Shown here: positions 1-64,000 of the stretch, piece after piece | How positions within the stretch are numbered: the first letter of the stretch is position 1 | Layout of the letters: every line of letters begins with the position of its first letter | Assembly (NCBI RefSeq): GCF_024494725.1 | Contig: NZ_JANHDK010000001.1 | Location: forward strand, 186,001 to 250,000 | Direction: 5' to 3' | DNA length: 64,000 nt | Source: Haloplanus ruber | Lineage (GTDB): Archaea; Halobacteriota; Halobacteria; Halobacteriales; Haloferacaceae | The notes under the pieces: model-generated | What the model saw: only the letters and a program-made list of their open reading frames with translations | The model's database searches: none | Told to the model about the DNA's origin: nothing | Translations under genes and position numbers: made by a program

Positions 1-448
1 AGGGACCAGAGATACCGCCACTGTTGCCGTCCGCGGTGAAGGGACCAGAGATACCGCCACTGTTCCCGTCGGCAGTGTAGGGGCCGGAAATTCCGCCGCT
101 GTTGCCGTCTGCGGTGAAGGGACCGGAAATGCCACCACTGTTGCCATCGGCAGTGTAGGGACCGGAGATGCCGCCACTGTTTCCATCCGCAGTGTAGGGC
201 CCAGAGATGCCACCACTGTTGCCGTCAGCGGTGAACGGACCGGAGATGCCACCGCTGTTCCCGTCCGCGGTTGAGGGTCCGGAGATTCCGCCGCTGTTAC
301 CGTCCGCGGTGAAGGGGCCAGAGATGCCGCCGCTGTTGCCGTCGGCAGTGTAGGGACCGGAGATACCGCCGCTGTTGCCGTCGGCAGTAACGTTTGACTG
401 TCGAGTCTTGTCGGCCGCTGCCACCGTGCCGCTGTCACGTTTGGACAT
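1..448 (-). CDS. 13-residue tandem-repeat protein, 5' part only
   Basis: Function unknown. The reading frame opens at an ATG at 446-448 with a 19-residue hydrophilic head (MSKRDSGTVAAADKTRQSN) and then runs entirely as a 13-residue repeat, x-TADGNSGGISGP, to the window edge, so the C-terminus is not visible. Ten units are present. Only the first position varies (V, Y, F, S, F, Y, Y, F, Y, F from the N-terminus), while codons vary synonymously in every unit, which indicates selection on the protein. No signal peptide or membrane segment is visible, so the visible part looks cytoplasmic or exported by an unknown route. The Gly/Ser/Asn-rich repeat with one aromatic per unit suggests a regular beta-structure or low-complexity polymer; this is inference. 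I do not recognise the family. Confidence 0.75.
   Translation of the reverse strand, partial: MSKRDSGTVAAADKTRQSNVTADGNSGGISGPYTADGNSGGISGPFTADGNSGGISGPSTADGNSGGISGPFTADGNSGGISGPYTADGNSGGISGPYTADGNSGGISGPFTADGNSGGISGPYTADGNSGGISGPFTADGNSGGISGP
2..391. repeat. 39-bp direct tandem repeat, 10 units
   Basis: Ten head-to-tail units of 39 bp start at 2, 41, 80, 119, 158, 197, 236, 275, 314 and 353. The period is exactly 13 codons and lies within the minus-strand gene. Units differ mainly at third codon positions. The first codon of each unit (at its right end on the plus strand) alternates between Phe and Tyr with one Ser and one Val. There are no spacers. Confidence 0.95.
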
Positions 449-474
449 CGCAACTGAACAGTCACCCGGACAAG

Positions 475-486
475 AATTATAATTTT
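475..486 (-). promoter_or_regulatory. TATA-like promoter of the tandem-repeat gene
   Basis: Read on the minus strand this is an A-rich stretch followed by ATTATAATT, about 30 nt before the ATG at 448. It lies in a strongly AT-rich intergenic region (about 470-525) that stands out from the GC-rich surroundings. The spacing fits a haloarchaeal promoter with a very short leader. The rest of 449-616 holds no gene I can see. Confidence 0.5.
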
Positions 487-616
487 TCGAGAATATCTGA
501 TAGTTAATATAATCAATTAACCGCGTTGACTACTGACATAAACTGGGTCGACCCGAAGACGGCTGGCGGCGGCGGGGAGCGACGGGAAAAGGCAGCACTT
601 CGTGTCTCTTCAGTTA

Positions 617-1201
617 CTATTCTTCGTCCGCGTCACGCCCGATATCCTGATAGATCCGTTTCAGATCGTCACTCTCGCCGAGTTGTGCCAGCGTGTCGTC
701 GAGATCGCCCCGCAGTTCCTCGATATCGTCGAGAAGTTGCTGGTACTTTTCGGAGTCTTCGGGTGTCAAGTTGGGAGACTCGGATTCGAGCAGGGCCTTC
801 TTCGAGGCGAGCGAGAAGAGTCGGCGGACACCCTCGTCGTACGCGTCGCGGGCGAGCAGGTTCGACACCGTGCCCGTGAGTTCCTCCCGCGAAACGGGTT
901 TGACGAGGTAGTCGTCGAACCCCATGTCGATCACGTCGATGTCGGGTTCCACGGCAGTCACCATCGTTACCCGGCAATCGAGGCCACGGTCACGGATGGC
1001 ATCGAGTACTTCGTCGCCCGAAAAGTCGGGCATTCGGCGGTCCAACAGAACGACACGCACCTCGTCGTCGAGTTCGTCGAGCGCCGTGTAGCCGTCGTTG
1101 ACCGCACGTGTGCGGTAGGACTCGGCAAGCCACGTCGTGTAGAGTTCAGCCAAGTCGCGTTCGTCTTCGACGACCAAGACGAGGGGGGAATCGTCGGTCA
1201 T
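617..1201 (-). CDS. HalX-domain response regulator
   Basis: A signalling protein of 194 residues. The first ~120 residues form a receiver domain: acidic pair in VVEDERD, phospho-acceptor Asp in VVLLDRRMP, and the conserved Lys in DDYLVKPVS. The C-terminal ~70 residues match the haloarchaeal HalX domain, a helical segment with a coiled-coil look (LLDDIEELRGDLDDTLAQL). There is no DNA-binding domain. I chose the ATG at 1201 because an in-frame GGAG lies about 7 nt upstream and the protein then begins directly with the receiver strand; the reading frame stays open to 1258. No histidine kinase is adjacent, so its partner is unknown. Confidence 0.88.
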   Translation of the reverse strand: MTDDSPLVLVVEDERDLAELYTTWLAESYRTRAVNDGYTALDELDDEVRVVLLDRRMPDFSGDEVLDAIRDRGLDCRVTMVTAVEPDIDVIDMGFDDYLVKPVSREELTGTVSNLLARDAYDEGVRRLFSLASKKALLESESPNLTPEDSEKYQQLLDDIEELRGDLDDTLAQLGESDDLKRIYQDIGRDADEE

Positions 1202-1324
1202 ATCTGCTCCTGGAGAGGAGTGCGGCCACTCACGGATGTCCATGTATCGCCGGATCATATCAAAATACTCCTTGCGGAACCGGTGATTGTAGAATATTGA
1301 CGGATATCACCGGCAGGTCGGTGA

Positions 1325-2821
1325 TTACTCTTGGGGACTGTAGTTCGGGGCCTCGTCGGTGATCATCACGTCGTGAGGGTGACCCTCCGTCTGACCGGCC
1401 GAGGAGACGCGGACAAACCGCGAACGCTGCTTGAACTCGGGGAGAGCGGCCGCGCCGACGTAGCCCATCCCGGATTTCATGCCGCCGACCAGCTGGTGGA
1501 GTTCGGAGGCGAGCGTCCCCTTGTAGGGGGTGGCCGCCTCGACGCCTTCGGGAACGAACCCCTCGTCGTCGTCCTCCTCTTTGAGGTAGCGGTCGCCGCC
1601 GCCAGAGCGCATGGCGCCGACCGATCCCATGCCGCGGTACTGCTTGTACTTCTTCCCGTTCATGGTGATGATCCGGCCGGGCGCCTCTTTCGTGCCGGCG
1701 AAGAAGGACCCGAGCATGACGGCGTCGGCACCGGCGGCGACAGCCTTGATGGCGTCGCCGGAGTAGCGAATGCCTCCGTCGGCGATGACCGGCACGTCGT
1801 GCCGGCTGGCGACGTCGGCAACTTCCGCGACGGCGGTGATCTGTGGCATCCCTGCACCGGTGACGACCCGGGTCGTACAGATGGAGCCGGGACCGATGCC
1901 GACCTTCACGCCATCCGCGAAGTCGACGACGGCCTCGGCCGCCTCACGGGTGCCGATGTTGCCGACGACCACGTCGGCGTCGACCGTCTCGCTGATCTCG
2001 CGGGCGCTCTCGATGACGTTCCGATTGTGGGCGTGGGCACAGTCGATGAAGAGCACGTCCGCGCCGGCGTCGTCGGCTACGGTCGCCCGGTCGTCCTCGA
2101 AGGGGCCGACGGCGACGCCGATTCGGAGGGCGCCGTCGTTGTCGCGGGCCGCGTTCTCGTGTTCGCGTCGCTGGAGGATGCCCTGCATCGTCACGAGGCC
2201 GGCGAGGCGGTCGTCGTCGTCGACGATGGGAACCCGTTCGATCTTGTGGTCGTACATGAGTTCGAGCGCCTCACGGGCGGTCACGCCCTCGCCGGCGGTG
2301 ATGACCTCGTCGGTCATGGCCTTGCGCACCTCGTCAGACTCGCCGACCTCCAGGTAGGGCCGGATGTCCGTCCCGGAGATGATGCCGAGAACCACGTCGT
2401 CCTCGTCGACGACGGGCGCACCGCTGACACCCTCGTGTTCCATCATTTCGTCGACCTCGCGAACGGTCTGTTCCGGGCGGGCCGTCACCACGTTGTCCCG
2501 GCGGATGACCAGTTCGTCGGCGCGTTTGACCCGCTCAATTTCGACGGCCATCTCCTCCGTTGTCATGTTGCGGTGGAGGACGCCCAACCCGCCGTTGCGG
2601 GCCATCGCGATGGCGAGGTCGCTCTCGGTGACCGTGTCCATCGCCGCCGAGAGGACCGGGATGTTGAGCGAGACGTTCGTCGACACACGCGTCGACACGT
2701 CGGCCTCGTCGGGTTCGACGTGGCTCTCCATCGGGCGAAGGAGAACGTCGTCGAACGTCAGCGCCTCCGGTACCTGCAGCTTCGTCGAGAAGGGATCCGA
2801 ATCGGGAACGTCGTTCGCCAT
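1325..2821 (-). CDS. guaB: IMP dehydrogenase
   Basis: Catalyses NAD-dependent oxidation of IMP to XMP, the committed step of GMP synthesis, in the cytoplasm. The 498-residue protein has the family layout: an N-terminal barrel half ([22 protein letters not shown]), two CBS domains at about 100-215 ([20 protein letters not shown]), then the second barrel half with the catalytic loop [11 protein letters not shown], whose Cys is near residue 315, and the mobile flap ([15 protein letters not shown]). Length is normal. The ATG at 2821 starts at the conserved N-terminus; the frame stays open to 3025 but upstream residues look like antisense sequence. It is a single gene with the ABC permease 70 bp upstream on the same strand. 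Confidence 0.97.
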
Positions 2822-2891
2822 GTAATCCGTCGTCTCGCCGCCGGGAAAAACGTTGCGAGACGGCGCATGCGCCTGTGTAACGGTCGCACGC

Positions 2892-4133
2892 TCACTCGTA
2901 CCGGAGGGCATCGATGGGGTCGACACGCGCCGCCCGCCAGGCGGGGTACAGCCCCGCAAGGACGCCGACGGCGACGCCGACACCCACCGCGGTCGCCATC
3001 CACCCCGGCGCGAGCGTGAAGCCAACCTCGGCGTACCGGGTCGCGGCGTATCCGACCCCGATACCGACGGGGAGCGCGAGCACCGCGCCGACGGCCCCGA
3101 GCAGCCCCGATTCGACGAGAAAGAGGACCAACACGTCCCGGTTGCGCGCGCCCACCGCCTTCATTACGCCAATCTCTCGCGTTCGCTCCGTGACACTCAC
3201 GAGCATGATGTTGGCGATGCCGATGGCGCCGACGACCAGTCCGATCACCGCGACGCCCGTCACGAACCGCGTGACCCGGTCGATGACCGACGAGATGCGG
3301 GCCGCGAAGTCACCGCTCGTCCGTGCCGTCGGTTCCGTCCCCGCCGGCACCAACAGCCGTGCGTCCGACTCCTCGTCGAGGTAGGTCGCCACCGCCGTCC
3401 GCGTCGCCTCGATGCCCGTCGGATCGGTCACGACCGTCACCTGCGGATAGGCCCGCTGGCGGACGCCGACGCTCGGACTCTCGACGACCGTCCGGTAGAA
3501 CGGGTCGACGGGGACGTACACCCGCGAGCCCTCGGCGAAGTCGCTCACCGGCAATCCGCCCGCGGTGCCGTTGACGATTCCCACGACCCGGAGATCGCGG
3601 GTCTGATTCCCCGAAAGTGAGAGCGTGAGGCGGTCGCCGACGGTGACGTTCTCCGCGAAGGTCCGTGCCGCCCGCTCGTTCAGGACGACCTCCGCGCTCC
3701 CCGACCGGAACCCGCGGCCGGCGACGATCCGGTCCTCGTCGAAGGTCGCTGGCGTCGTCGCCGTCACCCGCTGCCGGGCCACGGTGTCCTCGCCGTGGGT
3801 GAGCGAGTTGGCGTCGACGGTCCCCCGTGGGATGGCGGCGGTCACCCCCGGGAGGGACGCCAGCGCCTCCACGTCGCGCTCGGTAAAGGCCGGCTGAACC
3901 ACCTGGTCGAAGCCGCCGTCCTCGTCGTCGGCCGGCGTCGCGAACACATAGACGTTGCTCGCGCTTGATCCCTCGATGTCGCCGACGATCTCCGCCTCGA
4001 TGCTCGCGCCGAACGTGGCGAAGACGACGACCGACGCGATACCGATGACGAGACCGAGGACCGTCAACGCCGACCGGAGGCGGTGGCTCCGGATCGACCG
4101 CCAAGCGATCCTGACCGACTCGATCAGTCGCAT
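2892..4133 (-). CDS. MacB/FtsX-type ABC transporter permease
   Basis: Membrane subunit of a MacB-like ABC exporter, 413 residues. It has one N-terminal transmembrane helix (LTVLGLVIGIASVVVFATFG), an extracytoplasmic MacB-type domain of about 230 residues, and three C-terminal helices of the FtsX core (from about residue 285), including the typical stretch EIGVMKAVGARNRDVL. Its start overlaps the end of the ATPase gene by 10 bp (4124-4133), so the two are almost certainly translated together. Substrate unknown; relatives handle lipoproteins, peptides or antibiotics. No membrane-fusion partner is seen, as expected without an outer membrane. Confidence 0.92.
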   Translation of the reverse strand: MRLIESVRIAWRSIRSHRLRSALTVLGLVIGIASVVVFATFGASIEAEIVGDIEGSSASNVYVFATPADDEDGGFDQVVQPAFTERDVEALASLPGVTAAIPRGTVDANSLTHGEDTVARQRVTATTPATFDEDRIVAGRGFRSGSAEVVLNERAARTFAENVTVGDRLTLSLSGNQTRDLRVVGIVNGTAGGLPVSDFAEGSRVYVPVDPFYRTVVESPSVGVRQRAYPQVTVVTDPTGIEATRTAVATYLDEESDARLLVPAGTEPTARTSGDFAARISSVIDRVTRFVTGVAVIGLVVGAIGIANIMLVSVTERTREIGVMKAVGARNRDVLVLFLVESGLLGAVGAVLALPVGIGVGYAATRYAEVGFTLAPGWMATAVGVGVAVGVLAGLYPAWRAARVDPIDALRYE

Positions 4134-4861
4134 CGCTCGCCCCCGTCGAGCGTCTCGATCCGTTCGAGTTCGCCATCCCTGACGTGGACGATCCGGTCGG
4201 CTCGCTCCGCGACGTGTCGCTCGTGGGTCACCAGAAGGATGGTGTTGCCGGCCGCGTGGAGGCGGTCGAAGACGTCGAGGACGCGACTCCCAGTTTCGGT
4301 GTCGACGTTCCCGGTCGGCTCGTCGGCCAAGACGAGCGCCGGGTCGGCGACGAGTGCGCGGGCGATGGCGACGCGCTGGCGCTGCCCCCCCGACAACTCG
4401 GTCGGGTGGTGGTCCGTCCGGTCACCCAGGCCGACCTCGGCGAGCAGTTCGCGCGCCCGGTCGCGTCGCTCCGCTCGTGGGACGCCCGCGAAGACCAGCG
4501 GCAGGCCGACGTTCTCGACGGCCGTCAACCGGGCGAGGAGGTTGAACGTCTGGAAGACGAACCCGATTTCCGTCCCGCGGAGCGCGGCCCGCGCGCGCTC
4601 GCTCACCGCCGATACTTCCTCGCCGGCGACGGCGACGCGTCCTGCGGTCGGAGTATCGAGCGCCCCAATCAGATTCAACAGCGTCGACTTTCCGGAGCCA
4701 CTCGGCCCCATCACGGCCGTGTACGACCCCGTTGGAAGCGACAGCGAGACGCCGGCCAGCGCCTCGACGGTCCCGCCTACGTCGTAGGTCTTGCGGACGT
4801 CGGCGAGGGTCACCACGTCGTCGTGATCGGCGGTCGCCCCGGCGTCGGAGGAGGCGGTCAT
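4124..4861 (-). CDS. ABC transporter ATP-binding protein (MacB/LolD type)
   Basis: ATPase partner of the downstream permease, 245 residues from the ATG at 4861. All ABC motifs are present: Walker A GPSGSGKST, Q-loop VFQTFN, signature LSGGQRQRVAIARAL, Walker B LVLADEPTGNVD and the switch His in LLVTHE. Sequence around the signature matches the LolD/MacB subgroup. The frame is open to 4999, but the upstream part is rich in Arg and lacks family similarity, and it would overlap the divergent Usp gene starting at 4951, so the internal ATG is preferred. Confidence 0.93.
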   Translation of the reverse strand: MTASSDAGATADHDDVVTLADVRKTYDVGGTVEALAGVSLSLPTGSYTAVMGPSGSGKSTLLNLIGALDTPTAGRVAVAGEEVSAVSERARAALRGTEIGFVFQTFNLLARLTAVENVGLPLVFAGVPRAERRDRARELLAEVGLGDRTDHHPTELSGGQRQRVAIARALVADPALVLADEPTGNVDTETGSRVLDVFDRLHAAGNTILLVTHERHVAERADRIVHVRDGELERIETLDGGERCD

Positions 4862-4950
4862 CGCCACCGCTTCGGACGGGACGCTAATGAGTCGTGTGCC
4901 CGCCCGATCTGCCCGGACTCTCTTTGCCCCCGGGGTCGTAGCGACGACGT

Positions 4951-5454
4951 ATGACGTTCGTTGTGCCGTTCGACGGCTCGGAGCTCGCAGCAGCGGCACT
5001 GGTACGGGCCGTTGAGTTCGGGAGCGTCTTGGACGAGCGGGTGGTGGCGGCGAGTGTAATCCCCGAGAAAAACGCCGCCTACGCGCGTGAGCGGGGCTGG
5101 CTCGAGTCGGACGAGCCGTTCGACCGCGAGGCTGTGGTCTCGGCGCTCCACGAGGACGTGGCGTCGCTGACCCCGAACGCGGAGTTCCGATACGAGACGG
5201 TCGGGCGACACGCGGCCACAGGGACCATCGCCAAACGGATCCGCAAGCTCGCCCGGGAGGTGGACGCCTCGATGGTGTTCGTCGGCAGCGAAAACGCCGG
5301 TCGGCTCGTGTCGTCGCTGAGCAGCGTCGGCGGGACCGTCGCGGCCGACGACGCCTACGACGTGGTCATCGTCCGCCACCGGAACCCCTCGAAGGTCAGT
5401 CGGGTCGCCGACGCCTCGCCACACCGCGTGGGGAAATCCGACTTCTACCGGTGA
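4951..5454 (+). CDS. Universal stress protein family protein
   Basis: Small alpha/beta protein of 167 residues with the Usp beginning (MTFVVPFDGSELAAAALVRAVEF) and a C-terminal strand ending DAYDVVIVRHR, typical of UspA-like folds. The usual ATP-binding loop G-x2-G-x9-G-S/T is only loosely represented (VGSENAGRLVSSLSSVGGTVA), so nucleotide binding is uncertain. It is divergent from the ABC exporter with an 89-bp gap. Role unknown beyond the family name. Confidence 0.78.
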   Translation: MTFVVPFDGSELAAAALVRAVEFGSVLDERVVAASVIPEKNAAYARERGWLESDEPFDREAVVSALHEDVASLTPNAEFRYETVGRHAATGTIAKRIRKLAREVDASMVFVGSENAGRLVSSLSSVGGTVAADDAYDVVIVRHRNPSKVSRVADASPHRVGKSDFYR

Positions 5455-5539
5455 AATCCGTCGCCCGCGCGGAGTCACACGCGCGCCGGACGGCCGTCTG
5501 ACGGAGCTATTTGTAGCCCTCCCCCGTGGCGACTAACGC

Positions 5540-5719
5540 ATGAACGAGGGAGACGGACTCGCGGAGATGGAGACGGTCACCGTCGAACTGGACGAGGAGA
5601 CGGTCGACGTCGTCGACGACATCGCCTTCGAGGACCACCGCGACAACCGGGCGGCGGCGATTCGGACCCTTCTCGACGAGTGGCTGAAAGAACGCGACGG
5701 GGACGCGCAGCGTGAGTGA
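5540..5719 (+). CDS. Small ribbon-helix-helix (CopG-like) protein
   Basis: A 59-residue acidic protein starting MNEGDGLAEMETVTVELDEE. A short beta strand (ETVTVELDEETVDVVDDIA) is followed by two helices (HRDNRAAAIRTLLDEWLKE), the arrangement of CopG/MetJ-type dimeric DNA-binding proteins. Family members bind operators as dimers or tetramers; the target here is unknown. It stands alone between the Usp gene and a convergent DUF555 gene. Codon use and acidity match a real haloarchaeal gene. Confidence 0.75.
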   Translation: MNEGDGLAEMETVTVELDEETVDVVDDIAFEDHRDNRAAAIRTLLDEWLKERDGDAQRE

Positions 5720-5759
5720 GAACGGGGCCAACCCCGGACGGTGGCCGACCGCGGCGCGA

Positions 5760-6116
5760 TCACTCCGCCTCGGGGTCGGTTTCGGCGACTTCGATCACCG
5801 ACAGTGGCACGTCACGGAGTGCACCCCCAACCTCGCTTTTCGCGATGCGGGTGGCGTGGTTCTCGCCGTCGGCGTTGAACACCTCGATTTCGAGGAGGAG
5901 ACCAACCAGCGCGGTGTCGGCGGCGATGAACGCGGAGTCGAACGGCTCACCACACGCCGGACAGGGGGTGACACCCACCTCGACCTCGACGTACTCCTTG
6001 TCCTGTTCGTTCAGGCGCTTGCCCGCCTCGCTGACAGCGACGCCGATGGCGTCGTCGACGTTGTCGACGTCCCGAACCAGCCACGCCGCTTCCATGGCGA
6101 CGAGATAGTTGCTCAT
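5760..6116 (-). CDS. DUF555 / UPF0212 family protein
   Basis: A 118-residue conserved archaeal protein of unknown function. The start MSNYLVAMEAAWLVRDVD and the single CPACGEPFDSAF element (one Cys pair) are typical of UPF0212. The ATG at 6116 is chosen because family members begin with this sequence; residues encoded upstream in the open frame (to 6182) are basic and unconserved. It is transcribed towards the ribbon-helix-helix gene and is divergent from the wHTH gene at 6271. Confidence 0.88.
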   Translation of the reverse strand: MSNYLVAMEAAWLVRDVDNVDDAIGVAVSEAGKRLNEQDKEYVEVEVGVTPCPACGEPFDSAFIAADTALVGLLLEIEVFNADGENHATRIAKSEVGGALRDVPLSVIEVAETDPEAE

Positions 6117-6270
6117 ACGTCCGACACGCCGCGGAGTACCTCGTGTCTTGTGGTTCGCGACCGGCGCGTTGCGGCCCCGCACACCGCGCCGCCGTCCCCG
6201 AAGGCCGGAACGAAGCGCGGAGTACGAAGTTTAATAGCCCGGTAGCCATCATCTTCGTATCGGACAATCG

Positions 6271-6861
6271 ATGAGTGAATCGAGGGGGACGGCGCCGCCG
6301 GAGCGAGACGGCGAGGACGGTGACGGCGCGTCCGAGCCGACCGAACAGGAGGTATTCGACATCCTGTCCAACCGGCGGCGGCGGTACGCGCTGTACGTGC
6401 TCCTCCGAGACGGGACGACGACTATCGGCGTCTTGGCCGACCAGATTGCCGCCTGGGAGAACGACTGTGCCATCCCCGACGTGACCGCCGCGGAGCGAAA
6501 GCGTGTCTACACCGCCCTACAGCAGTCTCACCTCCCGAAACTGGAGCGGACGGGCCTGATCGGATTCGACCCCGACAGCGGCCGCGTCCACCCCACCGAC
6601 ACCGTCGAAAAGCTGGACTTTTACCTCGAACTCGTCGGCGGGGAGCAACCGTCTTGGGAGCGGTACTACCTCACGCTCGCCGCCGTTTCGACGGCTGTCG
6701 TCGCCGCCGTCTGGCTCAACGTGCCGCCGTTCGGCGCCGTCTCGCCGTTGGTCTGGCTGACGGGCGTCGTCGCGCTGTTCGGCGTCACCGCGGCCGTTCA
6801 CGGCTACCGCGCGACCGGCCCGAGCGACGCCGCCGAACCCCCCGAGATACGGCGTCAGTGA
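6271..6861 (+). CDS. Winged-helix membrane protein (DUF7344-type)
   Basis: A 196-residue protein. Residues ~25-115 form a winged-helix domain with the haloarchaeal signature EVFDILSNRRRRYALYVLL and a wing region (LPKLERTGLIGFD). Residues ~132-180 hold two hydrophobic helices (LTLAAVSTAVVAAVWL and VWLTGVVALFGVTAAVHGY). This suggests a membrane-tethered transcription regulator. A TATA-like GTTTAATAG lies about 35-40 nt before the ATG. The target is unknown; the divergent neighbour is a DUF555 gene and the convergent neighbour is the redox operon. Confidence 0.8.
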   Translation: MSESRGTAPPERDGEDGDGASEPTEQEVFDILSNRRRRYALYVLLRDGTTTIGVLADQIAAWENDCAIPDVTAAERKRVYTALQQSHLPKLERTGLIGFDPDSGRVHPTDTVEKLDFYLELVGGEQPSWERYYLTLAAVSTAVVAAVWLNVPPFGAVSPLVWLTGVVALFGVTAAVHGYRATGPSDAAEPPEIRRQ

Positions 6862-7409
6862 CCCTCGCGGCCGGCGACGAAGACGAGACTCGCGACGAGC
6901 AAGGCTCCCGCGAGCGGCGTCGCATACCACAGGACGGCGGTCAGCGACCCCGCCGCCCCGGCCCCAAGCGCGACGAGGACGGCGGGACCACAGCAGGTCG
7001 CGCCGGTCAACAGGGCGGGCAAGCCGGCCAGCGATCCCACCGATCCCTCGACCCCGCACGTCGCCGGGGAGCGCCAGGCGGCGACGGCGAGGGCGAGGTT
7101 ACACCCGACGAGGGCCGCAAGCGTGAGGGCGACGCCGATGTCCAGCGGTGAGATCAGAACTGCCACGGGGTCGACGGCGACCCGGGCGACCGGTTCGAAC
7201 GAGAAGGGTCGCGTCGACCGCATGGCGCGGGTGACCGGGTCGGCGACGACGCGGATCGAATATCCGCGTGCCCCCACGGCGAGGTGGCCGACAGAGGCGA
7301 GATACAGCGGCGGATAGCCGACGAGGGCGAGCAGAAACGCCGCCCGGCCGCCGGGCTGGCGAAGGGCAGTGGTCACCCCGGCGACCGTCCGGCGGGTGCG
7401 GTCAGGCAT
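6855..7409 (-). CDS. Integral membrane protein with Cys-Cys motif
   Basis: A 184-residue protein with several hydrophobic segments (about residues 20-40, 75-130 and 140-178). The most distinctive element is GATCCGPAVLVALGAGAAG in a C-terminal membrane helix, which resembles the vicinal-Cys helix of MerT-like metal transporters; I infer a metal or thiol role from this only. The start at 7409 overlaps the end of the DUF3179 gene by 8 bp, so it is the last gene of a four-gene minus-strand operon. Its end overlaps the convergent wHTH gene by 7 bp. Family not recognised with confidence. Confidence 0.72.
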   Translation of the reverse strand: MPDRTRRTVAGVTTALRQPGGRAAFLLALVGYPPLYLASVGHLAVGARGYSIRVVADPVTRAMRSTRPFSFEPVARVAVDPVAVLISPLDIGVALTLAALVGCNLALAVAAWRSPATCGVEGSVGSLAGLPALLTGATCCGPAVLVALGAGAAGSLTAVLWYATPLAGALLVASLVFVAGREGH

Positions 7410-8478
7410 GGAGGTCGGTATCGGGGTAGAACCCCGCCCACGCGAACCACATCGCTTCGATAGCCGGTACTCGGTCGAACGGGAGCGCGGCGGGCGGCCG
7501 GCGGACGCCGTCGACGACAACGCCCGTCGACGCGGCGGTCACCGTCGTGGTCGCGGGAAGCGCGTAGCCGTACGCCGCGTCGAGGCCCGGGTCGTGGACG
7601 ATGGCGATCCGGCGGCCCCCGATAGAGAGGTCGGCAAGCCCCCGACGCCGGAGCCGCGAGTGCTCGACCGCCGCGGCGCCGCGGGTGGTTCGGACCCCGA
7701 CCACGATGTCCTTGGCCCCGAGACGGTCGTCGTCCGCGAGCGACGAGAATATCGTATACTCTTGGGCGTAGTAGCCTCGTTTCGGGGTGTACGAGCCGTA
7801 CGGGTCGACGCCGTAGTTCCGGAGGTAGCCGGTGTCCGTCGACAGCACGCGTGTCTCCGGATGGCGGCGTCGCCACCGACCCCAGGTGGTCCACACGAGG
7901 TCGAACTCCCGAAGCGTACGGCCCACGAGTGGCCCCGAGATGGCGGTGGCAAGCATCTGTGGCCACCGACTGTCGGTCGCACGGTCGTACATCACGAGGT
8001 TGTTGTTGACCAGATTGCCCGAGACGCCGAAGGTGGTGTCGCGGCGTTCGAACCCCATGACCGTCCCGGTGAGTGGACAGTACGTGACGCTCACAGGGAC
8101 ACCGTCGAGGCGGTCGTTGACGATTTCGTGGTGGACGAGGATCGACCGGGGGTAGGCCGTCGCCGTCCCGCCGCGGACGACGCCGACCACCACGTCGTCG
8201 TCGCCGGGAACGGACGCCGCCGACGCGTCGACGAACGACGGATCGTCGACCGCGGGGATACCGTCCTTGTCGGGGCCGCCGGAGACGACCTCTCCGTGGA
8301 GGTGGTCGGGATCATAGGCCACGTGTCGCGGCCGGTCTGCCGCCGGCGGCCCACGGTCGGGTCCGCCGTCGCTCGCCCCCCCAGCGGTGTTCGCAACGCC
8401 GTCGAGGCAGCCGGCGAGCGCACCCGTTGTGCCGACAGCCAGTGCCATCGCCCGGCGTCGTGTGGTTCGGTATTCCAT
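7402..8478 (-). CDS. DUF3179 Tat-exported lipoprotein
   Basis: A 358-residue extracytoplasmic protein of the DUF3179 family, whose biochemical function is unknown. The N-terminus has a twin-arginine stretch (TTRRRAMALAVGTTG) running into a lipobox ALAGC, so it is likely a Tat-dependent lipoprotein with Cys at residue 24. DUF3179 hallmarks follow: YPRSILVHHEIVND and VSVTYCPLTGT, with a conserved Cys. The usual C-terminal hallmark FAWAGFYPDT is present. It follows the ferritin-like gene by 63 bp and overlaps the membrane-protein gene. Confidence 0.88.
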   Translation of the reverse strand: MEYRTTRRRAMALAVGTTGALAGCLDGVANTAGGASDGGPDRGPPAADRPRHVAYDPDHLHGEVVSGGPDKDGIPAVDDPSFVDASAASVPGDDDVVVGVVRGGTATAYPRSILVHHEIVNDRLDGVPVSVTYCPLTGTVMGFERRDTTFGVSGNLVNNNLVMYDRATDSRWPQMLATAISGPLVGRTLREFDLVWTTWGRWRRRHPETRVLSTDTGYLRNYGVDPYGSYTPKRGYYAQEYTIFSSLADDDRLGAKDIVVGVRTTRGAAAVEHSRLRRRGLADLSIGGRRIAIVHDPGLDAAYGYALPATTTVTAASTGVVVDGVRRPPAALPFDRVPAIEAMWFAWAGFYPDTDLHA

Positions 8479-8541
8479 ACCACGAAAGGGGATTCGACGC
8501 CGAAAAGCCTACTACGGCCGTGTGCGGGACACGCACGGCGG

Positions 8542-9144
8542 CTACGAGCGAAGCGCGTCCCGAAGGTCGTCGGCGGCGAGGCGAACGGTGTAGCCCGCCA
8601 CCGCCAGGGCCTCGTCCCAGTCGTCGCCGGTCGCCCGCGCGTCGAGGGCGGTGAGACCGTCGTCGAGGCAGTCGGCCGTCTCGGCGCGCAACGCCCGGAA
8701 CAACTGTTCGGCGTCGGGGTCGCGTCCCTCGAAGAAGTCGATCAGGCGACCGTGGGTCCGGAGGCTCACGAGCGTCCGGCCGACCATCCCGCCGGCGACG
8801 CGGTGGATCGGTCCCTCCCGGCCACGGAGGTAGGCGTGCATGGGACCCGTCCCGTCGGGCCGGTACTCGTCGATGCCCGCGACGGCACGGACCCGGCGCA
8901 GGTGGTCGTCCTCCTGGGCGGCGACGGCGGCGTAAGTGTCGCGGACCGCGTCGTCGGCGGCCGTCTCGACGAACTCTCGAAACGTCTCCCTGGCGGCGTG
9001 TTCGCTGTCGGCGGCGGCACACAACAGCGCTGCGGGGTCCGGGTCGCCGTCCGAGAGCGCCACGAGCAGGTCGGGTGAGCCGAGTCGAGCGAGCGCGTCG
9101 GCGTACTCGGCCTCGACGTCGGCCCGGAGGTCGGCGGCGTCCAT
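8542..9144 (-). CDS. Ferritin/rubrerythrin-like helical protein
   Basis: A 200-residue acidic, mostly helical protein. Segments DSEHAARETFREF (residues 46-58) and AAQEDDHLRRV (75-85, with an E-x-x-H motif) look like metal-ligand helices of the ferritin-like fold. The remaining ligands are not obvious, so iron binding is inferred. GPMHAYLRG and VAGGMVGRTLVSLRTHG are conserved-looking blocks. The ATG at 9144 is preferred because it leaves 8 bp after the ferredoxin stop; the frame continues antisense to the ferredoxin gene. Probably co-transcribed with ferredoxin, DUF3179 and the membrane protein. Confidence 0.72.
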   Translation of the reverse strand: MDAADLRADVEAEYADALARLGSPDLLVALSDGDPDPAALLCAAADSEHAARETFREFVETAADDAVRDTYAAVAAQEDDHLRRVRAVAGIDEYRPDGTGPMHAYLRGREGPIHRVAGGMVGRTLVSLRTHGRLIDFFEGRDPDAEQLFRALRAETADCLDDGLTALDARATGDDWDEALAVAGYTVRLAADDLRDALRS

Positions 9145-9152
9145 GGGGTGGG

Positions 9153-9479
9153 TCAGTCGTCGGCGGCCGCGTCCGTCGCGTCGGTGGCGGCATCCTCGAT
9201 GCTCGGGGGGTACTTCCCGCGGTCGAGTACCAGATCGCTCTGCGGACGAGCCATGCAGGTCAGCGCGTACGACTCGGCTTCCTCCTCGGTCAGCGCCCGG
9301 GCGGCCGGCTGAGTCACCTCGCCCTCGATAATCTCCGCCGAGCAGGCCAGACACATCCCGACGCGACAGGAGAACTCCTGGGCAATCCCGGCGTCGATGC
9401 ACCCCTGCAGGATCGTCCGCTTATCCGACACCTGGATCGTCTCTCCGGTGCCGACGAACTCGACGGTGTGTTCGGTCAT
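9153..9479 (-). CDS. [2Fe-2S] ferredoxin
   Basis: A 108-residue plant-type ferredoxin. Cluster ligands are C38, C43, C46 and C75 (SCRVGMCLAC and LTCMARP), the standard C-x4-C-x2-C...C pattern. The start at 9479 puts the first beta strand (TEHTVEFVGTGETIQV) at the N-terminus; nine further in-frame residues upstream are unlikely. The C-terminus is Asp/Ala-rich. It is the first gene of the operon with the ferritin-like protein and could donate electrons to it; that link is inference from context. Confidence 0.93.
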   Translation of the reverse strand: MTEHTVEFVGTGETIQVSDKRTILQGCIDAGIAQEFSCRVGMCLACSAEIIEGEVTQPAARALTEEEAESYALTCMARPQSDLVLDRGKYPPSIEDAATDATDAAADD

Positions 9480-9826
9480 GGCTCGGTCTACACCGGAGCC
9501 CGGCAAAACTCTTTATCCAGTCGGACGGCGGACCCTCAGTGTCTCCGACCGTTCTGTTCCGGCGCGCGGTTCGTCCGTGTGGAACCCTCACACAGCCAGC
9601 AACCGGCGTGTCCGACTCACGTCTGACACAAGATATATATCGGTTCGGATCCCGCTTCGTAACGAGACGCAGGGGTTCGGGGGCAGTTGGTAGGGGTACT
9701 TTCGGTCCCTGGATGCCTGCGGGTGATCTTTTATCGGACTCACCGAGGAGTTATCCGACCGTCGATCCGGACGGGTGCCCGGATCAGTTCTCGAATGGAG
9801 CCGAAAGAAGAGGTGTAGTCGGTCCG
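9480..9826. other. Intergenic region with a TATA-like element
   Basis: No gene is supported in these 347 bases. On the minus strand, GGATAAAGAG about 30 nt before 9479 probably serves the ferredoxin operon. On the plus strand there is an isolated ATATATAT stretch at 9633-9640 (AGATATATATCGG) with no gene downstream in that direction before the convergent LysW gene. A 34-codon frame from the ATG at 9713 is too short to judge. Confidence 0.4.
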
Positions 9827-9991
9827 TTACTCGCCCCAGTCCTCTTCGAGTTCCGGGGCGGCGTCCAGTTCGACGGGGTCGAGGCCGACGACTTCGAGTT
9901 CGGCACCACAGGTCCCACAGTCGACGATCTCTCCCACTTCCAGATCCTCGTGCAGGGTCACGTCGGCCCCGCATTCGACGCACTCGGGCAT
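9827..9991 (-). CDS. lysW: LysW-type amino-group carrier protein
   Basis: A 54-residue acidic protein with a zinc ribbon (C4, C7, C25, C28) and the C-terminal EDWGE. In LysW the terminal Glu is conjugated through its gamma-carboxyl to the amino group of glutamate or 2-aminoadipate, protecting intermediates of arginine or lysine synthesis. Length and terminus match the family exactly. None of the partner genes (lysX/argX ligase, kinase, reductase, transaminase, deacetylase) is in this window, so here it is an isolated copy. It could serve a remote pathway or another ligase. Confidence 0.9.
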   Translation of the reverse strand: MPECVECGADVTLHEDLEVGEIVDCGTCGAELEVVGLDPVELDAAPELEEDWGE

Positions 9992-10044
9992 AGTTCGCCC
10001 GTGGGTTGGTCGTGGGGGGACTTGAAGGATGCCTTTCGCGGCCG

Positions 10045-10332
10045 CTACTCCTCGCCAGCGAGGGGTTCGCCCTGTCGGTCGATCCGGGTCGCCGGCAGGC
10101 CCGCCCGGTCGGCGTGTTCCCGAACCGCGTCCTCGCTTTCGGCCTGGTAGTGACAGAAGGTCCCCGTCACCTCGCCGTCGTCGTTCGTGAGCACCTCGGA
10201 GTCGACCCACTTGATGTCGACACCTTCCGAGCGGAGAGCTTCTAGCGCCTCGCCGGAGTTCTCGGCGGCACCGTGGAGGTCGTCGCGGCTGATCGGTTCG
10301 TCCAGTTCGCGGAGGATCAGATAGTCGTTCAC
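10045..10332 (-). CDS. DUF4242 family protein
   Basis: A 95-residue protein of the DUF4242 (SCO4226-like) family: VNDYLILRELDEPISRDDL at the start and FCHYQAESEDAVREHADRAG near the end. Some family members bind nickel; whether this one does is not visible. I propose a GTG start at 10330-10332, because the family's first strand begins there and no ATG occurs nearby in frame; the open frame continues upstream but is unconserved. A TATA-like ATAAAGTT lies just upstream. It is separated from LysW by 53 bp on the same strand. Confidence 0.8.
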   Translation of the reverse strand: MNDYLILRELDEPISRDDLHGAAENSGEALEALRSEGVDIKWVDSEVLTNDDGEVTGTFCHYQAESEDAVREHADRAGLPATRIDRQGEPLAGEE

Positions 10333-10420
10333 GTACGACCAGGCACGTCCGGGACGACATAAAGTTACCCCCGGACGGAGGCCACACCTTGAAGCAGGCG
10401 CGCCCGCTTGTCGTGCTACG

Positions 10421-11056
10421 ATGGCGTATTCCACTTCCGGCGTGTTGCCGGTCGAGGAGCTTCCCCCGGGAACCTCACTGTTGGTCTCGGGACCCCCACT
10501 CACGCGCAAGCGAGAGCTCATGATCCGCCTCCTCGGCGGCGACACGGCCGAAGAGGTGGCGATGGTGACGACGAAGATGGGTGCCGGCAACCTGCTGGAA
10601 CTGTTCCGCGAGTGGAACGGAGAGTGGCCGACCGAGCGGTTGCACGTCGTCGACTGCGTGACCAGAGAGCGGGGACTCGGCGCCGTCCGCGAGACAGCGA
10701 CGACCTCCTACGTCTCGTCGCCGCGCGACATGACCGGCCTGAGCATCGAACTCTCCGGGCTGTTCAAGCGTATTCACGCCGACGGCCGGCCGATGCGGTT
10801 CGGCATCCACTCGCTGTCGACGTTCCTGATGTACCACGACCTCCGGCGCGTCTACCGGATGCTCCACGTCCTGTCGGGCCAGATCGAGAGTATCGGTGGC
10901 GTCGGGGTGTTCGTCGTCGACTCACCGACCGAACGGGAGCGCGATATCCTCAGCCAGTTGATCGACGGTATCGTCGAGACACGGGAGACCGAGAGTGGCT
11001 GTGAACTCCGCCTGCGGGGACTCGGTGGCCGCGGCGCCGGCTGGCAGCCCTACTGA
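10421..11056 (+). CDS. RecA/KaiC-superfamily-like protein, degenerate P-loop
   Basis: A 211-residue protein resembling haloarchaeal DUF7504, a RAD55/KaiC-like fold. The position of Walker A reads SGPPLTRKRELM: the GxxxxGK[ST] pattern is broken, although a basic residue remains. The rest shows alternating strands (AMVTTKM, LHVVDCV, GVGVFVVDS) typical of the RecA core. It may have lost ATP hydrolysis and act in signalling with HTR/KaiC-type proteins; this is inference. It converges with the DUF7522-type gene and overlaps it by 7 bp. Confidence 0.75.
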   Translation: MAYSTSGVLPVEELPPGTSLLVSGPPLTRKRELMIRLLGGDTAEEVAMVTTKMGAGNLLELFREWNGEWPTERLHVVDCVTRERGLGAVRETATTSYVSSPRDMTGLSIELSGLFKRIHADGRPMRFGIHSLSTFLMYHDLRRVYRMLHVLSGQIESIGGVGVFVVDSPTERERDILSQLIDGIVETRETESGCELRLRGLGGRGAGWQPY

Positions 11057-11439
11057 TCGGTGTCGTCCGTCGACAACACGTCGATGCCCACGTCGGCGAG
11101 GGTATCGAGCGAGGGACCCGCGTCCCGGTCGAACGTGACGGCGACGCCAGCGAACTCGTCGCGAGGGAAGTGCACCATGACCGCGTTGTCGAACCGCCGG
11201 ACAACGACGTTCATCTCTCCGTAGAGACGGAACTGCTCCTGATTGGGCTGATCGGCGAGTCCCTCAACGACCAACTGTTTGACCTTCGCATCGAACTCCT
11301 CCGGGGAGTACATCTCGACCACGTCGTCGCGGGCGAAGGCAACCGCGTGTTCGTCGCCCTCGTATCGAACGGCGACGCGGAGACAGTCCGGAGCGAGCTC
11401 TTGGTACCGTTCGACGAGTGCGTCGACGGCGTCGTCCAT
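11050..11439 (-). CDS. Conserved haloarchaeal protein (DUF7522-like)
   Basis: A 129-residue acidic protein with no recognised catalytic motif. The sequence begins MDDAVDALVERYQELAPDCL and contains a central region of mixed strands and helices (VRYEGDEHAVAFARDDVVEMY). It resembles a small haloarchaeal family of unknown function, often near sensor or RecA-like genes. Its 3' end overlaps the convergent RecA-like gene. The upstream gap to TFB (187 bp) contains divergent promoters only. Confidence 0.7.
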   Translation of the reverse strand: MDDAVDALVERYQELAPDCLRVAVRYEGDEHAVAFARDDVVEMYSPEEFDAKVKQLVVEGLADQPNQEQFRLYGEMNVVVRRFDNAVMVHFPRDEFAGVAVTFDRDAGPSLDTLADVGIDVLSTDDTDQ

Positions 11440-11594
11440 GCCGCACGCGAGGGGTGGTCGGAACTAATACCTTTGTACCGCCCCCCGAATCGGCCGCTCG
11501 TGCGGCCCCGCGTCGACTCTCGACGCCCTGGATCGGCTCGGGCCGACACCTCGGAGTCGACGCCATCGGCCGATTGGGTGTATCGCCACCAAAG

Positions 11595-11603
11595 TTTTAA
11601 ATA
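11595..11603 (+). promoter_or_regulatory. TATA box of the TFB gene
   Basis: TTTTAAATA preceded by a purine-rich BRE-like ACCAAAG, 24 nt before the ATG at 11627. Spacing predicts transcription starting at or next to the start codon, giving a leaderless mRNA. A second AT stretch (CTTATA) immediately precedes the ATG. Confidence 0.65.
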
Positions 11604-11626
11604 ACAGGTTCGCCACGACACTTATA

Positions 11627-12580
11627 ATGGAGCGTCCGAGCCGCCAACGTCAGCGGAGCCAGGAGACGGAACAGGAAGCGGACGAATCCGTCGACTGTCC
11701 CGAGTGTGGGTCCGACAACATCGTCACCGACGCCGACCAAGGGGAACTCGTCTGTGAGGACTGTGGACTCGTCATCGACGACCGGCAGATCGACCGTGGC
11801 CCGGAGTGGCGGGCGTTCAACCACTCGGAGCGACAGAGCAAGTCCCGGGTGGGCGCCCCGATTACCGAGACGATGCACGACCGCGGCCTGACGACGACCA
11901 TCGACTGGAAGGACAAGGACGCCTACGGGCGTTCGCTCTCCTCGGAGAAGCGGTCGCAGATGCACCGACTGCGAAAGTGGCAAGAGCGCATCCGGACGAA
12001 GGACGCGGGCGAGCGAAACCTCCAGTTCGCGCTGAGCGAAATCGACCGGATGGCCTCGGCACTGGGCGTCCCGCGGTCGGTACGGGAGGTTGCCTCGGTC
12101 ATCTATCGCCGCGCGCTCAACGAGGACCTCATCCGCGGACGTTCGATTGAAGGTGTCGCCACCGCCGCCCTCTACGCCGCCTGTCGGCAGGAGGGCATTC
12201 CCCGGTCGCTCGACGAAGTGGCCGAGGTCTCTCGTGTCCCGCAAAAGGAGATCGGTCGGACCTACCGCTACATCTCCCAGGAACTCGGTCTCGAACTCAA
12301 GCCGGTCGACCCCAAGCAGTTCGTCCCGCGGTTTGCCTCCGCGCTCGAACTCAGCGAGGAGGTCCAGGCCAAGGCGACAGAGATCATCGACGTGTCGGCC
12401 GAACAGGGCCTGCTCTCGGGCAAGTCCCCGACCGGCTTCGCCGCCGCGGCCATCTACGCCGCCTCGCTGCTCTGTAACGAGAAAAAGACCCAGCGCGAGG
12501 TGGCCGACGTCGCCCAGGTGACCGAGGTCACCATCCGCAACCGCTATCAGGAACAGATCGAAGCGATGGGCTTCCGCTAG
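11627..12580 (+). CDS. tfb: Transcription initiation factor IIB (TFB)
   Basis: Archaeal TFB, 317 residues, bridges TBP-bound promoter DNA and RNA polymerase. It has an N-terminal zinc ribbon (C24, C27, C43, C46), a B-finger/linker ([36 protein letters not shown]) and two cyclin repeats (about 115-205 and 215-310) with the expected [17 protein letters not shown] and [16 protein letters not shown] helices. Full length. Haloarchaea encode several TFBs; which paralogue this is cannot be told from sequence alone. Its stop codon shares the tetranucleotide CTAG with the convergent Agl23-like gene. Confidence 0.97.
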
Positions 12581-14235
12581 CGGACGAACACGACGACCTC
12601 TCGATCCCAGAGCGACAGCCGGTAGGTGCGCGCTTCGTAGCCGTCGAGCCGTGGCGCAAGCGTCGAGCGCTGGCTGGCGTCGGCGATGACTACTGGCGGC
12701 GTCTCCGTCGCCGCCAGTTCCCGCGGGTCGCGGACGCCGTCAGTCTCGGCACCCAGCCGTTCGAGATACCACGCCAGCGGGAGGCGGTTGCCCCAGGTGT
12801 CGCTCACCGGCGGGCGCTCGGCCGTGGCACCGTCCGGCCCCGCGGGGACGAACGTCGACCCGTAGAACAGCACGTCGGTCCCGCGGTTGCCCTCGATGGC
12901 GGCCGATACGTCGTCGACGAAGGGGTTGAGGTCGTCGCCCGGCTGGGCGTGGTGGACGAGTGGGTTCTCAGTCGTCGTCGGGCCGTACGCGGTGCCCGCG
13001 ACGGCAACACCGAGTTGGCCGACGAGCGCGAGACCGAGCAGTCCGGCGACGGCGACGGCCGTCGCGTCCGACCGGTCGAGGCCGCGCGCGCCGTACCGAA
13101 CGAGCAGGCCGACCCCCGCCGCCGCGGGCACCAGCGCCGGCGCGACGGTGTGGACGGTCAGCCACGCCGCGCTCTCCTCGGTGATGACGGGGAAGACCAG
13201 CAGCGAAGCGCCGGCCCAGTAGGCGTGGAAGGCGACGACCGGCCGTGACGGGCCGCGACCGTAGCGGTCGGCGAGAAAGCCCACCACGGCAAGCGCGAGG
13301 ACGACCCCCGAGGCCGCCAGCAGCGTCTCGACGTGCGCGCTCAGGTAGGGAAGCAGTTCGTGTTCGCCGCCCTGTCGCCGGCCGACGACCCGCACCGCGT
13401 AGAACTGCCGGGGCGCACCGAGGACGGCCGCCTCGATAGTCGTTGGCGACGGGCGGATCGACCCGCCGACCCGTGGCGCGTAGAAGAACACGTGGACGAC
13501 GAGAAAGGCGGCGAGCGCACCGAGCGCCGAGCGAGGCGACCCACGGAGTCGCTCGGCCGCGCGTCCGACGGCGACGCGGGCGAACGCTCCTTCGCCGACG
13601 AGGCGTCGCTGGTCGACGGTGAGTGCCGCCGCGGCCAGCCAGCAGACGACGGAGCCGACGACGAACCCCGAGGACGCGACGGCGAGGGCGAGGGCGACGG
13701 CGCCGAGGTAGCGATAGCGCGGGCCGCCCCCGTCGAGGACGCGAATCACACAGCCGACGACGAGAAGTGAGAAGACAGCGAGGGGGACGTCGCCCCGGAG
13801 GAAGCGCCCGTAGTAGAGCAACACGGGGGAGACGGCGAGGAGGGCAGCGAGGACCACCGTCTCGGCGTCGCCGAGACGGTATCGCGGGACCGACTTGTCG
13901 TCGGGGCCACGCCGGAAGAGGAGCGCGACAAGCGGGGCGAGACCACCGACGACAGCGACGACGGCGCGGGCGGTGGTGTCCGTAGCGCCGACGAGCGCGA
14001 AGACCGTCCGGTCGAGGACATAGAGGAGAGGGCCGCCAGCGACGGGCCGGTACTCGAAGGCACCAGCGTCGAGAAAGCGGAGGGTCCAGTAGCCGACGCG
14101 GGCCTCGTCCCAGTGGAAGGGGCGGGACCCGAGACCGACGAGGCGGGCCGCTAGGGCGGCGAGGGTGAGGGCGACGACGGCGACGGCGACGCGGTCGATC
14201 CGGACGGGGCCGTCGGACGGCTCGGCCGCTGACAT
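12577..14235 (-). CDS. Agl23-like flippase-associated membrane protein (GT-C fold)
   Basis: A 552-residue polytopic membrane protein of the TIGR03663 type, named flippase activity-associated protein Agl23. The N-terminus has one helix and then the GT-C-like acidic motif [10 protein letters not shown] (near residue 40), followed by about ten further hydrophobic segments and a soluble C-terminal domain containing [23 protein letters not shown]. It probably acts in transfer or flipping of lipid-linked sugars at the cytoplasmic membrane. The ATG at 14235 matches the conserved start; the frame is open further upstream to 14487. It is divergent from a sugar-phosphate mutase, consistent with glycan work. 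Confidence 0.82.
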
Positions 14236-14315
14236 ACCGGTCCATCCGCCGGGGTGCCGGTCAAGCTTTCGGAAGCCACCGACCGATACAAATCGGTGGC
14301 CCTCGGAAAGCCAGT

Positions 14316-15665
14316 ATGGACCTGTTCGGGACGGCGGGCATCCGCGGGAGCGTGGAGACGGACGTGACGCCGGAACGTGCGGTCGCGGTCGGGCGAGCGG
14401 TCGGCCGCGAGGCCGACGAGGTGGTGGTCGGTCGCGACGGCCGAACGACCGGCCCCGGCCTCGCGGCCGCCGTCGAGGCGGGCGCACTCTCCGGCGGCGC
14501 TGCGGTCCGGCGGGTCGGCGTCGTCCCCACCCCTGCGCTGGCGTTCGCCTCGCGAGGGCGACGGGGCGTGATGCTCACCGCGTCACACAACCCGCCGGGT
14601 GACAACGGCATCAAGCCCTTCGTCGACGGCGTCGAGTACGACCGCGCGGCCGAACGAGGCGTCGAACGACGGATCGAGGCCGACGAGGGGCCGGTCCCGT
14701 GGGACGCGTGGGGGGACCGTCGAGAGTCGTCACCACTTCCCGACTACCGCGCGGCGGTCGTCGAGTACGCCCGGAACCTCGGTGCCCCGCTCGACGGCCT
14801 GCGGGTCGTCGTCGACTGCGGGAACGGGGCCGGCGCGCCGGCGACACCGGCGATCATCCGGGAACTTGGCGGCGACGTCGTCTCGTTGCACGCGAACGTC
14901 GACGGTCACTTCCCGGGCCGGGGGAGTAAGCCGACGCCCGACTCACTTGCCGACCTCCGGGCGTTCGTGGCCGACGACCCGGACGCCGCCCTCGGGATCG
15001 GACACGACGGCGACGCCGACCGGATCGTGATCGTCGACGGGGCGGGCGAGGTGGTCCACGAGGACACCGTCCTCGCGGTCGTCGCCGAGCGATACGTCCG
15101 GACGAGCGACGCCGCCGACCCGGTGGTCGTGACGACGCCCAACGCCTCCGGCCGGATCGACGAACGGGTGACGGCGGCCGGTGGCCGGGTCGAACGGGTC
15201 GCGCTCGGATCGCTTCACGAGGGGATTGCCGACGCCCGCGAGGCGGGTGAGACGGTGGCGTTCGCCGCCGAACCCTGGAAGCATATCCACCCACGCTTTG
15301 GCGGCTGGATCGATGGCGTCGCGAGCGCGGCCGTGATCGCCCGCCTCGTCGCCGCCGAGGGGCTGCCGGCGCTGCGGGCGCCCGTGACCGAGCGCCCCTA
15401 CCGAAAGGTGAGCGTCTCCTGTCCCGACGGGGCGAAGGCGGCGGCAATGGAGCGACTGGGGACGACGCTCCCCGAGGCGTTTCCCGAGGCGACGGTAGAC
15501 ACCGATCACGGGGTGCGCCTCGACCGCCCCGACGGGTCGTGGGTACTGGTTCGGCCGAGCGGCACCGAACCCTACGTCCGACTGTACGCCGAGAGCGAGA
15601 CCGTCGACGACCTGGTTGCCGAGGCGCGGACGCTCGTCGAGGCAGCGGTCGAGCGGGCGTCGTAG
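14316..15665 (+). CDS. glmM: Phosphoglucosamine/phosphomannomutase family protein
   Basis: An alpha-D-phosphohexomutase of 449 residues. Visible motifs are the N-terminal substrate strand DLFGTAGIRG, the catalytic phosphoserine loop MLTASHNPPGDNGIK, the Mg-binding loop GHDGDADR, the sugar-specificity loop (AEPWKHIH, where many homologues have GEQSGH) and the phosphate loop RPSGTEPYVRLY. It interconverts hexose-6-phosphate and hexose-1-phosphate, supplying nucleotide sugars. Substrate (glucosamine, mannose or glucose) cannot be decided; the altered sugar loop argues for caution with the glmM label. Divergent from the Agl23-like gene. Confidence 0.85.
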   Translation: MDLFGTAGIRGSVETDVTPERAVAVGRAVGREADEVVVGRDGRTTGPGLAAAVEAGALSGGAAVRRVGVVPTPALAFASRGRRGVMLTASHNPPGDNGIKPFVDGVEYDRAAERGVERRIEADEGPVPWDAWGDRRESSPLPDYRAAVVEYARNLGAPLDGLRVVVDCGNGAGAPATPAIIRELGGDVVSLHANVDGHFPGRGSKPTPDSLADLRAFVADDPDAALGIGHDGDADRIVIVDGAGEVVHEDTVLAVVAERYVRTSDAADPVVVTTPNASGRIDERVTAAGGRVERVALGSLHEGIADAREAGETVAFAAEPWKHIHPRFGGWIDGVASAAVIARLVAAEGLPALRAPVTERPYRKVSVSCPDGAKAAAMERLGTTLPEAFPEATVDTDHGVRLDRPDGSWVLVRPSGTEPYVRLYAESETVDDLVAEARTLVEAAVERAS

Positions 15666-15746
15666 CCGTCGCGGCCGGTTCCGTCGCCGCGTCTCCGACA
15701 AAACGTGAGCGAAGAGTTTTCCCACCGCGGCCGCGACATCCAACCA

Positions 15747-17108
15747 ATGACCACCCACGAGTGCGACGTCGTCGTCGTCGGGGCGGGCACCGCGGGCTGT
15801 TATGCCGCGGCCAGCCTCGCCCAAGACGGTCTCGACGTCGTCGTCGTCGAGCGGAAAGACGAGTCGGAGGCGGGTCACATCGCGTGTGGCGACGCCCTGA
15901 AGGGGGCCGACGCCTTCCCGGAGGCCATCCCCAAGTCGCGGATCGAAGGCTCGTTTACCAACACGGGCGTCGACCACGGCCGGTTCGAACTTCCGGCTCA
16001 CGATACGGTTCTCGATATCCCAGTCCCGGGCGAGTTGGCCGTCATCGACCGCCAGGGGTTCGGCCGCCGGATCATCGACGGCGCCGAGTCGGCCGGCGCG
16101 ACGTTCCACTACGACACCGTCGTGCAGGACGTCTTGCAGGAGGGCGACCGGGTGACCGGCGTCCGCGGAATCAGGAAGGGCGACCCGGTTACCTACGAGG
16201 CGGACGTGACCGTCGACGCCGCCGGTGCCCTCTCGATCCTTCAGGATAAGGCCGACCTCGACGGGGCGACCTTCGACACCAACGTCTCCTACTCGCAGTT
16301 CTGCTCGGCCTACCGCGAAATCGTCGAGGTCCCGGACCCCGTGGAGTGGGACGACGCCCTCGTGTTCAAGCCGACCCAGCGTGCGGCCGGCTACCTCTGG
16401 TATTTCCCGCGCACCAGCACGACGATCAACGCCGGTCTCGGCTTCCAGATGACCGAGGAACCGATGAAACTGGTCCACGACCTGCGGGCAGACCTGGAGC
16501 GCCGCCCCGAGTTCGCGGGCGCCGAGGTGCAGGACAAACTCGGCGCTGCCCTGCCAACCCGACGGCCGTACGACTCGGCGGTCGCGCCGGGCTTCGTCGC
16601 CGTCGGGGACGCCGCCGGGCACGTCAACCCGACCACCGGCGGCGGCATCGCCGGCGCGGCCTACGCCGGCACCTACGCCGCCGAGACCATCGTCGACGCT
16701 CGCGACGACCCAACCGAGGCGGCGCTCTGGGCGTACAACGAGCGGGTGATGGATCACTTCGGCGGCCGCTACGCCGGTCTCGACGTCTACAACGTGCTCT
16801 CGACCGCCGTCGACGTCGACGATCTGATGGGGCTTCTCGCCTCGCTCCCCGGCGAGAAACTCGCCGAGGCGCTGTACTCGGGGTCGACCTCGATGGGACT
16901 AGCGCTAAAGCTCAAAAGCGCGATCAAGAGCTTCGGCTACTGGGGGACGATTCTCGATTTCTATCGGACCAAACAGTTGGCCGAGGAGTTGATCGACCGC
17001 TACGACGCCTACCCTTCGGGTCCCGAGGGGCTGTCGGCCTGGCAGGCCGAACGCGACGGCGTGATGGACCGAGTCTACGAGACGACGGGCGCCGATCCGA
17101 AGTACTAG
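15747..17108 (+). CDS. Geranylgeranyl reductase family flavoprotein
   Basis: A 453-residue FAD-dependent oxidoreductase. It has an N-terminal dinucleotide fold (VVVVGAGTAGCYAAASLAQDG, followed by VVVVERKDE), a central YxWYFP-type motif (YLWYFPRTS), and the second FAD motif GFVAVGDAAGHVNPTTGGGI. The family saturates the isoprenoid chains of archaeal membrane lipids (digeranylgeranylglycerophospholipid reductase) or of dolichol/menaquinone. The exact substrate is open. I chose the ATG at 15747 because the Rossmann strand follows directly; a weak in-frame start lies at 15705. Confidence 0.9.
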   Translation: MTTHECDVVVVGAGTAGCYAAASLAQDGLDVVVVERKDESEAGHIACGDALKGADAFPEAIPKSRIEGSFTNTGVDHGRFELPAHDTVLDIPVPGELAVIDRQGFGRRIIDGAESAGATFHYDTVVQDVLQEGDRVTGVRGIRKGDPVTYEADVTVDAAGALSILQDKADLDGATFDTNVSYSQFCSAYREIVEVPDPVEWDDALVFKPTQRAAGYLWYFPRTSTTINAGLGFQMTEEPMKLVHDLRADLERRPEFAGAEVQDKLGAALPTRRPYDSAVAPGFVAVGDAAGHVNPTTGGGIAGAAYAGTYAAETIVDARDDPTEAALWAYNERVMDHFGGRYAGLDVYNVLSTAVDVDDLMGLLASLPGEKLAEALYSGSTSMGLALKLKSAIKSFGYWGTILDFYRTKQLAEELIDRYDAYPSGPEGLSAWQAERDGVMDRVYETTGADPKY

Positions 17109-17160
17109 CCCGCCACGCGCCGGGTGTCGGTGATCGGTCGCGTACCCGCGACTCCCGTGT

Positions 17161-18444
17161 TCACGGCTGCTCCGTGCCGATCCGCTCGACTGCACCCGAC
17201 AGCACGTCGACCGCAATGTCGATTGTCTCCTCGTCAACGTCGAACGTCGGCGTGTGGTGCCCGCCGGGGTGGTCGGTGCCGACGCCGACGTAGGCGGCGA
17301 GTCCCCCCTGATCCTGGACGTGGCGCATGAGGTAGGTGGCGTCCTCGCTCCCGCCGAGAGTGTCGCGGTCGAGAATCGAGGTGACGCCCGCGGTGTCGCC
17401 AGCGACGTCCGCGACCACTCCGGCGAGTTCGCCGTCGCTCTCGCCGCTCGGCGCCCGGCCCGCGTACTCGATGTCGACCTCGCAGTCGTGGAGTTCGGCG
17501 GCCGAGCGGAGGACCCGCATCGCGTGGTCGTCCATGTACTCCATCAGTTCGGTCGTCTCGCCGCGCACCTCGCCATCGATGAACGCCTCCTCGGGGACGA
17601 TGTTCGAGGCGGTGCCGCCGCCGACGCGGCCGGCGTTGACGCGGGTGGCGCCGTCGTGGTGACGGGGGATCGCATAGAGATTCTGGATCGCCGTCGCCAT
17701 CGCCTGGACCGCGTTGCGGCCGCGTTCGGGGTGTCCGCCAGCGTGGGATGACGCCCCCGCGAACGCGGCGTCGAAGTGACTCACCGCGAGGAAGCCATCG
17801 ACCCCGGCGACCACCTCGCCGGTCGGGTGATCGAGGCCGACGTGGAGCGCCAGCAGATACTCCACGTCGTCGAGGTGGCCGCTCGTGGCCATCGGTTTGC
17901 CGCCGGAGACGGTTTCCTCGGCCGGCTGGAAGAACACCTTCAGCGTCCCGTCGAAGTCACGTTCCGCGACGGCGTCGAGGACGCCGACGCCGATAGTCGC
18001 GTGGGCGTCGTGGCCGCAGGCGTGCATGTATCCCTCGTTCTCGGAGCGAAAGCCCTCCGCCGCGGGACGGTGTGACGAGTCGTCGGCCTCCGTAATCGGG
18101 AGGCCGTCGATGTCGACCCGGACACCGACGGTAGGCCCGTCGCCACAGTGGAGGGTCGCGATCACGCCGGTTTCGCCGCCGGCCAGTCGGTCGACCACGT
18201 CCGCGCGGGCGCCGGCGTCGACCGCCCGTTCGGCCCAGGTTTCGAGTTCGGCCGTATCGGGCACGCCCTGGCGGTCCTCGGACAGGACCTCGGGTCCGAC
18301 GTGGAGTTCGTCCAGGGAGCGGGTTTCGAGTTCGTCGACGAGGCGGGCGGTCGTATAGAACTCCCGCCACGCCGGTTCCGGGTGGCGATGAAGGTCACGG
18401 CGCAGGTCGCGTAGCGAGTCGGCGTCGGGGCTATCGAGACTCAT
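17161..18444 (-). CDS. M20-family amidohydrolase (AbgB/HipO-like)
   Basis: A 427-residue zinc-dependent amidohydrolase. Metal-site motifs include MHACGHDAHATIGVGVLDA and the FQPAEET element; a dimerisation insert runs from about residue 200 to 310. The family cleaves N-acyl or aminobenzoyl amino acids. An unusual long N-terminal stretch (about residues 20-75) precedes the usual first strand. The ATG at 18444 is preferred; the frame is open for 508 more codons antisense to the antiporter gene, which is an artefact. Divergent from nhaC with an 84-bp gap. Confidence 0.88.
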   Translation of the reverse strand: MSLDSPDADSLRDLRRDLHRHPEPAWREFYTTARLVDELETRSLDELHVGPEVLSEDRQGVPDTAELETWAERAVDAGARADVVDRLAGGETGVIATLHCGDGPTVGVRVDIDGLPITEADDSSHRPAAEGFRSENEGYMHACGHDAHATIGVGVLDAVAERDFDGTLKVFFQPAEETVSGGKPMATSGHLDDVEYLLALHVGLDHPTGEVVAGVDGFLAVSHFDAAFAGASSHAGGHPERGRNAVQAMATAIQNLYAIPRHHDGATRVNAGRVGGGTASNIVPEEAFIDGEVRGETTELMEYMDDHAMRVLRSAAELHDCEVDIEYAGRAPSGESDGELAGVVADVAGDTAGVTSILDRDTLGGSEDATYLMRHVQDQGGLAAYVGVGTDHPGGHHTPTFDVDEETIDIAVDVLSGAVERIGTEQP

Positions 18445-18493
18445 ACTGGGGCGATGGCTCGCCCGGGAAATAAGTGGTCGGCCGGAACCGGCG

Positions 18494-18500
18494 TATTTAA
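18494..18500 (+). promoter_or_regulatory. TATA box of the nhaC-like gene
   Basis: TATTTAA, 28-35 nt before the ATG at 18529 and located between divergent genes. The spacing predicts a leaderless or near-leaderless transcript covering the antiporter and the small downstream gene. Confidence 0.6.
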
Positions 18501-18528
18501 TCAAGGGGATAGACGACTCCCACACGGG

Positions 18529-20067
18529 ATGAGCGAAACCGACCTCCCCGACGACCCGCCCGACGAGTCGCGCGTCGAGTTCTACGGCGGCCGAGTGATG
18601 AGCGCCCTGCCGCTTGCCATCTTCATCGCCTGGGCTATCGTCCAGAGTGGGCTCCTCGGCATCGGCGATACATCGGGGCTCGTCATCGGCATGCTCGTCG
18701 GTCTCATCGTCGGCATGCTGTTCGTGAAAGGCAACTGGAAGAGCTACGCCGACGTCATCTTCGAGGGAATGACCCAGCGCGTGGCCGCGACAGCGGTGGT
18801 CGCTTGGCTCTGGGCCGGCATGTTCGCCGACACGATCCAAGCCGGCGGGTTCGTTGACGGGCTGGTGTGGGCATCGAGCGCCGCCGACGTCGGCGCGGCG
18901 CTGTTCCCGGCGCTGACGTTCATCTTCGCCGCCCTCCTGGCGACCGGCATTGGCACCGGCTACGGTACCGCGGTGGCCTTTACCAGCCTCGTCTTCCCCG
19001 CGGGCGTCCTGCTCGGCGCCGATCCGGTCCTCCTGTTCGGCGCCATCCTCTCGGGGGCAGTCTTCGGCGACAACCTCGCGCCCGTCTCCGACACCACCAT
19101 CGTGAGCGCGGTGACGCAGGACGCCGACATCGGGGGTGTCGTCGCCTCGCGCTTCAAGTACGCTCTCGTGGCCGCGGTGCTCGCGCTGGCGAGTTACATC
19201 GTCGCGGGCCAGGCGATGGCGGGCGAACCGCTCGATGTGGCCGCGAGTGCCGGCGGCGGCGCCGGCCCGCTCGGTCTCGTCCACCTGCTCTCGATCCTGG
19301 CCGTCATCGGCACCGCGGTTGCGGGGCGACACATCATCGAGGCAGTCTCGTGGGGCCTGATCGTCTCGGTCGCCCTGAACATCGCGCTCGGACTCGCGCC
19401 CGCCTCGGCGATGCTCGTCTTCCGGTCGACGAGCGAGTCGGGAATCGCGGCGACTCTCAACGGTCTGCCCGTCCTCGGCAGCGTGATCGAGATCGCTCCC
19501 GACGCCTCGGCGACCGTCGGCGGGAGCCTCTATACTGGCGCACTCGGCTTCTTCCCGCTGATCGTTCTCGTGCTCCTCATCGTCGGCGCGGCGCAGGTGA
19601 TGCGCGTCGGCGGCGGCTTCGCCGCCATCGAGGAGTGGCTGCTCGAACACGTCGCGACGACGGTCCGACGCGCCGAGACGACGATGGTCATCGGCACGGC
19701 CATCGTCAACGCGACCATCACGATCAACACGGCCGCCGAAATCGCCATCGCGCCCTTCATCCGCACGCTCGGCCAGCGGTTCAACATCAACGGCTACCGG
19801 CGCGCGAACATCCTCGACGCCAACACCTCGGCGCTCGGGTATATCTTCCCGTGGGGCGGAGGCGTCCTCGCGGGCTACGCCGCCATGATCCAGTTGCCCC
19901 AGCAGTTCGACTGGTTCACCGAGGCGATGCTCGCCAATCCGGCGGCGGTCTGGCCGTACGTCTTCCACGGCTGGTTCCTCGTCGCCGTCTTCCTCATTGC
20001 GGCCTGGACCGGCTACGGGCTGGAGTACGTTCCCGACCGGCAGAGCGAGGAGGTGGCCCGCGTATGA
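18529..20067 (+). CDS. nhaC: NhaC-family Na+/H+ antiporter
   Basis: A 512-residue secondary transporter with about 11 membrane segments. The NhaC pattern is seen in TGIGTGYGTAVAFTSLVFPAG, SGAVFGDNLAPVSDTTIVSAV and the C-terminal NILDANTSALGYIFPWGGG. Relatives exchange external Na+ for H+ or transport amino-acid/organic acid pairs, so the ion specificity is inferred. The hydrophilic N-terminus (about 28 residues) is acidic. The stop overlaps the start of the next gene by ATGA, indicating translational coupling. Confidence 0.9.
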   Translation: MSETDLPDDPPDESRVEFYGGRVMSALPLAIFIAWAIVQSGLLGIGDTSGLVIGMLVGLIVGMLFVKGNWKSYADVIFEGMTQRVAATAVVAWLWAGMFADTIQAGGFVDGLVWASSAADVGAALFPALTFIFAALLATGIGTGYGTAVAFTSLVFPAGVLLGADPVLLFGAILSGAVFGDNLAPVSDTTIVSAVTQDADIGGVVASRFKYALVAAVLALASYIVAGQAMAGEPLDVAASAGGGAGPLGLVHLLSILAVIGTAVAGRHIIEAVSWGLIVSVALNIALGLAPASAMLVFRSTSESGIAATLNGLPVLGSVIEIAPDASATVGGSLYTGALGFFPLIVLVLLIVGAAQVMRVGGGFAAIEEWLLEHVATTVRRAETTMVIGTAIVNATITINTAAEIAIAPFIRTLGQRFNINGYRRANILDANTSALGYIFPWGGGVLAGYAAMIQLPQQFDWFTEAMLANPAAVWPYVFHGWFLVAVFLIAAWTGYGLEYVPDRQSEEVARV

Positions 20068-20324
20068 GCCTCGGTAAGTTCTTCGAGGGCTGGACGTTCC
20101 GAACGAACCGGCCGGCGTACGCGGCCGGCGACGAGCTCACCGCCTACGTCACGGGCTACGCGGACGGAACGGCACAGGTACGAATCGGTGATACGATCAT
20201 CGCGCTCCCGGACGCCGACGACGACTTGGGCGACCAACTGGTCCGATTCCGCGTCACCGAGTTCGACGACGGCGACAGCACGGGGACCGGCGAGTTCCTC
20301 GGCGTCGTCGAGGGCGACACGTAG
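20064..20324 (+). CDS. Small TRAM-like domain protein (DUF7513-like)
   Basis: An 86-residue acidic protein, coupled to the antiporter gene by a 4-bp ATGA overlap. The sequence starts MSLGKFFEGWTFRTNRPAYA and has a five-strand barrel look (ELTAYVTGYADGTAQVRIGDTII ... LVRFRVTEF ... GTGEFLGVVE), similar to TRAM domains and to a haloarchaeal family of unknown function. TRAM domains usually bind RNA; that is inference. Its coupling to a Na+/H+ antiporter may reflect a regulatory tie or chance. Confidence 0.75.
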   Translation: MSLGKFFEGWTFRTNRPAYAAGDELTAYVTGYADGTAQVRIGDTIIALPDADDDLGDQLVRFRVTEFDDGDSTGTGEFLGVVEGDT

Positions 20325-20327
20325 CCG

Positions 20328-20660
20328 CTACTCGTTTCGGTAGCCGAGTGGTTTCTTGCGGTCGACCTCGATTTCGACGTGAACGCTGTCGGGAAAGTCC
20401 ATGTGTCCGACCTGGCGGGCCACGTCGTCGCTACCGTGAATCTCCAACCGCCGGGAGTAGCTGGTGTACTCCCAGGAGTCGAACTGCTCGCCGGGTTGGA
20501 GGGTCTGGTACTGCGGGACGGTGAGTCGTTCGGGCGGCGCCGAGTGGGGACCCTTGCACTCGGCACCCTTTCGCTCGACCATCCGCTTGAGGTCGGTCAC
20601 GAGCGACTCGAGCACCTCGCGGTCTCCGCTCTGGAAGCTGAGTTTGGTGACGAAGGCCAT
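20328..20660 (-). CDS. uS10/mL48-like protein, S10 paralogue
   Basis: A 110-residue protein with the fold signature of ribosomal protein S10: AFVTKLSFQSGDREVLESLVTDL at the N-terminus and a C-terminal strand EIHGSDDVARQVGHMDFPDSVHVEIEVD. The central loop is not that of a true ribosomal S10, which in archaea sits beside the EF-1A gene. It is therefore best read as an extra-ribosomal paralogue. Role unknown. It converges with the DUF7513-like gene (3-bp gap) and is divergent from the Nudix gene. Confidence 0.78.
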   Translation of the reverse strand: MAFVTKLSFQSGDREVLESLVTDLKRMVERKGAECKGPHSAPPERLTVPQYQTLQPGEQFDSWEYTSYSRRLEIHGSDDVARQVGHMDFPDSVHVEIEVDRKKPLGYRNE

Positions 20661-20762
20661 CAGTACTCCATCCGTATACGCCAGAGACCAAAAGCACGTC
20701 CGTCCGGCCCGCCGTCTCGCCCGTCCGACATTCTATTAACCCACGGCCGTCTACTGCCGGTA

Positions 20763-21233
20763 ATGACGGTTGAAGCGACCAGTGCTGGAGCCATCCTCTT
20801 CCGCGACACCCGCGGCCACCGGGAGTATCTCCTCCTGAAGAGCCGACCGGGGGACTGGGAGTTCCCCAAAGGCGGGGTCGAGGGGGACGAGGAGCTCCAG
20901 CAGACCGCGATCAGAGAGGTTACCGAGGAGGCCGGAATCGAGGATTTCCGGCTCATCGACGGCTTTCGAGAGGAGTACGACTACGTGTTCGAAGCCGGCG
21001 GCAACACTATCCACAAGACGGTCCACCTGTTTATCGCCCGCTCGTTCGAGGCCAGCGCCGAACTCTCGAACGAGCACCGCGACCTCCAGTGGCGAGATTA
21101 CGAGCAGGCGATCAACACCATCACGCAGGACGGCCCTCGTGAGATCCTGGAGGACGCCCACGAGTACCTAGACGAACTCGTGGCCGAACCCGAGGCCGAG
21201 GACGGGGAGGGCGACCGGACGTACGTCGGGTGA
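20763..21233 (+). CDS. Nudix hydrolase (Ap4A hydrolase-like)
   Basis: A 156-residue protein with a complete Nudix box (residues 37-59: GG-x5-E-x7-REVTEEAGI). The start EATSAGAILFRD and the WEFPKGG stretch match bis(5'-nucleosyl)-tetraphosphatases, which cleave Ap4A to ATP and AMP, though Nudix specificity cannot be fixed by sequence. The C-terminal 20 residues are acidic. The gene precedes the DUF5787 gene by 7 bp on the same strand, so the two probably form an operon. Confidence 0.88.
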   Translation: MTVEATSAGAILFRDTRGHREYLLLKSRPGDWEFPKGGVEGDEELQQTAIREVTEEAGIEDFRLIDGFREEYDYVFEAGGNTIHKTVHLFIARSFEASAELSNEHRDLQWRDYEQAINTITQDGPREILEDAHEYLDELVAEPEAEDGEGDRTYVG

Positions 21234-21240
21234 CCGCGAT

Positions 21241-22284
21241 GTGGCCGGAACACGCTCGTCCGGCACCCGCGTCGGCACCGTGAGCGACGGCGCCCCCGGT
21301 GATGCGGAGTTCGGGTTCGAACTCGTCACCTGCCGGTGGGCCGAACGCGCGTGGCCGCCCGACTCCGACCGCGAAACGGACGCCGTTCCGGTCGTCGCCC
21401 GCCAACTCGGCACCCGGAAGCGCCGCTGGGACACCGTGGTCGTCGAGGCCGACCCCGCGGGGCTTGCGGCCCGCGCGGCCTTCGGCGAGCGGACCCTCGA
21501 TTCGGATCTGTTGCACGTCGTCCGGCACGCGCCCGCCGAGTGGGCGTGGTACCGCGACGCCCTCCCCGACCCGGGCTACCCGTGGCGGTACGTCCGCGCG
21601 GCTGTCCACCGGGCCGCCGACCGCGGCGTCGCCGAGACTCGCCGGGCGGGCAACCGGATCGAGATCCGGCAGGTCGCTCCCTACCCCGACTGGGTCCGCC
21701 GGATCGTCGCCGTCGAGAACAAACCCGACCTCTCGGCGAGTGCGGCACGTCGCCTCGGTGACCAACTCGAACACGACGTGACGACGGCCCTCGCCGACGA
21801 GGTGTGGGTCGCGACAGCCGCGACGGGCGAGACGGTCGAACCCGCGTTGCTGGAGGACCTCCCCGTCGAGGCGGGCGTGCTGGTGATGGCGTTCGACGGT
21901 GACGACCCCGAGGCACGCGTCGCGTGGCATCCGTCGGCGCTGGACCCGAGCGCCGACACGTCGCTGTCGGCGGCCGAGAAGGCGACGACGCGGCTCGAAC
22001 TCGCCGAGCGTGCCTACGGCTCGGGGTGGCGGTCCTACGTCGAGACGATGCGCCCCGACTGTCGCTGGTTCGAACTGCGGTCGACATCGGGGGCCTTCGT
22101 CCCCTGGTGTGCGGCGATGGAGTGCCACCAGACGGCCGGGGCGTGTGCGGGCGACTGCCCCGAGTTCCAGCCCGAACCACCCTCCTGGCGCACCCGCGGG
22201 TGGCCCATCGAGGGCGGACCCGGAAAGGGAATCCAGCGGTTGCTGGCGCGGCGACGGCGGCGGATTCGGGAGCCAGAGGAGTGA
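21241..22284 (+). CDS. DUF5787 protein, predicted PD-(D/E)XK Fe-S nuclease
   Basis: A 347-residue protein (numbering from the GTG at 21241; a GTG at 21280 would remove 13 residues). The core reads YPDWVRRIVAVENKPDL: D150 and E159-x-K161 match the PD-(D/E)XK nuclease signature, followed by Q175 in RLGDQLEHD. A lone Cys at 31 plus a C-terminal group C290, C295, C302, C306 (with C274) recalls the Fe-S cluster layout of Cas4 and AddB nucleases. The family is annotated only as DUF5787. Nuclease activity and cluster are inferred. Probably co-transcribed with the Nudix gene and convergent with the DUF5797 gene (adjacent stops). Confidence 0.78.
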   Translation: MAGTRSSGTRVGTVSDGAPGDAEFGFELVTCRWAERAWPPDSDRETDAVPVVARQLGTRKRRWDTVVVEADPAGLAARAAFGERTLDSDLLHVVRHAPAEWAWYRDALPDPGYPWRYVRAAVHRAADRGVAETRRAGNRIEIRQVAPYPDWVRRIVAVENKPDLSASAARRLGDQLEHDVTTALADEVWVATAATGETVEPALLEDLPVEAGVLVMAFDGDDPEARVAWHPSALDPSADTSLSAAEKATTRLELAERAYGSGWRSYVETMRPDCRWFELRSTSGAFVPWCAAMECHQTAGACAGDCPEFQPEPPSWRTRGWPIEGGPGKGIQRLLARRRRRIREPEE

Positions 22285-22782
22285 TCAGGACTCGACGACT
22301 TCGACGTCGATGCGGTCCCGTTCGACGGCGCGTTTGAACGTCGGGACGGTGCGATACACCACCTCGACGACCCCCTTGCGACGGAGGCTCTGGAGCGCCT
22401 CGCGCACGGCGTCGACGTCGGGATCGGCGTCGAAGGTCGCCCGCACCTTCTGGAGGACGCTCACGACGCTCTCGGAGCGCTCGTCGAGACCAGCCACCAC
22501 CTCGAACACCCGCGCTTCGAGTTCCGGGACGCGGATGACCTGTGGTCCGTCCTCGTCGCCTTCCATCCCCGGGTCGGCGTCCGTGAGGTCGGCCGCCTCG
22601 GGGGTCGCACAGATGTAGCTATTGTCGTTCCGGTAGTAGTAGTCGCTCAGATGCTCCTCTAGGTAGCCGTGGACCGCGCTGCCGCTGTCGAGTCCCCAGC
22701 GCTCTTGCAGCTCCTTGTTTTTCGTCGGCTGGAGGCGGACGATATCCGCCAGTCGGTCGCGTTCCTCCGAGGACAGCGTCAT
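22285..22782 (-). CDS. DUF5797 winged-helix protein
   Basis: A 165-residue protein. The N-terminal 60 residues form an HTH (SSEERDRLADIVRLQPTKNKELQERWGL) with a wing containing YYYRNDNSYICATP; the C-terminal half contains a second helical region and ends VPTFKRAVERDRIDVEVV. It resembles the haloarchaeal DUF5797 family, presumed transcription regulators. Its stop lies immediately next to that of the convergent DUF5787 gene. Confidence 0.78.
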   Translation of the reverse strand: MTLSSEERDRLADIVRLQPTKNKELQERWGLDSGSAVHGYLEEHLSDYYYRNDNSYICATPEAADLTDADPGMEGDEDGPQVIRVPELEARVFEVVAGLDERSESVVSVLQKVRATFDADPDVDAVREALQSLRRKGVVEVVYRTVPTFKRAVERDRIDVEVVES

Positions 22783-22855
22783 CGACGCCCGATTCGTCGG
22801 TCACCCATATCGGTGTTCCGTTCGACCGGCCGGCGACGCGACGGGGGGTGACCGG

Positions 22856-25477
22856 TCAGCGAAACCGCCCGAGGAGCCGGTAGTCGTGATCGGGCGTGTA
22901 CCGCCGAAAGAGGAGACTGTTGCCGAGCACCGAGACGCTGGAGAAGGCCATCGCCGCCGCCGCGAGGACCGGCTGGAGCAGGCCTAGCGAGGCCAGCGGG
23001 ATCATCGCGGTGTTGTAGCCGAGCGCCCACACGAGGTTCTGCCGGATCTTCGAGAGCGTCGCGTCCGAGATGCGGATGGCCTTCACCACGTCCAGCGGGT
23101 CGTCACGCATCAGCGTCAGGTCCGCTGCCTCGATGGCTACGTCAGTGCCCGAGCCGATGGCACAGCCGACGGACGCGACGGCGAGAGCAGGGGCGTCGTT
23201 CACACCGTCACCGACCATCATCGCGGCGCGACCGTCCTCCTGAATCGCCGCCACCGCGTCCGACTTGTCCTCCGGTAACACCTCTGCCCGGACGTTCGCG
23301 GGGTCGATTCCCACCTGCTCGGCCACCGCGCGCGCGGTGCGTTCGTTGTCGCCGGTGAGCAACGTCACGTCGAGACCACGGGCTTGGAGTGCGTCGACGG
23401 CCTCGCTCGCACCCGGTTTCACCGTGTCCGCGGCGGCGACGACGCCCAAGAGTGTGCCGTCACCGTCGGCGACACGCGCCACGAGCATCGCGGTCTTTCC
23501 CGCCGATTCGAGTCGTTCCATCGTCTCGGCGGCCGGTGAGAGGTCGATCCCAGCCTCGCCCAGGAGGGTCCGGTTGCCCACGAGGACCGTCTCCCCGTCG
23601 ACCGTCGCCCGGACGCCCTGCCCGGGGACGTTCTCGAAGTCGTCGGCGTCGCCAACCGCGAGGTCACGGGCCGTGGCGCCGTCGACGATGGCGCGGGCGA
23701 GCGGATGTTCGCTCGCGCGTTCGGCCGTCGCGGCGAGACACAGAACCTCGTCCTCGCTCGGGCGCTCGCGGGCCGTCACCTGGCCGCCGTCGGCGGCGGT
23801 CCCGTCGTGGTTCGCCGGCCGGCCGTCGAGGGCGACCACGTCGGTCAACGACATCTCGCCTCGGGTTAGCGTGCCGGTCTTGTCGAAGACGACCGTGTCG
23901 ACGTCTCGGGCGCGTTCGAGGACGTCACCTCCCTTGAACAGGACGCCATTCTGCGCGCCGATGGTCGTGCCCACCATCGTCGCCGCGGGGGTCGCCAGCC
24001 CCAGCGCACAGGGACAGGCGATGAGGACCGCCGAGGCGAAAACGACGACCGCGAACTCGAACGTCGAGACGGTGCCGCCGGCGACGATGGGGCCGCCGGC
24101 GACGAGACCCCACAGCGGCAGCCACTCGATGGTGGCGGCGAGGGTCCCGGGAAAGAGCGACCACAGCGCGCCCCATAGGAGGGCGTTCGCGATGACCGCG
24201 GGGACGAAGTACGCGGAGATGCGGTCCGCGAGGTTCTGGATGTCGGGCTGGCGCGACTGGGCTTCCTTGACGGTGCGGACGATCTCCTGGAGCGCCGTGT
24301 CGGCGCCGACCCGCGTCGCCTCGACGACGAGCGCGCCGTTCTCGTTGATGGTGGCGCCGACCACCTCGTCGCCCACGTCCTTCTCGACGGGGACGGACTC
24401 GCCGGTCACCATCGACTCGTCAACCGCGCTCGCCCCGTCGACGACGACGCCATCGGTCGGAATCCGCTCGCCGGGCCGGACCTGCATCCGGTCGCCGACC
24501 GCGACGTCCGCGACGGGAACCTCGCGTTCGGTGCCGTCGTCGTCGACGAGTGTCGCCGTCTCGGCTTCCATCTCCAGCAGTTTCCGGAGGGCGTCGCCGG
24601 CCTGCCCCTTCGACCGGGCCTCCAGGTAGTTGCCGAGCGTGATGAACACGAGGATGAGCGCCGCGGTGTCGAAGTAGACCCGGCCGACGATCACCCCCGA
24701 CAGGACGGCGATAGAGTAGACGTACGCCGTCGTCGATCCGAGGGCGATGAGGACGTCCATGTTGGCGCGGCGGTTCTTCGCGAGCGCCGTGTAGGCGTTC
24801 CGGTAGAAGGGGCGGCCAAGGACGACCTGAACGGGCGTGGCGATCAGGAACTGCACCCAGCCGCGCGGGATGCCGAGGACGTGGTCGGGGAGGTAGCTGC
24901 CCCCGAGGAGGAGTTCCTCGACGAGAAAGAAAAGCAGCGGCGCCGCGAGCGCCGCGCCGAAAGCCGTCAGCCGACGCTGTCGACGAATCTCCGCCCGACG
25001 TGCGGTGTCGCGGGCGTCCTCGTGGGCGTCGGCAGCCCCGTCGTCCTCGCCGTCGTCGGCTCCGACCGGCGTGTACCCCGCGTCCGCGACGGCGTCGTGG
25101 AGGGCGGCCACCGAGGTGGTCCCGGGGAGATAGGTGACCTGGGCCTCGTCGGTGGCGTAGTTGACGGTCGCTTCGACGACGCCGGGGACGGCATCGAGCG
25201 CCGCCTCGGTCGTGTCCGCACAGTTCGCACACGACAGGTCGGTGATGGCGAAGGTCGTGGTGTCGGTAACCACGCCGTAGCCGGCGTCCTCGACGGCCGC
25301 GACGATGTCGCGGAGCGACACCGCCTCGGGGTCGTACTCGACGGTCCCCTCGTCGGTGGCGTAGTTGACCGTCGCGTCGCGCACGCCGTCGAGAGCCGTC
25401 AGTGCGTCCCCGACCGTGGCCGAGCAGTTGGCACACGACATCCCCCTGATGTCGAGTCGGGAGGTGCGTACGTCCAT
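22856..25477 (-). CDS. copA: Copper-exporting P-type ATPase
   Basis: An 873-residue P1B-ATPase. Two N-terminal metal-binding domains carry CANC (C15/C18 and C83/C86). Eight membrane helices follow, with the metal-site CPCALG, the phosphorylation motif [13 protein letters not shown] in [12 protein letters not shown] and the hinge [10 protein letters not shown]. The CPC motif and two HMA domains indicate Cu(I) export. It is divergent from the CopZ gene, and the gap contains a perfect palindrome and a TATA-like ACCTATATCC (minus strand). Confidence 0.96.
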
Positions 25478-25548
25478 CGTACTCTAGTCTACGGGGTACT
25501 CCCTTAGTGCGTTTACTGCTTCGGTCCCCGGGATATAGGTGGCCGTGA

Positions 25549-25565
25549 GCTTTCGATTCGAAAGC
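25549..25565. promoter_or_regulatory. Perfect palindrome between copA and copZ
   Basis: GCTTTCGATTCGAAAGC: two perfect 8-bp arms around one central base, located 72 bp from the copA start and 88 bp from the copZ start. It sits upstream of the likely copA TATA element. A metal-responsive operator for divergent copper genes is the natural reading, but no regulator gene is in the window. Confidence 0.5.
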
Positions 25566-25652
25566 CGATACCGAGCGTGGCTGTCGTGACCGGTCGAGGG
25601 CGGCGACGAACCGACAGGCCGAAGGAGTCGCCAACCCGTACGCCCGACGGCC

Positions 25653-25850
25653 ATGTCGCAGACGATCACCGTCGAAGGAATGTCGTGTGAACACTGCGAA
25701 CGAGCCGTCGTCGAGGCCCTAGCGGCCGTCGACGGCGTGACCGACGCAACAGCCGACCGCGAGACGGAGTCGGCAACCGTCGAGGGTGACCCGGACGCGG
25801 CGGCGCTCGTCGCCGCGGTGGCGGACGCCGGCTACGAGGCGTCGGTGTAA
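25653..25850 (+). CDS. copZ: Copper chaperone, HMA domain
   Basis: A 65-residue single heavy-metal-associated domain with GMSCEHC (C12, C15) and the full beta-alpha-beta-beta-alpha-beta length. It delivers Cu(I) to CopA in the cytoplasm. Divergent from copA, so the two copper genes likely share regulation through the palindrome between them. Confidence 0.92.
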   Translation: MSQTITVEGMSCEHCERAVVEALAAVDGVTDATADRETESATVEGDPDAAALVAAVADAGYEASV

Positions 25851-25914
25851 GCCACGGATCCGAGCGCGGTGCCTACCCCGAACGATTAACCTCCTGGCCG
25901 CCGTCCGGACGGGC

Positions 25915-26688
25915 GTGTCCTGGAACACCGTCACGCTCGATATCGCCGACGGGGTCGCCCGCCTCACCGTGGACCGCCCAGACGCGCTGAACGCGATGAA
26001 CTCGGAGACGCTCGACGAGATTACGGCGGCCATCGCCGAGGCCGAACGCGAGGAGGCGCGGGTGCTCGTCCTCACGGGTGCCGGCGACGACGCGTTCATC
26101 GCCGGCGCCGACATCGACTACATGAAGGAGTTCTCGACGCCGGAGGCACTCGCCTACGCGGAGCGCGGCCAGGCGGTCGTCCGCGACCTGCAGTCGTTCC
26201 CCGGCGTGACCATCGCCGCGATCAACGGCTACGCCTTCGGCGGGGGCTGTGAGTTCGCCCTCGCCTGTGATCTACGGGTGGCGAGCGAACGAGCCGTCAT
26301 CGGACAGACAGAGATCGATCTGGGTATCATCCCCGGATGGGGCGGCACGCAACTCCTCCAGCGCCTCGTGTCCGACGAGACGGCGCGCCGGCTGATCTAC
26401 TTCGGCGACCGCCTCGACGCACAGGACGCCTACGAGCAGGGACTCGTCGGCGAAGTGGTCGCCCACGACGACCTCTCGGATCACGTCGACGAGATGGCGG
26501 CGACGCTCGCGGCCAAACCCCGCAACGCCCTCTACGCGGCCAAGGAGGCGCTCAACGCCTACCACGAGACCGGCGGCGAGGGCGGATTCACCGTCGAGCG
26601 ACGGGCCTGGAGCGGCCTGTTCGGCACGGCCGACCAGCGCGAGGGCATGGAAGCCTTCGTCGAGAAGCGTGACCCCGAGTTCGAGTGA
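25915..26688 (+). CDS. Enoyl-CoA hydratase/isomerase family protein
   Basis: A 257-residue crotonase-fold protein from a proposed GTG start at 25915. It shows DRPDALNAMN, the oxyanion-hole segment GAGDDAFIAGADIDYMKEF, the second oxyanion segment INGYAFGGGCEFALACDLRVAS, and EIDLGIIPGWGGTQ with the catalytic-type Glu. Likely acts in beta-oxidation or amino-acid catabolism. The GTG gives the usual family length; the frame upstream overlaps copZ and looks unconserved. A TATA-like GATTAACC lies about 30 nt before the GTG. Confidence 0.92.
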   Translation: MSWNTVTLDIADGVARLTVDRPDALNAMNSETLDEITAAIAEAEREEARVLVLTGAGDDAFIAGADIDYMKEFSTPEALAYAERGQAVVRDLQSFPGVTIAAINGYAFGGGCEFALACDLRVASERAVIGQTEIDLGIIPGWGGTQLLQRLVSDETARRLIYFGDRLDAQDAYEQGLVGEVVAHDDLSDHVDEMAATLAAKPRNALYAAKEALNAYHETGGEGGFTVERRAWSGLFGTADQREGMEAFVEKRDPEFE

Positions 26689-26753
26689 CGGCCCAAGCGG
26701 GTCGGTGTCGGTCGCCGGCGGTAGGCTAGCGACTGAGAGACGGGGCGCACTTC

Positions 26754-28022
26754 TCAGTCTCCGGGAGACCACGGCCAATCGAGGGTCGCCCGGGGATCGC
26801 CCGTCTCGCCGACCTGCGTGTACACGAGTAGCAGCGCGAGCGCCGCGAGCGCGCCGGCCGCGACGAAGGGAACCGCGAATCCGAACCGCTCCAGATAGCC
26901 CGAGGCGATGGGACCGATGGCGACGCCGAGACCGAACGCCATCGTCAGCACGGAGAGGGTGGTGCCCGATTCGCCCTCGCGGGCCAGGTCGCCGGCGACG
27001 GCGAGAGAGGGGGCGAACACGAGCGCCACGGCGACCCCGAGCAGGAAGCGAGTGAGCGTCATCAGCGCCGGTGAGAGGACGTACCCCTGGGCGACGGTCG
27101 TGGGGACGAGCAGACAGAAGCCCGTGAGGAGGAACGGTCGGCGGCCGTAGCGGTCGGCGCCCCGGCCGATGGGGATCTGGAAGGCGACGTTGGCGAGGGT
27201 GACGGCACCGAACTGGACGCCGAACCAGAGCGTCCCCTGTCCGAGTCGTTCGTTGATCCGGCCTTCGAGGGTGGCGAACATGGCGATACAGATGCCCATG
27301 GCGACGGTGCCGAGACCGAGGGTGAACACCGGATCGAGGAGGCGGTCGTCGCCGCGGACGGCCACGGAGAGGTCGTCGCTCGCCGCCGTCGCCGGCCGTT
27401 CGGGGTCGGAGACGAACGCCCAGACGGTCAGGAAGCTAATCGCGGCGCCGGCGACGGCGACGCCGAAGGCGGCGTCGAAGCCACGAGCTTCGACGACGAG
27501 GCCGGCGACGATGGGACCGAAGCCGAAGCCGATCAGCCGAAAGGTGTTGAACACGCCGAAGTTGCTCCCGCGGTCGTTGCCGGTCGCGAGTTCGTTCACC
27601 AGCGCCACGGTACAGGGGATGGTGAAGGCAGCGCCGATCCCTTGGAGAATCCGCAGGAGGACCACGAGCCAGTACGACGAGACGAACGCGTACGCGCCAC
27701 TGGCGGCGCCGAGCAACAGGAGGCCAAAGAGGATAAAGACACGGCGCCGACCGGTCCGATCCGAGAGCCGGCCGGTGAACGGCTGGGAGAGACTGTTCAG
27801 GAAGCCGAAAAGCGAGAGGACGATCCCGACGAGTAGATACTCCGTGATCGTCAGTGACGCGCCGAGAACCGACACTTGCGTCCCGACGAGCGCCTCGATG
27901 GGGACGTGCCCGCTCGCCAGATAGAGCGGCAGAACGACGATCAGAAACGAGTTGCCGACGGCGTCGGCCATCCGCGCCAGCCCGAGCGCAAACACCCGCC
28001 GATCGATGTCAAGCAGACCCAT
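26754..28022 (-). CDS. MFS transporter
   Basis: A 422-residue major facilitator with 12 predicted helices. The loop 2-3 signature reads GRLSDRTGRRRVF and the equivalent in the second half is GRGADRYGRRPF; the N-terminal helix region is FLIVVLPLYL. Substrate unknown; the sequence is nearest drug or multidrug exporters. The ATG at 28022 begins MGLLDIDRRVFALGLARMAD, a common haloarchaeal MFS start. Confidence 0.9.
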   Translation of the reverse strand: MGLLDIDRRVFALGLARMADAVGNSFLIVVLPLYLASGHVPIEALVGTQVSVLGASLTITEYLLVGIVLSLFGFLNSLSQPFTGRLSDRTGRRRVFILFGLLLLGAASGAYAFVSSYWLVVLLRILQGIGAAFTIPCTVALVNELATGNDRGSNFGVFNTFRLIGFGFGPIVAGLVVEARGFDAAFGVAVAGAAISFLTVWAFVSDPERPATAASDDLSVAVRGDDRLLDPVFTLGLGTVAMGICIAMFATLEGRINERLGQGTLWFGVQFGAVTLANVAFQIPIGRGADRYGRRPFLLTGFCLLVPTTVAQGYVLSPALMTLTRFLLGVAVALVFAPSLAVAGDLAREGESGTTLSVLTMAFGLGVAIGPIASGYLERFGFAVPFVAAGALAALALLLVYTQVGETGDPRATLDWPWSPGD

Positions 28023-28171
28023 CTCGTCACCGGATGAAACCTCTACCCACCTCACGGTTGCGCTCTCGATCCGGAGCGACCCCGGCAGGCACGGCGACAG
28101 GCCGAGGCGTGGCCCGATCCAGCGGGACGAAGCCCCGTAGCTATTCATACTCCGCGCCCGAACATCGAGAT

Positions 28172-28633
28172 ATGGAGCACACCGCCGAGGTGACCGGCAT
28201 CGGGGTGGGCACGAGCGACGACGGCTCGAACGTCCCCGCCGTCCTCCTCGCCGCCAGATCGGAGTATCTCCCCATCGTCATCACGGCCGACCAAGCGCGC
28301 GCGATCCAACTCGGACTGTCGGGAGAACCGTTCGAGCGACCACTCACACATGACCTGCTCGTCGAGATGCTCACGGAGTTCGGCGGCGCCGTCGACGGCA
28401 TCCGGATCGACGACCTCGCGGACGGCACCTTCTACGCGAAGGTCGACGTCGAGCGGTACGACGAGGGCGAGGCCCGGAAGTTCGTCTTCGACGCCCGCCC
28501 CAGTGACGCCGTCGCCCTCGCGGTTCGTGTCGACTGCCCGATCACCGTCACCGACGCCGTCCTCGACCAGGCCGGCCGCCCGGAGGACGAGTTCGAACCC
28601 GAGCGGATCGACGACTTCGACGAGGAACCCTGA
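28172..28633 (+). CDS. Bifunctional nuclease (DUF151) domain protein
   Basis: A 153-residue protein with the BFN/DUF151 domain: AVLLAARSEYLPIVITADQARAI, then LTHDLLVEMLTEFGG and a C-terminal FDARPSDAVALAVRVDCPI. Plant and bacterial members have been described as acting on DNA and RNA, but the archaeal role is unknown. The C-terminal 25 residues are acidic. Single gene with a 60-bp gap before the thioesterase gene. Confidence 0.88.
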   Translation: MEHTAEVTGIGVGTSDDGSNVPAVLLAARSEYLPIVITADQARAIQLGLSGEPFERPLTHDLLVEMLTEFGGAVDGIRIDDLADGTFYAKVDVERYDEGEARKFVFDARPSDAVALAVRVDCPITVTDAVLDQAGRPEDEFEPERIDDFDEEP

Positions 28634-28693
28634 CGCGGACGCCACCCGGCGGAATCGGGAGGACTTTTCACGACCCCGGCGCACGCACACGCT

Positions 28694-29167
28694 ATGACTG
28701 CGACGCTGGCGGAGTCCCACACCGAGATGACGGAGATCGTCCTCCCTAACGACACGAACACCTACGGGCGGGCACTCGGGGGCGCCGTCCTGCACTGGAT
28801 GGACGTCTGTGGTGCCATCGCGGCCATGCGCTTTGCCAACGAGAAGGTCGTCACCGCGTCGATGGAACACGTCGATTTTAAAAGCCCCATCGACCTCGGC
28901 GAGGTGGTCGTCGTCGAGGCGTACGTCTACGGCACGGGATCGACGAGCATCGAGGTGAACGTCGAGGTGCGCGCCGAAAACCCCCAAGCGGACACCGAAC
29001 GGGACACTACCTCCTCGTTTTTCACGTTCGTCGCGGTGGACGAGGACGGAGCGCCCACGTCGGTTCCGGACCTCAACTGCCCGACGGAGGCCGAGCGGCG
29101 ACTGCGCGATGTCGCCCTAGACGACCGGGAAACGCAACTGGCGCGTCTCGTCGAGCGGATGGAGTGA
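28694..29167 (+). CDS. Acyl-CoA thioesterase, hotdog fold
   Basis: A 157-residue protein of the YciA/BFIT-like thioesterase family. ASMEHVDFKSPIDLGEVVVVEAYVYGTGSTSIEV is the classic hotdog helix-to-strand stretch, and NDTNTYGRALGGAVLHWMDVCGAIAA holds the catalytic Asn/Asp region. It hydrolyses acyl-CoA to free acid and CoA; chain length is unknown. The stop abuts that of the convergent KaiC-like gene. Confidence 0.9.
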   Translation: MTATLAESHTEMTEIVLPNDTNTYGRALGGAVLHWMDVCGAIAAMRFANEKVVTASMEHVDFKSPIDLGEVVVVEAYVYGTGSTSIEVNVEVRAENPQADTERDTTSSFFTFVAVDEDGAPTSVPDLNCPTEAERRLRDVALDDRETQLARLVERME

Positions 29168-30616
29168 TCACTCCTCGTCGAGAAGTTCCGGCGTGCCGCC
29201 GAGGATGCCACGCATCTGGGTGAGGGGGTCGCCGACGCGGATGCCGTCGGCGGTGATGTCGAACTCTCGGAGGGTCCGCTCAAAGTCGCTCGTGCGCTTT
29301 TTCAGGACGCCGATGGCCTTCCGCAGTTCGCCGTGGAGTTCGAGATGGCGAAGGAAGACGATGTTGTCGGCGAGATAGCTGATGTTCTCCTGGGTGGCGA
29401 CGAAATCGCCCGTGACGCCCGTGGTTTCGTCGACGAAAATCGTCGTCACGCCCGCGTTCTTGAGATAGCGCCCGAGCGCGTGCATCCGCTGGAGGATCAT
29501 ATCCTCCTCCCCGCGGAGGGTCAGACGGTAGCCGGCGATGCCGTCGATCATGACGATCCGGGTGTCGTTTTGCTCGACGTCCTCGCGGACGATGCTCGCA
29601 AACTCCTGTGGAGAGAGTTCCAGCGCCTCGATCTCCCGCACCGAGAGCGTGCCGCGGTCGATCATCTCCGTCACCGGGATGCCGATGGCCGCCGACCGCT
29701 GGAGGAACGTCTCGGTGTTCTCCTCGAAGAGGTAGATCACGGAGCGCTCGTCGCGGCTGGCGGCCTCCTTCATGAACTGGGTCCCGAGTGTCGTCTTGCC
29801 GGCACCGGTCGGGCCGCTGACGACGGTCACCGTCCCGCGTTCCAGCCCGCCGTGCAGGAGGTTGTCGATCTCCGAGATGCCCGAGGAAAGCTGTTCGCTC
29901 GGGAAGTCGGCGGTGTGATCGCTCGGCTCCAGAATCGGGAAAACGCGGATGCCGTCGTCGGTGATGCGGTAGGCGTGTTCCCCGCTTCGGGTGGTCGACC
30001 CGCGGAACTTGGGGACCGTGATCGTCCGGCCGTAGGCAGCGGTCTCTAGTTTGATCGTGCCGTCGGCGATGAACTCCAGGTCCTCGGTCGGGAGTTCGCG
30101 GGTGTTCTGGACGGTGAAGACGGCGGTCGCCCCCTGCTGTTTGAGATAGCGCATGAAGCCGACGACCTGCTTGCGGAACTGGTAGTCGTCGGCGACGAGG
30201 TAGCGAAGCTGTGTGAGTGGGTCGACGACCACCCGATCCGGATCGACCGCCGCGACCGTGTCCACGATTTCGGACGTGAGCGGCTCCTGTTCGACCTCGG
30301 CGGCGCCGAAGATGTCGTACGAGTCGTCTTCGGTGAACGCCTCGGCCGAGGGACTCAGGTCCAGAAATTCGATGGCATCGGTGTCGAACCCGAGCGCCGC
30401 CGCGTTCGTCCGCAGGTCGTCGAGGTCCTCTTCGAGGTTGATGAACAGTGCCGTTTCGCCGTTCTCGACGCCCGCTTGGAGAAAGTGAAACCCGAGGATG
30501 GTCTTGCCCGACCCGGCAGGCCCGCGGAACATGTAGTTACGCTCCGCGACGAACCCGCCGTGCAGAATCTCGTCAAGCCCCGCGGACCCCGTCGCGAGCC
30601 GACTAGTCGACGTCAT
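29168..30616 (-). CDS. KaiC-like double-domain RecA-superfamily ATPase
   Basis: A 482-residue protein with two KaiC-type ATPase domains. Walker A motifs are GPAGSGKT (32-39) and GPTGAGKT (268-275); catalytic Glu pairs follow at EE62-63 and EE298-299; RecA-type Asp strands are VVVDPLTQLRYL and IVMIDGIAG. Haloarchaea use these proteins in signalling rather than in a proven clock (no kaiA/kaiB here). The C-terminal phosphorylation segment of KaiC is not evident. It is divergent from a LOV-domain kinase 123 bp away. Confidence 0.92.
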   Translation of the reverse strand: MTSTSRLATGSAGLDEILHGGFVAERNYMFRGPAGSGKTILGFHFLQAGVENGETALFINLEEDLDDLRTNAAALGFDTDAIEFLDLSPSAEAFTEDDSYDIFGAAEVEQEPLTSEIVDTVAAVDPDRVVVDPLTQLRYLVADDYQFRKQVVGFMRYLKQQGATAVFTVQNTRELPTEDLEFIADGTIKLETAAYGRTITVPKFRGSTTRSGEHAYRITDDGIRVFPILEPSDHTADFPSEQLSSGISEIDNLLHGGLERGTVTVVSGPTGAGKTTLGTQFMKEAASRDERSVIYLFEENTETFLQRSAAIGIPVTEMIDRGTLSVREIEALELSPQEFASIVREDVEQNDTRIVMIDGIAGYRLTLRGEEDMILQRMHALGRYLKNAGVTTIFVDETTGVTGDFVATQENISYLADNIVFLRHLELHGELRKAIGVLKKRTSDFERTLREFDITADGIRVGDPLTQMRGILGGTPELLDEE

Positions 30617-30640
30617 GGATGCTCAGTATTGGACGGACAG

Positions 30641-30650
30641 GTATATAAAC
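30641..30650 (-). promoter_or_regulatory. TATA box of the KaiC-like gene
   Basis: Minus-strand GTTTATATAC lies about 25 nt before the ATG at 30616, predicting a near-leaderless transcript. The other 70 bp of this intergenic region would carry the promoter of the LOV kinase in the opposite direction. Confidence 0.6.
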
Positions 30651-30739
30651 GACAGCCGTCGTGACAGCAAATCTCCAGAAGCGAACCCTTACGGGCCAGT
30701 GGTTCGTGAGAGCCGATACTACCGACCTCGTCGCAACAC

Positions 30740-32221
30740 ATGTCACACGAACAGGCGGATGGGGCGACCGAAGCGAGCGGCGGCCGACCGACCGTCAACG
30801 AGCCTCGGGTGTTGGTGCTCATGGCCCCGGGCCGGAACCGTGACCTCCTCGTCGAGGCGCTCGGGCGCCAATACCGGGTCGAGACGACGACCGATGCCGC
30901 GGCACTGGACGCACCGTTCGACTGCTGTGTGTTCGACCGGCAGGGCCTCGATAGAGCCGAGTTCGACCGGATCGCCGACCTCGTCGAGACTGGCCGTGAG
31001 ACGACGAGTGCCTTCCTCCCGTTCGTGTTGCTGGTGCCGGCCGATACCGCCGATTCGATGGGGACGACCGTCTGGGACTACGTCGACGACGTGATCGAAC
31101 TCCCGGCCGGGCGGGCAGAACTCCTCTCTCGAATCGACAACTTGGTTCAGCGGCGACAGACCGCCGTCGAACTCGACTCACGGTCCCGGGAGCTAGAGGA
31201 GACGATTGCCGAACTCCGCCTGAAGGAGCGTGCGATGGACAAGGCACCGGTCGGAATCACCATCACCGATCCGACGCAGGACGACAACCCGATGATCTAC
31301 GTCAACGAGCAGTTCCAAGCGCTGACCGGGTACGACACCGAGGAGGTGCTCGGTCGGAACTGTCGCTTCCTGCAGGGCGACGATACCGATCCGGAGACGC
31401 GTCGCCTGCTCCGGGAGCGAATCGATGCCGAGCGACCGGTCTCGGCCGACATCGTCAACTACCGCAAGAACGGACAGCGCTTCTGGCAGAAGCTCGACAT
31501 CACTCCCGTCCGCGACGAGGAGGGGTGTGTCGTGAACTTCGTCGGCTTCCAGACCGAGATCACCGACCGCAAGATCCGGGAGCGACGCCTCGAGGTCCTG
31601 AACCGCGTCCTCAGCCATAACCTGAAAAATAAGATGAACCTGATCGAGGGCCACGTCGCGTTGCTCCGTGAGGAGATGGATCGTGACGGGTCGCTCGGAG
31701 TGATCGAACGGGCGGCGAACGACCTCATGGCGCTCGGGGAGTCGGTGCGTCGGATCGACCAGATCATCTCGACGGCCGAACCCGCGGACGAACCGGTCTC
31801 CCTGCACGAGCGGATCGAGCAACTAGTCAACGTCCTGCGAGATCGCTACCCCGAGGCGACGTTCAGCGTCTCCCTCCCCGAGACCACCTGCGACGTCGCC
31901 GTGGGCGGGCTGACGGCGGCCCTAGAGGAGGCGATGGAAAACGCCGTCCGGCACAACACCGGAACCGAGCCAACTGTCGAGGTCCGGGTCAAGACCCGCG
32001 ACGAGGCGTGGGTCGACATCGAAATCGAGGACAACGGCCCGGGCATCCCGGACCGGGAAATCGAGGTGCTCGAAGGCGGGGAAAGCCCCCTGAACCACGC
32101 CGAGCGACTCGGCCTCTGGCAGATCCACTGGATCGTCACCAACTCCGGCGGCGAGTTCTCGGTGCGCGACGCGCCGTCGGGCGGCACCGTCGTCACGCTC
32201 TCGGTCCCGGCTCGCGACTAG
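30740..32221 (+). CDS. LOV-domain sensor histidine kinase
   Basis: A 493-residue cytoplasmic kinase. Residues 22-140 form a receiver-like domain lacking some acidic ligands. A short coiled coil (140-165) leads into a LOV-type PAS domain (165-275) with GRNCRFLQG at 205-213 (adduct Cys208), NYRKNGQRFWQKL and FVGFQTEIT (flavin-contacting Gln271). The kinase core has H293 in LSHNLKN, the N-box EEAMENAVRHN and the G-box DNGPGIP. The Cys and Gln pattern is that of FMN-binding blue-light LOV domains. No membrane segment, and no partner receiver protein is adjacent. Confidence 0.9.
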   Translation: MSHEQADGATEASGGRPTVNEPRVLVLMAPGRNRDLLVEALGRQYRVETTTDAAALDAPFDCCVFDRQGLDRAEFDRIADLVETGRETTSAFLPFVLLVPADTADSMGTTVWDYVDDVIELPAGRAELLSRIDNLVQRRQTAVELDSRSRELEETIAELRLKERAMDKAPVGITITDPTQDDNPMIYVNEQFQALTGYDTEEVLGRNCRFLQGDDTDPETRRLLRERIDAERPVSADIVNYRKNGQRFWQKLDITPVRDEEGCVVNFVGFQTEITDRKIRERRLEVLNRVLSHNLKNKMNLIEGHVALLREEMDRDGSLGVIERAANDLMALGESVRRIDQIISTAEPADEPVSLHERIEQLVNVLRDRYPEATFSVSLPETTCDVAVGGLTAALEEAMENAVRHNTGTEPTVEVRVKTRDEAWVDIEIEDNGPGIPDREIEVLEGGESPLNHAERLGLWQIHWIVTNSGGEFSVRDAPSGGTVVTLSVPARD

Positions 32222-32676
32222 TCGAAATCGGGGAGGTCGTCCGGGGCCTCGTACTCCGTCTCCCAGTCGATATACTCGTCGAGTAACACGTCACACGCCA
32301 TCTGTCCGAGTTCGGTCATCGCGGCGTTGATCCCCGAGACCGTCCCCCACGAGTCCAGTTCGGGGTGATACTCACGCTCCTTCCAGTCTTCGGGAATGCC
32401 CGGCGCGTGGTAGCCAACCCGCTCCGCGAAGGCGTCCCAGAAGAAGTCGAACTGGCGGAGCATCTTTAGGTCCGTGACGATCCCGAACTCCCGTTCGTCG
32501 ATGTCGGTCGTGTCGGCCCACGCCTCGAACGCCGCTTCCCACGCACCCTCCCGGAGGAGGGCTTCGATCTCCTCGCGTTTGTACTCCGTATCTCCGACCA
32601 CGTCCGCGTCCTCGTACTCGTTCGGATCGATCTCCTCGAGTTCCGGCGGCTCGGGGACGGGCACGTCCAGTGACAT
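32218..32676 (-). CDS. Hypothetical haloarchaeal protein
   Basis: A 152-residue acidic protein (MSLDVPVPEPPELEEIDPNE) with no motif I recognise. Helical stretches include KREEIEALLREGAWEAAFEAW and INAAMTELGQMACDVLLDEYI. Its stop codon shares CTAG with the stop of the convergent LOV kinase. The coding start is well supported by haloarchaeal codon bias; the ATG at 32676 is the first in frame after a run of unlikely sequence. Confidence 0.65.
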   Translation of the reverse strand: MSLDVPVPEPPELEEIDPNEYEDADVVGDTEYKREEIEALLREGAWEAAFEAWADTTDIDEREFGIVTDLKMLRQFDFFWDAFAERVGYHAPGIPEDWKEREYHPELDSWGTVSGINAAMTELGQMACDVLLDEYIDWETEYEAPDDLPDFD

Positions 32677-32816
32677 AGTCGTCGTTCGTCGACCGCGGCG
32701 ATAAAGCCTCGCCGTGGATTGCCTTCGGGACCGCCGAAATCGGAACGGATCACGCGCCTCGTCGAGGACGACCCCGACCGGTGAGATGACCGCGCGCGGA
32801 ACCGCGACCTTTTTGT

Positions 32817-32832
32817 TTTAGGTTTGCCTAAA
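32817..32832. promoter_or_regulatory. Iron-box-like palindrome (TTTAGG-N4-CCTAAA)
   Basis: TTTAGGTTTGCCTAAA: 6-bp perfect inverted arms around TTTG, ending 8 nt before the ATG at 32841 and just after a T-rich TATA-like run. It resembles the TTAGG-N-CCTAA boxes bound by DtxR/IdeR-family iron regulators in bacteria and archaea. The location between TATA and start codon would allow repression when metal is bound. Regulator identity is inferred. Confidence 0.55.
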
Positions 32833-32840
32833 CAGTCGCG

Positions 32841-32999
32841 ATGGACGCACGCACCCAGTCACACGCCGAGTCGGAATCGGCGGCCGCCAGCCCCGAGATC
32901 ACGGTCTGTGAGAGCGGCCCGGAGACGGCCGTCTTTCTCGAATCGGGGAACACGGACGGCTGGATCGCCAGTGACGTGACCGTCGACGTCCGTCGGTGA
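32841..32999 (+). CDS. Small acidic protein (DUF7331-like)
   Basis: A 52-residue protein: MDARTQSHAESESAAASPEI at the start and VFLESGNTDGWIASDVTV near the end. It resembles a haloarchaeal family of unknown function with an ESGNTDGWIASD core. It starts just behind an iron-box-like palindrome and ends 4 bp before the next gene, so the two form a small operon. Confidence 0.7.
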   Translation: MDARTQSHAESESAAASPEITVCESGPETAVFLESGNTDGWIASDVTVDVRR

Positions 33000-33003
33000 C
33001 ACC

Positions 33004-33288
33004 ATGTCCGAATCAGACAGCGAGAAGACGACGATCAGAACCGGCCGGGAGTTCGAACAGGAGTATCGCCTCGACGCCGACGAGGCGGGGCGGTTCCTGA
33101 TCGACCTCGGCGAACAACTCAGAGACGGCGACGAACTGACCATCGAAACCGACGAGTGGGTTCTCCCGTTCGCGTTCGGCGAACCCGTCGAACTCGAAGT
33201 CGACTTCGACGGCGTCGGAGAGCCGGAACTCGATATCGACCTGGAACTGCCGGGCCGAACGGACGAGAGCGCCCCCGACGTCTCGTAA
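33004..33288 (+). CDS. Amphi-Trp domain protein
   Basis: A 94-residue acidic protein with TIRTGREFEQEYRLDADEA, DGDELTIETDEWVLPFAFGEPVELEVDFD and a short acidic end. The alternating hydrophobic/acidic strands with a conserved Trp-containing strand match the amphi-Trp domain of unknown function. It is the second gene of the operon that starts behind the iron-box-like palindrome; a role in metal or stress response is suggested only by that context. Confidence 0.75.
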   Translation: MSESDSEKTTIRTGREFEQEYRLDADEAGRFLIDLGEQLRDGDELTIETDEWVLPFAFGEPVELEVDFDGVGEPELDIDLELPGRTDESAPDVS

Positions 33289-33329
33289 ACCGGCCCGACG
33301 ACGGTGGCCCTCGCTTGCTCCCTTCTTCG

Positions 33330-34721
33330 TCAGTCAGCGCTGCGTCGCGCGGCGACTGACTCGCCCCACCGCCAGTATGCCTCCGTCACCAGCCACGTCG
33401 CTCCGACGCCGGCGGCGAGAATCGTCGTGAGAAAGCCCCAAGGCGAGATCCACACCGGGCGGAACCACGGGGCGCGGTGGGCCCACCAGGAGGCGAGTCC
33501 CTCACCGACACCCTCGACGGGCGTCTCGTCGGTGATCCGGTCGAGCCACGCCTGGGGGGTGGTCCGGCCGGCTCCCGGCGACTCGCCGGCGCCGCCGTGG
33601 ACGGTGTACCGCCCCGTCGCGTTCAGTTCCTGGACGGTCGGGCCGTTCGAGCCGTCGCCGGTGCCGAGACGCTCGGCGTCGTAGGGCGCCCAGGTGGCGT
33701 AAAACTCCCACACGACCTCGCCGGTCGGTGTTACCTCGATCACCCGGTGGCCGAGGCTGTCGACGACGAGCGTGTTGCCGTTCGGGAGGCGGTCGGCGTC
33801 GCGTGGCCACGTCAGGTTGCCCGTCAGCGTCCACGTGCGATTCCACGTGCCGTCGGCCCGGGCGTACTCCACCACCCGGCCGTTCTCGCTGTCGGCGACG
33901 AGAATCGTCGGCCGGCCGTCCGGGCCGCGCAGGTAATCGGGGTTGTGCTGGGCGTGCAGGACATCGAGTTGCTCGTCGCTCCCCAGGCGCATCTCGATGT
34001 CGCCCGTGGTGCGGTTGAGCACGAGCACCTGATCGAAGTTCCGGGGCGAGACCAACAGGCGGTCCTCGCCGACCGGATCGACATCGTTGACGTGCGTCCA
34101 GTCGTCGTCGACGCCGCCGTCGGTGTCGGCAGGGAAGTGATCGGCGAACCGCCACTCCCAGGTGACCTCACCTCGTGACCGGTTCCAGACGACGATCCGG
34201 TCGCCGCTGGTACCGTTTTGCACGTCCGCCCGCATGTGTGCGACGACCAGACGCCCGTCGTCGAGTCGGTCGACGTCGTGGGTGTCGGTAAAGGGGAGTC
34301 GTTCGGTCCAGACGCGCTCGCGCGTCTCGCGGTCGAGTTCGTAGACGAGCGTCTCGCCGTTCCGCGGGCTCACCACGAGTAGGTTCCCGTTGGGCAGCGG
34401 GTCCACGTCGTAGAACCAGCCGCGAGCGTCGTCGTGGTCACCCTGGTACTGCCACCGGAGGTCACCGCCGGAAGCGACCGAGAGGAGGCGTGGCGGCCGC
34501 GACCGGTCGAACCGTCCGGCGAAGTGGACCCCCTGCGTGCTGATGATCGTCGCGTTCGACGGCTCGCGTTCGACGGTCCCGGGTCCGAGCGAGCCGTCGT
34601 CGACCGGGTCGTAGGCGAGAGACGACCCCGCGGAGACGAGCACCAACACGAGGAGGACGAGCGCGAACGCCGGCCGGGGACGAATGCGACTGGCCACGCG
34701 TGCCGTCCGGACGGCCGTCAC
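33330..34721 (-). CDS. Arylsulfotransferase-like beta-propeller, membrane-anchored
   Basis: A 463-residue surface protein. An N-terminal hydrophobic segment (residues 17-36, FALVLLVLVLVSAGSSLAY) serves as signal or anchor, and a C-terminal segment (FLTTILAAGVGATWLV) anchors the chain. Between them are repeats of a propeller-like blade (DVDPLPNGNLLVVSPRNGETLVYELDRET; DADRLPNGNTLVVDSLGHRVIEV) as in the ASST/arylsulfotransferase and NHL-like families. The catalytic His of true ASST is not obvious, so activity is uncertain. Several N-x-S/T sequons (NATI, NGTS, NRSR, NRTT) fit an N-glycosylated exterior domain. Confidence 0.78.
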   Translation of the reverse strand: MTAVRTARVASRIRPRPAFALVLLVLVLVSAGSSLAYDPVDDGSLGPGTVEREPSNATIISTQGVHFAGRFDRSRPPRLLSVASGGDLRWQYQGDHDDARGWFYDVDPLPNGNLLVVSPRNGETLVYELDRETRERVWTERLPFTDTHDVDRLDDGRLVVAHMRADVQNGTSGDRIVVWNRSRGEVTWEWRFADHFPADTDGGVDDDWTHVNDVDPVGEDRLLVSPRNFDQVLVLNRTTGDIEMRLGSDEQLDVLHAQHNPDYLRGPDGRPTILVADSENGRVVEYARADGTWNRTWTLTGNLTWPRDADRLPNGNTLVVDSLGHRVIEVTPTGEVVWEFYATWAPYDAERLGTGDGSNGPTVQELNATGRYTVHGGAGESPGAGRTTPQAWLDRITDETPVEGVGEGLASWWAHRAPWFRPVWISPWGFLTTILAAGVGATWLVTEAYWRWGESVAARRSAD

Positions 34722-34822
34722 CTGAATCCTGTGTTTTGGCGGTGCGGTGTCGCGGCCTACGACCGACGCCCGGCGGCACGTCCGACCACCGTTTTGATAT
34801 ACGCGCGGGGACTGGGTCGGGT

Positions 34823-37800
34823 ATGGACGATGTCAGCGACCAGTACGCCCCCGAGGACGTGGAGGCCTCGGTGAACGCCTACTGGGACGAACACGACGCC
34901 TACGAGGCGGCGAAGGAGGCCCACGCGGACGACCCACCGTTCTTTTTCGTCGACGGACCGCCGTACACGAGCGGCCAGATGCACCTCGGTACGGCGTGGA
35001 ACAAGACGCTGAAAGACGCCATCATCCGCTATAAGCGGATGGCGGGCTACGACGTGACCGACCGCCCCGGCTACGACATGCACGGCCTCCCCATCGAGGT
35101 GAAAGTCGAGGAGGAACTCGGATTCGACTCCAAGAAGGACATCGAGGAGTACGGGATGGAGGCGTTCATCGAGGAGTGCAAGTCGTTCGCCGAGCGCAAC
35201 CGCGAGAAGATGGACGAGGACTTCGAGTCCATCGGCGCGTGGATGGACTGGGATGACCCCTACCGCACGGTGTCGCCGGAGTACATGGAGGCGACGTGGT
35301 GGGCGTTCAAGCGCGTCCACGAGAACGGCCTCGTCGAGCGTGGCAAGCGGGCAATCAACCAGTGTCCCCGGTGTGAGACCGCCATCGCCGACAACGAGGT
35401 CGAATACCACGAGATCGAATCTCCCTCCATCTACGTGCGGTTCCCCCTCAGCGACCGCGAGGGGTCGCTGGTCGTCTGGACGACGACGCCGTGGACCATT
35501 CCGGCAAACGAGTTCGTCGCCGTCGACGCCGAGATGACCTACCAGGCGGTCGACGCGACGCGGGACGGCGAGACCGACCGCCTCTACGTCGCCGAACCCT
35601 GCGCCGAGGACGTCCTCCGGGAGGGGCGCTACGACGACTACGAGGTTGCCGAGGAACTGTCCGGCGCGGACCTCGTCGGCTGGGCGTACGACCACCCACT
35701 CGCCGACGAGGTGCCCGACAACCCCGACACCGAGGGGACGGGCCAGGTGTACGCCGCCGACTACGTGGAGGCCGACCGCACGGGGCTGGTCCACTCCGCG
35801 CCCGGACACGGTGAGGTCGACTTCGAGCGCGGCCGAGAGCTCGGACTCCCCGTCTTCTCGCCTGTCGCCGGTGACGGCACCTTCACCGACGAGGCCGGCA
35901 CCTACGCCGGGCGGTTCGTCCGCGACGCCAACGACGACATCATCGCCGACTTAGACGCCAAGGGGTATCTGCTGGCGTCGGGCACCACCACCCACCGCTA
36001 CGGGCAGTGCTGGCGGTGTGACACCGATATCGTCTATCTCGCCACCGACCAGTGGTTCATCACGGTCACCGACATCAAAAACGAGCTGCTCGAAAACATC
36101 GAGGACAGCGAGTGGCACCCGGAGTGGGCGCGGGATAACCGATTCAAGAACTTCGTCGAGGACGCCCCAGACTGGAACGTCTCCCGGCAACGCTACTGGG
36201 GCATTCCCCTACCCATCTGGGTGCCGGAAGACGACCCGGACCCCGACGCCGAGGACATCCTCGTCGTCGGCACGCGGGAGGAGCTGGCCGAGCGGGCGGA
36301 CGGGAATGTCGACCCGGAGGCGGTCGACCTCCACCGCCCGAGCGTCGACCCTATCACGATTACCGAGGACGGCGTCACCTACGAGCGGGTGCCCGACGTG
36401 TTCGACGTCTGGATCGACTCCTCGGTGGCGACGTGGGGGACGCTCGGCTACCCGGGGAACGAGGACGCCTTCGACGAACTCTGGCCCGCGGACCTCATCG
36501 TCGAGGCCCACGACCAGACCCGCGGCTGGTTCTGGTCACAGTTGGGAATGGGGACCGCCGCGCTCGGCGAGATTCCCTACGACGAGGTGGTCATGCACGG
36601 CTTCGCCAACGACAGCGACGGCCGCAAGATGTCGAAGTCCCTCGGCAACATCGTCACACCCGAGGAGGCCATCGACCGCTACGGGCGCGACCCGCTCCGG
36701 GCGTATCTCATGAGCCACGACCAGCACGGGGCCGACCTCTCCTTCGAGTGGGAGGGTCTCGCGGAGACCCAGTCGACGCTCAACATCTTCTGGAACGTCT
36801 TCCGGTTCCCGCTGCAGTATATGGATCTCGACGACTACGACCCGGCCGACGCGAGCCTCGACGACGGAGAGTTGACCGTCGTCGACGAGTGGGTACTCTC
36901 ACGGCTCCAGTCGGTGAAAGCCGAGGTTGACGCGGCGTGGGACGAGTACGCCGTCCACGACGCCTGCAACGCCGTCCTCGACTTTGTCACCGAGGACGTC
37001 TCCCGCTTCTATGTCAAGGCGACCCGCGAGCGCATGTGGGAAGAGGCGGACTCGGCGTCGAAACGCGGCGCCTACGCGACGCTCGCGACTGTCCTCGACG
37101 AGACGATTCGCCTGCTCGCGCCCGTCACGCCCTACATCACCGAGGAGATGTACCGAACCCTCGACGGGGATGCGACGACGGTCCACCAACTCGCCTACCC
37201 GACGGTCGACGAGGCCTACCACGATCCGGAACTGGAACGGAACGTGGCGGTGCTCCGGGCAGTCGAGGAGGCGGCGGCCAACGCCCGCCAGCAGGGCGGC
37301 CGCAAGCTTCGCTGGCCGGTCCCGCGGGTGCTCGTCGAGAGCGACGACGGAGGGGTCCGCGAGGCCGTCGACTCGCTTGCCGACCTGTTCGGCGAGCGGG
37401 TGAACGCCCGATCAGTCGCGGTAGTCGAATCGTTCGACGAACTGGTCGAGCGTGCCGACCCGGAGATGGGCGTCATCGGCCCTGCCTTCGGCGGCGACGC
37501 ACAGGAGGTGATGGCGGCCGTCGAGGACCGCCGACGCGAGGACCTGACCGCCGACGACGGCGAAACTCCTTACGCCGTCACGCTCGACGGCGAGCGCTAC
37601 GACCTGACCGCGGAGATGGTCTCGTTCCGCGCCGAACCCCCGGCGGACGTCGCCGGCGCCGACTTCGAGGTGTCCGACGACGACGGCGACCGGACTGGCG
37701 GCACCGTCTACGTCGATACGTCACTGACCGACGACATCGAGGCTGAGGGCTACGCCCGGGACGTGGTGCGCCGGATTCAGGAGATGCGCAAGCGTCTGGA

Positions 37801-38014
37801 ACTGGACGTCGACGAGCGCATCCGCACCCGGATCGACGTGGCCGACGACCGGGTGGCCGCCTTCGTCGACGAACGACGCGACCTGATCGCCGAGGAAACC
37901 CGGACCGCGGAGTTCGACGCCGACGCCGACGACCTGACCGAGGAGTGGGACGTCGAGGGCGTCGCCGTCACCATCGGCATCGAACGACTGGAAGCGGAAC
38001 AGCGGACGGCGTAG
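34823..38014 (+). CDS. ileS: Isoleucyl-tRNA synthetase
   Basis: Class I aminoacyl-tRNA synthetase of 1063 residues that charges tRNA-Ile in the cytoplasm. The HIGH-type signature reads PPYTSGQMHLGTAWNKTL and the KMSKS motif is GRKMSKSLGNIV; the CP1 editing domain lies between (about 200-400), and a C-terminal anticodon-binding region with KLRWPVPRV follows. Length and motif order fit the archaeal/eukaryotic type. The ATG at 34823 is preferred; a TATA-like TTTTGATATA about 30 nt upstream predicts a leaderless transcript. Confidence 0.97.
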   Translation: MDDVSDQYAPEDVEASVNAYWDEHDAYEAAKEAHADDPPFFFVDGPPYTSGQMHLGTAWNKTLKDAIIRYKRMAGYDVTDRPGYDMHGLPIEVKVEEELGFDSKKDIEEYGMEAFIEECKSFAERNREKMDEDFESIGAWMDWDDPYRTVSPEYMEATWWAFKRVHENGLVERGKRAINQCPRCETAIADNEVEYHEIESPSIYVRFPLSDREGSLVVWTTTPWTIPANEFVAVDAEMTYQAVDATRDGETDRLYVAEPCAEDVLREGRYDDYEVAEELSGADLVGWAYDHPLADEVPDNPDTEGTGQVYAADYVEADRTGLVHSAPGHGEVDFERGRELGLPVFSPVAGDGTFTDEAGTYAGRFVRDANDDIIADLDAKGYLLASGTTTHRYGQCWRCDTDIVYLATDQWFITVTDIKNELLENIEDSEWHPEWARDNRFKNFVEDAPDWNVSRQRYWGIPLPIWVPEDDPDPDAEDILVVGTREELAERADGNVDPEAVDLHRPSVDPITITEDGVTYERVPDVFDVWIDSSVATWGTLGYPGNEDAFDELWPADLIVEAHDQTRGWFWSQLGMGTAALGEIPYDEVVMHGFANDSDGRKMSKSLGNIVTPEEAIDRYGRDPLRAYLMSHDQHGADLSFEWEGLAETQSTLNIFWNVFRFPLQYMDLDDYDPADASLDDGELTVVDEWVLSRLQSVKAEVDAAWDEYAVHDACNAVLDFVTEDVSRFYVKATRERMWEEADSASKRGAYATLATVLDETIRLLAPVTPYITEEMYRTLDGDATTVHQLAYPTVDEAYHDPELERNVAVLRAVEEAAANARQQGGRKLRWPVPRVLVESDDGGVREAVDSLADLFGERVNARSVAVVESFDELVERADPEMGVIGPAFGGDAQEVMAAVEDRRREDLTADDGETPYAVTLDGERYDLTAEMVSFRAEPPADVAGADFEVSDDDGDRTGGTVYVDTSLTDDIEAEGYARDVVRRIQEMRKRLELDVDERIRTRIDVADDRVAAFVDERRDLIAEETRTAEFDADADDLTEEWDVEGVAVTIGIERLEAEQRTA

Positions 38015-38030
38015 CCGACGCTCGGCGCCC

Positions 38031-38285
38031 TTACGTCCAGTAGAGCACATAGAGGAGAGCGAGGCTCGATCCGACCACGACGAGACCAACGAGCGCGAAC
38101 CCAATAGCAGCCGCCGTCGACCCCGTGAACGCCGCAAGCTGTATCAACTGGAGACCGACCAGCGCGGCGACGACGGCGAGAAGCGTCCAGCAGACGGTAC
38201 CGAGGAGCGAGCGGCCCGCGTTCCGGAGTTCGTCGCGCACGATGGCGCGAATCCGGTCTTCGCGGGGGTCGTCGGCAGGGACCAT
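38031..38285 (-). CDS. Small two-helix membrane protein
   Basis: An 84-residue protein with an N-terminal charged stretch (MVPADDPREDRIRAIVRDEL) and two hydrophobic helices (SLLGTVCWTLLAVVAALVGL and AAIGFALVGLVVVGSSLALLYVLY). No known family. Codon use and strand fit a real gene. It ends 17 bp from the convergent ileS stop and lies 66 bp downstream of the UDP-glucose dehydrogenase gene on the same strand. Start ATG at 38285 is the most likely. Confidence 0.65.
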   Translation of the reverse strand: MVPADDPREDRIRAIVRDELRNAGRSLLGTVCWTLLAVVAALVGLQLIQLAAFTGSTAAAIGFALVGLVVVGSSLALLYVLYWT

Positions 38286-38351
38286 ATCGCGATGTCGCCT
38301 CCGGTTGCCCCTCAAGCTGTCGGTGAGTCGTCAGGCGTGAGCGGCGCCCGG

Positions 38352-39644
38352 CTACCAGGTCAATCCCTCGTAGGTGAGGCCGTCGCGGCGCTCGACGACC
38401 CGGCGGCCGTCGATCACGACGTCGCCGCTCATCAGGTCGAACTCCCGGTCGAGTGCCTCGAACTCGGGCCAGTCCGTGACGACCAGGGCCGCCTGCGCGC
38501 CCGAGAGCGTCGGCGACGCCGAGGCGAGATACTCCACGTCGGGGAATCGCTCGCGCATCGTCTCGACTGCCCCTCGGTCTGGATCGTAGGCGACCACCTC
38601 GGCACCGCGGGCCTGCAGTCCTTCGATAATCGGGATGGCCCGCGAGTTGCGGACGTCGTCGGTATGGGGTTTGAACGCGAGGCCGAGGACAGCCACTCGC
38701 TCGCCCGCGACGTCGACGTGGGTATCGAGGAGGTCGAGCATCCGCTCGGGCTGGCGGTCGTTCACGTCGATGGCTGCCTGAAGGAGCGCGGGTTCGTACC
38801 CCTGCTCGCGGGCAGCGGCGACGATGGCGGCCACGTCCTTCGGGAAGCAACTCCCTCCCCAGCCGACGCCGCTCCGCAGGAACTCTTCGCCGATGCGGTC
38901 ATCGAGGCCGATAGCGTCGGCCACCTCGTAGGCGTCGACACCGTACTCCTTACAGATGTTGCCGAGTTCGTTGATGAGGCTGATCTTGGCCGCGAGAAAG
39001 GCGTTGTTGGCGTATTTGATCATCTCCGCCTCGCTGAGGCCGGTGCGGACGACCGGCACGTCGTCGAGCAGCGACGCGTACACCGACTCCAGGGCGTCGA
39101 GCGCGCGGTCGTCGGTCGTCCCGAAGACGAGCTTATCGGGGTGCTGGAAGTCCTCGACGGCGCTACCCTCGCGCAGGAATTCGGGGTTCATCGCGAGGCC
39201 GAAGTCGACGCCGACCTGCAGGCCGGATTCGCGTTCGAGGATCGGCCCGACCACGTCCGCGGTCGTGCCAGGGACGACGGTGCTTTTGACAACGACAGTC
39301 GGGTAGCCCTCGATGTCAGCCAACACCCCGCCGAGTGCCTCGGCGCCCGCTTCGACGTATGCGGTGTCGATGCTCCCGTCGTCGTTCGTGGGCGTCGGGA
39401 GTGCGAGGAAGACGACGTCGACGTTCGCCAGGTCCGCGTAGTCGGTCGTCGCGAACAGCGACGCGCCGGCGTAGCGGTCGAGCAGGTCGTCGAGACCAGG
39501 CTCCGAGATCGGGGAGTCCCCGTCGTTCAACTGTCTAACGACCGATTCGTCGACGTCGACGTTGATCACGTCGTGCCCAAAGTCGGCGAGACAGGCCGCG
39601 AGAGTCGTCCCGACGTACCCGCTTCCGACGATACCGACATTCAT
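38352..39644 (-). CDS. aglM: UDP-glucose 6-dehydrogenase
   Basis: Oxidises UDP-glucose to UDP-glucuronate with NAD in two steps; in Haloferax the homologue AglM serves S-layer N-glycosylation. The 430-residue protein has an N-terminal NAD fold ([21 protein letters not shown]), the KSTVVPGTT and NPEFLREG elements, the catalytic Cys in [10 protein letters not shown] (near residue 255) and a second dinucleotide-like C-terminal domain with [16 protein letters not shown]. The gene name is by similarity. No other agl gene is adjacent; aglB lies 4 kb away. Confidence 0.92.
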
Positions 39645-39716
39645 GTGCCACTCTGTGCGAGGATGGGACAAAGAGGTTCGGATGCGGCCGGATCGCTCGC
39701 CCGTCGCGACGGGGCG

Positions 39717-40910
39717 TCAGCCAGCCGGCGCATCGACGTCGAACGCGTCGGTGGCGTCGAGACGCGCGGGGTCCTCGTTCCCCGGGAGCGGTCGGTCGGC
39801 GGTCCGACAAGCGGCGTCGACCCCGAGGCGGTCACAGACCACGTCCGCCGTCGCCTCGGCCATCCGACGGTAGGTCGTGAGCTTTCCCCCGACGACGGTG
39901 ACGAGTCCCTCGACGCCCTCGTCGGCGTGGTCCAACAGCGCGAACCCTCGGGAGATGGCGCGGCCGTCGTTGCCAGCCTCGTCGGGGGCGTACAGTGGGC
40001 GGACACCCCAGTAGGTGCGAACGGTCGGCGCCGCGGTCACCGCCGGACACATTGCCCCACACTCCGCGACGATCCGGTCGATTTCGTCGTCCGACCGCTC
40101 GAAGTCGTCGGGGTCGTCGACGGTGACGCTCGTGGTGCCGAGGACGGCCGCCCCGGACGCGGGCACCACGATGTCGCCGTCGGCTGGCGGCCGACACCGG
40201 TTCAACACGGCGTCGACGCCGGGATTCTCGACGGCGACCATGGCGCCACGGGTGGGGCGCATCGGCACCGAGACATCCGCGAGGGCAGCACATCGCTCGG
40301 CCCACGGCCCGGCCGCGTTCACGACGGCGTCGACCGTGACAGTCGCGTCGACGGCCCCGCCGACCGCGACACGCTGGACCCGGCTGTCGGCGACGGTCAT
40401 CGACTCGACGGGCGCGTGGGTGTGGATCGTCGCCCCCGCCGCCCGGGCGTCGAGGGCGTTCGCGACGATTAGGCGAGACGGCGAGATCACGGCGTCCGGC
40501 ACGGCGAGTGCGCGCTCGACGGCGTGGCTCGCTTCGGGCACCCGCTCTCGAAGCGCGTCGCCGTCGAGGGTCGTCGTCTCCATGCCGAGGTCGGCACAGG
40601 CCGCGCGCTTGCGCTCGAAGTACGCAGGGTCGTCGCCGTCGAGTTGGAGGAAGTAGCCGCCGGTTTCGTCGAGACAGCCGGCCGCCACCTCGCGGAGCGT
40701 CCGGTTCTCGGCCAGGCAGGCGGCGGCGTCGTCGGGGTCGGTCTCGGCGTATCGGGCGCCGCTGTGGAGGACACCGTGAGAGCGGCCCGTCGTCCCGCCC
40801 GCGAGGGCGCCGCGCTCGACGAGGGTCACGTCGACGCCACGCAGGGCCAAGTCACGCGCAGTGCCGACGCCGGTCGCCCCGCCACCGATCACGAGGACGG
40901 TCGTGCGCAT
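39717..40910 (-). CDS. GlpA-like FAD-dependent glycerol-3-phosphate dehydrogenase
   Basis: A 397-residue flavoprotein starting MRTTVLVIGGGATGVGTARDLALRG, with the GTTGRSHGVLHSGARYA stretch and a C-terminal VTVVGGKLTTYRRMAEATAD typical of GlpA/GlpD enzymes. Typical haloarchaeal GlpA is longer and is followed by glpB and glpC; here the C-terminal BFD-like [2Fe-2S] domain is missing and no glpBC genes follow. It could be a GlpD-type enzyme, a paralogue with another substrate, or a sarcosine oxidase-like DAO protein. Confidence 0.8.
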   Translation of the reverse strand: MRTTVLVIGGGATGVGTARDLALRGVDVTLVERGALAGGTTGRSHGVLHSGARYAETDPDDAAACLAENRTLREVAAGCLDETGGYFLQLDGDDPAYFERKRAACADLGMETTTLDGDALRERVPEASHAVERALAVPDAVISPSRLIVANALDARAAGATIHTHAPVESMTVADSRVQRVAVGGAVDATVTVDAVVNAAGPWAERCAALADVSVPMRPTRGAMVAVENPGVDAVLNRCRPPADGDIVVPASGAAVLGTTSVTVDDPDDFERSDDEIDRIVAECGAMCPAVTAAPTVRTYWGVRPLYAPDEAGNDGRAISRGFALLDHADEGVEGLVTVVGGKLTTYRRMAEATADVVCDRLGVDAACRTADRPLPGNEDPARLDATDAFDVDAPAG

Positions 40911-40999
40911 ACCCGCCCGTGATCAGGCCCTGCACTTCACGGCGTCGGTGTGCCGCCCCGCGACGCGTCGCTTTTCACCGCCGCGGGCGGAGTGGCGGT

Positions 41000-41668
41000 A
41001 TGGTGCCACCGCTGGTGCTCGACATCGACGGGACACTGACCGCGCCGACGGGTGGGATCGACCCACGAGCCATCGAGACACTTCGGGAGTGGGACGCACC
41101 CGTCGTCGTCGCGACGGGCAAGGCCTTCCCGTACCCGGTCGCGCTCTGTCACTTCGCGAACGTTCCCGAACGGGTAATCGCCGAAAACGGGGGCGTAGTC
41201 TACGCCGACGACGCGGTGACGGTGACCGTCGACGACGCCGAGCGTCCCCGCGTGGCGGCACGGGCGTTCGTCGACCGGGGCGGCGACCTGGGGTGGGGCG
41301 CGGAGGACACCGTCAACCGCTGGCGCGAGACGGAGGTGGCGGTCCACCGCGACGCCGACGAGGCGCTGTTAGGCGCCGTCGCCGCGGAGTTCGGCCTGGA
41401 GGTGGTGGATACGGGCTACGCCTACCACCTCAAGACGCCGGGCGTCGAGAAAGGCGACGGCCTCCGGTCGGTCGCCGCGACGCTCGGCCTCGACTCGGCC
41501 GACTTCGTCGCGGTGGGCGACAGCGAGAACGACGTTTCGACGTTTGCGGCCGCCGGGCGGTCGTTTGCGGTGGCCAACGCCGACGACCGGGCGTTGGCCG
41601 CCGCCGATACGGTGACGGAGGAGTCATACATGGACGGGACGCTGGAAGCGCTCGCGACGGTCGCGTAA
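41000..41668 (+). CDS. Phosphoglycolate phosphatase, HAD superfamily
   Basis: A 222-residue HAD phosphatase of the archaeal phosphoglycolate phosphatase type. Motif I is LVLDIDGTLT, motif II VVVATGKAF, motif III a Lys in GVEKGDGLR and motif IV VGDSENDVS. The C2-cap lies between motifs II and III. It removes phosphate from phosphoglycolate or a similar small substrate. The ATG at 41000 is directly followed by the first strand. Confidence 0.88.
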   Translation: MVPPLVLDIDGTLTAPTGGIDPRAIETLREWDAPVVVATGKAFPYPVALCHFANVPERVIAENGGVVYADDAVTVTVDDAERPRVAARAFVDRGGDLGWGAEDTVNRWRETEVAVHRDADEALLGAVAAEFGLEVVDTGYAYHLKTPGVEKGDGLRSVAATLGLDSADFVAVGDSENDVSTFAAAGRSFAVANADDRALAAADTVTEESYMDGTLEALATVA

Positions 41669-41757
41669 CGCGGCGTTGGAGCGGGGCAACCCTGCTCGAT
41701 GAGGTCGCGCGAGTCCGAGACGCCGGGGAGCAACACGAATGCGGTGGGTGTCGTGTC

Positions 41758-41964
41758 TCAGGCGTCGGCGGCGTCTCGATCCGTCTCGATGGGGACGAAC
41801 GCCCCGTTGATGTCCCACTCGTGAATGCAGTACACCTCGCCGGTACGCCGGTCGCCGTCGTCGTCGACGGCGATGTGCCACGTGCCTGTCGCGTCGTTCC
41901 AGACCTCCCGCCGGCCGCAGTCCTCACACTGGCGGGCGGTCGGTTTTCTGATGGTCACGCCCAT
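41758..41964 (-). CDS. HEWD family zinc-ribbon-like protein
   Basis: A 68-residue protein, MGVTIRKPTARQCEDCGRRE at the start, with a C-x2-C pair and the diagnostic YCIHEWDINGAFVPI. HEWD proteins are a haloarchaeal family of unknown function; with only one Cys pair plus a further Cys/His (YCIH), a zinc site is plausible. Short upstream distance (76 bp) to the divergent methyltransferase gene. The region 41669-41757 contains no gene. Confidence 0.85.
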   Translation of the reverse strand: MGVTIRKPTARQCEDCGRREVWNDATGTWHIAVDDDGDRRTGEVYCIHEWDINGAFVPIETDRDAADA

Positions 41965-42040
41965 AGCCGAAGTAGCGACCGGCGGGGATTTAACCCTACC
42001 GTAGCGGACGGGATTTACGTCGCCCTGCCCAACGACCCCT

Positions 42041-42598
42041 ATGGGATTTCATACGTTCGACAGTGAGCGGGCCGACGCTCTCGAAGACGCCGCGACCAGA
42101 TATCGGTACTGCTCTCGCGAGGAACTCCACGCCCTAGTCGGTCCCCACCCAGACATGCGTCTCGCGGACCTGGGAAGCGGGACCGGCTTCTACACCGACG
42201 ACCTGGCACCCCACGTCGAACGGGTGTACGCCGTCGACGTCCAGTCGACCATGCACGACCACTACCGCGAGAAGGGCGTCCCGGACAGCGTCGCGTTGGT
42301 CGAAGCCGACGCCGTCGACCTGCCCTTTGCCGCCGACGAACTCGACGCCGTCGTCTCGACGATGACGTTCCACGAGTTCGCCGACCCCGAGGCGATGGCG
42401 GAGGTGGCCCGCGTCGTCCGGCCGGGCGGCCGTCTCGTCACCGTCGACTGGGACCGAAACGGCGACGGAGCGGCCGGCCCGCCTCGTGACGAAACCTACG
42501 CCCTCGGCGATGCTGTGTCACTCCAGACCGACGCGGGGTTCACCGTCGAGCGCGCGACGACACGGCCCGAGACGTTCGTCTGTGTCGCCCGTCGCTAA
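42041..42598 (+). CDS. Class I SAM-dependent methyltransferase
   Basis: A 185-residue methyltransferase. SAM motif I is LADLGSGTGFYTDDLA, motif II YAVDVQSTM, motif IV-like LDAVVSTMTFHEFAD and post-motif VARVVRPGGRLVTVDW. Substrate unknown. Its stop overlaps the stop of the convergent DUF368 gene (CTAA). Confidence 0.87.
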   Translation: MGFHTFDSERADALEDAATRYRYCSREELHALVGPHPDMRLADLGSGTGFYTDDLAPHVERVYAVDVQSTMHDHYREKGVPDSVALVEADAVDLPFAADELDAVVSTMTFHEFADPEAMAEVARVVRPGGRLVTVDWDRNGDGAAGPPRDETYALGDAVSLQTDAGFTVERATTRPETFVCVARR

Positions 42599-43539
42599 AC
42601 GACGATGCCGTCGGTGTACCGTTCGAGACTCACCACGACGACGGCGCCGACGACGGCCGCGAGCGCGAAAAGGAGCGCCGCGCCGGGCGTCCACCCTGCG
42701 GGGGCGAGCGCCTCACCGGCCTGGGTGATCGGGGCACGCAGGCCGCCGACGACGAGGCTCACGAGGAAGGCGAGCGTCGCGTAGCGGTAGGTAGCGAGCG
42801 CCCAGCGGACGGCGTGGGCCACGGATAGCAGGCCGACGACGGCCCCGACTCCGAAGGCGACGACGGTCGTTCCGGGAGCGATCACCGCCGCAACCGACCC
42901 GCCGACGAGGAGGCCGAGGAGGGCGTCGACGAAGGCCGTGAGCCGCTCGACGAGGAACTCGTACTGTCCCAGGATGATGAGGATGAGCGATCCCGAGATG
43001 CCGGGCAACACCATCGCGCTGATGGCGACGGCACCGACGGCGACGGTCACCAGCGGCGTCGTGGGAAGCGCCGCACCGGCCCGGCCCGCCGAGAGAAACG
43101 CGAGGAGGAAGCCGGCGATGGCGGCCGCGATCCGACCGGGGGTATCGAGGGCTACCTCGGTCCCGAGAACGACCGCCGAAGCGGCGATTAGTCCGAAGAA
43201 AAATCCGAACGTGAGGACCGGCTCGGCATCGAGCGCGACGTGGAGTACCCGCGTCACCACGACGACGGCGGTGGCGATGCCGCCACCGAGCGCGGCGAGA
43301 AAGCGACCGTCGACCGCACGAAAGGCGCGGCGAGCGTCCGCACGCCGCCCTGGAACCGGGGCGGCGGCGACCGACAGGACGCGCTCCGGGGTGACGGCGG
43401 TGATGGCGGCGATCAGGCGCTCGTAGATGCCCGTGATGAGCGCGATGGTTCCCCCCGAGACGCCAGGCACGGCGTCGGCCGCCCCCATGCAGACACCCTT
43501 GAGGTAGACGACGACCAGCGGAGGGAAGCGTCGCTCCAT
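42595..43539 (-). CDS. DUF368 membrane protein, polyprenyl-phosphate transporter-like
   Basis: A 314-residue protein with about eight membrane segments and the DUF368 start KGVCMGAADAVPGVSGGTIALITGIYE, repeated later as MVLPGISGSLILIILGQYE. Bacterial DUF368 proteins (PopT) have been reported to flip undecaprenyl phosphate back across the membrane. The gene lies 6 bp downstream of aglB on the same strand, so it is very likely co-transcribed with it. A role in returning dolichyl phosphate after AglB-mediated glycan transfer is an attractive inference. Confidence 0.85.
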   Translation of the reverse strand: MERRFPPLVVVYLKGVCMGAADAVPGVSGGTIALITGIYERLIAAITAVTPERVLSVAAAPVPGRRADARRAFRAVDGRFLAALGGGIATAVVVVTRVLHVALDAEPVLTFGFFFGLIAASAVVLGTEVALDTPGRIAAAIAGFLLAFLSAGRAGAALPTTPLVTVAVGAVAISAMVLPGISGSLILIILGQYEFLVERLTAFVDALLGLLVGGSVAAVIAPGTTVVAFGVGAVVGLLSVAHAVRWALATYRYATLAFLVSLVVGGLRAPITQAGEALAPAGWTPGAALLFALAAVVGAVVVVSLERYTDGIVV

Positions 43540-43545
43540 ATCGCC

Positions 43546-46500
43546 TCAGGCCCTGTCGTCGGCAGCGGGAGCGTGGAGCTGCGACGGCTGCGTTGCGGAC
43601 GCGCCGTCGGAGGTGTCGTCGCCGGCGCCGTCACCGCCGGTCGCGTCGTCGACCGGGTCGCTCGGCTCGATGGCTTCGGACTGGTTCCCGCCGCTCAGCG
43701 AGATGTTCTGGAAGGGGTTGTTCCCCTCTAAGGTCACCGCACGCGGCTCCTCGATGTCGCCGTTGACCCGTCCCTCCCGAATCTGGACCTGGGAGCGGAA
43801 CTGGACGAACGAGCCGTTCTGTGTGGCCAGCCCCGTCTCGATGGTGTAGGGACCGGTCGCCCGAACGCTCACGTTCGTGTAGCCGTTCGAGGGGCCGTAC
43901 TCGTCGTACCCCGTCGTGGAGTACGGGAGCGTCATCTGGAGTTCGCCGTCCTCGTTCGTCCGGGTCTCCTGGGTGTAGGTGAACGTCTCGTTGGTCGTCG
44001 ACACCCGCATCGGCACCCTCGCGCGGACCGACGTGTTCGGAGGCAGTCCGTCGCTGGTGACCGTCGCTCCGGGCACCTTCTCGAAGGACTTCACCCACGA
44101 GGGCTCGTAGAGCGTCTGTGACGACGGCGGTACGCCCGTCACGGCGAAGGTGCTGCGTGTGCCGCGCTGGTACTGCGAGGCCTTGGTGGCGTTGGACTCG
44201 CTCACCTTCACCAGTCGGTAGTGCTCGAGGGCGGACACCCGCTCGGTCGGGAAGTGCCCCACGCCGCCGATCTGTGACGTGCTGTCGTTGGCGACGTACG
44301 ACTCGGCGGCGGACATGTTGGGGAACTGTCGGAGCATCCGTTGGTCACCCTGTGGCCCGGCGCGGATGGAGATGGTCTCGCCGGCCTGGGTCTGTGCGCG
44401 GCGCTGTTCCCAGTCGACGACGATTGGCTGAGGCTCCATGGCGCTCCCGTGGTAGGCGTAGAGCCGCACCATCAGGCTGTCGTAGTACCGCTGGTTGCGC
44501 AGGTAGAACAGCCCGCGGAGGTTGCTGGCGTACACCGGGCCGTAGAAGTCGCTCTGGGAGACGTTCCCGTCATCGTAGAAGACTGTCGGGGCGGCGAACT
44601 TCGACCGCGGGTTGACCATCTGCCAGTCGACCATCACGTACCGGGTGCCCGTAGCCTCCGCGTCGCGTTCGCCGAGGGCGTCCTGTGCGGCCGACTCGTT
44701 GGGGGCAAGCAGGAAGTTCGCGGCCGACCTGGCACCCTGTTGGAATGGGTTGGCGTTCGGAATCCGCTCGCCGCGGACGGTGATCCAGTGTCCGTAGTCC
44801 CACCACGACTGGACGCCATACGCGCCCGCCGGATAGTCGTAGTCGTCCGTCCGCGAGTAGGTGCCGTAGTACTCCATCTCGTTGTCCGCGCCGCCGAAGG
44901 TTCCGGGGGCGGGCGTGTTCGACTTCATCCACTGGAGCGAGCCGTCCCACTCGGTGATTGCCCCGGTGTTGGTGTCCTGCGCCGCCTGCCAGGCAGTGCT
45001 ACTCCGGTCGACCGAGGGGTTACCAGTGTTGCGGACGCTCATCGGAACGAGCAACACGGGCGTGACGATCAGCATCACGGCCGCGAGGACGGCGAGCACC
45101 TGATACCCCTGCAGGTCACTGAGGGCGTCGAACGACGACGCATCTAAGTCGAGATACCGGATGATCTGTCCGATCAGGTAGGCGTTCGCGATAGCGACCA
45201 CCGGAGCGAGGTAGTAGTGGAACCGCACCTGCGTGAACGCCGCCGAGGTGATGAAGGCCGCCCAGATGACGAAAAACAGCTCCTCGGCGTCGTAGCTCGA
45301 CTGGAGGACGGCCCCGAACAGGATGGCGGCCACGAGCACCACGCCGACAAGTTCCGAGACCACGCCGAAAGCATCGCCGACGGCGCGGAACGGCCCCGGT
45401 GCTACGAACAGGAGGCCGATCAGCGACAGCGACCCAGCGGCGTAGGCGATTCGTTCCGTCTCGCCGTCGCGCACCAGCGGTTTCGCGAGCAGCCAGATGA
45501 CGGCCACCACGCCGGTAAAGAGGGTGAAGCCGTAGTCGGCCATGATCCGGCCTGTGGCGTTCATCGCGTTCTGCTGGAGGATGCCGGGGTCGAGGTACGG
45601 CTGAGCCTCGGAGATGGTGCGGGTCCCTGCGCCGGCGCTGAAGCCGATAAATCGGAAGGCGTTGGCCTGGATCTGTCCGAACAGCGAGGGGAGGGCGACG
45701 GCGACGACACCCGCGGCGACGGCGAAGATGCCGACGACGCCGACGGGGTAGTAACGGCGGTCAAGGTCACGGCCATCGAACGCGCGGGCAAGGCCGGCCA
45801 TAAGCGCCGCGCCGCCGGCAACCGAGAGCGCGACGACGGGCTGGAGGAGGGAGTACTCGACCGGGCTGAACGACGTCGTCTCGAACTGGACCAAGATCAA
45901 GAGAGCGGTCACGGTCATCGACACGACACCGACGAACGCCACCGGTTCGGGTGAGCCGCCGGTGACGTAGTCGCTCGTGAGCTGGTAGACCAGATACGTC
46001 CCGAAGATACCGACCAGCAGGATACCCGGCGGCCAGACCCACATGTAGAGGGCGACGGCGACGCCGGCGAGCGCACTCCAGAGCAGCGGTTGGCGGAGCG
46101 CGTCCACGTCACGGTCGACGACGAGCTCCCACACCGGTTTCTCTCGCGTGGCGACGCCGATGGCGATCAGCAGCGCGAACACCGCAATCGTCTGGAAGAG
46201 CGGTTCAGCGATGTTGTGATCGGCGAAGCCGACGAGGCCACGCTGGAGGAATTGCCCCGGAAGCAACAGGAGGACGACGGCCCCGAAAAGTCCGGCCACG
46301 CGGCCGGCGAGTCGCTTCCCGATGGCGTAGACGGGAATCGCGACCAGCGCGCCAAAGACGGCGGGCGCAACGAGGAGCGTCTTTGCGATCAGCTCCTGCG
46401 AGGGGCTGCCTAGCCCGACGGCCAGCGCCGCTGTCGCGACGATCTGGTCGTACAGCGTGCCGAACTGGCCGACGCTCGTTCCGTAGGGGAACTGCGTCCA

Positions 46501-46734
46501 CGGATCGAACGGCATGGTAAACGGCCAGTTGCGAACCGTATACTCGACCTCGCGGAGGTGATACCACGCGTCGTTGCCGGAGAAGTACACCGATCCGTCC
46601 CGGATGAAGATGTCGTAGGCCTGGAGGCGGATGGCGACCATCACCGCAACGACGATGCCGAGCACGGGGATCTGATACCAGTCGAAAAAGAGGTCAGCGA
46701 CTGACGGGGACCCTTGACTCTGATCGTCGCTCAT
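43546..46734 (-). CDS. aglB: Oligosaccharyltransferase AglB
   Basis: Transfers the lipid-linked glycan to Asn of N-x-S/T sequons outside the cell. The 1062-residue protein has ~13 membrane helices (about residues 20-590) and a large soluble C-terminal domain. The STT3 catalytic signature WWDYGHW is near residue 644 and the first loop metal motif is GNDAWYHLREVEY. The extreme C-terminus is acidic and low-complexity. Full length for the family. Followed by the DUF368 gene and divergent from a family-2 glycosyltransferase, placing it in the glycan region. Confidence 0.97.
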   Translation of the reverse strand: MSDDQSQGSPSVADLFFDWYQIPVLGIVVAVMVAIRLQAYDIFIRDGSVYFSGNDAWYHLREVEYTVRNWPFTMPFDPWTQFPYGTSVGQFGTLYDQIVATAALAVGLGSPSQELIAKTLLVAPAVFGALVAIPVYAIGKRLAGRVAGLFGAVVLLLLPGQFLQRGLVGFADHNIAEPLFQTIAVFALLIAIGVATREKPVWELVVDRDVDALRQPLLWSALAGVAVALYMWVWPPGILLVGIFGTYLVYQLTSDYVTGGSPEPVAFVGVVSMTVTALLILVQFETTSFSPVEYSLLQPVVALSVAGGAALMAGLARAFDGRDLDRRYYPVGVVGIFAVAAGVVAVALPSLFGQIQANAFRFIGFSAGAGTRTISEAQPYLDPGILQQNAMNATGRIMADYGFTLFTGVVAVIWLLAKPLVRDGETERIAYAAGSLSLIGLLFVAPGPFRAVGDAFGVVSELVGVVLVAAILFGAVLQSSYDAEELFFVIWAAFITSAAFTQVRFHYYLAPVVAIANAYLIGQIIRYLDLDASSFDALSDLQGYQVLAVLAAVMLIVTPVLLVPMSVRNTGNPSVDRSSTAWQAAQDTNTGAITEWDGSLQWMKSNTPAPGTFGGADNEMEYYGTYSRTDDYDYPAGAYGVQSWWDYGHWITVRGERIPNANPFQQGARSAANFLLAPNESAAQDALGERDAEATGTRYVMVDWQMVNPRSKFAAPTVFYDDGNVSQSDFYGPVYASNLRGLFYLRNQRYYDSLMVRLYAYHGSAMEPQPIVVDWEQRRAQTQAGETISIRAGPQGDQRMLRQFPNMSAAESYVANDSTSQIGGVGHFPTERVSALEHYRLVKVSESNATKASQYQRGTRSTFAVTGVPPSSQTLYEPSWVKSFEKVPGATVTSDGLPPNTSVRARVPMRVSTTNETFTYTQETRTNEDGELQMTLPYSTTGYDEYGPSNGYTNVSVRATGPYTIETGLATQNGSFVQFRSQVQIREGRVNGDIEEPRAVTLEGNNPFQNISLSGGNQSEAIEPSDPVDDATGGDGAGDDTSDGASATQPSQLHAPAADDRA

Positions 46735-46844
46735 TGGCCGAACGGACTTGGATTATAGGCATAAACCTTGTTATCTACCGTGGGAACACCGCCACACGGG
46801 AGGGGACCGTCACCGCTTTACTCCCTCCGAATCCAAGGGAGAGC

Positions 46845-47987
46845 ATGCGTCGTATCCGCAACGCTGCCGTGGGTCTGCTCGGCCTGACGGGGCTTCCCTA
46901 CCTCTGTTATCTCGCCGTCGCAGTGATCCTCGACCCGGAGGGGTCACCCGCCGACAAGCGGCCGGCGGAGCCGACCATCAGCATCGTCCTTCCGACGTAC
47001 AACGAGGAGCGCATCGTCGAGGGAAAGCTTTCGGAACTGGTCGACCTCGACTATCCGATGGAGCACGTCGAAGTCGTCGTCGTCGACTCCAGCGACGACG
47101 AGACACGCGACATCGTCCGGTCGTTTTTCGCCGACCGGGACGCGCCCACGCTGACACTCATCGAGGAGGACGAGCGCCGCGGCCTCTCGCCTGCGCTCAA
47201 CGACGCGTACGCGGCGGCCGCGAACGAGGTGGTAGTGAAAACCGACTGTGACTCCCGCATCGCCGCCGACGCGCTCCGCGAGGCGGCGGCAAATCTGGCC
47301 GACCCGTCGGTACGCGCCGTGACCGGACGGAACGCCGAGGTGCTCGGCGGCAGCGCCGTTGAGGCCGGCTACCGCGACATCCAGAGTCGGATTCAGGTCC
47401 TTGAATCCCACCTCGATTCGACGCTTATCTTCCACGGACCGTTCTCGGCGTTCGAAAACGACGCCATCGTTCCCATCGACTCCGACTCCATCGCCGACGA
47501 CTCGGAGTTGGCGCTCCGCATCCGGAAAAATGGCGGCCGGGCGGTGTTCGATCCAGCCATCCGCTACAAGGAGGCCGCCCACTCCGAGTTCCGGAAGCGC
47601 CGCCAACAGAAGGATCGGCGAGCGATGGGCCTGCTTCGTCTCCTCTGGCGTCAGCGGTCGATGCTCGGGGGGTTCGGCAACTACGGCCGCGTCGTCCTGC
47701 CCTTCAACTGGTGGTTCATGCTGATCTCTCCGTGGCTTCTGATGACCGGGTTGGTGCTGTCGTCGGCCGCTGCGGTCGGTCTCGCCGGTCCCCTGGGACT
47801 ACTCGTTCCCGCCGGCGTCGTCGCGTTCGTCCGTGCCGGATCGCGGGACGCACTCGGCCGCCTTCAGCCGGCGTACTCGCTGTTCGACACGCAGGTGTCG
47901 CTGTTCAAGGCGAGCGTGACGCTGCTCCGCGGTGGCGGCTCAGAAATCTGGGACGTGGACCAGGAGTTGCGCGACGTCTACGAGTAA
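46845..47987 (+). CDS. Glycosyltransferase family 2, membrane-associated
   Basis: A 380-residue GT-A glycosyltransferase. The core reads SIVLPTYNEERIVEGKL, EVVVVDSSDDETRDIV, and VVVKTDCDSR (DxD-like, near residue 144), then the ADDSELALRIR region and C-terminal membrane segments (VVLPFNWWFMLISPWLLM, LAGPLGLLVPAGVVAFV). One N-terminal helix (LLGLTGLPYLCYLAVAVIL) is also seen. It most likely adds or polymerises a sugar for the S-layer glycan. A purine-rich GGGAGAG precedes the ATG at 46845; a weak frame runs upstream to 46734 opposite aglB's start. Confidence 0.87.
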   Translation: MRRIRNAAVGLLGLTGLPYLCYLAVAVILDPEGSPADKRPAEPTISIVLPTYNEERIVEGKLSELVDLDYPMEHVEVVVVDSSDDETRDIVRSFFADRDAPTLTLIEEDERRGLSPALNDAYAAAANEVVVKTDCDSRIAADALREAAANLADPSVRAVTGRNAEVLGGSAVEAGYRDIQSRIQVLESHLDSTLIFHGPFSAFENDAIVPIDSDSIADDSELALRIRKNGGRAVFDPAIRYKEAAHSEFRKRRQQKDRRAMGLLRLLWRQRSMLGGFGNYGRVVLPFNWWFMLISPWLLMTGLVLSSAAAVGLAGPLGLLVPAGVVAFVRAGSRDALGRLQPAYSLFDTQVSLFKASVTLLRGGGSEIWDVDQELRDVYE

Positions 47988-48059
47988 TCAACGGCTCTCG
48001 TACCATTCGACGAACCGGTCGATCCCCGAGTCGAAGTCGTTCCGGATCCCCCGCTGAAC
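47988..48059 (-). pseudogene. C-terminal remnant of an NDP-sugar epimerase
   Basis: Read on the minus strand this stretch gives VQRGIRNDFDSG followed by IDRFVEWYESR and a stop. That ending is typical of haloarchaeal NAD-dependent epimerase/dehydratase proteins of surface-sugar pathways. The rest of the gene is absent: sequence to the right is unrelated and visibly more AT-rich. It marks the left border of the rearranged island. Confidence 0.6.
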
Positions 48060-48254
48060 GATGCTGCTTGTCTTCGTGGGCAACAATATCCGAACAACAC
48101 ATATACCTCTGCAAATGACCAATACACACGGAATGAGTGTCGACCTATTTTCCTTCTCGCTCGCTGTCGTTCACGAATGCTGCTACTACGAGCGTTATGA
48201 TGCCGAACACGTGGGCGAGACCATCGTGCGGACGCTCAATGCACCAATATATAG
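48060..48254. other. AT-rich junction, no supported gene
   Basis: Nothing here is assignable. It contains AT-rich stretches (ACACATATACC near 48100) and an open frame starting at 48061 (MLLVFVGNNIRTTHIPLQMT) whose residues match nothing I know. It begins directly after the epimerase remnant. Confidence 0.5.
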
Positions 48255-48569
48255 CGGGAGGAGTACGAGAGAGTTGTGCTGCCGTTCAAGTGGTGCTTCG
48301 TGATTGTCTCGCCATGGCTGCTGGCTGCCACGCTTGTATTTGGGTCCGTGGCAGTCGTCTCGTTGTTTGATGTTGTCAGACTGGCGGCGACCGCTGCAGT
48401 CAGCGTCTTCGCGTGCCTCGGGCAGAGGTACTCGTTCGGTCCCGTGCAGTCACTTTACCCTATTTTCGACACGCAGGAGCCTCTCCTGCGCGTGAGCGTG
48501 GAGCTGCTTCCCGGGGAGGGTGACAGCACGTGGGAAGTTGACGTAGAACTGCAAGAGGCGTGTGAATGA
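48255..48569 (+). pseudogene. 3' remnant of a family-2 glycosyltransferase
   Basis: This region encodes ERVVLPFKWCFVIVSPWLL and later QSLYPIFDTQEPLLRVSVEL and STWEVDVELQEACE. These align with the C-terminus of the intact glycosyltransferase at 46845-47987 (GRVVLPFNWWFMLISPWLL; QPAYSLFDTQVSLFKASVTL; EIWDVDQELRDVYE). The catalytic domain is missing and an in-frame stop lies just upstream at 48252-48254, so this is a diverged remnant of a paralogue. A GTG at 48276 gives a 97-codon frame overlapping the next gene by ATGA, so translation of a short protein cannot be excluded. Confidence 0.72.
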
Positions 48570-49624
48570 GGATACTGTTCGTTACGCACCGCTACCCACC
48601 CCACACCGGAGGTATCGAAACGCACGTACAGGAGATTGCGACGCGGCTCGCTGACCGCGGCCACGACGTGACCGTATTCAGCGCGGACGCCAGCTCAGAC
48701 GCACTATCAGAGTGTACGGACGATGGCGTTCGAGTGCGGCGCTTTCGATCTGTTAGTATAGGTGGCGCGTTCTACGTGGCGCCGCAGATGGCGCTCGCAG
48801 TTCGACGGGCCGACGTGGATGTCGTGCATGCGCACAACTATCACGCGCTTCCGTTGTTCTTCGCGGCGCTCGGTGCTACCGACGAGCGGTTCGTTGTGAC
48901 GACTCACTACCACGGCGAGAGTGCGAGCGGCTTTCGGGACGTGCTACTGTCCGTCTACCGGCCGTTCGGTCGGTGGGCGATTCGACAAGCTGACGAATTG
49001 ATTGCCGTGAGCGAGTGGGAGCAAGAACGATTATTGGCGGATTTCGGCATTGACGCCACAGTAATTCCCAACGGTGTGGCTGTTGAGCGGTTCGCCAACG
49101 CCGAACCTGAGGGGCGGAAGCATCCGTACCTGCTATGTGTTGGACGACTAAAGGAGTACAAAGGAGTCCAACACGTGATTCGTGCGTTGCCGGAGCTGCC
49201 CGAGTACGATTTGGTGGTCGCTGGGAGTGGACCGTTCCGGGACGAGCTAGAGCAAATTGCTCGTGAGGAAGGGGTTGCTGACCGTGTTGATTTTCTTGGG
49301 TATGTCGGCGAGGAACGGCTTCCAAAGCTGTACGCTGGGGCGGACGTGTACGTGACGATGTCCGAGTTCGAAGCTTACGGGATGACTGTCGCTGAGTCTA
49401 TCGCTGCTTGCACTCCGGTCGTGATACGCGAAGCCGGAGCACTAACTGACTGGCTTGATTTGGACGGAACTATCAACATCACCCATCCACACTCCTCTGC
49501 ACTCACGAATGCCTTAGAGGCAGCTATTAATGGTACTTGTCCCGACTCACACGCAGTATTAGATTGGGATACCGTCTGTGAGAAATTAATTAAGCTGTAT
49601 CAGGATAGAACAGCAGAACCATGA
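48566..49624 (+). CDS. Glycosyltransferase family 4 (GT-B)
   Basis: A 352-residue GT-B glycosyltransferase. It begins MRILFVTHRYPPHTGGIETHV (acceptor domain) and contains VVHAHNYHALPLFFAA, AVSEWEQERLLADFGI, LLCVGRLKEYKGVQHVIRAL and the donor-binding SEFEAYGMTVAESIA (E-x7-E). It likely adds a hexose to the lipid-linked glycan. Its start overlaps the remnant upstream by 4 bp. A diverged, truncated copy in opposite orientation lies at 54966-55824. GC is lower than in core genes. Confidence 0.88.
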   Translation: MRILFVTHRYPPHTGGIETHVQEIATRLADRGHDVTVFSADASSDALSECTDDGVRVRRFRSVSIGGAFYVAPQMALAVRRADVDVVHAHNYHALPLFFAALGATDERFVVTTHYHGESASGFRDVLLSVYRPFGRWAIRQADELIAVSEWEQERLLADFGIDATVIPNGVAVERFANAEPEGRKHPYLLCVGRLKEYKGVQHVIRALPELPEYDLVVAGSGPFRDELEQIAREEGVADRVDFLGYVGEERLPKLYAGADVYVTMSEFEAYGMTVAESIAACTPVVIREAGALTDWLDLDGTINITHPHSSALTNALEAAINGTCPDSHAVLDWDTVCEKLIKLYQDRTAEP

Positions 49625-49734
49625 TGGTAGTTTCTGTCTGCTCTGATGAATCGAAACCATTAATCTACGAACCGCATTTCTGTTATAGAGTAGAACCGCT
49701 CCAAGGACTTGATACATGATCAAAGTCACTGTGC
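49625..49734. other. AT-rich gap, no supported gene
   Basis: Between the glycosyltransferase stop and the flippase relic lies AT-rich sequence with no coding frame I can support. Confidence 0.4.
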
Positions 49735-49983
49735 TCGCGAGCGGGCAAGAACAAACCCGGACGCCATCACCGAGGACAGCAGCAGTCCTGGGAGAACCAG
49801 CTGTAAGGCGATTTGATACTGTCCCGCAGCAGCACTTCCAAGCACGGCGCTCAACAGGAGGATATCGATTCTCGAGTATGCCGTTCCAACGAATATATTA
49901 GGAATTGAAAACCTGGCGAACTGCCAAAGGCTCCTCAGTGGCCCCCTGTAACCGGCGAGGCTCAATACTCCTGATCTCCGGTG
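49735..49983 (-). pseudogene. Internal fragment of a polysaccharide flippase
   Basis: On the minus strand this codes for SLWQFARFSIPNIFVGTAYS and then RIDILLLSAVLGSAAAGQYQ. It parallels the intact flippase at 53362-54798 (SLWDYARYSTPAAIVGKAYD, RIDVLLLGFLVG). Stops bound the homologous part at both sides, with no N-terminal or C-terminal domains. It is an inverted relic of a Wzx-like protein (MOP superfamily). Confidence 0.7.
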
Positions 49984-50031
49984 CTACCGAGAAGCACATC
50001 TTGAGGGTGTCCGTGATGCTTATCTTACCAG

Positions 50032-51096
50032 ATGTCAAATCTGCCTTTGAAACATAGCTCAGATATGCATGTCGAATATTTTACCACAGCTTCAGATCAA
50101 GACTGTGGAATATCGGACTATACGGATGTATTGATGAACAATATTGAAGGAATTACGACCTCGAAAACAGGTGTCAAACTCAGGTCGTCTGATATTTTAA
50201 ATTACGTTCTTCAGTCATTTAATGCTGGAAAGCATGATGTACTCCATGTTCAACACGAGTACGGGATTTTTGGCCCTATGAGCATAGCTTCATGGCTAGT
50301 CTTCCCGATCTTATGGATCATGTCTCGGCTTCGTGGAACACCCATCATAATCACATTTCACACAGTATGGTCTAATAAGACCGTCAGCCCACCCCTCAGA
50401 CCGCTTAAGAAATTATACGTTTCCCTCAACAATGCTATGCTGCGGGCGGTAGCAGACCACGAGATGTTTCTCTCCGAAGAAGAAAAGAGAATGATGGGTT
50501 CCGATGGATACGTTATTGCACACGGCGTTCCAACCGAAACGCATCCTAATACGACCGCAAAGACTGAACTCGGGTACGAAGAAGACGAACAAATCGTAAT
50601 TGAGCTGGGATACGTTCGACCTGAGAAGGGGCAAAAAGAATTCGCGGAAATGGCAAAGTTCATTGATGCGTCATGTGTCATCGCTGGTGGCCCCCAGAAC
50701 ACACGGGGAGAAGAATACCTTGACATCATCGATACCTCAAACGTTGAGGTCACGGGTGTTCTCAGTAAAAACGAATTTCACGATTGGCTAAACGCCGCCG
50801 ATATTGTGGTCTTGCCGTACCAGACAGTTTCCCAGAGCGGTATCCTCAATTGGGCTGTTGCATACGATACTCCAATCGCTGCCCACGAATTACAGAAGTT
50901 TGTTGAAATGGAAGTTGAGTTCGGCCTCCCAACCACATTTGATAAAGACAACCCTGAGTCGGCTGGATCCGTTGTGAACGAACTCTTGGACAGAGAGGGT
51001 CCACAGGAAGACGCGATTGAAGCGTATCGAGTAGAGAATGGAATGACTAATGTACTTGAATTCCACACTGACCTTTACGCGAGGGTAACGCAATAA
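50032..51096 (+). CDS. Glycosyltransferase (GT-B, family 4-like)
   Basis: A 354-residue protein with a GT-B layout: HDVLHVQHEYGIFGP, IIITFHTVWSN, VAHGVPTETH-like loop (YVIAHGVPTE), ELGYVRPEKGQKEFAEMAKF and ADIVVLPYQTVSQSGILNWAV. A plausible alternative start is the ATG at 50065 (MHVEYFTTASDQDCGISDYTD). It is the first gene of the AT-rich cassette; its stop overlaps the next start by one base (TAATG). GC content and codon use are unlike those of the core genes. Confidence 0.8.
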   Translation: MSNLPLKHSSDMHVEYFTTASDQDCGISDYTDVLMNNIEGITTSKTGVKLRSSDILNYVLQSFNAGKHDVLHVQHEYGIFGPMSIASWLVFPILWIMSRLRGTPIIITFHTVWSNKTVSPPLRPLKKLYVSLNNAMLRAVADHEMFLSEEEKRMMGSDGYVIAHGVPTETHPNTTAKTELGYEEDEQIVIELGYVRPEKGQKEFAEMAKFIDASCVIAGGPQNTRGEEYLDIIDTSNVEVTGVLSKNEFHDWLNAADIVVLPYQTVSQSGILNWAVAYDTPIAAHELQKFVEMEVEFGLPTTFDKDNPESAGSVVNELLDREGPQEDAIEAYRVENGMTNVLEFHTDLYARVTQ

Positions 51097-52067
51097 TGAA
51101 CAACATAGCTAACAAAATACAGTATATAGCCTCTGAACTTTCACAAAATGGGAGCGACCCATACTGGTGGAGACAAAGGTTCGCATCGCGGATTGCTGGA
51201 CCAGCTCTGGGACATATCCACGATAACTCAGGGGTGGACTATATGTCTCGCGACTGGGATAATCTTCTGATTTTAGACGCCTGCCGGGCAGACATGTTTG
51301 AGGAAGTGTTTGACTCCACTCAGTTTGACGAGTATGAGTCCGTCCACTCCATAGGCTGTTCCAGCCCAGAGTGGATGAAAAAAACGTTCCATGGCAAGGA
51401 GTTTCCGGATACGGTCTACGTAACGGCTAATCCTTGGATTTCAAAGATTGCACCAGATTCTTTCCATCATATTGAGAACCTGTGGCTTCGTGATTATGAT
51501 GTTTCAGCTGAGGACCTGGAAGGAGCTGCGGTTTTGGAGGAGGCTGGTCTAGGAGATGTCCCTACGATTTACCCAGACGTTTTGTCTGATGCTGCCCGGG
51601 ATATGAAAAAAGAGTATCCTGACAAGAGGTTGATAATTCATTACTTCCAACCCCACGCACCTTGCGTTGGGAACCCGGATGGATCGCGAAAAGACGAAGT
51701 TCTAAATGAGATGCACCCAGGCGATGATTTAAAAGAGGGGAACGTTACTCGCGAAGAGGTCTGGGAAGCGTATACTGACAATCTCAGGTACGCGTTCTAC
51801 TATGCCGAAGAACTTTCAAGAGACCTAGGTGGACGCTCTGTTTTTACTGCAGATCACGGAGAACTTTTCGGGGAATGGCTGTGGCCTTTCCCCATTCGGG
51901 GGTACGCTCATCCAGACAGCGTTCGTCACCCGAAGCTTACAGAAGTGCCTTGGGCAGTAGTCGAACACGGGGATCGACGTGAGATAACCGCAGAGTCAAC
52001 TTCTCATCACGAGGCCGATGACAGTGTAGTAAATGAACGACTGAAAGACCTCGGGTACAAGGTATGA
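51096..52067 (+). CDS. Alkaline-phosphatase/sulfatase-fold protein (first of pair)
   Basis: A 323-residue protein of the alkaline phosphatase superfamily. Elements include DNLLILDACRADMFEEV (metal-binding Asp and a Cys near the nucleophile position), IIHYFQPHAPC and the metal-site TADHGELFGE. It probably cleaves or transfers sulfate or phosphate on a sugar, as seen in haloarchaeal glycan loci. The C-terminus ends VNERLKDLGYKV, matching the partner gene's ending. ATGA overlap with the following gene. Substrate unknown. Confidence 0.75.
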   Translation: MNNIANKIQYIASELSQNGSDPYWWRQRFASRIAGPALGHIHDNSGVDYMSRDWDNLLILDACRADMFEEVFDSTQFDEYESVHSIGCSSPEWMKKTFHGKEFPDTVYVTANPWISKIAPDSFHHIENLWLRDYDVSAEDLEGAAVLEEAGLGDVPTIYPDVLSDAARDMKKEYPDKRLIIHYFQPHAPCVGNPDGSRKDEVLNEMHPGDDLKEGNVTREEVWEAYTDNLRYAFYYAEELSRDLGGRSVFTADHGELFGEWLWPFPIRGYAHPDSVRHPKLTEVPWAVVEHGDRREITAESTSHHEADDSVVNERLKDLGYKV

Positions 52068-53365
52068 GAAGAGTTGCACTCATAGTTCTTGACTGCGTGA
52101 GGAAAGATTATTTCGATGAGAATGCGACTCAGATAAAAAAGATGGCAGATCTTGACGTTGACGAGTGCTACGCTGCAAGCTCTTGGAGTGTTCCGAGTCA
52201 TTCTTCTTTGTTTACTGGAACGCTCCCTCACGAACATCAAGTACACTCGTACAACACAGATTACAGCATTCTAAAAACATTCTTTGAGGAGGTGGAATCA
52301 GAGGGAATTAGTGCGAATGGAGCAGTCTCCGATGCGTTCAATGCTGACAAACTATTTAATGAGTTTGTTGCATTCTCCGGGAAGCAAGAAATCACACCAG
52401 ATGCGGTGACATTTAAAGACGTTGTAGAGTATGAAGCGGGATTACAGCGCATCGTCGAGTATCTAAGACAAGCGATTGACGACGGGAAGCTCAAACACAG
52501 CTTGATAAATGGTATCGGTATAAAAGCCAATCACTTCATCAAAAGACTGCCGATCTACCCATTTGGGGATCACGGCGCCTCACAGGTTACTAAACGTCTC
52601 AGTGATAGCGATGCGGACTTCGTTTTTTGTAACTATATCGATGCACACGCCCCGATGCAGAATCATCGTTATATTGAGTCAAATTTCCCTAAGGGATGGC
52701 ACTCAAATCAGATTTCTATAGAGGATATCCGAGATTCCGAGCTAGAAGCTTCTCAGCGAGATCTCAATAAGTATCACAACCTCTACTCAAAGACAATCCA
52801 ATATCTTGATAGCAAGATTGCTACATTTGCTGAGGAGATGCCAGATGATATGACACTAATCATCACAGCCGATCATGGTGAAGAAATGCTCATGGACGGT
52901 GAATCCGATTTGGGCCATACGGGCTTTTCACAATCTCTTCTCCATGTTCCGTTCGTAATCATTGGTTCAGACGCAAAATACGACGGAGGAACCGTTTCAC
53001 ACTTGGACGTTCCAGCGATGGTTGAACAACTCTGGGAGTCAAGAGAACTTACAGTCCCGACTCGTGAATTTGTTCTGAGTGAGCGCCCGGGTATGATGTT
53101 CTACGATGGGGATAATCCGTGGTGGAACCGTGCCATCCGGGCCGTAACTGTCAACGGAATTAGGTGGCAATGGGATGATTTAGGTAATTCACACAAGGTT
53201 GAGCTCACTAAGTCAAAGGAGGAAAAGAAAGTAGAGGCTAAGATTCCAGCTGAGTATAAAGACATGTTTGACGGAACAGTTGATGAACTTGGCGACGATA
53301 GCCAGAATATTGAGGTAAGTAATCAAGTGGAAACCCGTCTCAAAGAACTTGGATATAAAATATGA
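52064..53365 (+). CDS. Sulfatase-family protein (second of pair)
   Basis: A 433-residue sulfatase-fold protein: LIVLDCVRKDYFDEN (metal ligand Asp), YAASSWSVPSHSSLFTGTLPHEH (Ser at the position of the formylglycine residue; the pattern S-x-P-S-H replaces C/S-x-P-S-R), DAHAPMQNH and ITADHGEEMLMDG. It ends VETRLKELGYKI, like its neighbour. Members in glycan clusters act on sulfated or phosphorylated sugars; some transfer groups instead. The short overlap (ATGA) on both sides suggests strict co-translation in a single operon. Substrate unknown. Confidence 0.8.
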   Translation: MRRVALIVLDCVRKDYFDENATQIKKMADLDVDECYAASSWSVPSHSSLFTGTLPHEHQVHSYNTDYSILKTFFEEVESEGISANGAVSDAFNADKLFNEFVAFSGKQEITPDAVTFKDVVEYEAGLQRIVEYLRQAIDDGKLKHSLINGIGIKANHFIKRLPIYPFGDHGASQVTKRLSDSDADFVFCNYIDAHAPMQNHRYIESNFPKGWHSNQISIEDIRDSELEASQRDLNKYHNLYSKTIQYLDSKIATFAEEMPDDMTLIITADHGEEMLMDGESDLGHTGFSQSLLHVPFVIIGSDAKYDGGTVSHLDVPAMVEQLWESRELTVPTREFVLSERPGMMFYDGDNPWWNRAIRAVTVNGIRWQWDDLGNSHKVELTKSKEEKKVEAKIPAEYKDMFDGTVDELGDDSQNIEVSNQVETRLKELGYKI

Positions 53366-54798
53366 GCGACGCCAGCGAAATGAACCTAGGATGGGAATCT
53401 GTCAAGGGGATCGCTGGTAAGTTCGGACAGGCAGCCACTGGATTTGTCGGAATTCTAATTTTCACGAGAATTGTCGGGAAGTCCGATTTTGGTGGTTTCT
53501 ACCTTCTCCTGTCTCTTGTGATGATCGCAGACCGTCCCATCAGAGGACTTGGTCAGGCTGTTGCAAAAAGATGGTCAGAAGATGGTGCACCGAAACGAGA
53601 GATTCTCGGTACGGTGCTGGTTGTTAACGTGTGTGCATCTCTTGTGGCGGGGGTTGGTGCGTTTCTCGCACGGGATATCCTTGTATCCTATACCAGCCTT
53701 GAGGGGTCACCACTCCTTTTTGCCGCCCTCTTTGGATCTATTGCATTCTTTTTTCCTTTTCAACAAATGATGGGGGCGGAGGGGTGGCCCGCCAAACAGA
53801 CATGGAACGATACCCTCCGGTCGTTCCTTACACTACCACTTCAGCTCGTCTTAGTGGTGAGCGGTCTTGGTGCCCTCGGAATGGGATATGGATTGGTCGC
53901 CGCTACGCTTCTTGTCGTCCCAGTTGCCATTTATTTCGTCCGCGTCCATCCGTCTTTGCCCTCTCGTGAGACGGTCCGATCGCTGTGGGACTATGCGCGA
54001 TACAGCACCCCGGCAGCTATTGTGGGAAAGGCATACGATAGGATTGACGTGCTTCTCCTGGGTTTCCTTGTTGGGACTACCTCTGTCGCGAATTATGAGG
54101 TTGCTCTGAGACTCACCGTCCCAGCCCTATTCGTCTCAGGCGTCCTCTCAAGCGCACTTATGCCGAAGATTTCCAACACCATTTCGAAGGGTGGAGAGTT
54201 CGTTGATGATATAACGAATTCAGTAAGCTATGTAAGCATCCTCGCAGTTCCCATCTTTTTTGGAGCACTTGCAATCCCGAGACCACTCGTCGTGACGGCG
54301 TTTGAGCCGCAATACGCCGATGCTGCGCCGTATCTGATCGGACTTGCACTATATCAGTTGATCTCAACTCAGACAGTGATCTATTCCCAGACTCTGTCTG
54401 GAATGGATCTCCCAGATATTCAATTCAAAATCCGAGCAATTACGCTGACGTTCAACGTTATTATCGGGGTTACTCTTGCACTCACCGTTGGTCCACTTGG
54501 TATTGTAATTGCGACCGTTCTTGCTGAGTCGCTAAAATACGGTTTGTCGGTGAGACAAGTTCTTAATCAGGTTGACGGGGTCGAAGTCATCCCAAAGCCA
54601 CTCATATTACAAATCATCTCAGGCACCATGATGTTCCTGATTGTCAATTTCCTTCAAGCACGATTGACTATCCAGTCTTGGGTCACTCTCGGGTTTACTG
54701 TTGGTGTAGGGGCGATTGTCTACGCTGCTTGCCTCTTCGCAATCTCTCCACAGGTTCGGTTCACCGCACAGGCCGTGGTCCGCGATGCTGTAACATAA
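53362..54798 (+). CDS. Wzx-like polysaccharide flippase (MOP family)
   Basis: A 478-residue membrane protein with 12-14 helices, starting MSDASEMNLGWESVKGIAGKFGQA. It has the family's typical segment VGIFTRI-like GILIFTRIVGKSDFGGFYLLLSL and later SLWDYARYSTPAAIVGKAYD. Moves lipid-linked oligosaccharides across the cytoplasmic membrane. Starts with an ATGA overlap at the sulfatase stop and is the last gene of the cassette. GC is low like its neighbours. A broken paralogue lies inverted at 49735-49983. Confidence 0.87.
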   Translation: MSDASEMNLGWESVKGIAGKFGQAATGFVGILIFTRIVGKSDFGGFYLLLSLVMIADRPIRGLGQAVAKRWSEDGAPKREILGTVLVVNVCASLVAGVGAFLARDILVSYTSLEGSPLLFAALFGSIAFFFPFQQMMGAEGWPAKQTWNDTLRSFLTLPLQLVLVVSGLGALGMGYGLVAATLLVVPVAIYFVRVHPSLPSRETVRSLWDYARYSTPAAIVGKAYDRIDVLLLGFLVGTTSVANYEVALRLTVPALFVSGVLSSALMPKISNTISKGGEFVDDITNSVSYVSILAVPIFFGALAIPRPLVVTAFEPQYADAAPYLIGLALYQLISTQTVIYSQTLSGMDLPDIQFKIRAITLTFNVIIGVTLALTVGPLGIVIATVLAESLKYGLSVRQVLNQVDGVEVIPKPLILQIISGTMMFLIVNFLQARLTIQSWVTLGFTVGVGAIVYAACLFAISPQVRFTAQAVVRDAVT

Positions 54799-54965
54799 TT
54801 CAGGCGTGAAATCCTCGACATGACCTTGGCCATTGCCTTTGTTGGCTAATGGGATGCATTATCTGTCATCATCTGACGATGACCCGTTTCCCTCGGCAAT
54901 GTTACGACGGTTTCTTTGTTATTCTCTCACACTCGGTTGGTTCGGAATATACTTCAATGAGTTCG
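54799..54965. other. AT-rich gap, no supported gene
   Basis: Between the flippase stop and the glycosyltransferase relic; I see no assignable gene. A forward open frame at 54833-55366 is mostly antisense to the relic. Confidence 0.4.
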
Positions 54966-55824
54966 CTAACTACATTGTCCCCAAGTTGGAATCTGTTCAG
55001 ACGGTGATTGCTCAACAACTGACCGTACAGCGTTACTTAGCTCCAAGGCCGATGTATCTGACACGCCTATCACGCCGTCTCGTCGTGTCCAATTCCTCAG
55101 ACCGCCTTTCTCCCGGACCACGCAAGGTGTCCCTGCGGAAAGCGCTTCGACTACTATTATTCCGTACGCTTCAAATTTGGAGAGGGCTAAATAAACAGCA
55201 GCACCTGAGTACAATTTGGGGATACGCTCGTCCTCAGCGTACCCAAGGAAGTCGACTCGATCGCTCACGTACTCTTCACGGGCGATCCGTTCCAGTTCGT
55301 TGCGATACGGACCGCCCCCTGCGATCACGAGGTCATATTCTGGAAGCTCCGAAAGCGCCCGAATAACGTGTTGAACTCCTTTGTACTTTTCCAGCCGACC
55401 AACGCACGGCAGGTACTGCCGGTCGCGTCGCTCCGCCTCCGCGTTTGCGAACCGGTTGATGTCCACGCCGTTAGGAATCACGGTGGCCTCGACTCCAAAG
55501 TCTTCTTCTAGACGCTCTCGTTCCCAATTGCTAACCGAAATTAAGTCGTTGGTCCGTCGAACAGCATATCGTCCGAGGGGGCGGTACCCCGACAGCAGCA
55601 CATTTCGAACACCGTTCGCGCTCGCTCCGTGATAATGAGTCGTTACGACGAGTTGCTCATCGGTAACGCTAGCTGCGGCGAATAACAGCGGAAACGCATG
55701 GTCGTTATGAGCGTGTATGACATCAGCGTCCGCGCGCCACACAGCGATCGCTATCTGTGGCGCGAAATAAAATGATCCAGTGTGACTAATCGATCGAAAA
55801 CGGCAAACCCGCACCCCAACATCC
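54966..55824 (-). pseudogene. Truncated family-4 glycosyltransferase
   Basis: The minus strand encodes a protein closely similar to the glycosyltransferase at 48566-49624. Examples: RFRSISHTGSFYFAPQIAIA, ADADVIHAHNDHAFPLLFAA, LPCVGRLEKYKGVQHVIRAL and KFEAYGIIVVEALSAGTPCV. About 60 N-terminal residues are missing; the open frame runs on to 55955 only through unrelated antisense sequence. The C-terminus also stops early (after IPTWGQCS) compared with the intact copy. Both ends are therefore lost and I read it as a relic, in opposite orientation to the intact paralogue. Confidence 0.75.
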
Positions 55825-55953
55825 GTTGTTCGAAGCCACGGCGCGGTGGTCGACCGGACCGCCGACCGCGACGGGGCCGACGCCGTGCGAATCGTCGGCG
55901 GCGCGGACGTCGTCGCCCCACACCGTTTTGTCGCGGTGGTCCCAACGGCGGCC

Positions 55954-57444
55954 ATGACCGTCTGGCTCCTCGGCGACCAGCTCCACCCCGAGAGTCACGT
56001 CCTCGACGACGCGGAGCGGGTCCTCCTGATCGAAGCGACGGCCTTCGCCGACCGAAAGCCGTACCACCCACAGAAGCTCGGTCTCGTCTTCGCGGCCATG
56101 CGTCACGCCCGCGACGCCCTCCGCGAGGCGGGCTACGACGTGACCTACCGACGGGCACGGACGTTCGGCGACGCCCTCGACGCTCACTTCGACGCGCGTC
56201 CGGGCGACGACCTGCGACTCATGCGCCCGCCGAGTCACGGCGCCGCCGAGCGTCTGCGGCACCTCGTCGAATCCCGCGGCGGGTCGCTCACGCTCGTCGA
56301 CGACGACCGGTTTCGCTGCTCGCCCGAGGCGTTCGACGCGTGGCACGACGGCGACGGATTCCGTCACGAGGATTTCTACCGATGGATGCGACGCCGTGAG
56401 GGCGTGTTGATGGACGGCGACGACCCCGTCGGCGGGCAGTGGAACTACGACGAGTCGAACCGCGAGACACCGCCCGACGACTGGTCGCCGCCATCCGTCC
56501 CGCGGTTCGAACCGGACGACCTGACCCGCGAGACGCTGGACTGGGTCACCGAGGAGTTCGACACTTGGGGCGAGTCGACGGGGTTCGCGTGGCCGGTGAC
56601 ACGGGCCGAGGCCCTCGATGCGCTCGATCACTTCGTCGAACACCGGCTCTCCCCGTTCGGCCCCTATCAGGACGCCATGGTCGGCGGCGAGTCCGCGCTC
56701 GCTCACTCCCTGCTGTCGTCGTCGCTGAACTTGGGGCTGCTCGGCCCACGGGAGGTGATCGACGCCGCCGTCGACGCCTGGGAGCGTGACGCAGCGCCGG
56801 TCGAGAGCGTCGAGGGGTTCGTCCGGCAGGTGCTCGGCTGGCGGGAGTTCATGCGGCACGTCTACCGGCGGACGATGCCCGACCTCGTCGAGTCGGACCT
56901 GCTCTCACGGTCGCGTGACCTCCCGCCCCTGTACGAGGGCGAGGAGACGTCGATGCGGTGTCTGGACGAGGCCGTCTCACACGTCTACGACCGCGGCTAC
57001 GCCCACCACATCGAGCGGCTGATGGTGCTGTCGAACTTCGCGTCGCTCTACGGCGCCGACCCCCAGGAACTGAACGAGTGGTTTCACTTCGGGTTCGTCG
57101 ACGCCTACCACTGGGTGACGACGCCGAACGTCCTCGGAATGGGGACGTTCGCCACCGACGTCTTCACCTCGAAGCCGTACGTCTCCTCCGGCAACTACGT
57201 CGACCGGATGAGCGACCACTGTGCGGCGTGTGCCTACGATGTCGACGCGACGACCGGCGACGACGCCTGTCCGTTCAACGCACTCTACTGGGACTTCCTC
57301 GACGACCACGAGGAGACACTCCGGGGAACGGGCCGGATGGGGCTGATGTACTCACACCTCGACCGGAAGGACGACGCGGAGCTATCGGCCATCCGGGAGC
57401 GGGCGGCGACGGTCCGCCGTCGCGCCCGCGACGGACAACTGTAG
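55954..57444 (+). CDS. Fe-S cryptochrome/photolyase-related protein (PhrB-like)
   Basis: A 496-residue flavoprotein of the FeS-BCP/CryPro group, which in bacteria repairs (6-4) photoproducts in light. It begins with the N-terminal fold TVWLLGDQLHPESHVL. Cysteines at about 336, 423, 426 and 439 (SMRC, DHCAACAYD, DDACPF) match the [4Fe-4S] ligand spacing of PhrB as I recall it. FAD-binding helices around QNFA-type NFASLYGADPQELNEWFHFGFVDAYHWV are present. The ATG at 55954 matches the conserved start; earlier in-frame codons are unlikely. It is the first core gene right of the island. Confidence 0.92.
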   Translation: MTVWLLGDQLHPESHVLDDAERVLLIEATAFADRKPYHPQKLGLVFAAMRHARDALREAGYDVTYRRARTFGDALDAHFDARPGDDLRLMRPPSHGAAERLRHLVESRGGSLTLVDDDRFRCSPEAFDAWHDGDGFRHEDFYRWMRRREGVLMDGDDPVGGQWNYDESNRETPPDDWSPPSVPRFEPDDLTRETLDWVTEEFDTWGESTGFAWPVTRAEALDALDHFVEHRLSPFGPYQDAMVGGESALAHSLLSSSLNLGLLGPREVIDAAVDAWERDAAPVESVEGFVRQVLGWREFMRHVYRRTMPDLVESDLLSRSRDLPPLYEGEETSMRCLDEAVSHVYDRGYAHHIERLMVLSNFASLYGADPQELNEWFHFGFVDAYHWVTTPNVLGMGTFATDVFTSKPYVSSGNYVDRMSDHCAACAYDVDATTGDDACPFNALYWDFLDDHEETLRGTGRMGLMYSHLDRKDDAELSAIRERAATVRRRARDGQL

Positions 57445-57460
57445 CCGTCGCTAGTCGCGT

Positions 57461-57476
57461 GAAAAAGGGAAAATTC
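57461..57476 (-). terminator. T-tract terminator of the cold-shock gene
   Basis: The minus strand reads TTTTCCCTTTTTC about 45-60 nt past the stop of the cold-shock gene: two T runs of four and five, the usual archaeal termination signal. It lies 17 bp beyond the convergent photolyase stop. Confidence 0.5.
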
Positions 57477-57520
57477 CGATCCAGCGTCGTTTCGAGCGGT
57501 CGGGATGTCCCGGCCCGGAC

Positions 57521-57715
57521 TTACAGTCGCTGGAGGTTGGTTGCCCGCGGGCCCTTGTCGGCCTGCTCGATGTCGAATTCGACTTCCTGTCCCTCTTCGA
57601 GGTCCGGGCCGCCGATATCTTCCATGTGGAAGAACACGTCTTCGTCGGAGTCTTCGGTCTCGATGAACCCGTAACCGCCGGTGTCGTTAAAGAACGCAAC
57701 CGTACCTGTCGCCAT
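57521..57715 (-). CDS. cspA: Cold-shock domain protein
   Basis: A 64-residue single cold-shock domain that binds single-stranded RNA or [34 protein letters not shown] carries the RNP1-like GYGFI and RNP2-like DVFFH motifs; the rest is acidic as in halophiles. ATG at 57715 gives the standard family length; ten codons upstream are unconserved. An AT-rich 5' region (57755-57805) contains possible TATA elements. Confidence 0.95.
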
Positions 57716-57863
57716 TGCGTCGTGATGGACGAAATGCGGAGACATAAGGATTCCGGCACGTCGTGAGAAGTAGTTAGAAATAAAATAATTTTAGATAAAA
57801 GACACGAACTAGACGTACGGCGGCCGACGGTGTGACGTCCGTCCACTCTCGTCGGCGGCCGGG

Positions 57864-58439
57864 CTATTCACCCCCGCGGCCGAGCGTGTGGAACTCGTCG
57901 TTCGGGCGCATGTCGGCGAAACTCGCCAGGCGGTTGCTAAGGTTGAAGAAGGCCGTCACGGCGCCGATATCCCAGATTTCGCGCTCGGAGTAGCCGGCCG
58001 CACGGAGGGCGTCGAGGTCGTCGTCGGTCACCGCGGCCGGCCGTTCGGTGAGTGTCACCGCCACGTCGAGCATCACGAGACGCTCGTCGCTCACGTCCGC
58101 GGTCCGATAGTTGGCGACGAGTTGGTCCGCCAGCGTCGGATCGTCGGCGTAGAGTCGGACGAGTGCGCCGTGTGCAACGTTGCAGTAGTAACAGTGATTC
58201 ACCCCCGAGACGGCGACGACGATCATCTCCACCTCCTCGCGGTCGAGCGCGGTCTCCTCGACTAAGGCGTCGTGGTAGTCGACGAACGCGCGGAACTGCT
58301 CGGGGGCGTACGCCATCGCCGCGAAGACGTTCGGCGTAAAGCCCGCCCGCTCGGTCTCGGCGTCGATACGCTCCCGCAGGTCGGCGGGCAGGTCGGCACG
58401 GTCGGGCACCGGGAATCGGGCCATCGCCTCGTCGTTCAT
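57864..58439 (-). CDS. AhpD-fold peroxidase-related protein
   Basis: A 191-residue carboxymuconolactone-decarboxylase-like protein of the 'uncharacterized peroxidase-related' type. The central helix bears GVNHCYYCNVAHGALVRL with a redox C-x2-C and the nearby His, as in AhpD. The C-terminal FFNLSNRLASFADMRPN matches the family. Two starts are possible (58439 and 58424). It may reduce hydroperoxides; this is from family knowledge only. Confidence 0.88.
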   Translation of the reverse strand: MNDEAMARFPVPDRADLPADLRERIDAETERAGFTPNVFAAMAYAPEQFRAFVDYHDALVEETALDREEVEMIVVAVSGVNHCYYCNVAHGALVRLYADDPTLADQLVANYRTADVSDERLVMLDVAVTLTERPAAVTDDDLDALRAAGYSEREIWDIGAVTAFFNLSNRLASFADMRPNDEFHTLGRGGE

Positions 58440-58472
58440 GCGCTCTCGTGGGGCGGCCGGGGACAAAAGCGC

Positions 58473-58979
58473 TCACCCCACCCGCGCCGTGAGAAGGGCC
58501 GCGGCCGCGGTGGCACAGACGCCGAGTGCGAGAAGGAGGTAGTTGGCGAGTGTGTTGTCCGCACGCGTAAGCGAGAGCGAGAACGACCGACCGGACAGCG
58601 GCCAGAGCAGAGGCACGCCCGCGGGTGTCAGGGCGTCCGCGAGGAGGTGTGCGAGTACTGTGAGGGCGCCGACAGCGAAGCCGAACGGGACGAGCGTGGT
58701 GTGGCCGCCGTCGACGACGACGGCGAGGACGGTACCCGCACCGGCCCCAACGGCGCCCATCAGGGCGGCGAAGGCGAGCGTGTGGGTCAATCCGCGGTGG
58801 GTGAGACCGGGAATCCGGTGGTCGACATCGGGCAGCATCGCCAACCAGAGCATGACACCGCCGCCGACGACGGCGAGGTCAGGGCGGCCGGCGAGCACGA
58901 GGGCGGCACCGGGGAGCGCGAAGACGAGCAACGAGACACCCAGGTGCCCGCGTCGGTACACGTCCGGACGTGATCCCAC
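58473..58979 (-). CDS. YdjM-like membrane-bound metal-dependent hydrolase
   Basis: A 168-residue membrane protein with four hydrophobic segments and conserved polar motifs: LPDVDHRIPGLTHRGLTHTL and HLLADALTPAGVPLLWPLSGR. These are the signature of the DUF457/YdjM family (LexA-regulated inner-membrane proteins in bacteria, predicted metal-dependent hydrolases). Substrate unknown. Separated by 33 bp from the downstream AhpD-fold gene on the same strand. Confidence 0.88.
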   Translation of the reverse strand: MGSRPDVYRRGHLGVSLLVFALPGAALVLAGRPDLAVVGGGVMLWLAMLPDVDHRIPGLTHRGLTHTLAFAALMGAVGAGAGTVLAVVVDGGHTTLVPFGFAVGALTVLAHLLADALTPAGVPLLWPLSGRSFSLSLTRADNTLANYLLLALGVCATAAAALLTARVG

Positions 58980-59049
58980 GGGGACCAGAACCTTTCGGCC
59001 GGGGGTAGGCGCACGTTTAAGTCAATTCCTCGCATAGCGCCCACGAACG

Positions 59050-60672
59050 ATGTCAGGGGACGCGGTATCGGGCTCCGACGGGCCGTTCGAGTCGCTCCGA
59101 CGACGGGTCGTCCGCACCTACGAGATGCTCCGCGGGTCGAGTATCGACGCCCGCCCGTTCCGCCCAGGCGAGGACGGCCCGCTGGCGCGTTTCGACGTGC
59201 CGCCGACCCACGAGGAACTCGACCGGTACTGGGTGAACGCCCCCTTCGCCTACGTGGTGATCACCCACGATACCGCGGAGAGCGAACACCGGTACCACGC
59301 GGTCGAACCCGAGTTGAACGCCTTCGAGTCCGGCCTGCTCGAACGGGTTCGCGAGGACATTCGCGACCCGCTTCTCTTCCGCTCCGAGGACGAGAATCCG
59401 ACCGACGAGGCGATCATCGAGGGCGAACTCGAATCGCTGCTGGAGGAGTACGGCGTGGAAGTGGATATGCGAACGTTCCACAAACTCCGCTACTACCTGG
59501 TTCGGGACTTCAACGGCTTCGGGCGCCTCGACCCACTCATGCACGACCAGCACATCGAGGACGTGTCGTGTGACGGCTACGACCTCCCAATTTTCGTCTA
59601 TCACGACCAGTACACCGACGTGGCGACGAACGTGGTCTTCGAGGACCCCGACGAACTTGACAACTACGTCGTCAGACTCGCCCAGCAGTCCGGCCGGCAC
59701 ATCAGCGTCGGTGACCCCGTCGTCGGGACGACGCTGCCCGACGGCTCCCGGGTCGAACTCGCTCTCGGCGAGGAGGTGACCCCCCGGGGGTCGGCTTTCA
59801 CCATCCGCCAATACGCCGACGACCCGTTCACCCCTATCGACCTCATCGAGTACGGCACCTTCAGCGTCGAGCAGATGGCGTACCTGTGGCTGGCCATCGA
59901 GAACAACAAGTCGCTGATCTTCGCCGGCGGCACGGCGTCGGGAAAGACCACCTCGATGAACGCGGTGTCGATGTTCGTCCCGCCGCGCTCGAAGGTGCTC
60001 TCCATCGAGGACACCCGCGAACTGTCGCTGTATCACGACAACTGGCTATCGAGTGTCACCCGGGAGCGACTCCACGAGGGCGCCGACATCGACATGTACG
60101 ACCTGTTGCGCTCGGCGCTCCGTCACCGCCCCGAGTACATCATCGTCGGCGAGGTGCGTGGCGGCGAGGCCGTGACGCTGTTTCAGGCAATGAACACCGG
60201 CCACACGACGTTCTCGACGATGCACGCCGACAGCATCGAGACGGTGATCAACCGACTGGAGAACGAGCCGATCAACGTCCCCCGGGCGATGATCCAGTCG
60301 CTCGACTTGCTCTGTGTCCAGCGGCTCACCCGCCTCGACGGCGAGCGAGTGCGGCGCTCCGACGCGATCAGCGAGATTGGGGGGATCGACCAACGAACCG
60401 GCGAACTCGACTACTCCAACGCCTTCCGCTGGGACGCCGACACGGACACCTTCGACCGACAGGACAGCTCCCTCCTCGACGAGATTCAAGACGACCGCGG
60501 CTGGTCGCGCACGCGCCTCTTAGAGGAACTCCGTGACCGACGTCGGTTCCTCACCGCTCTGCTAGAGCAGGGAATCACCGACTACCGGCGCTTTACCGCC
60601 CTCGTCAACGAGTACTACGCCGACTCGGAACGGGTTCTCGACCGCATCGACGCCGAGGCCGAGACGCAGTGA
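59050..60672 (+). CDS. pilB: PilB/TadA-type secretion ATPase
   Basis: A 540-residue hexameric type II/IV secretion ATPase driving type IV pilus-like assembly. Walker A is GGTASGKTTSMNA (near residue 295), the Asp box VLSIEDTREL, the Walker B/His box region EYIIVGEVRGGEAVTLFQAMNTGHTTFSTMHAD. The C-terminus continues about 110 residues past the ATPase core. Followed by the PilC-like gene with a GTGA overlap (stop/start), so it is the ATPase of that pair. No pilin is in the window. Confidence 0.93.
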   Translation: MSGDAVSGSDGPFESLRRRVVRTYEMLRGSSIDARPFRPGEDGPLARFDVPPTHEELDRYWVNAPFAYVVITHDTAESEHRYHAVEPELNAFESGLLERVREDIRDPLLFRSEDENPTDEAIIEGELESLLEEYGVEVDMRTFHKLRYYLVRDFNGFGRLDPLMHDQHIEDVSCDGYDLPIFVYHDQYTDVATNVVFEDPDELDNYVVRLAQQSGRHISVGDPVVGTTLPDGSRVELALGEEVTPRGSAFTIRQYADDPFTPIDLIEYGTFSVEQMAYLWLAIENNKSLIFAGGTASGKTTSMNAVSMFVPPRSKVLSIEDTRELSLYHDNWLSSVTRERLHEGADIDMYDLLRSALRHRPEYIIVGEVRGGEAVTLFQAMNTGHTTFSTMHADSIETVINRLENEPINVPRAMIQSLDLLCVQRLTRLDGERVRRSDAISEIGGIDQRTGELDYSNAFRWDADTDTFDRQDSSLLDEIQDDRGWSRTRLLEELRDRRRFLTALLEQGITDYRRFTALVNEYYADSERVLDRIDAEAETQ

Positions 60673-62771
60673 TCGCACATCTCCTCCCGCTGGTCGTGGT
60701 CGTCGTCCTCGCCCTGCCGGTCCTCCTCTCGCCGGTGAGTCGTCGGGCGGACCTGCTCGTCTCCCGACTGGCGGTGCCCCTCTTCGGCGACTACGTGGGC
60801 CGGAGTCCTCGGCGGTCTTGGCAACTGTCGCGGTTGCGCGCCACCCACGTTGGCACCACCCATCGGGTGTTCGCCTCGCGGACGCTGCTCGTCAGCGGCC
60901 TCGCGGGCGTCGTGGGCGCCATCCTCGGTGTCTACGCCGCCGTCTGGCTGGTCGATCTCTTCTCGATCAGCCGCGCGGTCATCTTTGCGGTCGTCCCGGG
61001 ACCGCTCTCCTTTCTCGCCGGCCTGACGCGACTCCAGGATCTGACCCTTCTTGGCCTGTTCGTCCTCTTTCTCTTCTTCGGAGCGACCCTCGGGTCGGCC
61101 CTGGCTCTCGGCACGTACTGGGCCCGGTGGACGTATCTCGATCAGTTGGCGAACGCACGGGCCAGCGAGATTGAGGCGACGCTCCCCCGGACCATCGCCT
61201 TCGTCTACGCGCTCTCACGGAGCGGGATGCCCTTCCCCGCGGTCCTAGATACCCTCGCCCGCAACGACGACATCTACGGCGAGGCCGCCCGTGAGGTTGG
61301 GGTCGCAGTTCGCGATATGAACGCCTTCTCGACGGACATCCTGACGGCGCTGCGGCACACGGCCGACCGGACGCCAAGCGAGGGATTAGAGGAGTTCGTC
61401 GACAATCTCGCGAGCGTCCTCGGGAGCGGCCGAAACCTCTCCTCGTTCCTCCGCGAGCAGTACGAGCGGTACCAAGAGGAAGCCGAATCCCAACAAGAGC
61501 AGTATCTCGAACTCGTCTCGACGCTCGCGGAGGTGTACGTGACCGTCCTGGTCGCCGGCCCGCTGTTCCTGATCACCGTCCTCGTCGTCATCGGCCTCGT
61601 CATCGAGGACACGCTCACGGTCGTCCGCATCGTCGGCTACGCCGGTATCCCGCTGGCCTCCGCGGCCTTCGTCGTCTACATCGATAGCCTCACCCAACAC
61701 GACACGGCGCTGACGAACGTCCGCCACGACGTCGCCAGCGTCGGCACCCGCGACGGCGCGACGACCGATTCGGCTCGCTCCGACGGCGGGGTGGGACTCG
61801 GCACGGCCGTCACCGACGGTCAGCGGCGCAACGCCGAACGCCTCGCGGCCTACGACAGCCTGCGGGCGTTCCGTGACTGGCTCCGCGACCCGATCCGGGG
61901 GGTCCTCGAACGCCCGTGGATCAGTCTCGTGGTGACTCTCCCGCTCGGCGTCGGCTGGGTGCTGTTTCGCTCGGTCCCGATCCCTCTCGGTCCCTCGGCA
62001 CTCGGGGTGCTCGATCACCCCGTCATCGAAGCCTCGGTGTTCGCCATGGCCGTCTTCGCGGCGCTTCACGAGACGCACAAACGCCGTATCCGGCGACTCG
62101 AACGGGCGGTCCCGGACTTCCTCGACCGCCTGGCGAGTGTCAACGAGGCGGGCATGACCGTCGTCGAGAGCATCGAACGCGTCGCTGGCACCGACCTCGG
62201 CGGCCTCGAAGACGAGGTGGAGCGCACCTGGCGGGACATCCACTGGGGGGCCGACGCCGGCGACGCACTCCGCCGACTCGCCATCCGGACCCGCACCCGG
62301 ATGGTCTCACAGGCGGTCACCCTCATCACGAACGCGATGGACGCCAGCGGCGACATCGCGCCCGTCCTCCGCATTGCCGCCGACGAGGCCCAGGCGACGC
62401 GGCGCCTCCGCCGCGAGCGTCAACAGGAGATGCTCACCTACATCCTCGTCATCTACATCTCGGTGCTCGTCTTCCTCGGCATCATCGCCGCGCTGACCGT
62501 CGCCTTCATCCCCGCAGTTCAGGAGGCAGCGGGCACCACGGCAGCCACGCCCGCGAACGCCCCCAACGTGGGGGTGACAGGTGCCTTCGCCGGCACCGAG
62601 GTGAACACCGGTGCGTACGAACTCGTCTTCTTCCACATCTCCGCCGTCCAGGCGGTCTGTTCGGGGCTGATCGCCGGGCAACTCGCCGAGGGTGGAATCG
62701 CGGACGGCGTGAAACACGCGGCCGGGCTACTCGGCCTGACGTATCTCGTGTTCGCGCTCGTGTTGCTCTAA
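60669..62771 (+). CDS. pilC: PilC/TadC-type secretion membrane protein (two T2SF domains)
   Basis: A 700-residue membrane protein with two type II secretion F-like domains (about residues 160-340 and 460-620) and around nine hydrophobic helices, the standard partner of PilB-type ATPases in archaeal pili. Landmarks are ARASEIEATLPRTIAFVYALSRSGMPFPAVLDTLA in domain one and VPDFLDRLASVNEAGMTVVESI in domain two. GTG start at 60669 overlaps the ATPase stop (GTGA). The C-terminus ends in membrane segments. Confidence 0.92.
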   Translation: MIAHLLPLVVVVVLALPVLLSPVSRRADLLVSRLAVPLFGDYVGRSPRRSWQLSRLRATHVGTTHRVFASRTLLVSGLAGVVGAILGVYAAVWLVDLFSISRAVIFAVVPGPLSFLAGLTRLQDLTLLGLFVLFLFFGATLGSALALGTYWARWTYLDQLANARASEIEATLPRTIAFVYALSRSGMPFPAVLDTLARNDDIYGEAAREVGVAVRDMNAFSTDILTALRHTADRTPSEGLEEFVDNLASVLGSGRNLSSFLREQYERYQEEAESQQEQYLELVSTLAEVYVTVLVAGPLFLITVLVVIGLVIEDTLTVVRIVGYAGIPLASAAFVVYIDSLTQHDTALTNVRHDVASVGTRDGATTDSARSDGGVGLGTAVTDGQRRNAERLAAYDSLRAFRDWLRDPIRGVLERPWISLVVTLPLGVGWVLFRSVPIPLGPSALGVLDHPVIEASVFAMAVFAALHETHKRRIRRLERAVPDFLDRLASVNEAGMTVVESIERVAGTDLGGLEDEVERTWRDIHWGADAGDALRRLAIRTRTRMVSQAVTLITNAMDASGDIAPVLRIAADEAQATRRLRRERQQEMLTYILVIYISVLVFLGIIAALTVAFIPAVQEAAGTTAATPANAPNVGVTGAFAGTEVNTGAYELVFFHISAVQAVCSGLIAGQLAEGGIADGVKHAAGLLGLTYLVFALVLL

Positions 62772-62803
62772 GGGCTTATCCGCATCCAGGTCGAGAGACG
62801 GTC

Positions 62804-63442
62804 ATGGACGCCCCGGAGCCACGTCACACGTACGACCGCATCGCGGAACATTTCGCCGTGACGCGCGAACATCCGTGGCCGGAGGTCGAATCCTTCGTCG
62901 CCGACGCGGCCCCCGTCGCGCTGGCGTTCGACCTCGGCTGCGGGAACGCCCGCCACGCGGAGGTGCTCACCGACGTCGCCGACCGCGTCCTCGGACTCGA
63001 CGCCAGCCGCGGCCTCCTGCGGACCGCTCAGGACCGCCGAGCGGAGCGCGGATTCGGGGTCGACCTGCTCCACGGAGACGCGGCGAACCTCCCGATTCGT
63101 CCTGGACAGGTTGGTCTCGCCGTCTACGTCGCGACGCTCCACCACCTCCGCCCGCGAGAGCGGCGGATCGAGAGCCTTGACGAACTCGCCCGGGTCCTCG
63201 CACCAGGCGGTCGGGCTCTCGTCGGCGTCTGGAGCACGACCCACGACCGTTTCGACGCGACAACCGGCTTCGATACGACTGTCGACTGGACGCTCCCCGA
63301 CGGCGAGACGCTCCCTCGGTACTACCACATCTACGACCCCACCGAGTTCGACGAGGATCTGGCCGCGAGCGAGCTCACTTCCTTCGACCGCTTTCAGTCG
63401 AGTGGCAACTGCTACGCCGTCGTTGGCCCCGCGTCGGGCTGA
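62804..63442 (+). CDS. Trm9/ABH8-like SAM-dependent methyltransferase
   Basis: A 212-residue class I methyltransferase. The start TYDRIAEHFAVTREHPWPEVESFV, the SAM motif LAFDLGCGNARHAEV and the downstream YVATLHHLRPRERR plus LARVLAPGGRALVGVW match the Trm9/ABH8 family that completes carbonylmethyluridine modification of the tRNA wobble base. The C-terminal YYHIYDPTEF is also family-like. The ATG at 62804 begins 33 bp after pilC. Substrate assignment is by similarity only. Confidence 0.87.
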   Translation: MDAPEPRHTYDRIAEHFAVTREHPWPEVESFVADAAPVALAFDLGCGNARHAEVLTDVADRVLGLDASRGLLRTAQDRRAERGFGVDLLHGDAANLPIRPGQVGLAVYVATLHHLRPRERRIESLDELARVLAPGGRALVGVWSTTHDRFDATTGFDTTVDWTLPDGETLPRYYHIYDPTEFDEDLAASELTSFDRFQSSGNCYAVVGPASG

Positions 63443-63508
63443 CCGGTCGGGACGGGTGCGCGCACAGACGTGATGGACTTAACCCCTCGGCGTCGATACT
63501 AGAGATCG

Positions 63509-64000
63509 ATGAGCGACACGCACGACTACGACGTCGCCGTCGTCGGTGGGGGACCGGCCGGCCTGACTGCCGCGCTCTACGCGACCCGTCTCGGGCTGGA
63601 CACCGTCCTCGTGGACCGCGGTGGCGGCCGTGCGGCCATGATGCAGGATACGCACAACGTCATCGGCGTCACCGAGGACGTCTCCGGCGGTGAGTTCCTC
63701 CAGACGGCGCGCGAACAGGTGCAAGCCTACGGTGCGACTTTCCACCGCGGGTTCGTCTCGGGAATCGACCGCCGCGACGACGACCGGACCTTCGCCCTCG
63801 AAACCGACGACGCGGTGATCGGTGTCGACCGGGTGGTCCTCGCCACCGGCTTCTCCGACGTCAGACCCGATCCCCCGCTGCCCCGGACGGGACGAGGGCT
63901 TCACTACTGTCTGCACTGTGACGCCTACATGTTCGTCGACGAGTCGGTGTACGTGATGGGTCACGGCGACAGCGCCGCCTACGTCGCCATGATCATGCTC
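63509..64000 (+). CDS. Thioredoxin-reductase-like flavoprotein, 5' part
   Basis: The first 164 codons are inside the window; the gene continues past the right edge. It has an FAD-binding fold (VAVVGGGPAGLTAALYATRLG) and a redox pair HYCLHCDAY with C134 and C137, in the position of the CxxC of thioredoxin reductases. The NAD(P)H-binding domain begins at VYVMGHGDSAA and is incomplete. Could be a thioredoxin reductase or a related FAD oxidoreductase; the CLHC in place of CATC leaves the exact subgroup open. Confidence 0.85.
   Translation, partial: MSDTHDYDVAVVGGGPAGLTAALYATRLGLDTVLVDRGGGRAAMMQDTHNVIGVTEDVSGGEFLQTAREQVQAYGATFHRGFVSGIDRRDDDRTFALETDDAVIGVDRVVLATGFSDVRPDPPLPRTGRGLHYCLHCDAYMFVDESVYVMGHGDSAAYVAMIML

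Follow-up and report, generated by a model that had tools for sequence, protein, structure and literature searches.

It is very probable that the variable part of the N-glycan gene cluster in a Haloplanus genome was replaced by an AT-rich operon whose close relative is found in Halorubrum, that an inversion of ~76 kb with an IS6-family element at one end cut this cluster in two, and that the product of the genes is a decorated lipid-linked N-glycan for AglB. The locus lies in a stretch of 64,000 nucleotides (contig C1:186001-250000, hereafter the window) of a haloarchaeal genome of 3.28 Mb, in which four intact, overlapping and AT-rich genes (c1-c4, 50065-54798) are found upstream of aglB, the gene for the N-glycan oligosaccharyltransferase, between remnants of other glycan genes (Table 1). 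The gene order from aglB is GT2 (divergent), a second GT2 remnant overlapping GT4a, c1, c2, c3, and c4. aglB, which lies to the left of the region treated in an earlier sequence-only reading, is the key to the reading of the locus.

Table 1. Features of the N-glycan cluster and of the adjoining inversion junction (window positions)
Feature	Position	Strand	Evidence and remarks
aglB, N-glycan oligosaccharyltransferase, native	43546..46734	-	Pfam STT3/AglB_core/AglB_L1; 74-83% aa identity in Haloplanus genomes
GT2 glycosyltransferase, intact, native, divergent from aglB	46845..47987	+	Pfam GT2; 81% aa to GT2 adjoining aglB in congener G001
Epimerase, C-terminal remnant	~47990..48062	-	Translation; 85% DNA over 48 bp to Haloferax massiliensis stretch adjoining aglB
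Second GT2, C-terminal remnant, 97-105 aa	48255..48569	+	4-bp overlap with GT4a
GT4a, intact family-4 glycosyltransferase	48566..49624	+	Pfam; 75% aa to the GT4 at the equivalent operon position in Halorubrum laminariae
flipR, flippase remnant (middle part)	~49727..49975	-	Partner half ~70 kb off, at far inversion breakpoint
c1, family-4-like glycosyltransferase	50065..51096 (ORF opens 50032)	+	Pfam GT1/GT4 clans; start by alignment to Halorubrum c1
c2, putative alkaline-phosphatase-superfamily transferase	51096..52067	+	No Pfam match; Ser90 at nucleophile position; no membrane segment predicted
c3, putative sulfatase-like transferase	52064..53365	+	PF00884/PF01663; Ser42 at nucleophile position
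c4, lipid-linked oligosaccharide flippase	53362..54798	+	Pfam Polysacc_synt; tree places it (100/97) as sister of the Halorubrum laminariae flippase
GT4b, N-truncated family-4 glycosyltransferase, cut at inversion junction	54966..55832	-	Pfam; synteny
77-bp photolyase/aldo-keto-reductase intergenic DNA	55833..55909		Inverted second copy at C1:165628-165704 of the same genome (G000)
Photolyase-related protein (DPRP), native block moved beside glycan cluster by inversion	55954..57444	+	Pfam DPRP; head to head with aldo-keto-reductase gene in congeners

The sequence-only reading had described an intact, AT-rich operon of four overlapping genes amid broken ones. Its overlaps were reproduced, the c1 stop and c2 start sharing TAATG (1-bp overlap) and both the c2/c3 and c3/c4 junctions being ATGA (4-bp overlap each), and its hand count of 22 G/C among the 60 nucleotides of 52081-52140 is exact. 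The low GC of the four genes was confirmed by GC per kb, which is 0.44-0.59 in the island versus 0.678 +/- 0.028 (minimum 0.598) in the remaining window, and by GC3, which is 0.44-0.50 in c1-c4 versus 0.84-0.89 in aglB, GT2, photolyase, and flaI; this gap between c1-c4 and native genes is far beyond chance. The GC3 of GT4a and GT4b is ~0.54-0.60. The start of c1, previously put at 50032, is most likely 50065, where M12 of the open reading frame aligns with the start of Halorubrum c1. All of the announced pieces (of an epimerase, a family-2 glycosyltransferase, a flippase, and a family-4 glycosyltransferase) could be located as genuine remnants, yet three of the surrounding genes, GT2, GT4a, and aglB, are intact; besides the flippase and GT4 pieces, both of which are indeed on the minus strand, the epimerase remnant is inverted too. 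Two or more gene sets are superimposed at the cluster (two GT2s, two GT4s, and two flippases). Positions 48155-48253 hold a further remnant, seemingly the terminal part of a minus-strand membrane-protein gene; its DNA is 72% identical to sequence immediately upstream of aglB in genome G022 (L049). The short repeats of the region, direct or inverted, are of low identity, chance-like, and of no explanatory value. At the left edge of the window (1-388), ~10 tandem copies of a 39-bp unit (117-bp super-unit), whose length is divisible by three, continue past the edge.

Comparison with other haloarchaea points to a foreign source of the operon. The DNA from aglB to GT2 is collinear with congener G001 at 79% identity up to 47983 (approximately the GT2 stop), where the similarity ends, and by this collinearity aglB and the adjacent GT2 are native up to that position. 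Among 11 congeners that carry aglB, the upstream DNA was compared in 10, and c1-c4 were absent within ~16 kb upstream of aglB in every one of them; congeners carry other gene sets there, distant relatives of single cassette genes (22-40% identity) are present upstream of their aglB, and the four congeners listed in the c3 search gave no strong match. The nearest relative of the cassette was found in Halorubrum laminariae R60 (L107), whose genes are arranged as aglB, GT2, GT4, c1, c2, c3, GT4x, and c4 in overlapping ORFs, with GC contents of 0.52/0.49/0.45/0.55 for c1-c4. Phylogenetic trees placed c2 (support 100/98) as well as c4 as sister to the Halorubrum laminariae genes; the GT4 tree gave no resolved placement. 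Protein identity to Halorubrum laminariae is 80-82% for c2 and c4, 46% for c1, and 37% for c3 (72% in the first 40 residues and then 10-45%), and aglB itself is only ~49% identical between the two genomes. The cassette therefore looks foreign to Haloplanus on sequence grounds, and the transfer would have been into this genus. Considering the low identity of c1 and c3 next to that of c2 and c4, the operon also looks mosaic, with swaps inside it, an alternative being faster evolution of c1 and c3; the same values imply that Halorubrum laminariae is not the donor itself.

Conservation of the arrangement with intact flanks in many relatives, which the sequence-only reading had named as evidence against itself, was not seen within the genus; the four genes are, however, intact and in the same order in two other genomes, Halorubrum laminariae, which has the extra gene between c3 and c4, and the more distant G205. 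Thus, the cassette is not unique to this locus but a module that recurs. The proposed history of repeated exchange of N-glycan genes is borne out by the other gene sets in congeners, by the Halorubrum relative, and by the superimposed gene sets. Viral or plasmid carriage of the cassette was rejected: c3 had no match in phages and c2 none in IMG/VR with the patterns used, 48000-55830 had no DNA-level match in plasmids, and the relatives on megaplasmids, recognisable at the protein level, share less than 60% identity.

Part of the breakage is due to the inversion, which is not visible in the window by itself. Relative to congener G007, positions 120-46780 of the window are collinear, 55915-64000 are inverted, and the DNA from C1:165691 onward is also collinear, a pattern most simply accounted for by a single ~76-kb inversion (C1 165.63k-241.83k) spanning the DNA between the glycan cluster and the photolyase promoter region. 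The photolyase and aldo-keto-reductase genes stand head to head in G007, G008, and G002, and also in G010 with a broken photolyase; their separation in the Haloplanus genome studied here is therefore derived. In G010 (L203 8718-9107), only residues 1-130 and a C-terminal piece of the photolyase-related gene are left. The far breakpoint holds the AglJ gene, a flippase fragment (flipL), and a complete IS6-family element of 697 bp with inverted ends (C1:164931-165627; L206 18732-19428), which lies exactly at the breakpoint, its last base abutting the 77-bp copy of photolyase/aldo-keto-reductase intergenic DNA. Its transposase scores 183 bits with NF033587 (cut-off 125), and no target duplication was found at this element. 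In L190, one flippase matches flipL with one part and flipR with the neighbouring part (60% and 70%), so a single resident gene was split and its halves moved apart. IS6 elements are known to generate inversions and deletions by intramolecular replicative transposition and to form pseudo-compound transposons (PMC7986276). However, a simple replicative inversion would leave two IS6 copies where one is present, and 77 bp is more than IS6 elements duplicate at their targets; the junction may therefore also stem from a staggered break or from several successive steps. Misassembly is an unlikely source of the inversion, as no other IS6 copy in the genome exceeds 83% protein identity to the one at the breakpoint, and a duplication of 77 bp is too short and too diverged to mislead an assembler. 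The genome holds ~12 other IS6 copies or fragments, several broken and some near a sulfatase-rich region on contig C2 (260-300 kb), and the glycan cluster of congener G007 also has an IS6 transposase (81% aa; L031 8957-9574).

In another genome (L192), a flippase gene faces a reversed GT4-GT2 pair that is followed by aglJ, and GT4/GT2 genes are found beside aglJ in other genomes as well. When the inversion is undone, c4 and GT4b take such an arrangement near aglJ; before the region was inverted, the cassette thus probably occupied the usual site, flanked by aglB and aglJ. With the inversion undone, flipL-IS6 and flipR also flank GT4b-c4-c3-c2-c1, and it might be supposed that an IS6-bounded pseudo-compound unit carried the cassette and GT4b into the resident flippase gene, one IS6 later inverting the region. 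The known behaviour of these elements and the IS6 copy in the glycan cluster of G007 are consistent with such an entry, but the single IS6 copy lies at the far breakpoint instead of two copies flanking the cassette, a search of window positions 46.7-56 kb revealed no IS6 end, and the flippase-GT4-GT2-aglJ end of other genomes means that GT4b beside c4 may stem from ordinary homologous replacement. We consider this route somewhat unlikely. That nothing was imported at all, the cassette being ancestral to Haloplanus and lost in every sampled congener, is far less credible: although related clusters adjoin aglB in many haloarchaea, implying an old gene set, the low GC3 in a uniformly high-GC host, the sister position of c2 and c4 to a Halorubrum, the sharp native/foreign boundary at the GT2 stop, and the absence from 10 congeners all argue against it.

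The cassette genes likely act in N-glycosylation, judging from their linkage to aglB and aglJ. aglB adjoins them at one end, the gene at the far breakpoint that would have closed the other end is an aglJ (TIGR04182, 456 bits, cut-off 325), and glycosyltransferases (GT2, GT4a, and c1) and a flippase (c4) stand between; aglJ, parted from aglB by the inversion here, is near aglB or glycosyltransferase genes in several genomes. It is quite improbable that the operon makes a capsule or exopolysaccharide instead of an N-glycan: c4 and c1 come near teichuronic-acid flippase and glycosyltransferase models, at low score, and contig C2 has a second sulfatase-rich region with IS6 remnants, but, in several families, genomes carry relatives of c1, c2, c4, GT2, and GT4 next to aglB and aglJ or in the interval between them, and the cassette has no polymerase, chain-length, or export gene. 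From the observed gene content and linkage, we infer that AglJ would prime dolichol phosphate and that GT2, GT4a, and c1 would extend the lipid-linked glycan, to which c2 and c3, as cytoplasmic Ser/Thr-nucleophile transferases, might add phosphate-type or sulfate groups; c4 would then flip the decorated lipid-linked glycan, and AglB would transfer the glycan to Asn of S-layer and appendage proteins.

Both c2 and c3 have the Asp/His metal ligands and the nucleophile of the alkaline phosphatase superfamily, the ligands being invariant in the alignments (D61, D253, and H254 in c2; D10, D270, and H271 in c3). The nucleophile position of c2 is Ser in 34 of 48 sequences and Thr in the other 14, with no Cys, whereas c3 has the motif [S/T]-x-P-S-H (Ser in 20 and Thr in 3 of 23), in which His replaces Arg in 23/23; neither protein shows the formylglycine sulfatase motif C/S-x-P/A-x-R. 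Thr cannot be converted to formylglycine, and these Ser/Thr families are therefore not formylglycine sulfatases. The nearest folds to the c2 model (pLDDT 89) were the MCR-1/EptA phosphoethanolamine transferases (E 1.5e-7, with a modest TM of ~0.45), and those to the c3 model (pLDDT 87) were sulfatases (E 1e-16).

Alkaline-phosphatase-superfamily proteins also occur in the aglB-anchored cluster of Halobacterium salinarum, where deletion combined with mass spectrometry identified VNG1056C and VNG1057C as N-glycan sulfotransferases, while a third such protein, VNG1063H, had no apparent part in sulfation (PMC11980604). The published qPCR primer for VNG1063H can be read as VHYFQPH, containing the c2-family motif (HYFQPH), which cautions against taking sulfate for granted as the group added by c2. 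No identity of c2 or c3 with the Halobacterium sulfotransferases is claimed: the NRC-1 primer sites of VNG1056C, VNG1057C, and VNG1063H are absent from the type-strain contigs L266, L260, and L141, although L266 (DSM 3754) carries a c3-like/c2-like tandem. This tandem (L266 4976-7396) hints that glycan decoration genes vary between strains of the species. We put forward, as a speculative proposal that is more probably wrong than right, that c1-c4 could be a transferable N-glycan decoration module with its own flippase and two non-formylglycine transferases, in which c2 would add a phosphate-type group and not sulfate, and the specificity genes c1 and c3 would undergo exchange of their own inside the operon, separate from c2 and c4, which are conserved. 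The c2 proteins form an uncharacterised family common in aglB clusters, and the Ser/Thr nucleophile makes their chemistry directly testable.

Virus pressure on surface sugars is a plausible driver of such exchange, and the literature gives no uniform picture of how loss of the N-glycan affects viruses: when aglB was deleted in Halorubrum lacusprofundi, one virus showed no change and another increased (PMC10384203). Exchange of surface-sugar genes is a known kind of event, of which the locus in the window is a new and unusually well-resolved case. It offers a dissected example in which the conserved oligosaccharyltransferase stays and the glycan genes feeding AglB are exchanged, and the scars are still visible, namely a doubled gene set, a flippase severed into two halves, and a mobile element at one of the inversion breakpoints. 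In Haloferax (PMC5867893) and in Haloferax gibbonsii LR2-5 (PMC7921747), aglB-proximal clusters likewise combine a conserved aglB with neighboring glycosyltransferase, flippase, and modifier genes that vary among close relatives, which has been attributed to transfer. In contrast to those clusters, the operon studied here could be traced gene by gene to a Halorubrum relative, and a defined inversion with an IS6 element at one breakpoint accounts for some of the breakage. The Halorubrum laminariae R60 cluster shares the order aglB/GT2/GT4/c1/c2/c3/c4, the overlaps, and the low GC, but differs in the extra GT4 between c3 and c4 and in its divergent c1 and c3. The swapped cell-wall genomic island of Haloquadratum walsbyi (PMC4535781) is similar in that surface genes are swapped among lineages via recombination and mobile elements; it is, however, centred on surface-glycoprotein genes, whereas the locus described here is centred on the aglB cluster.
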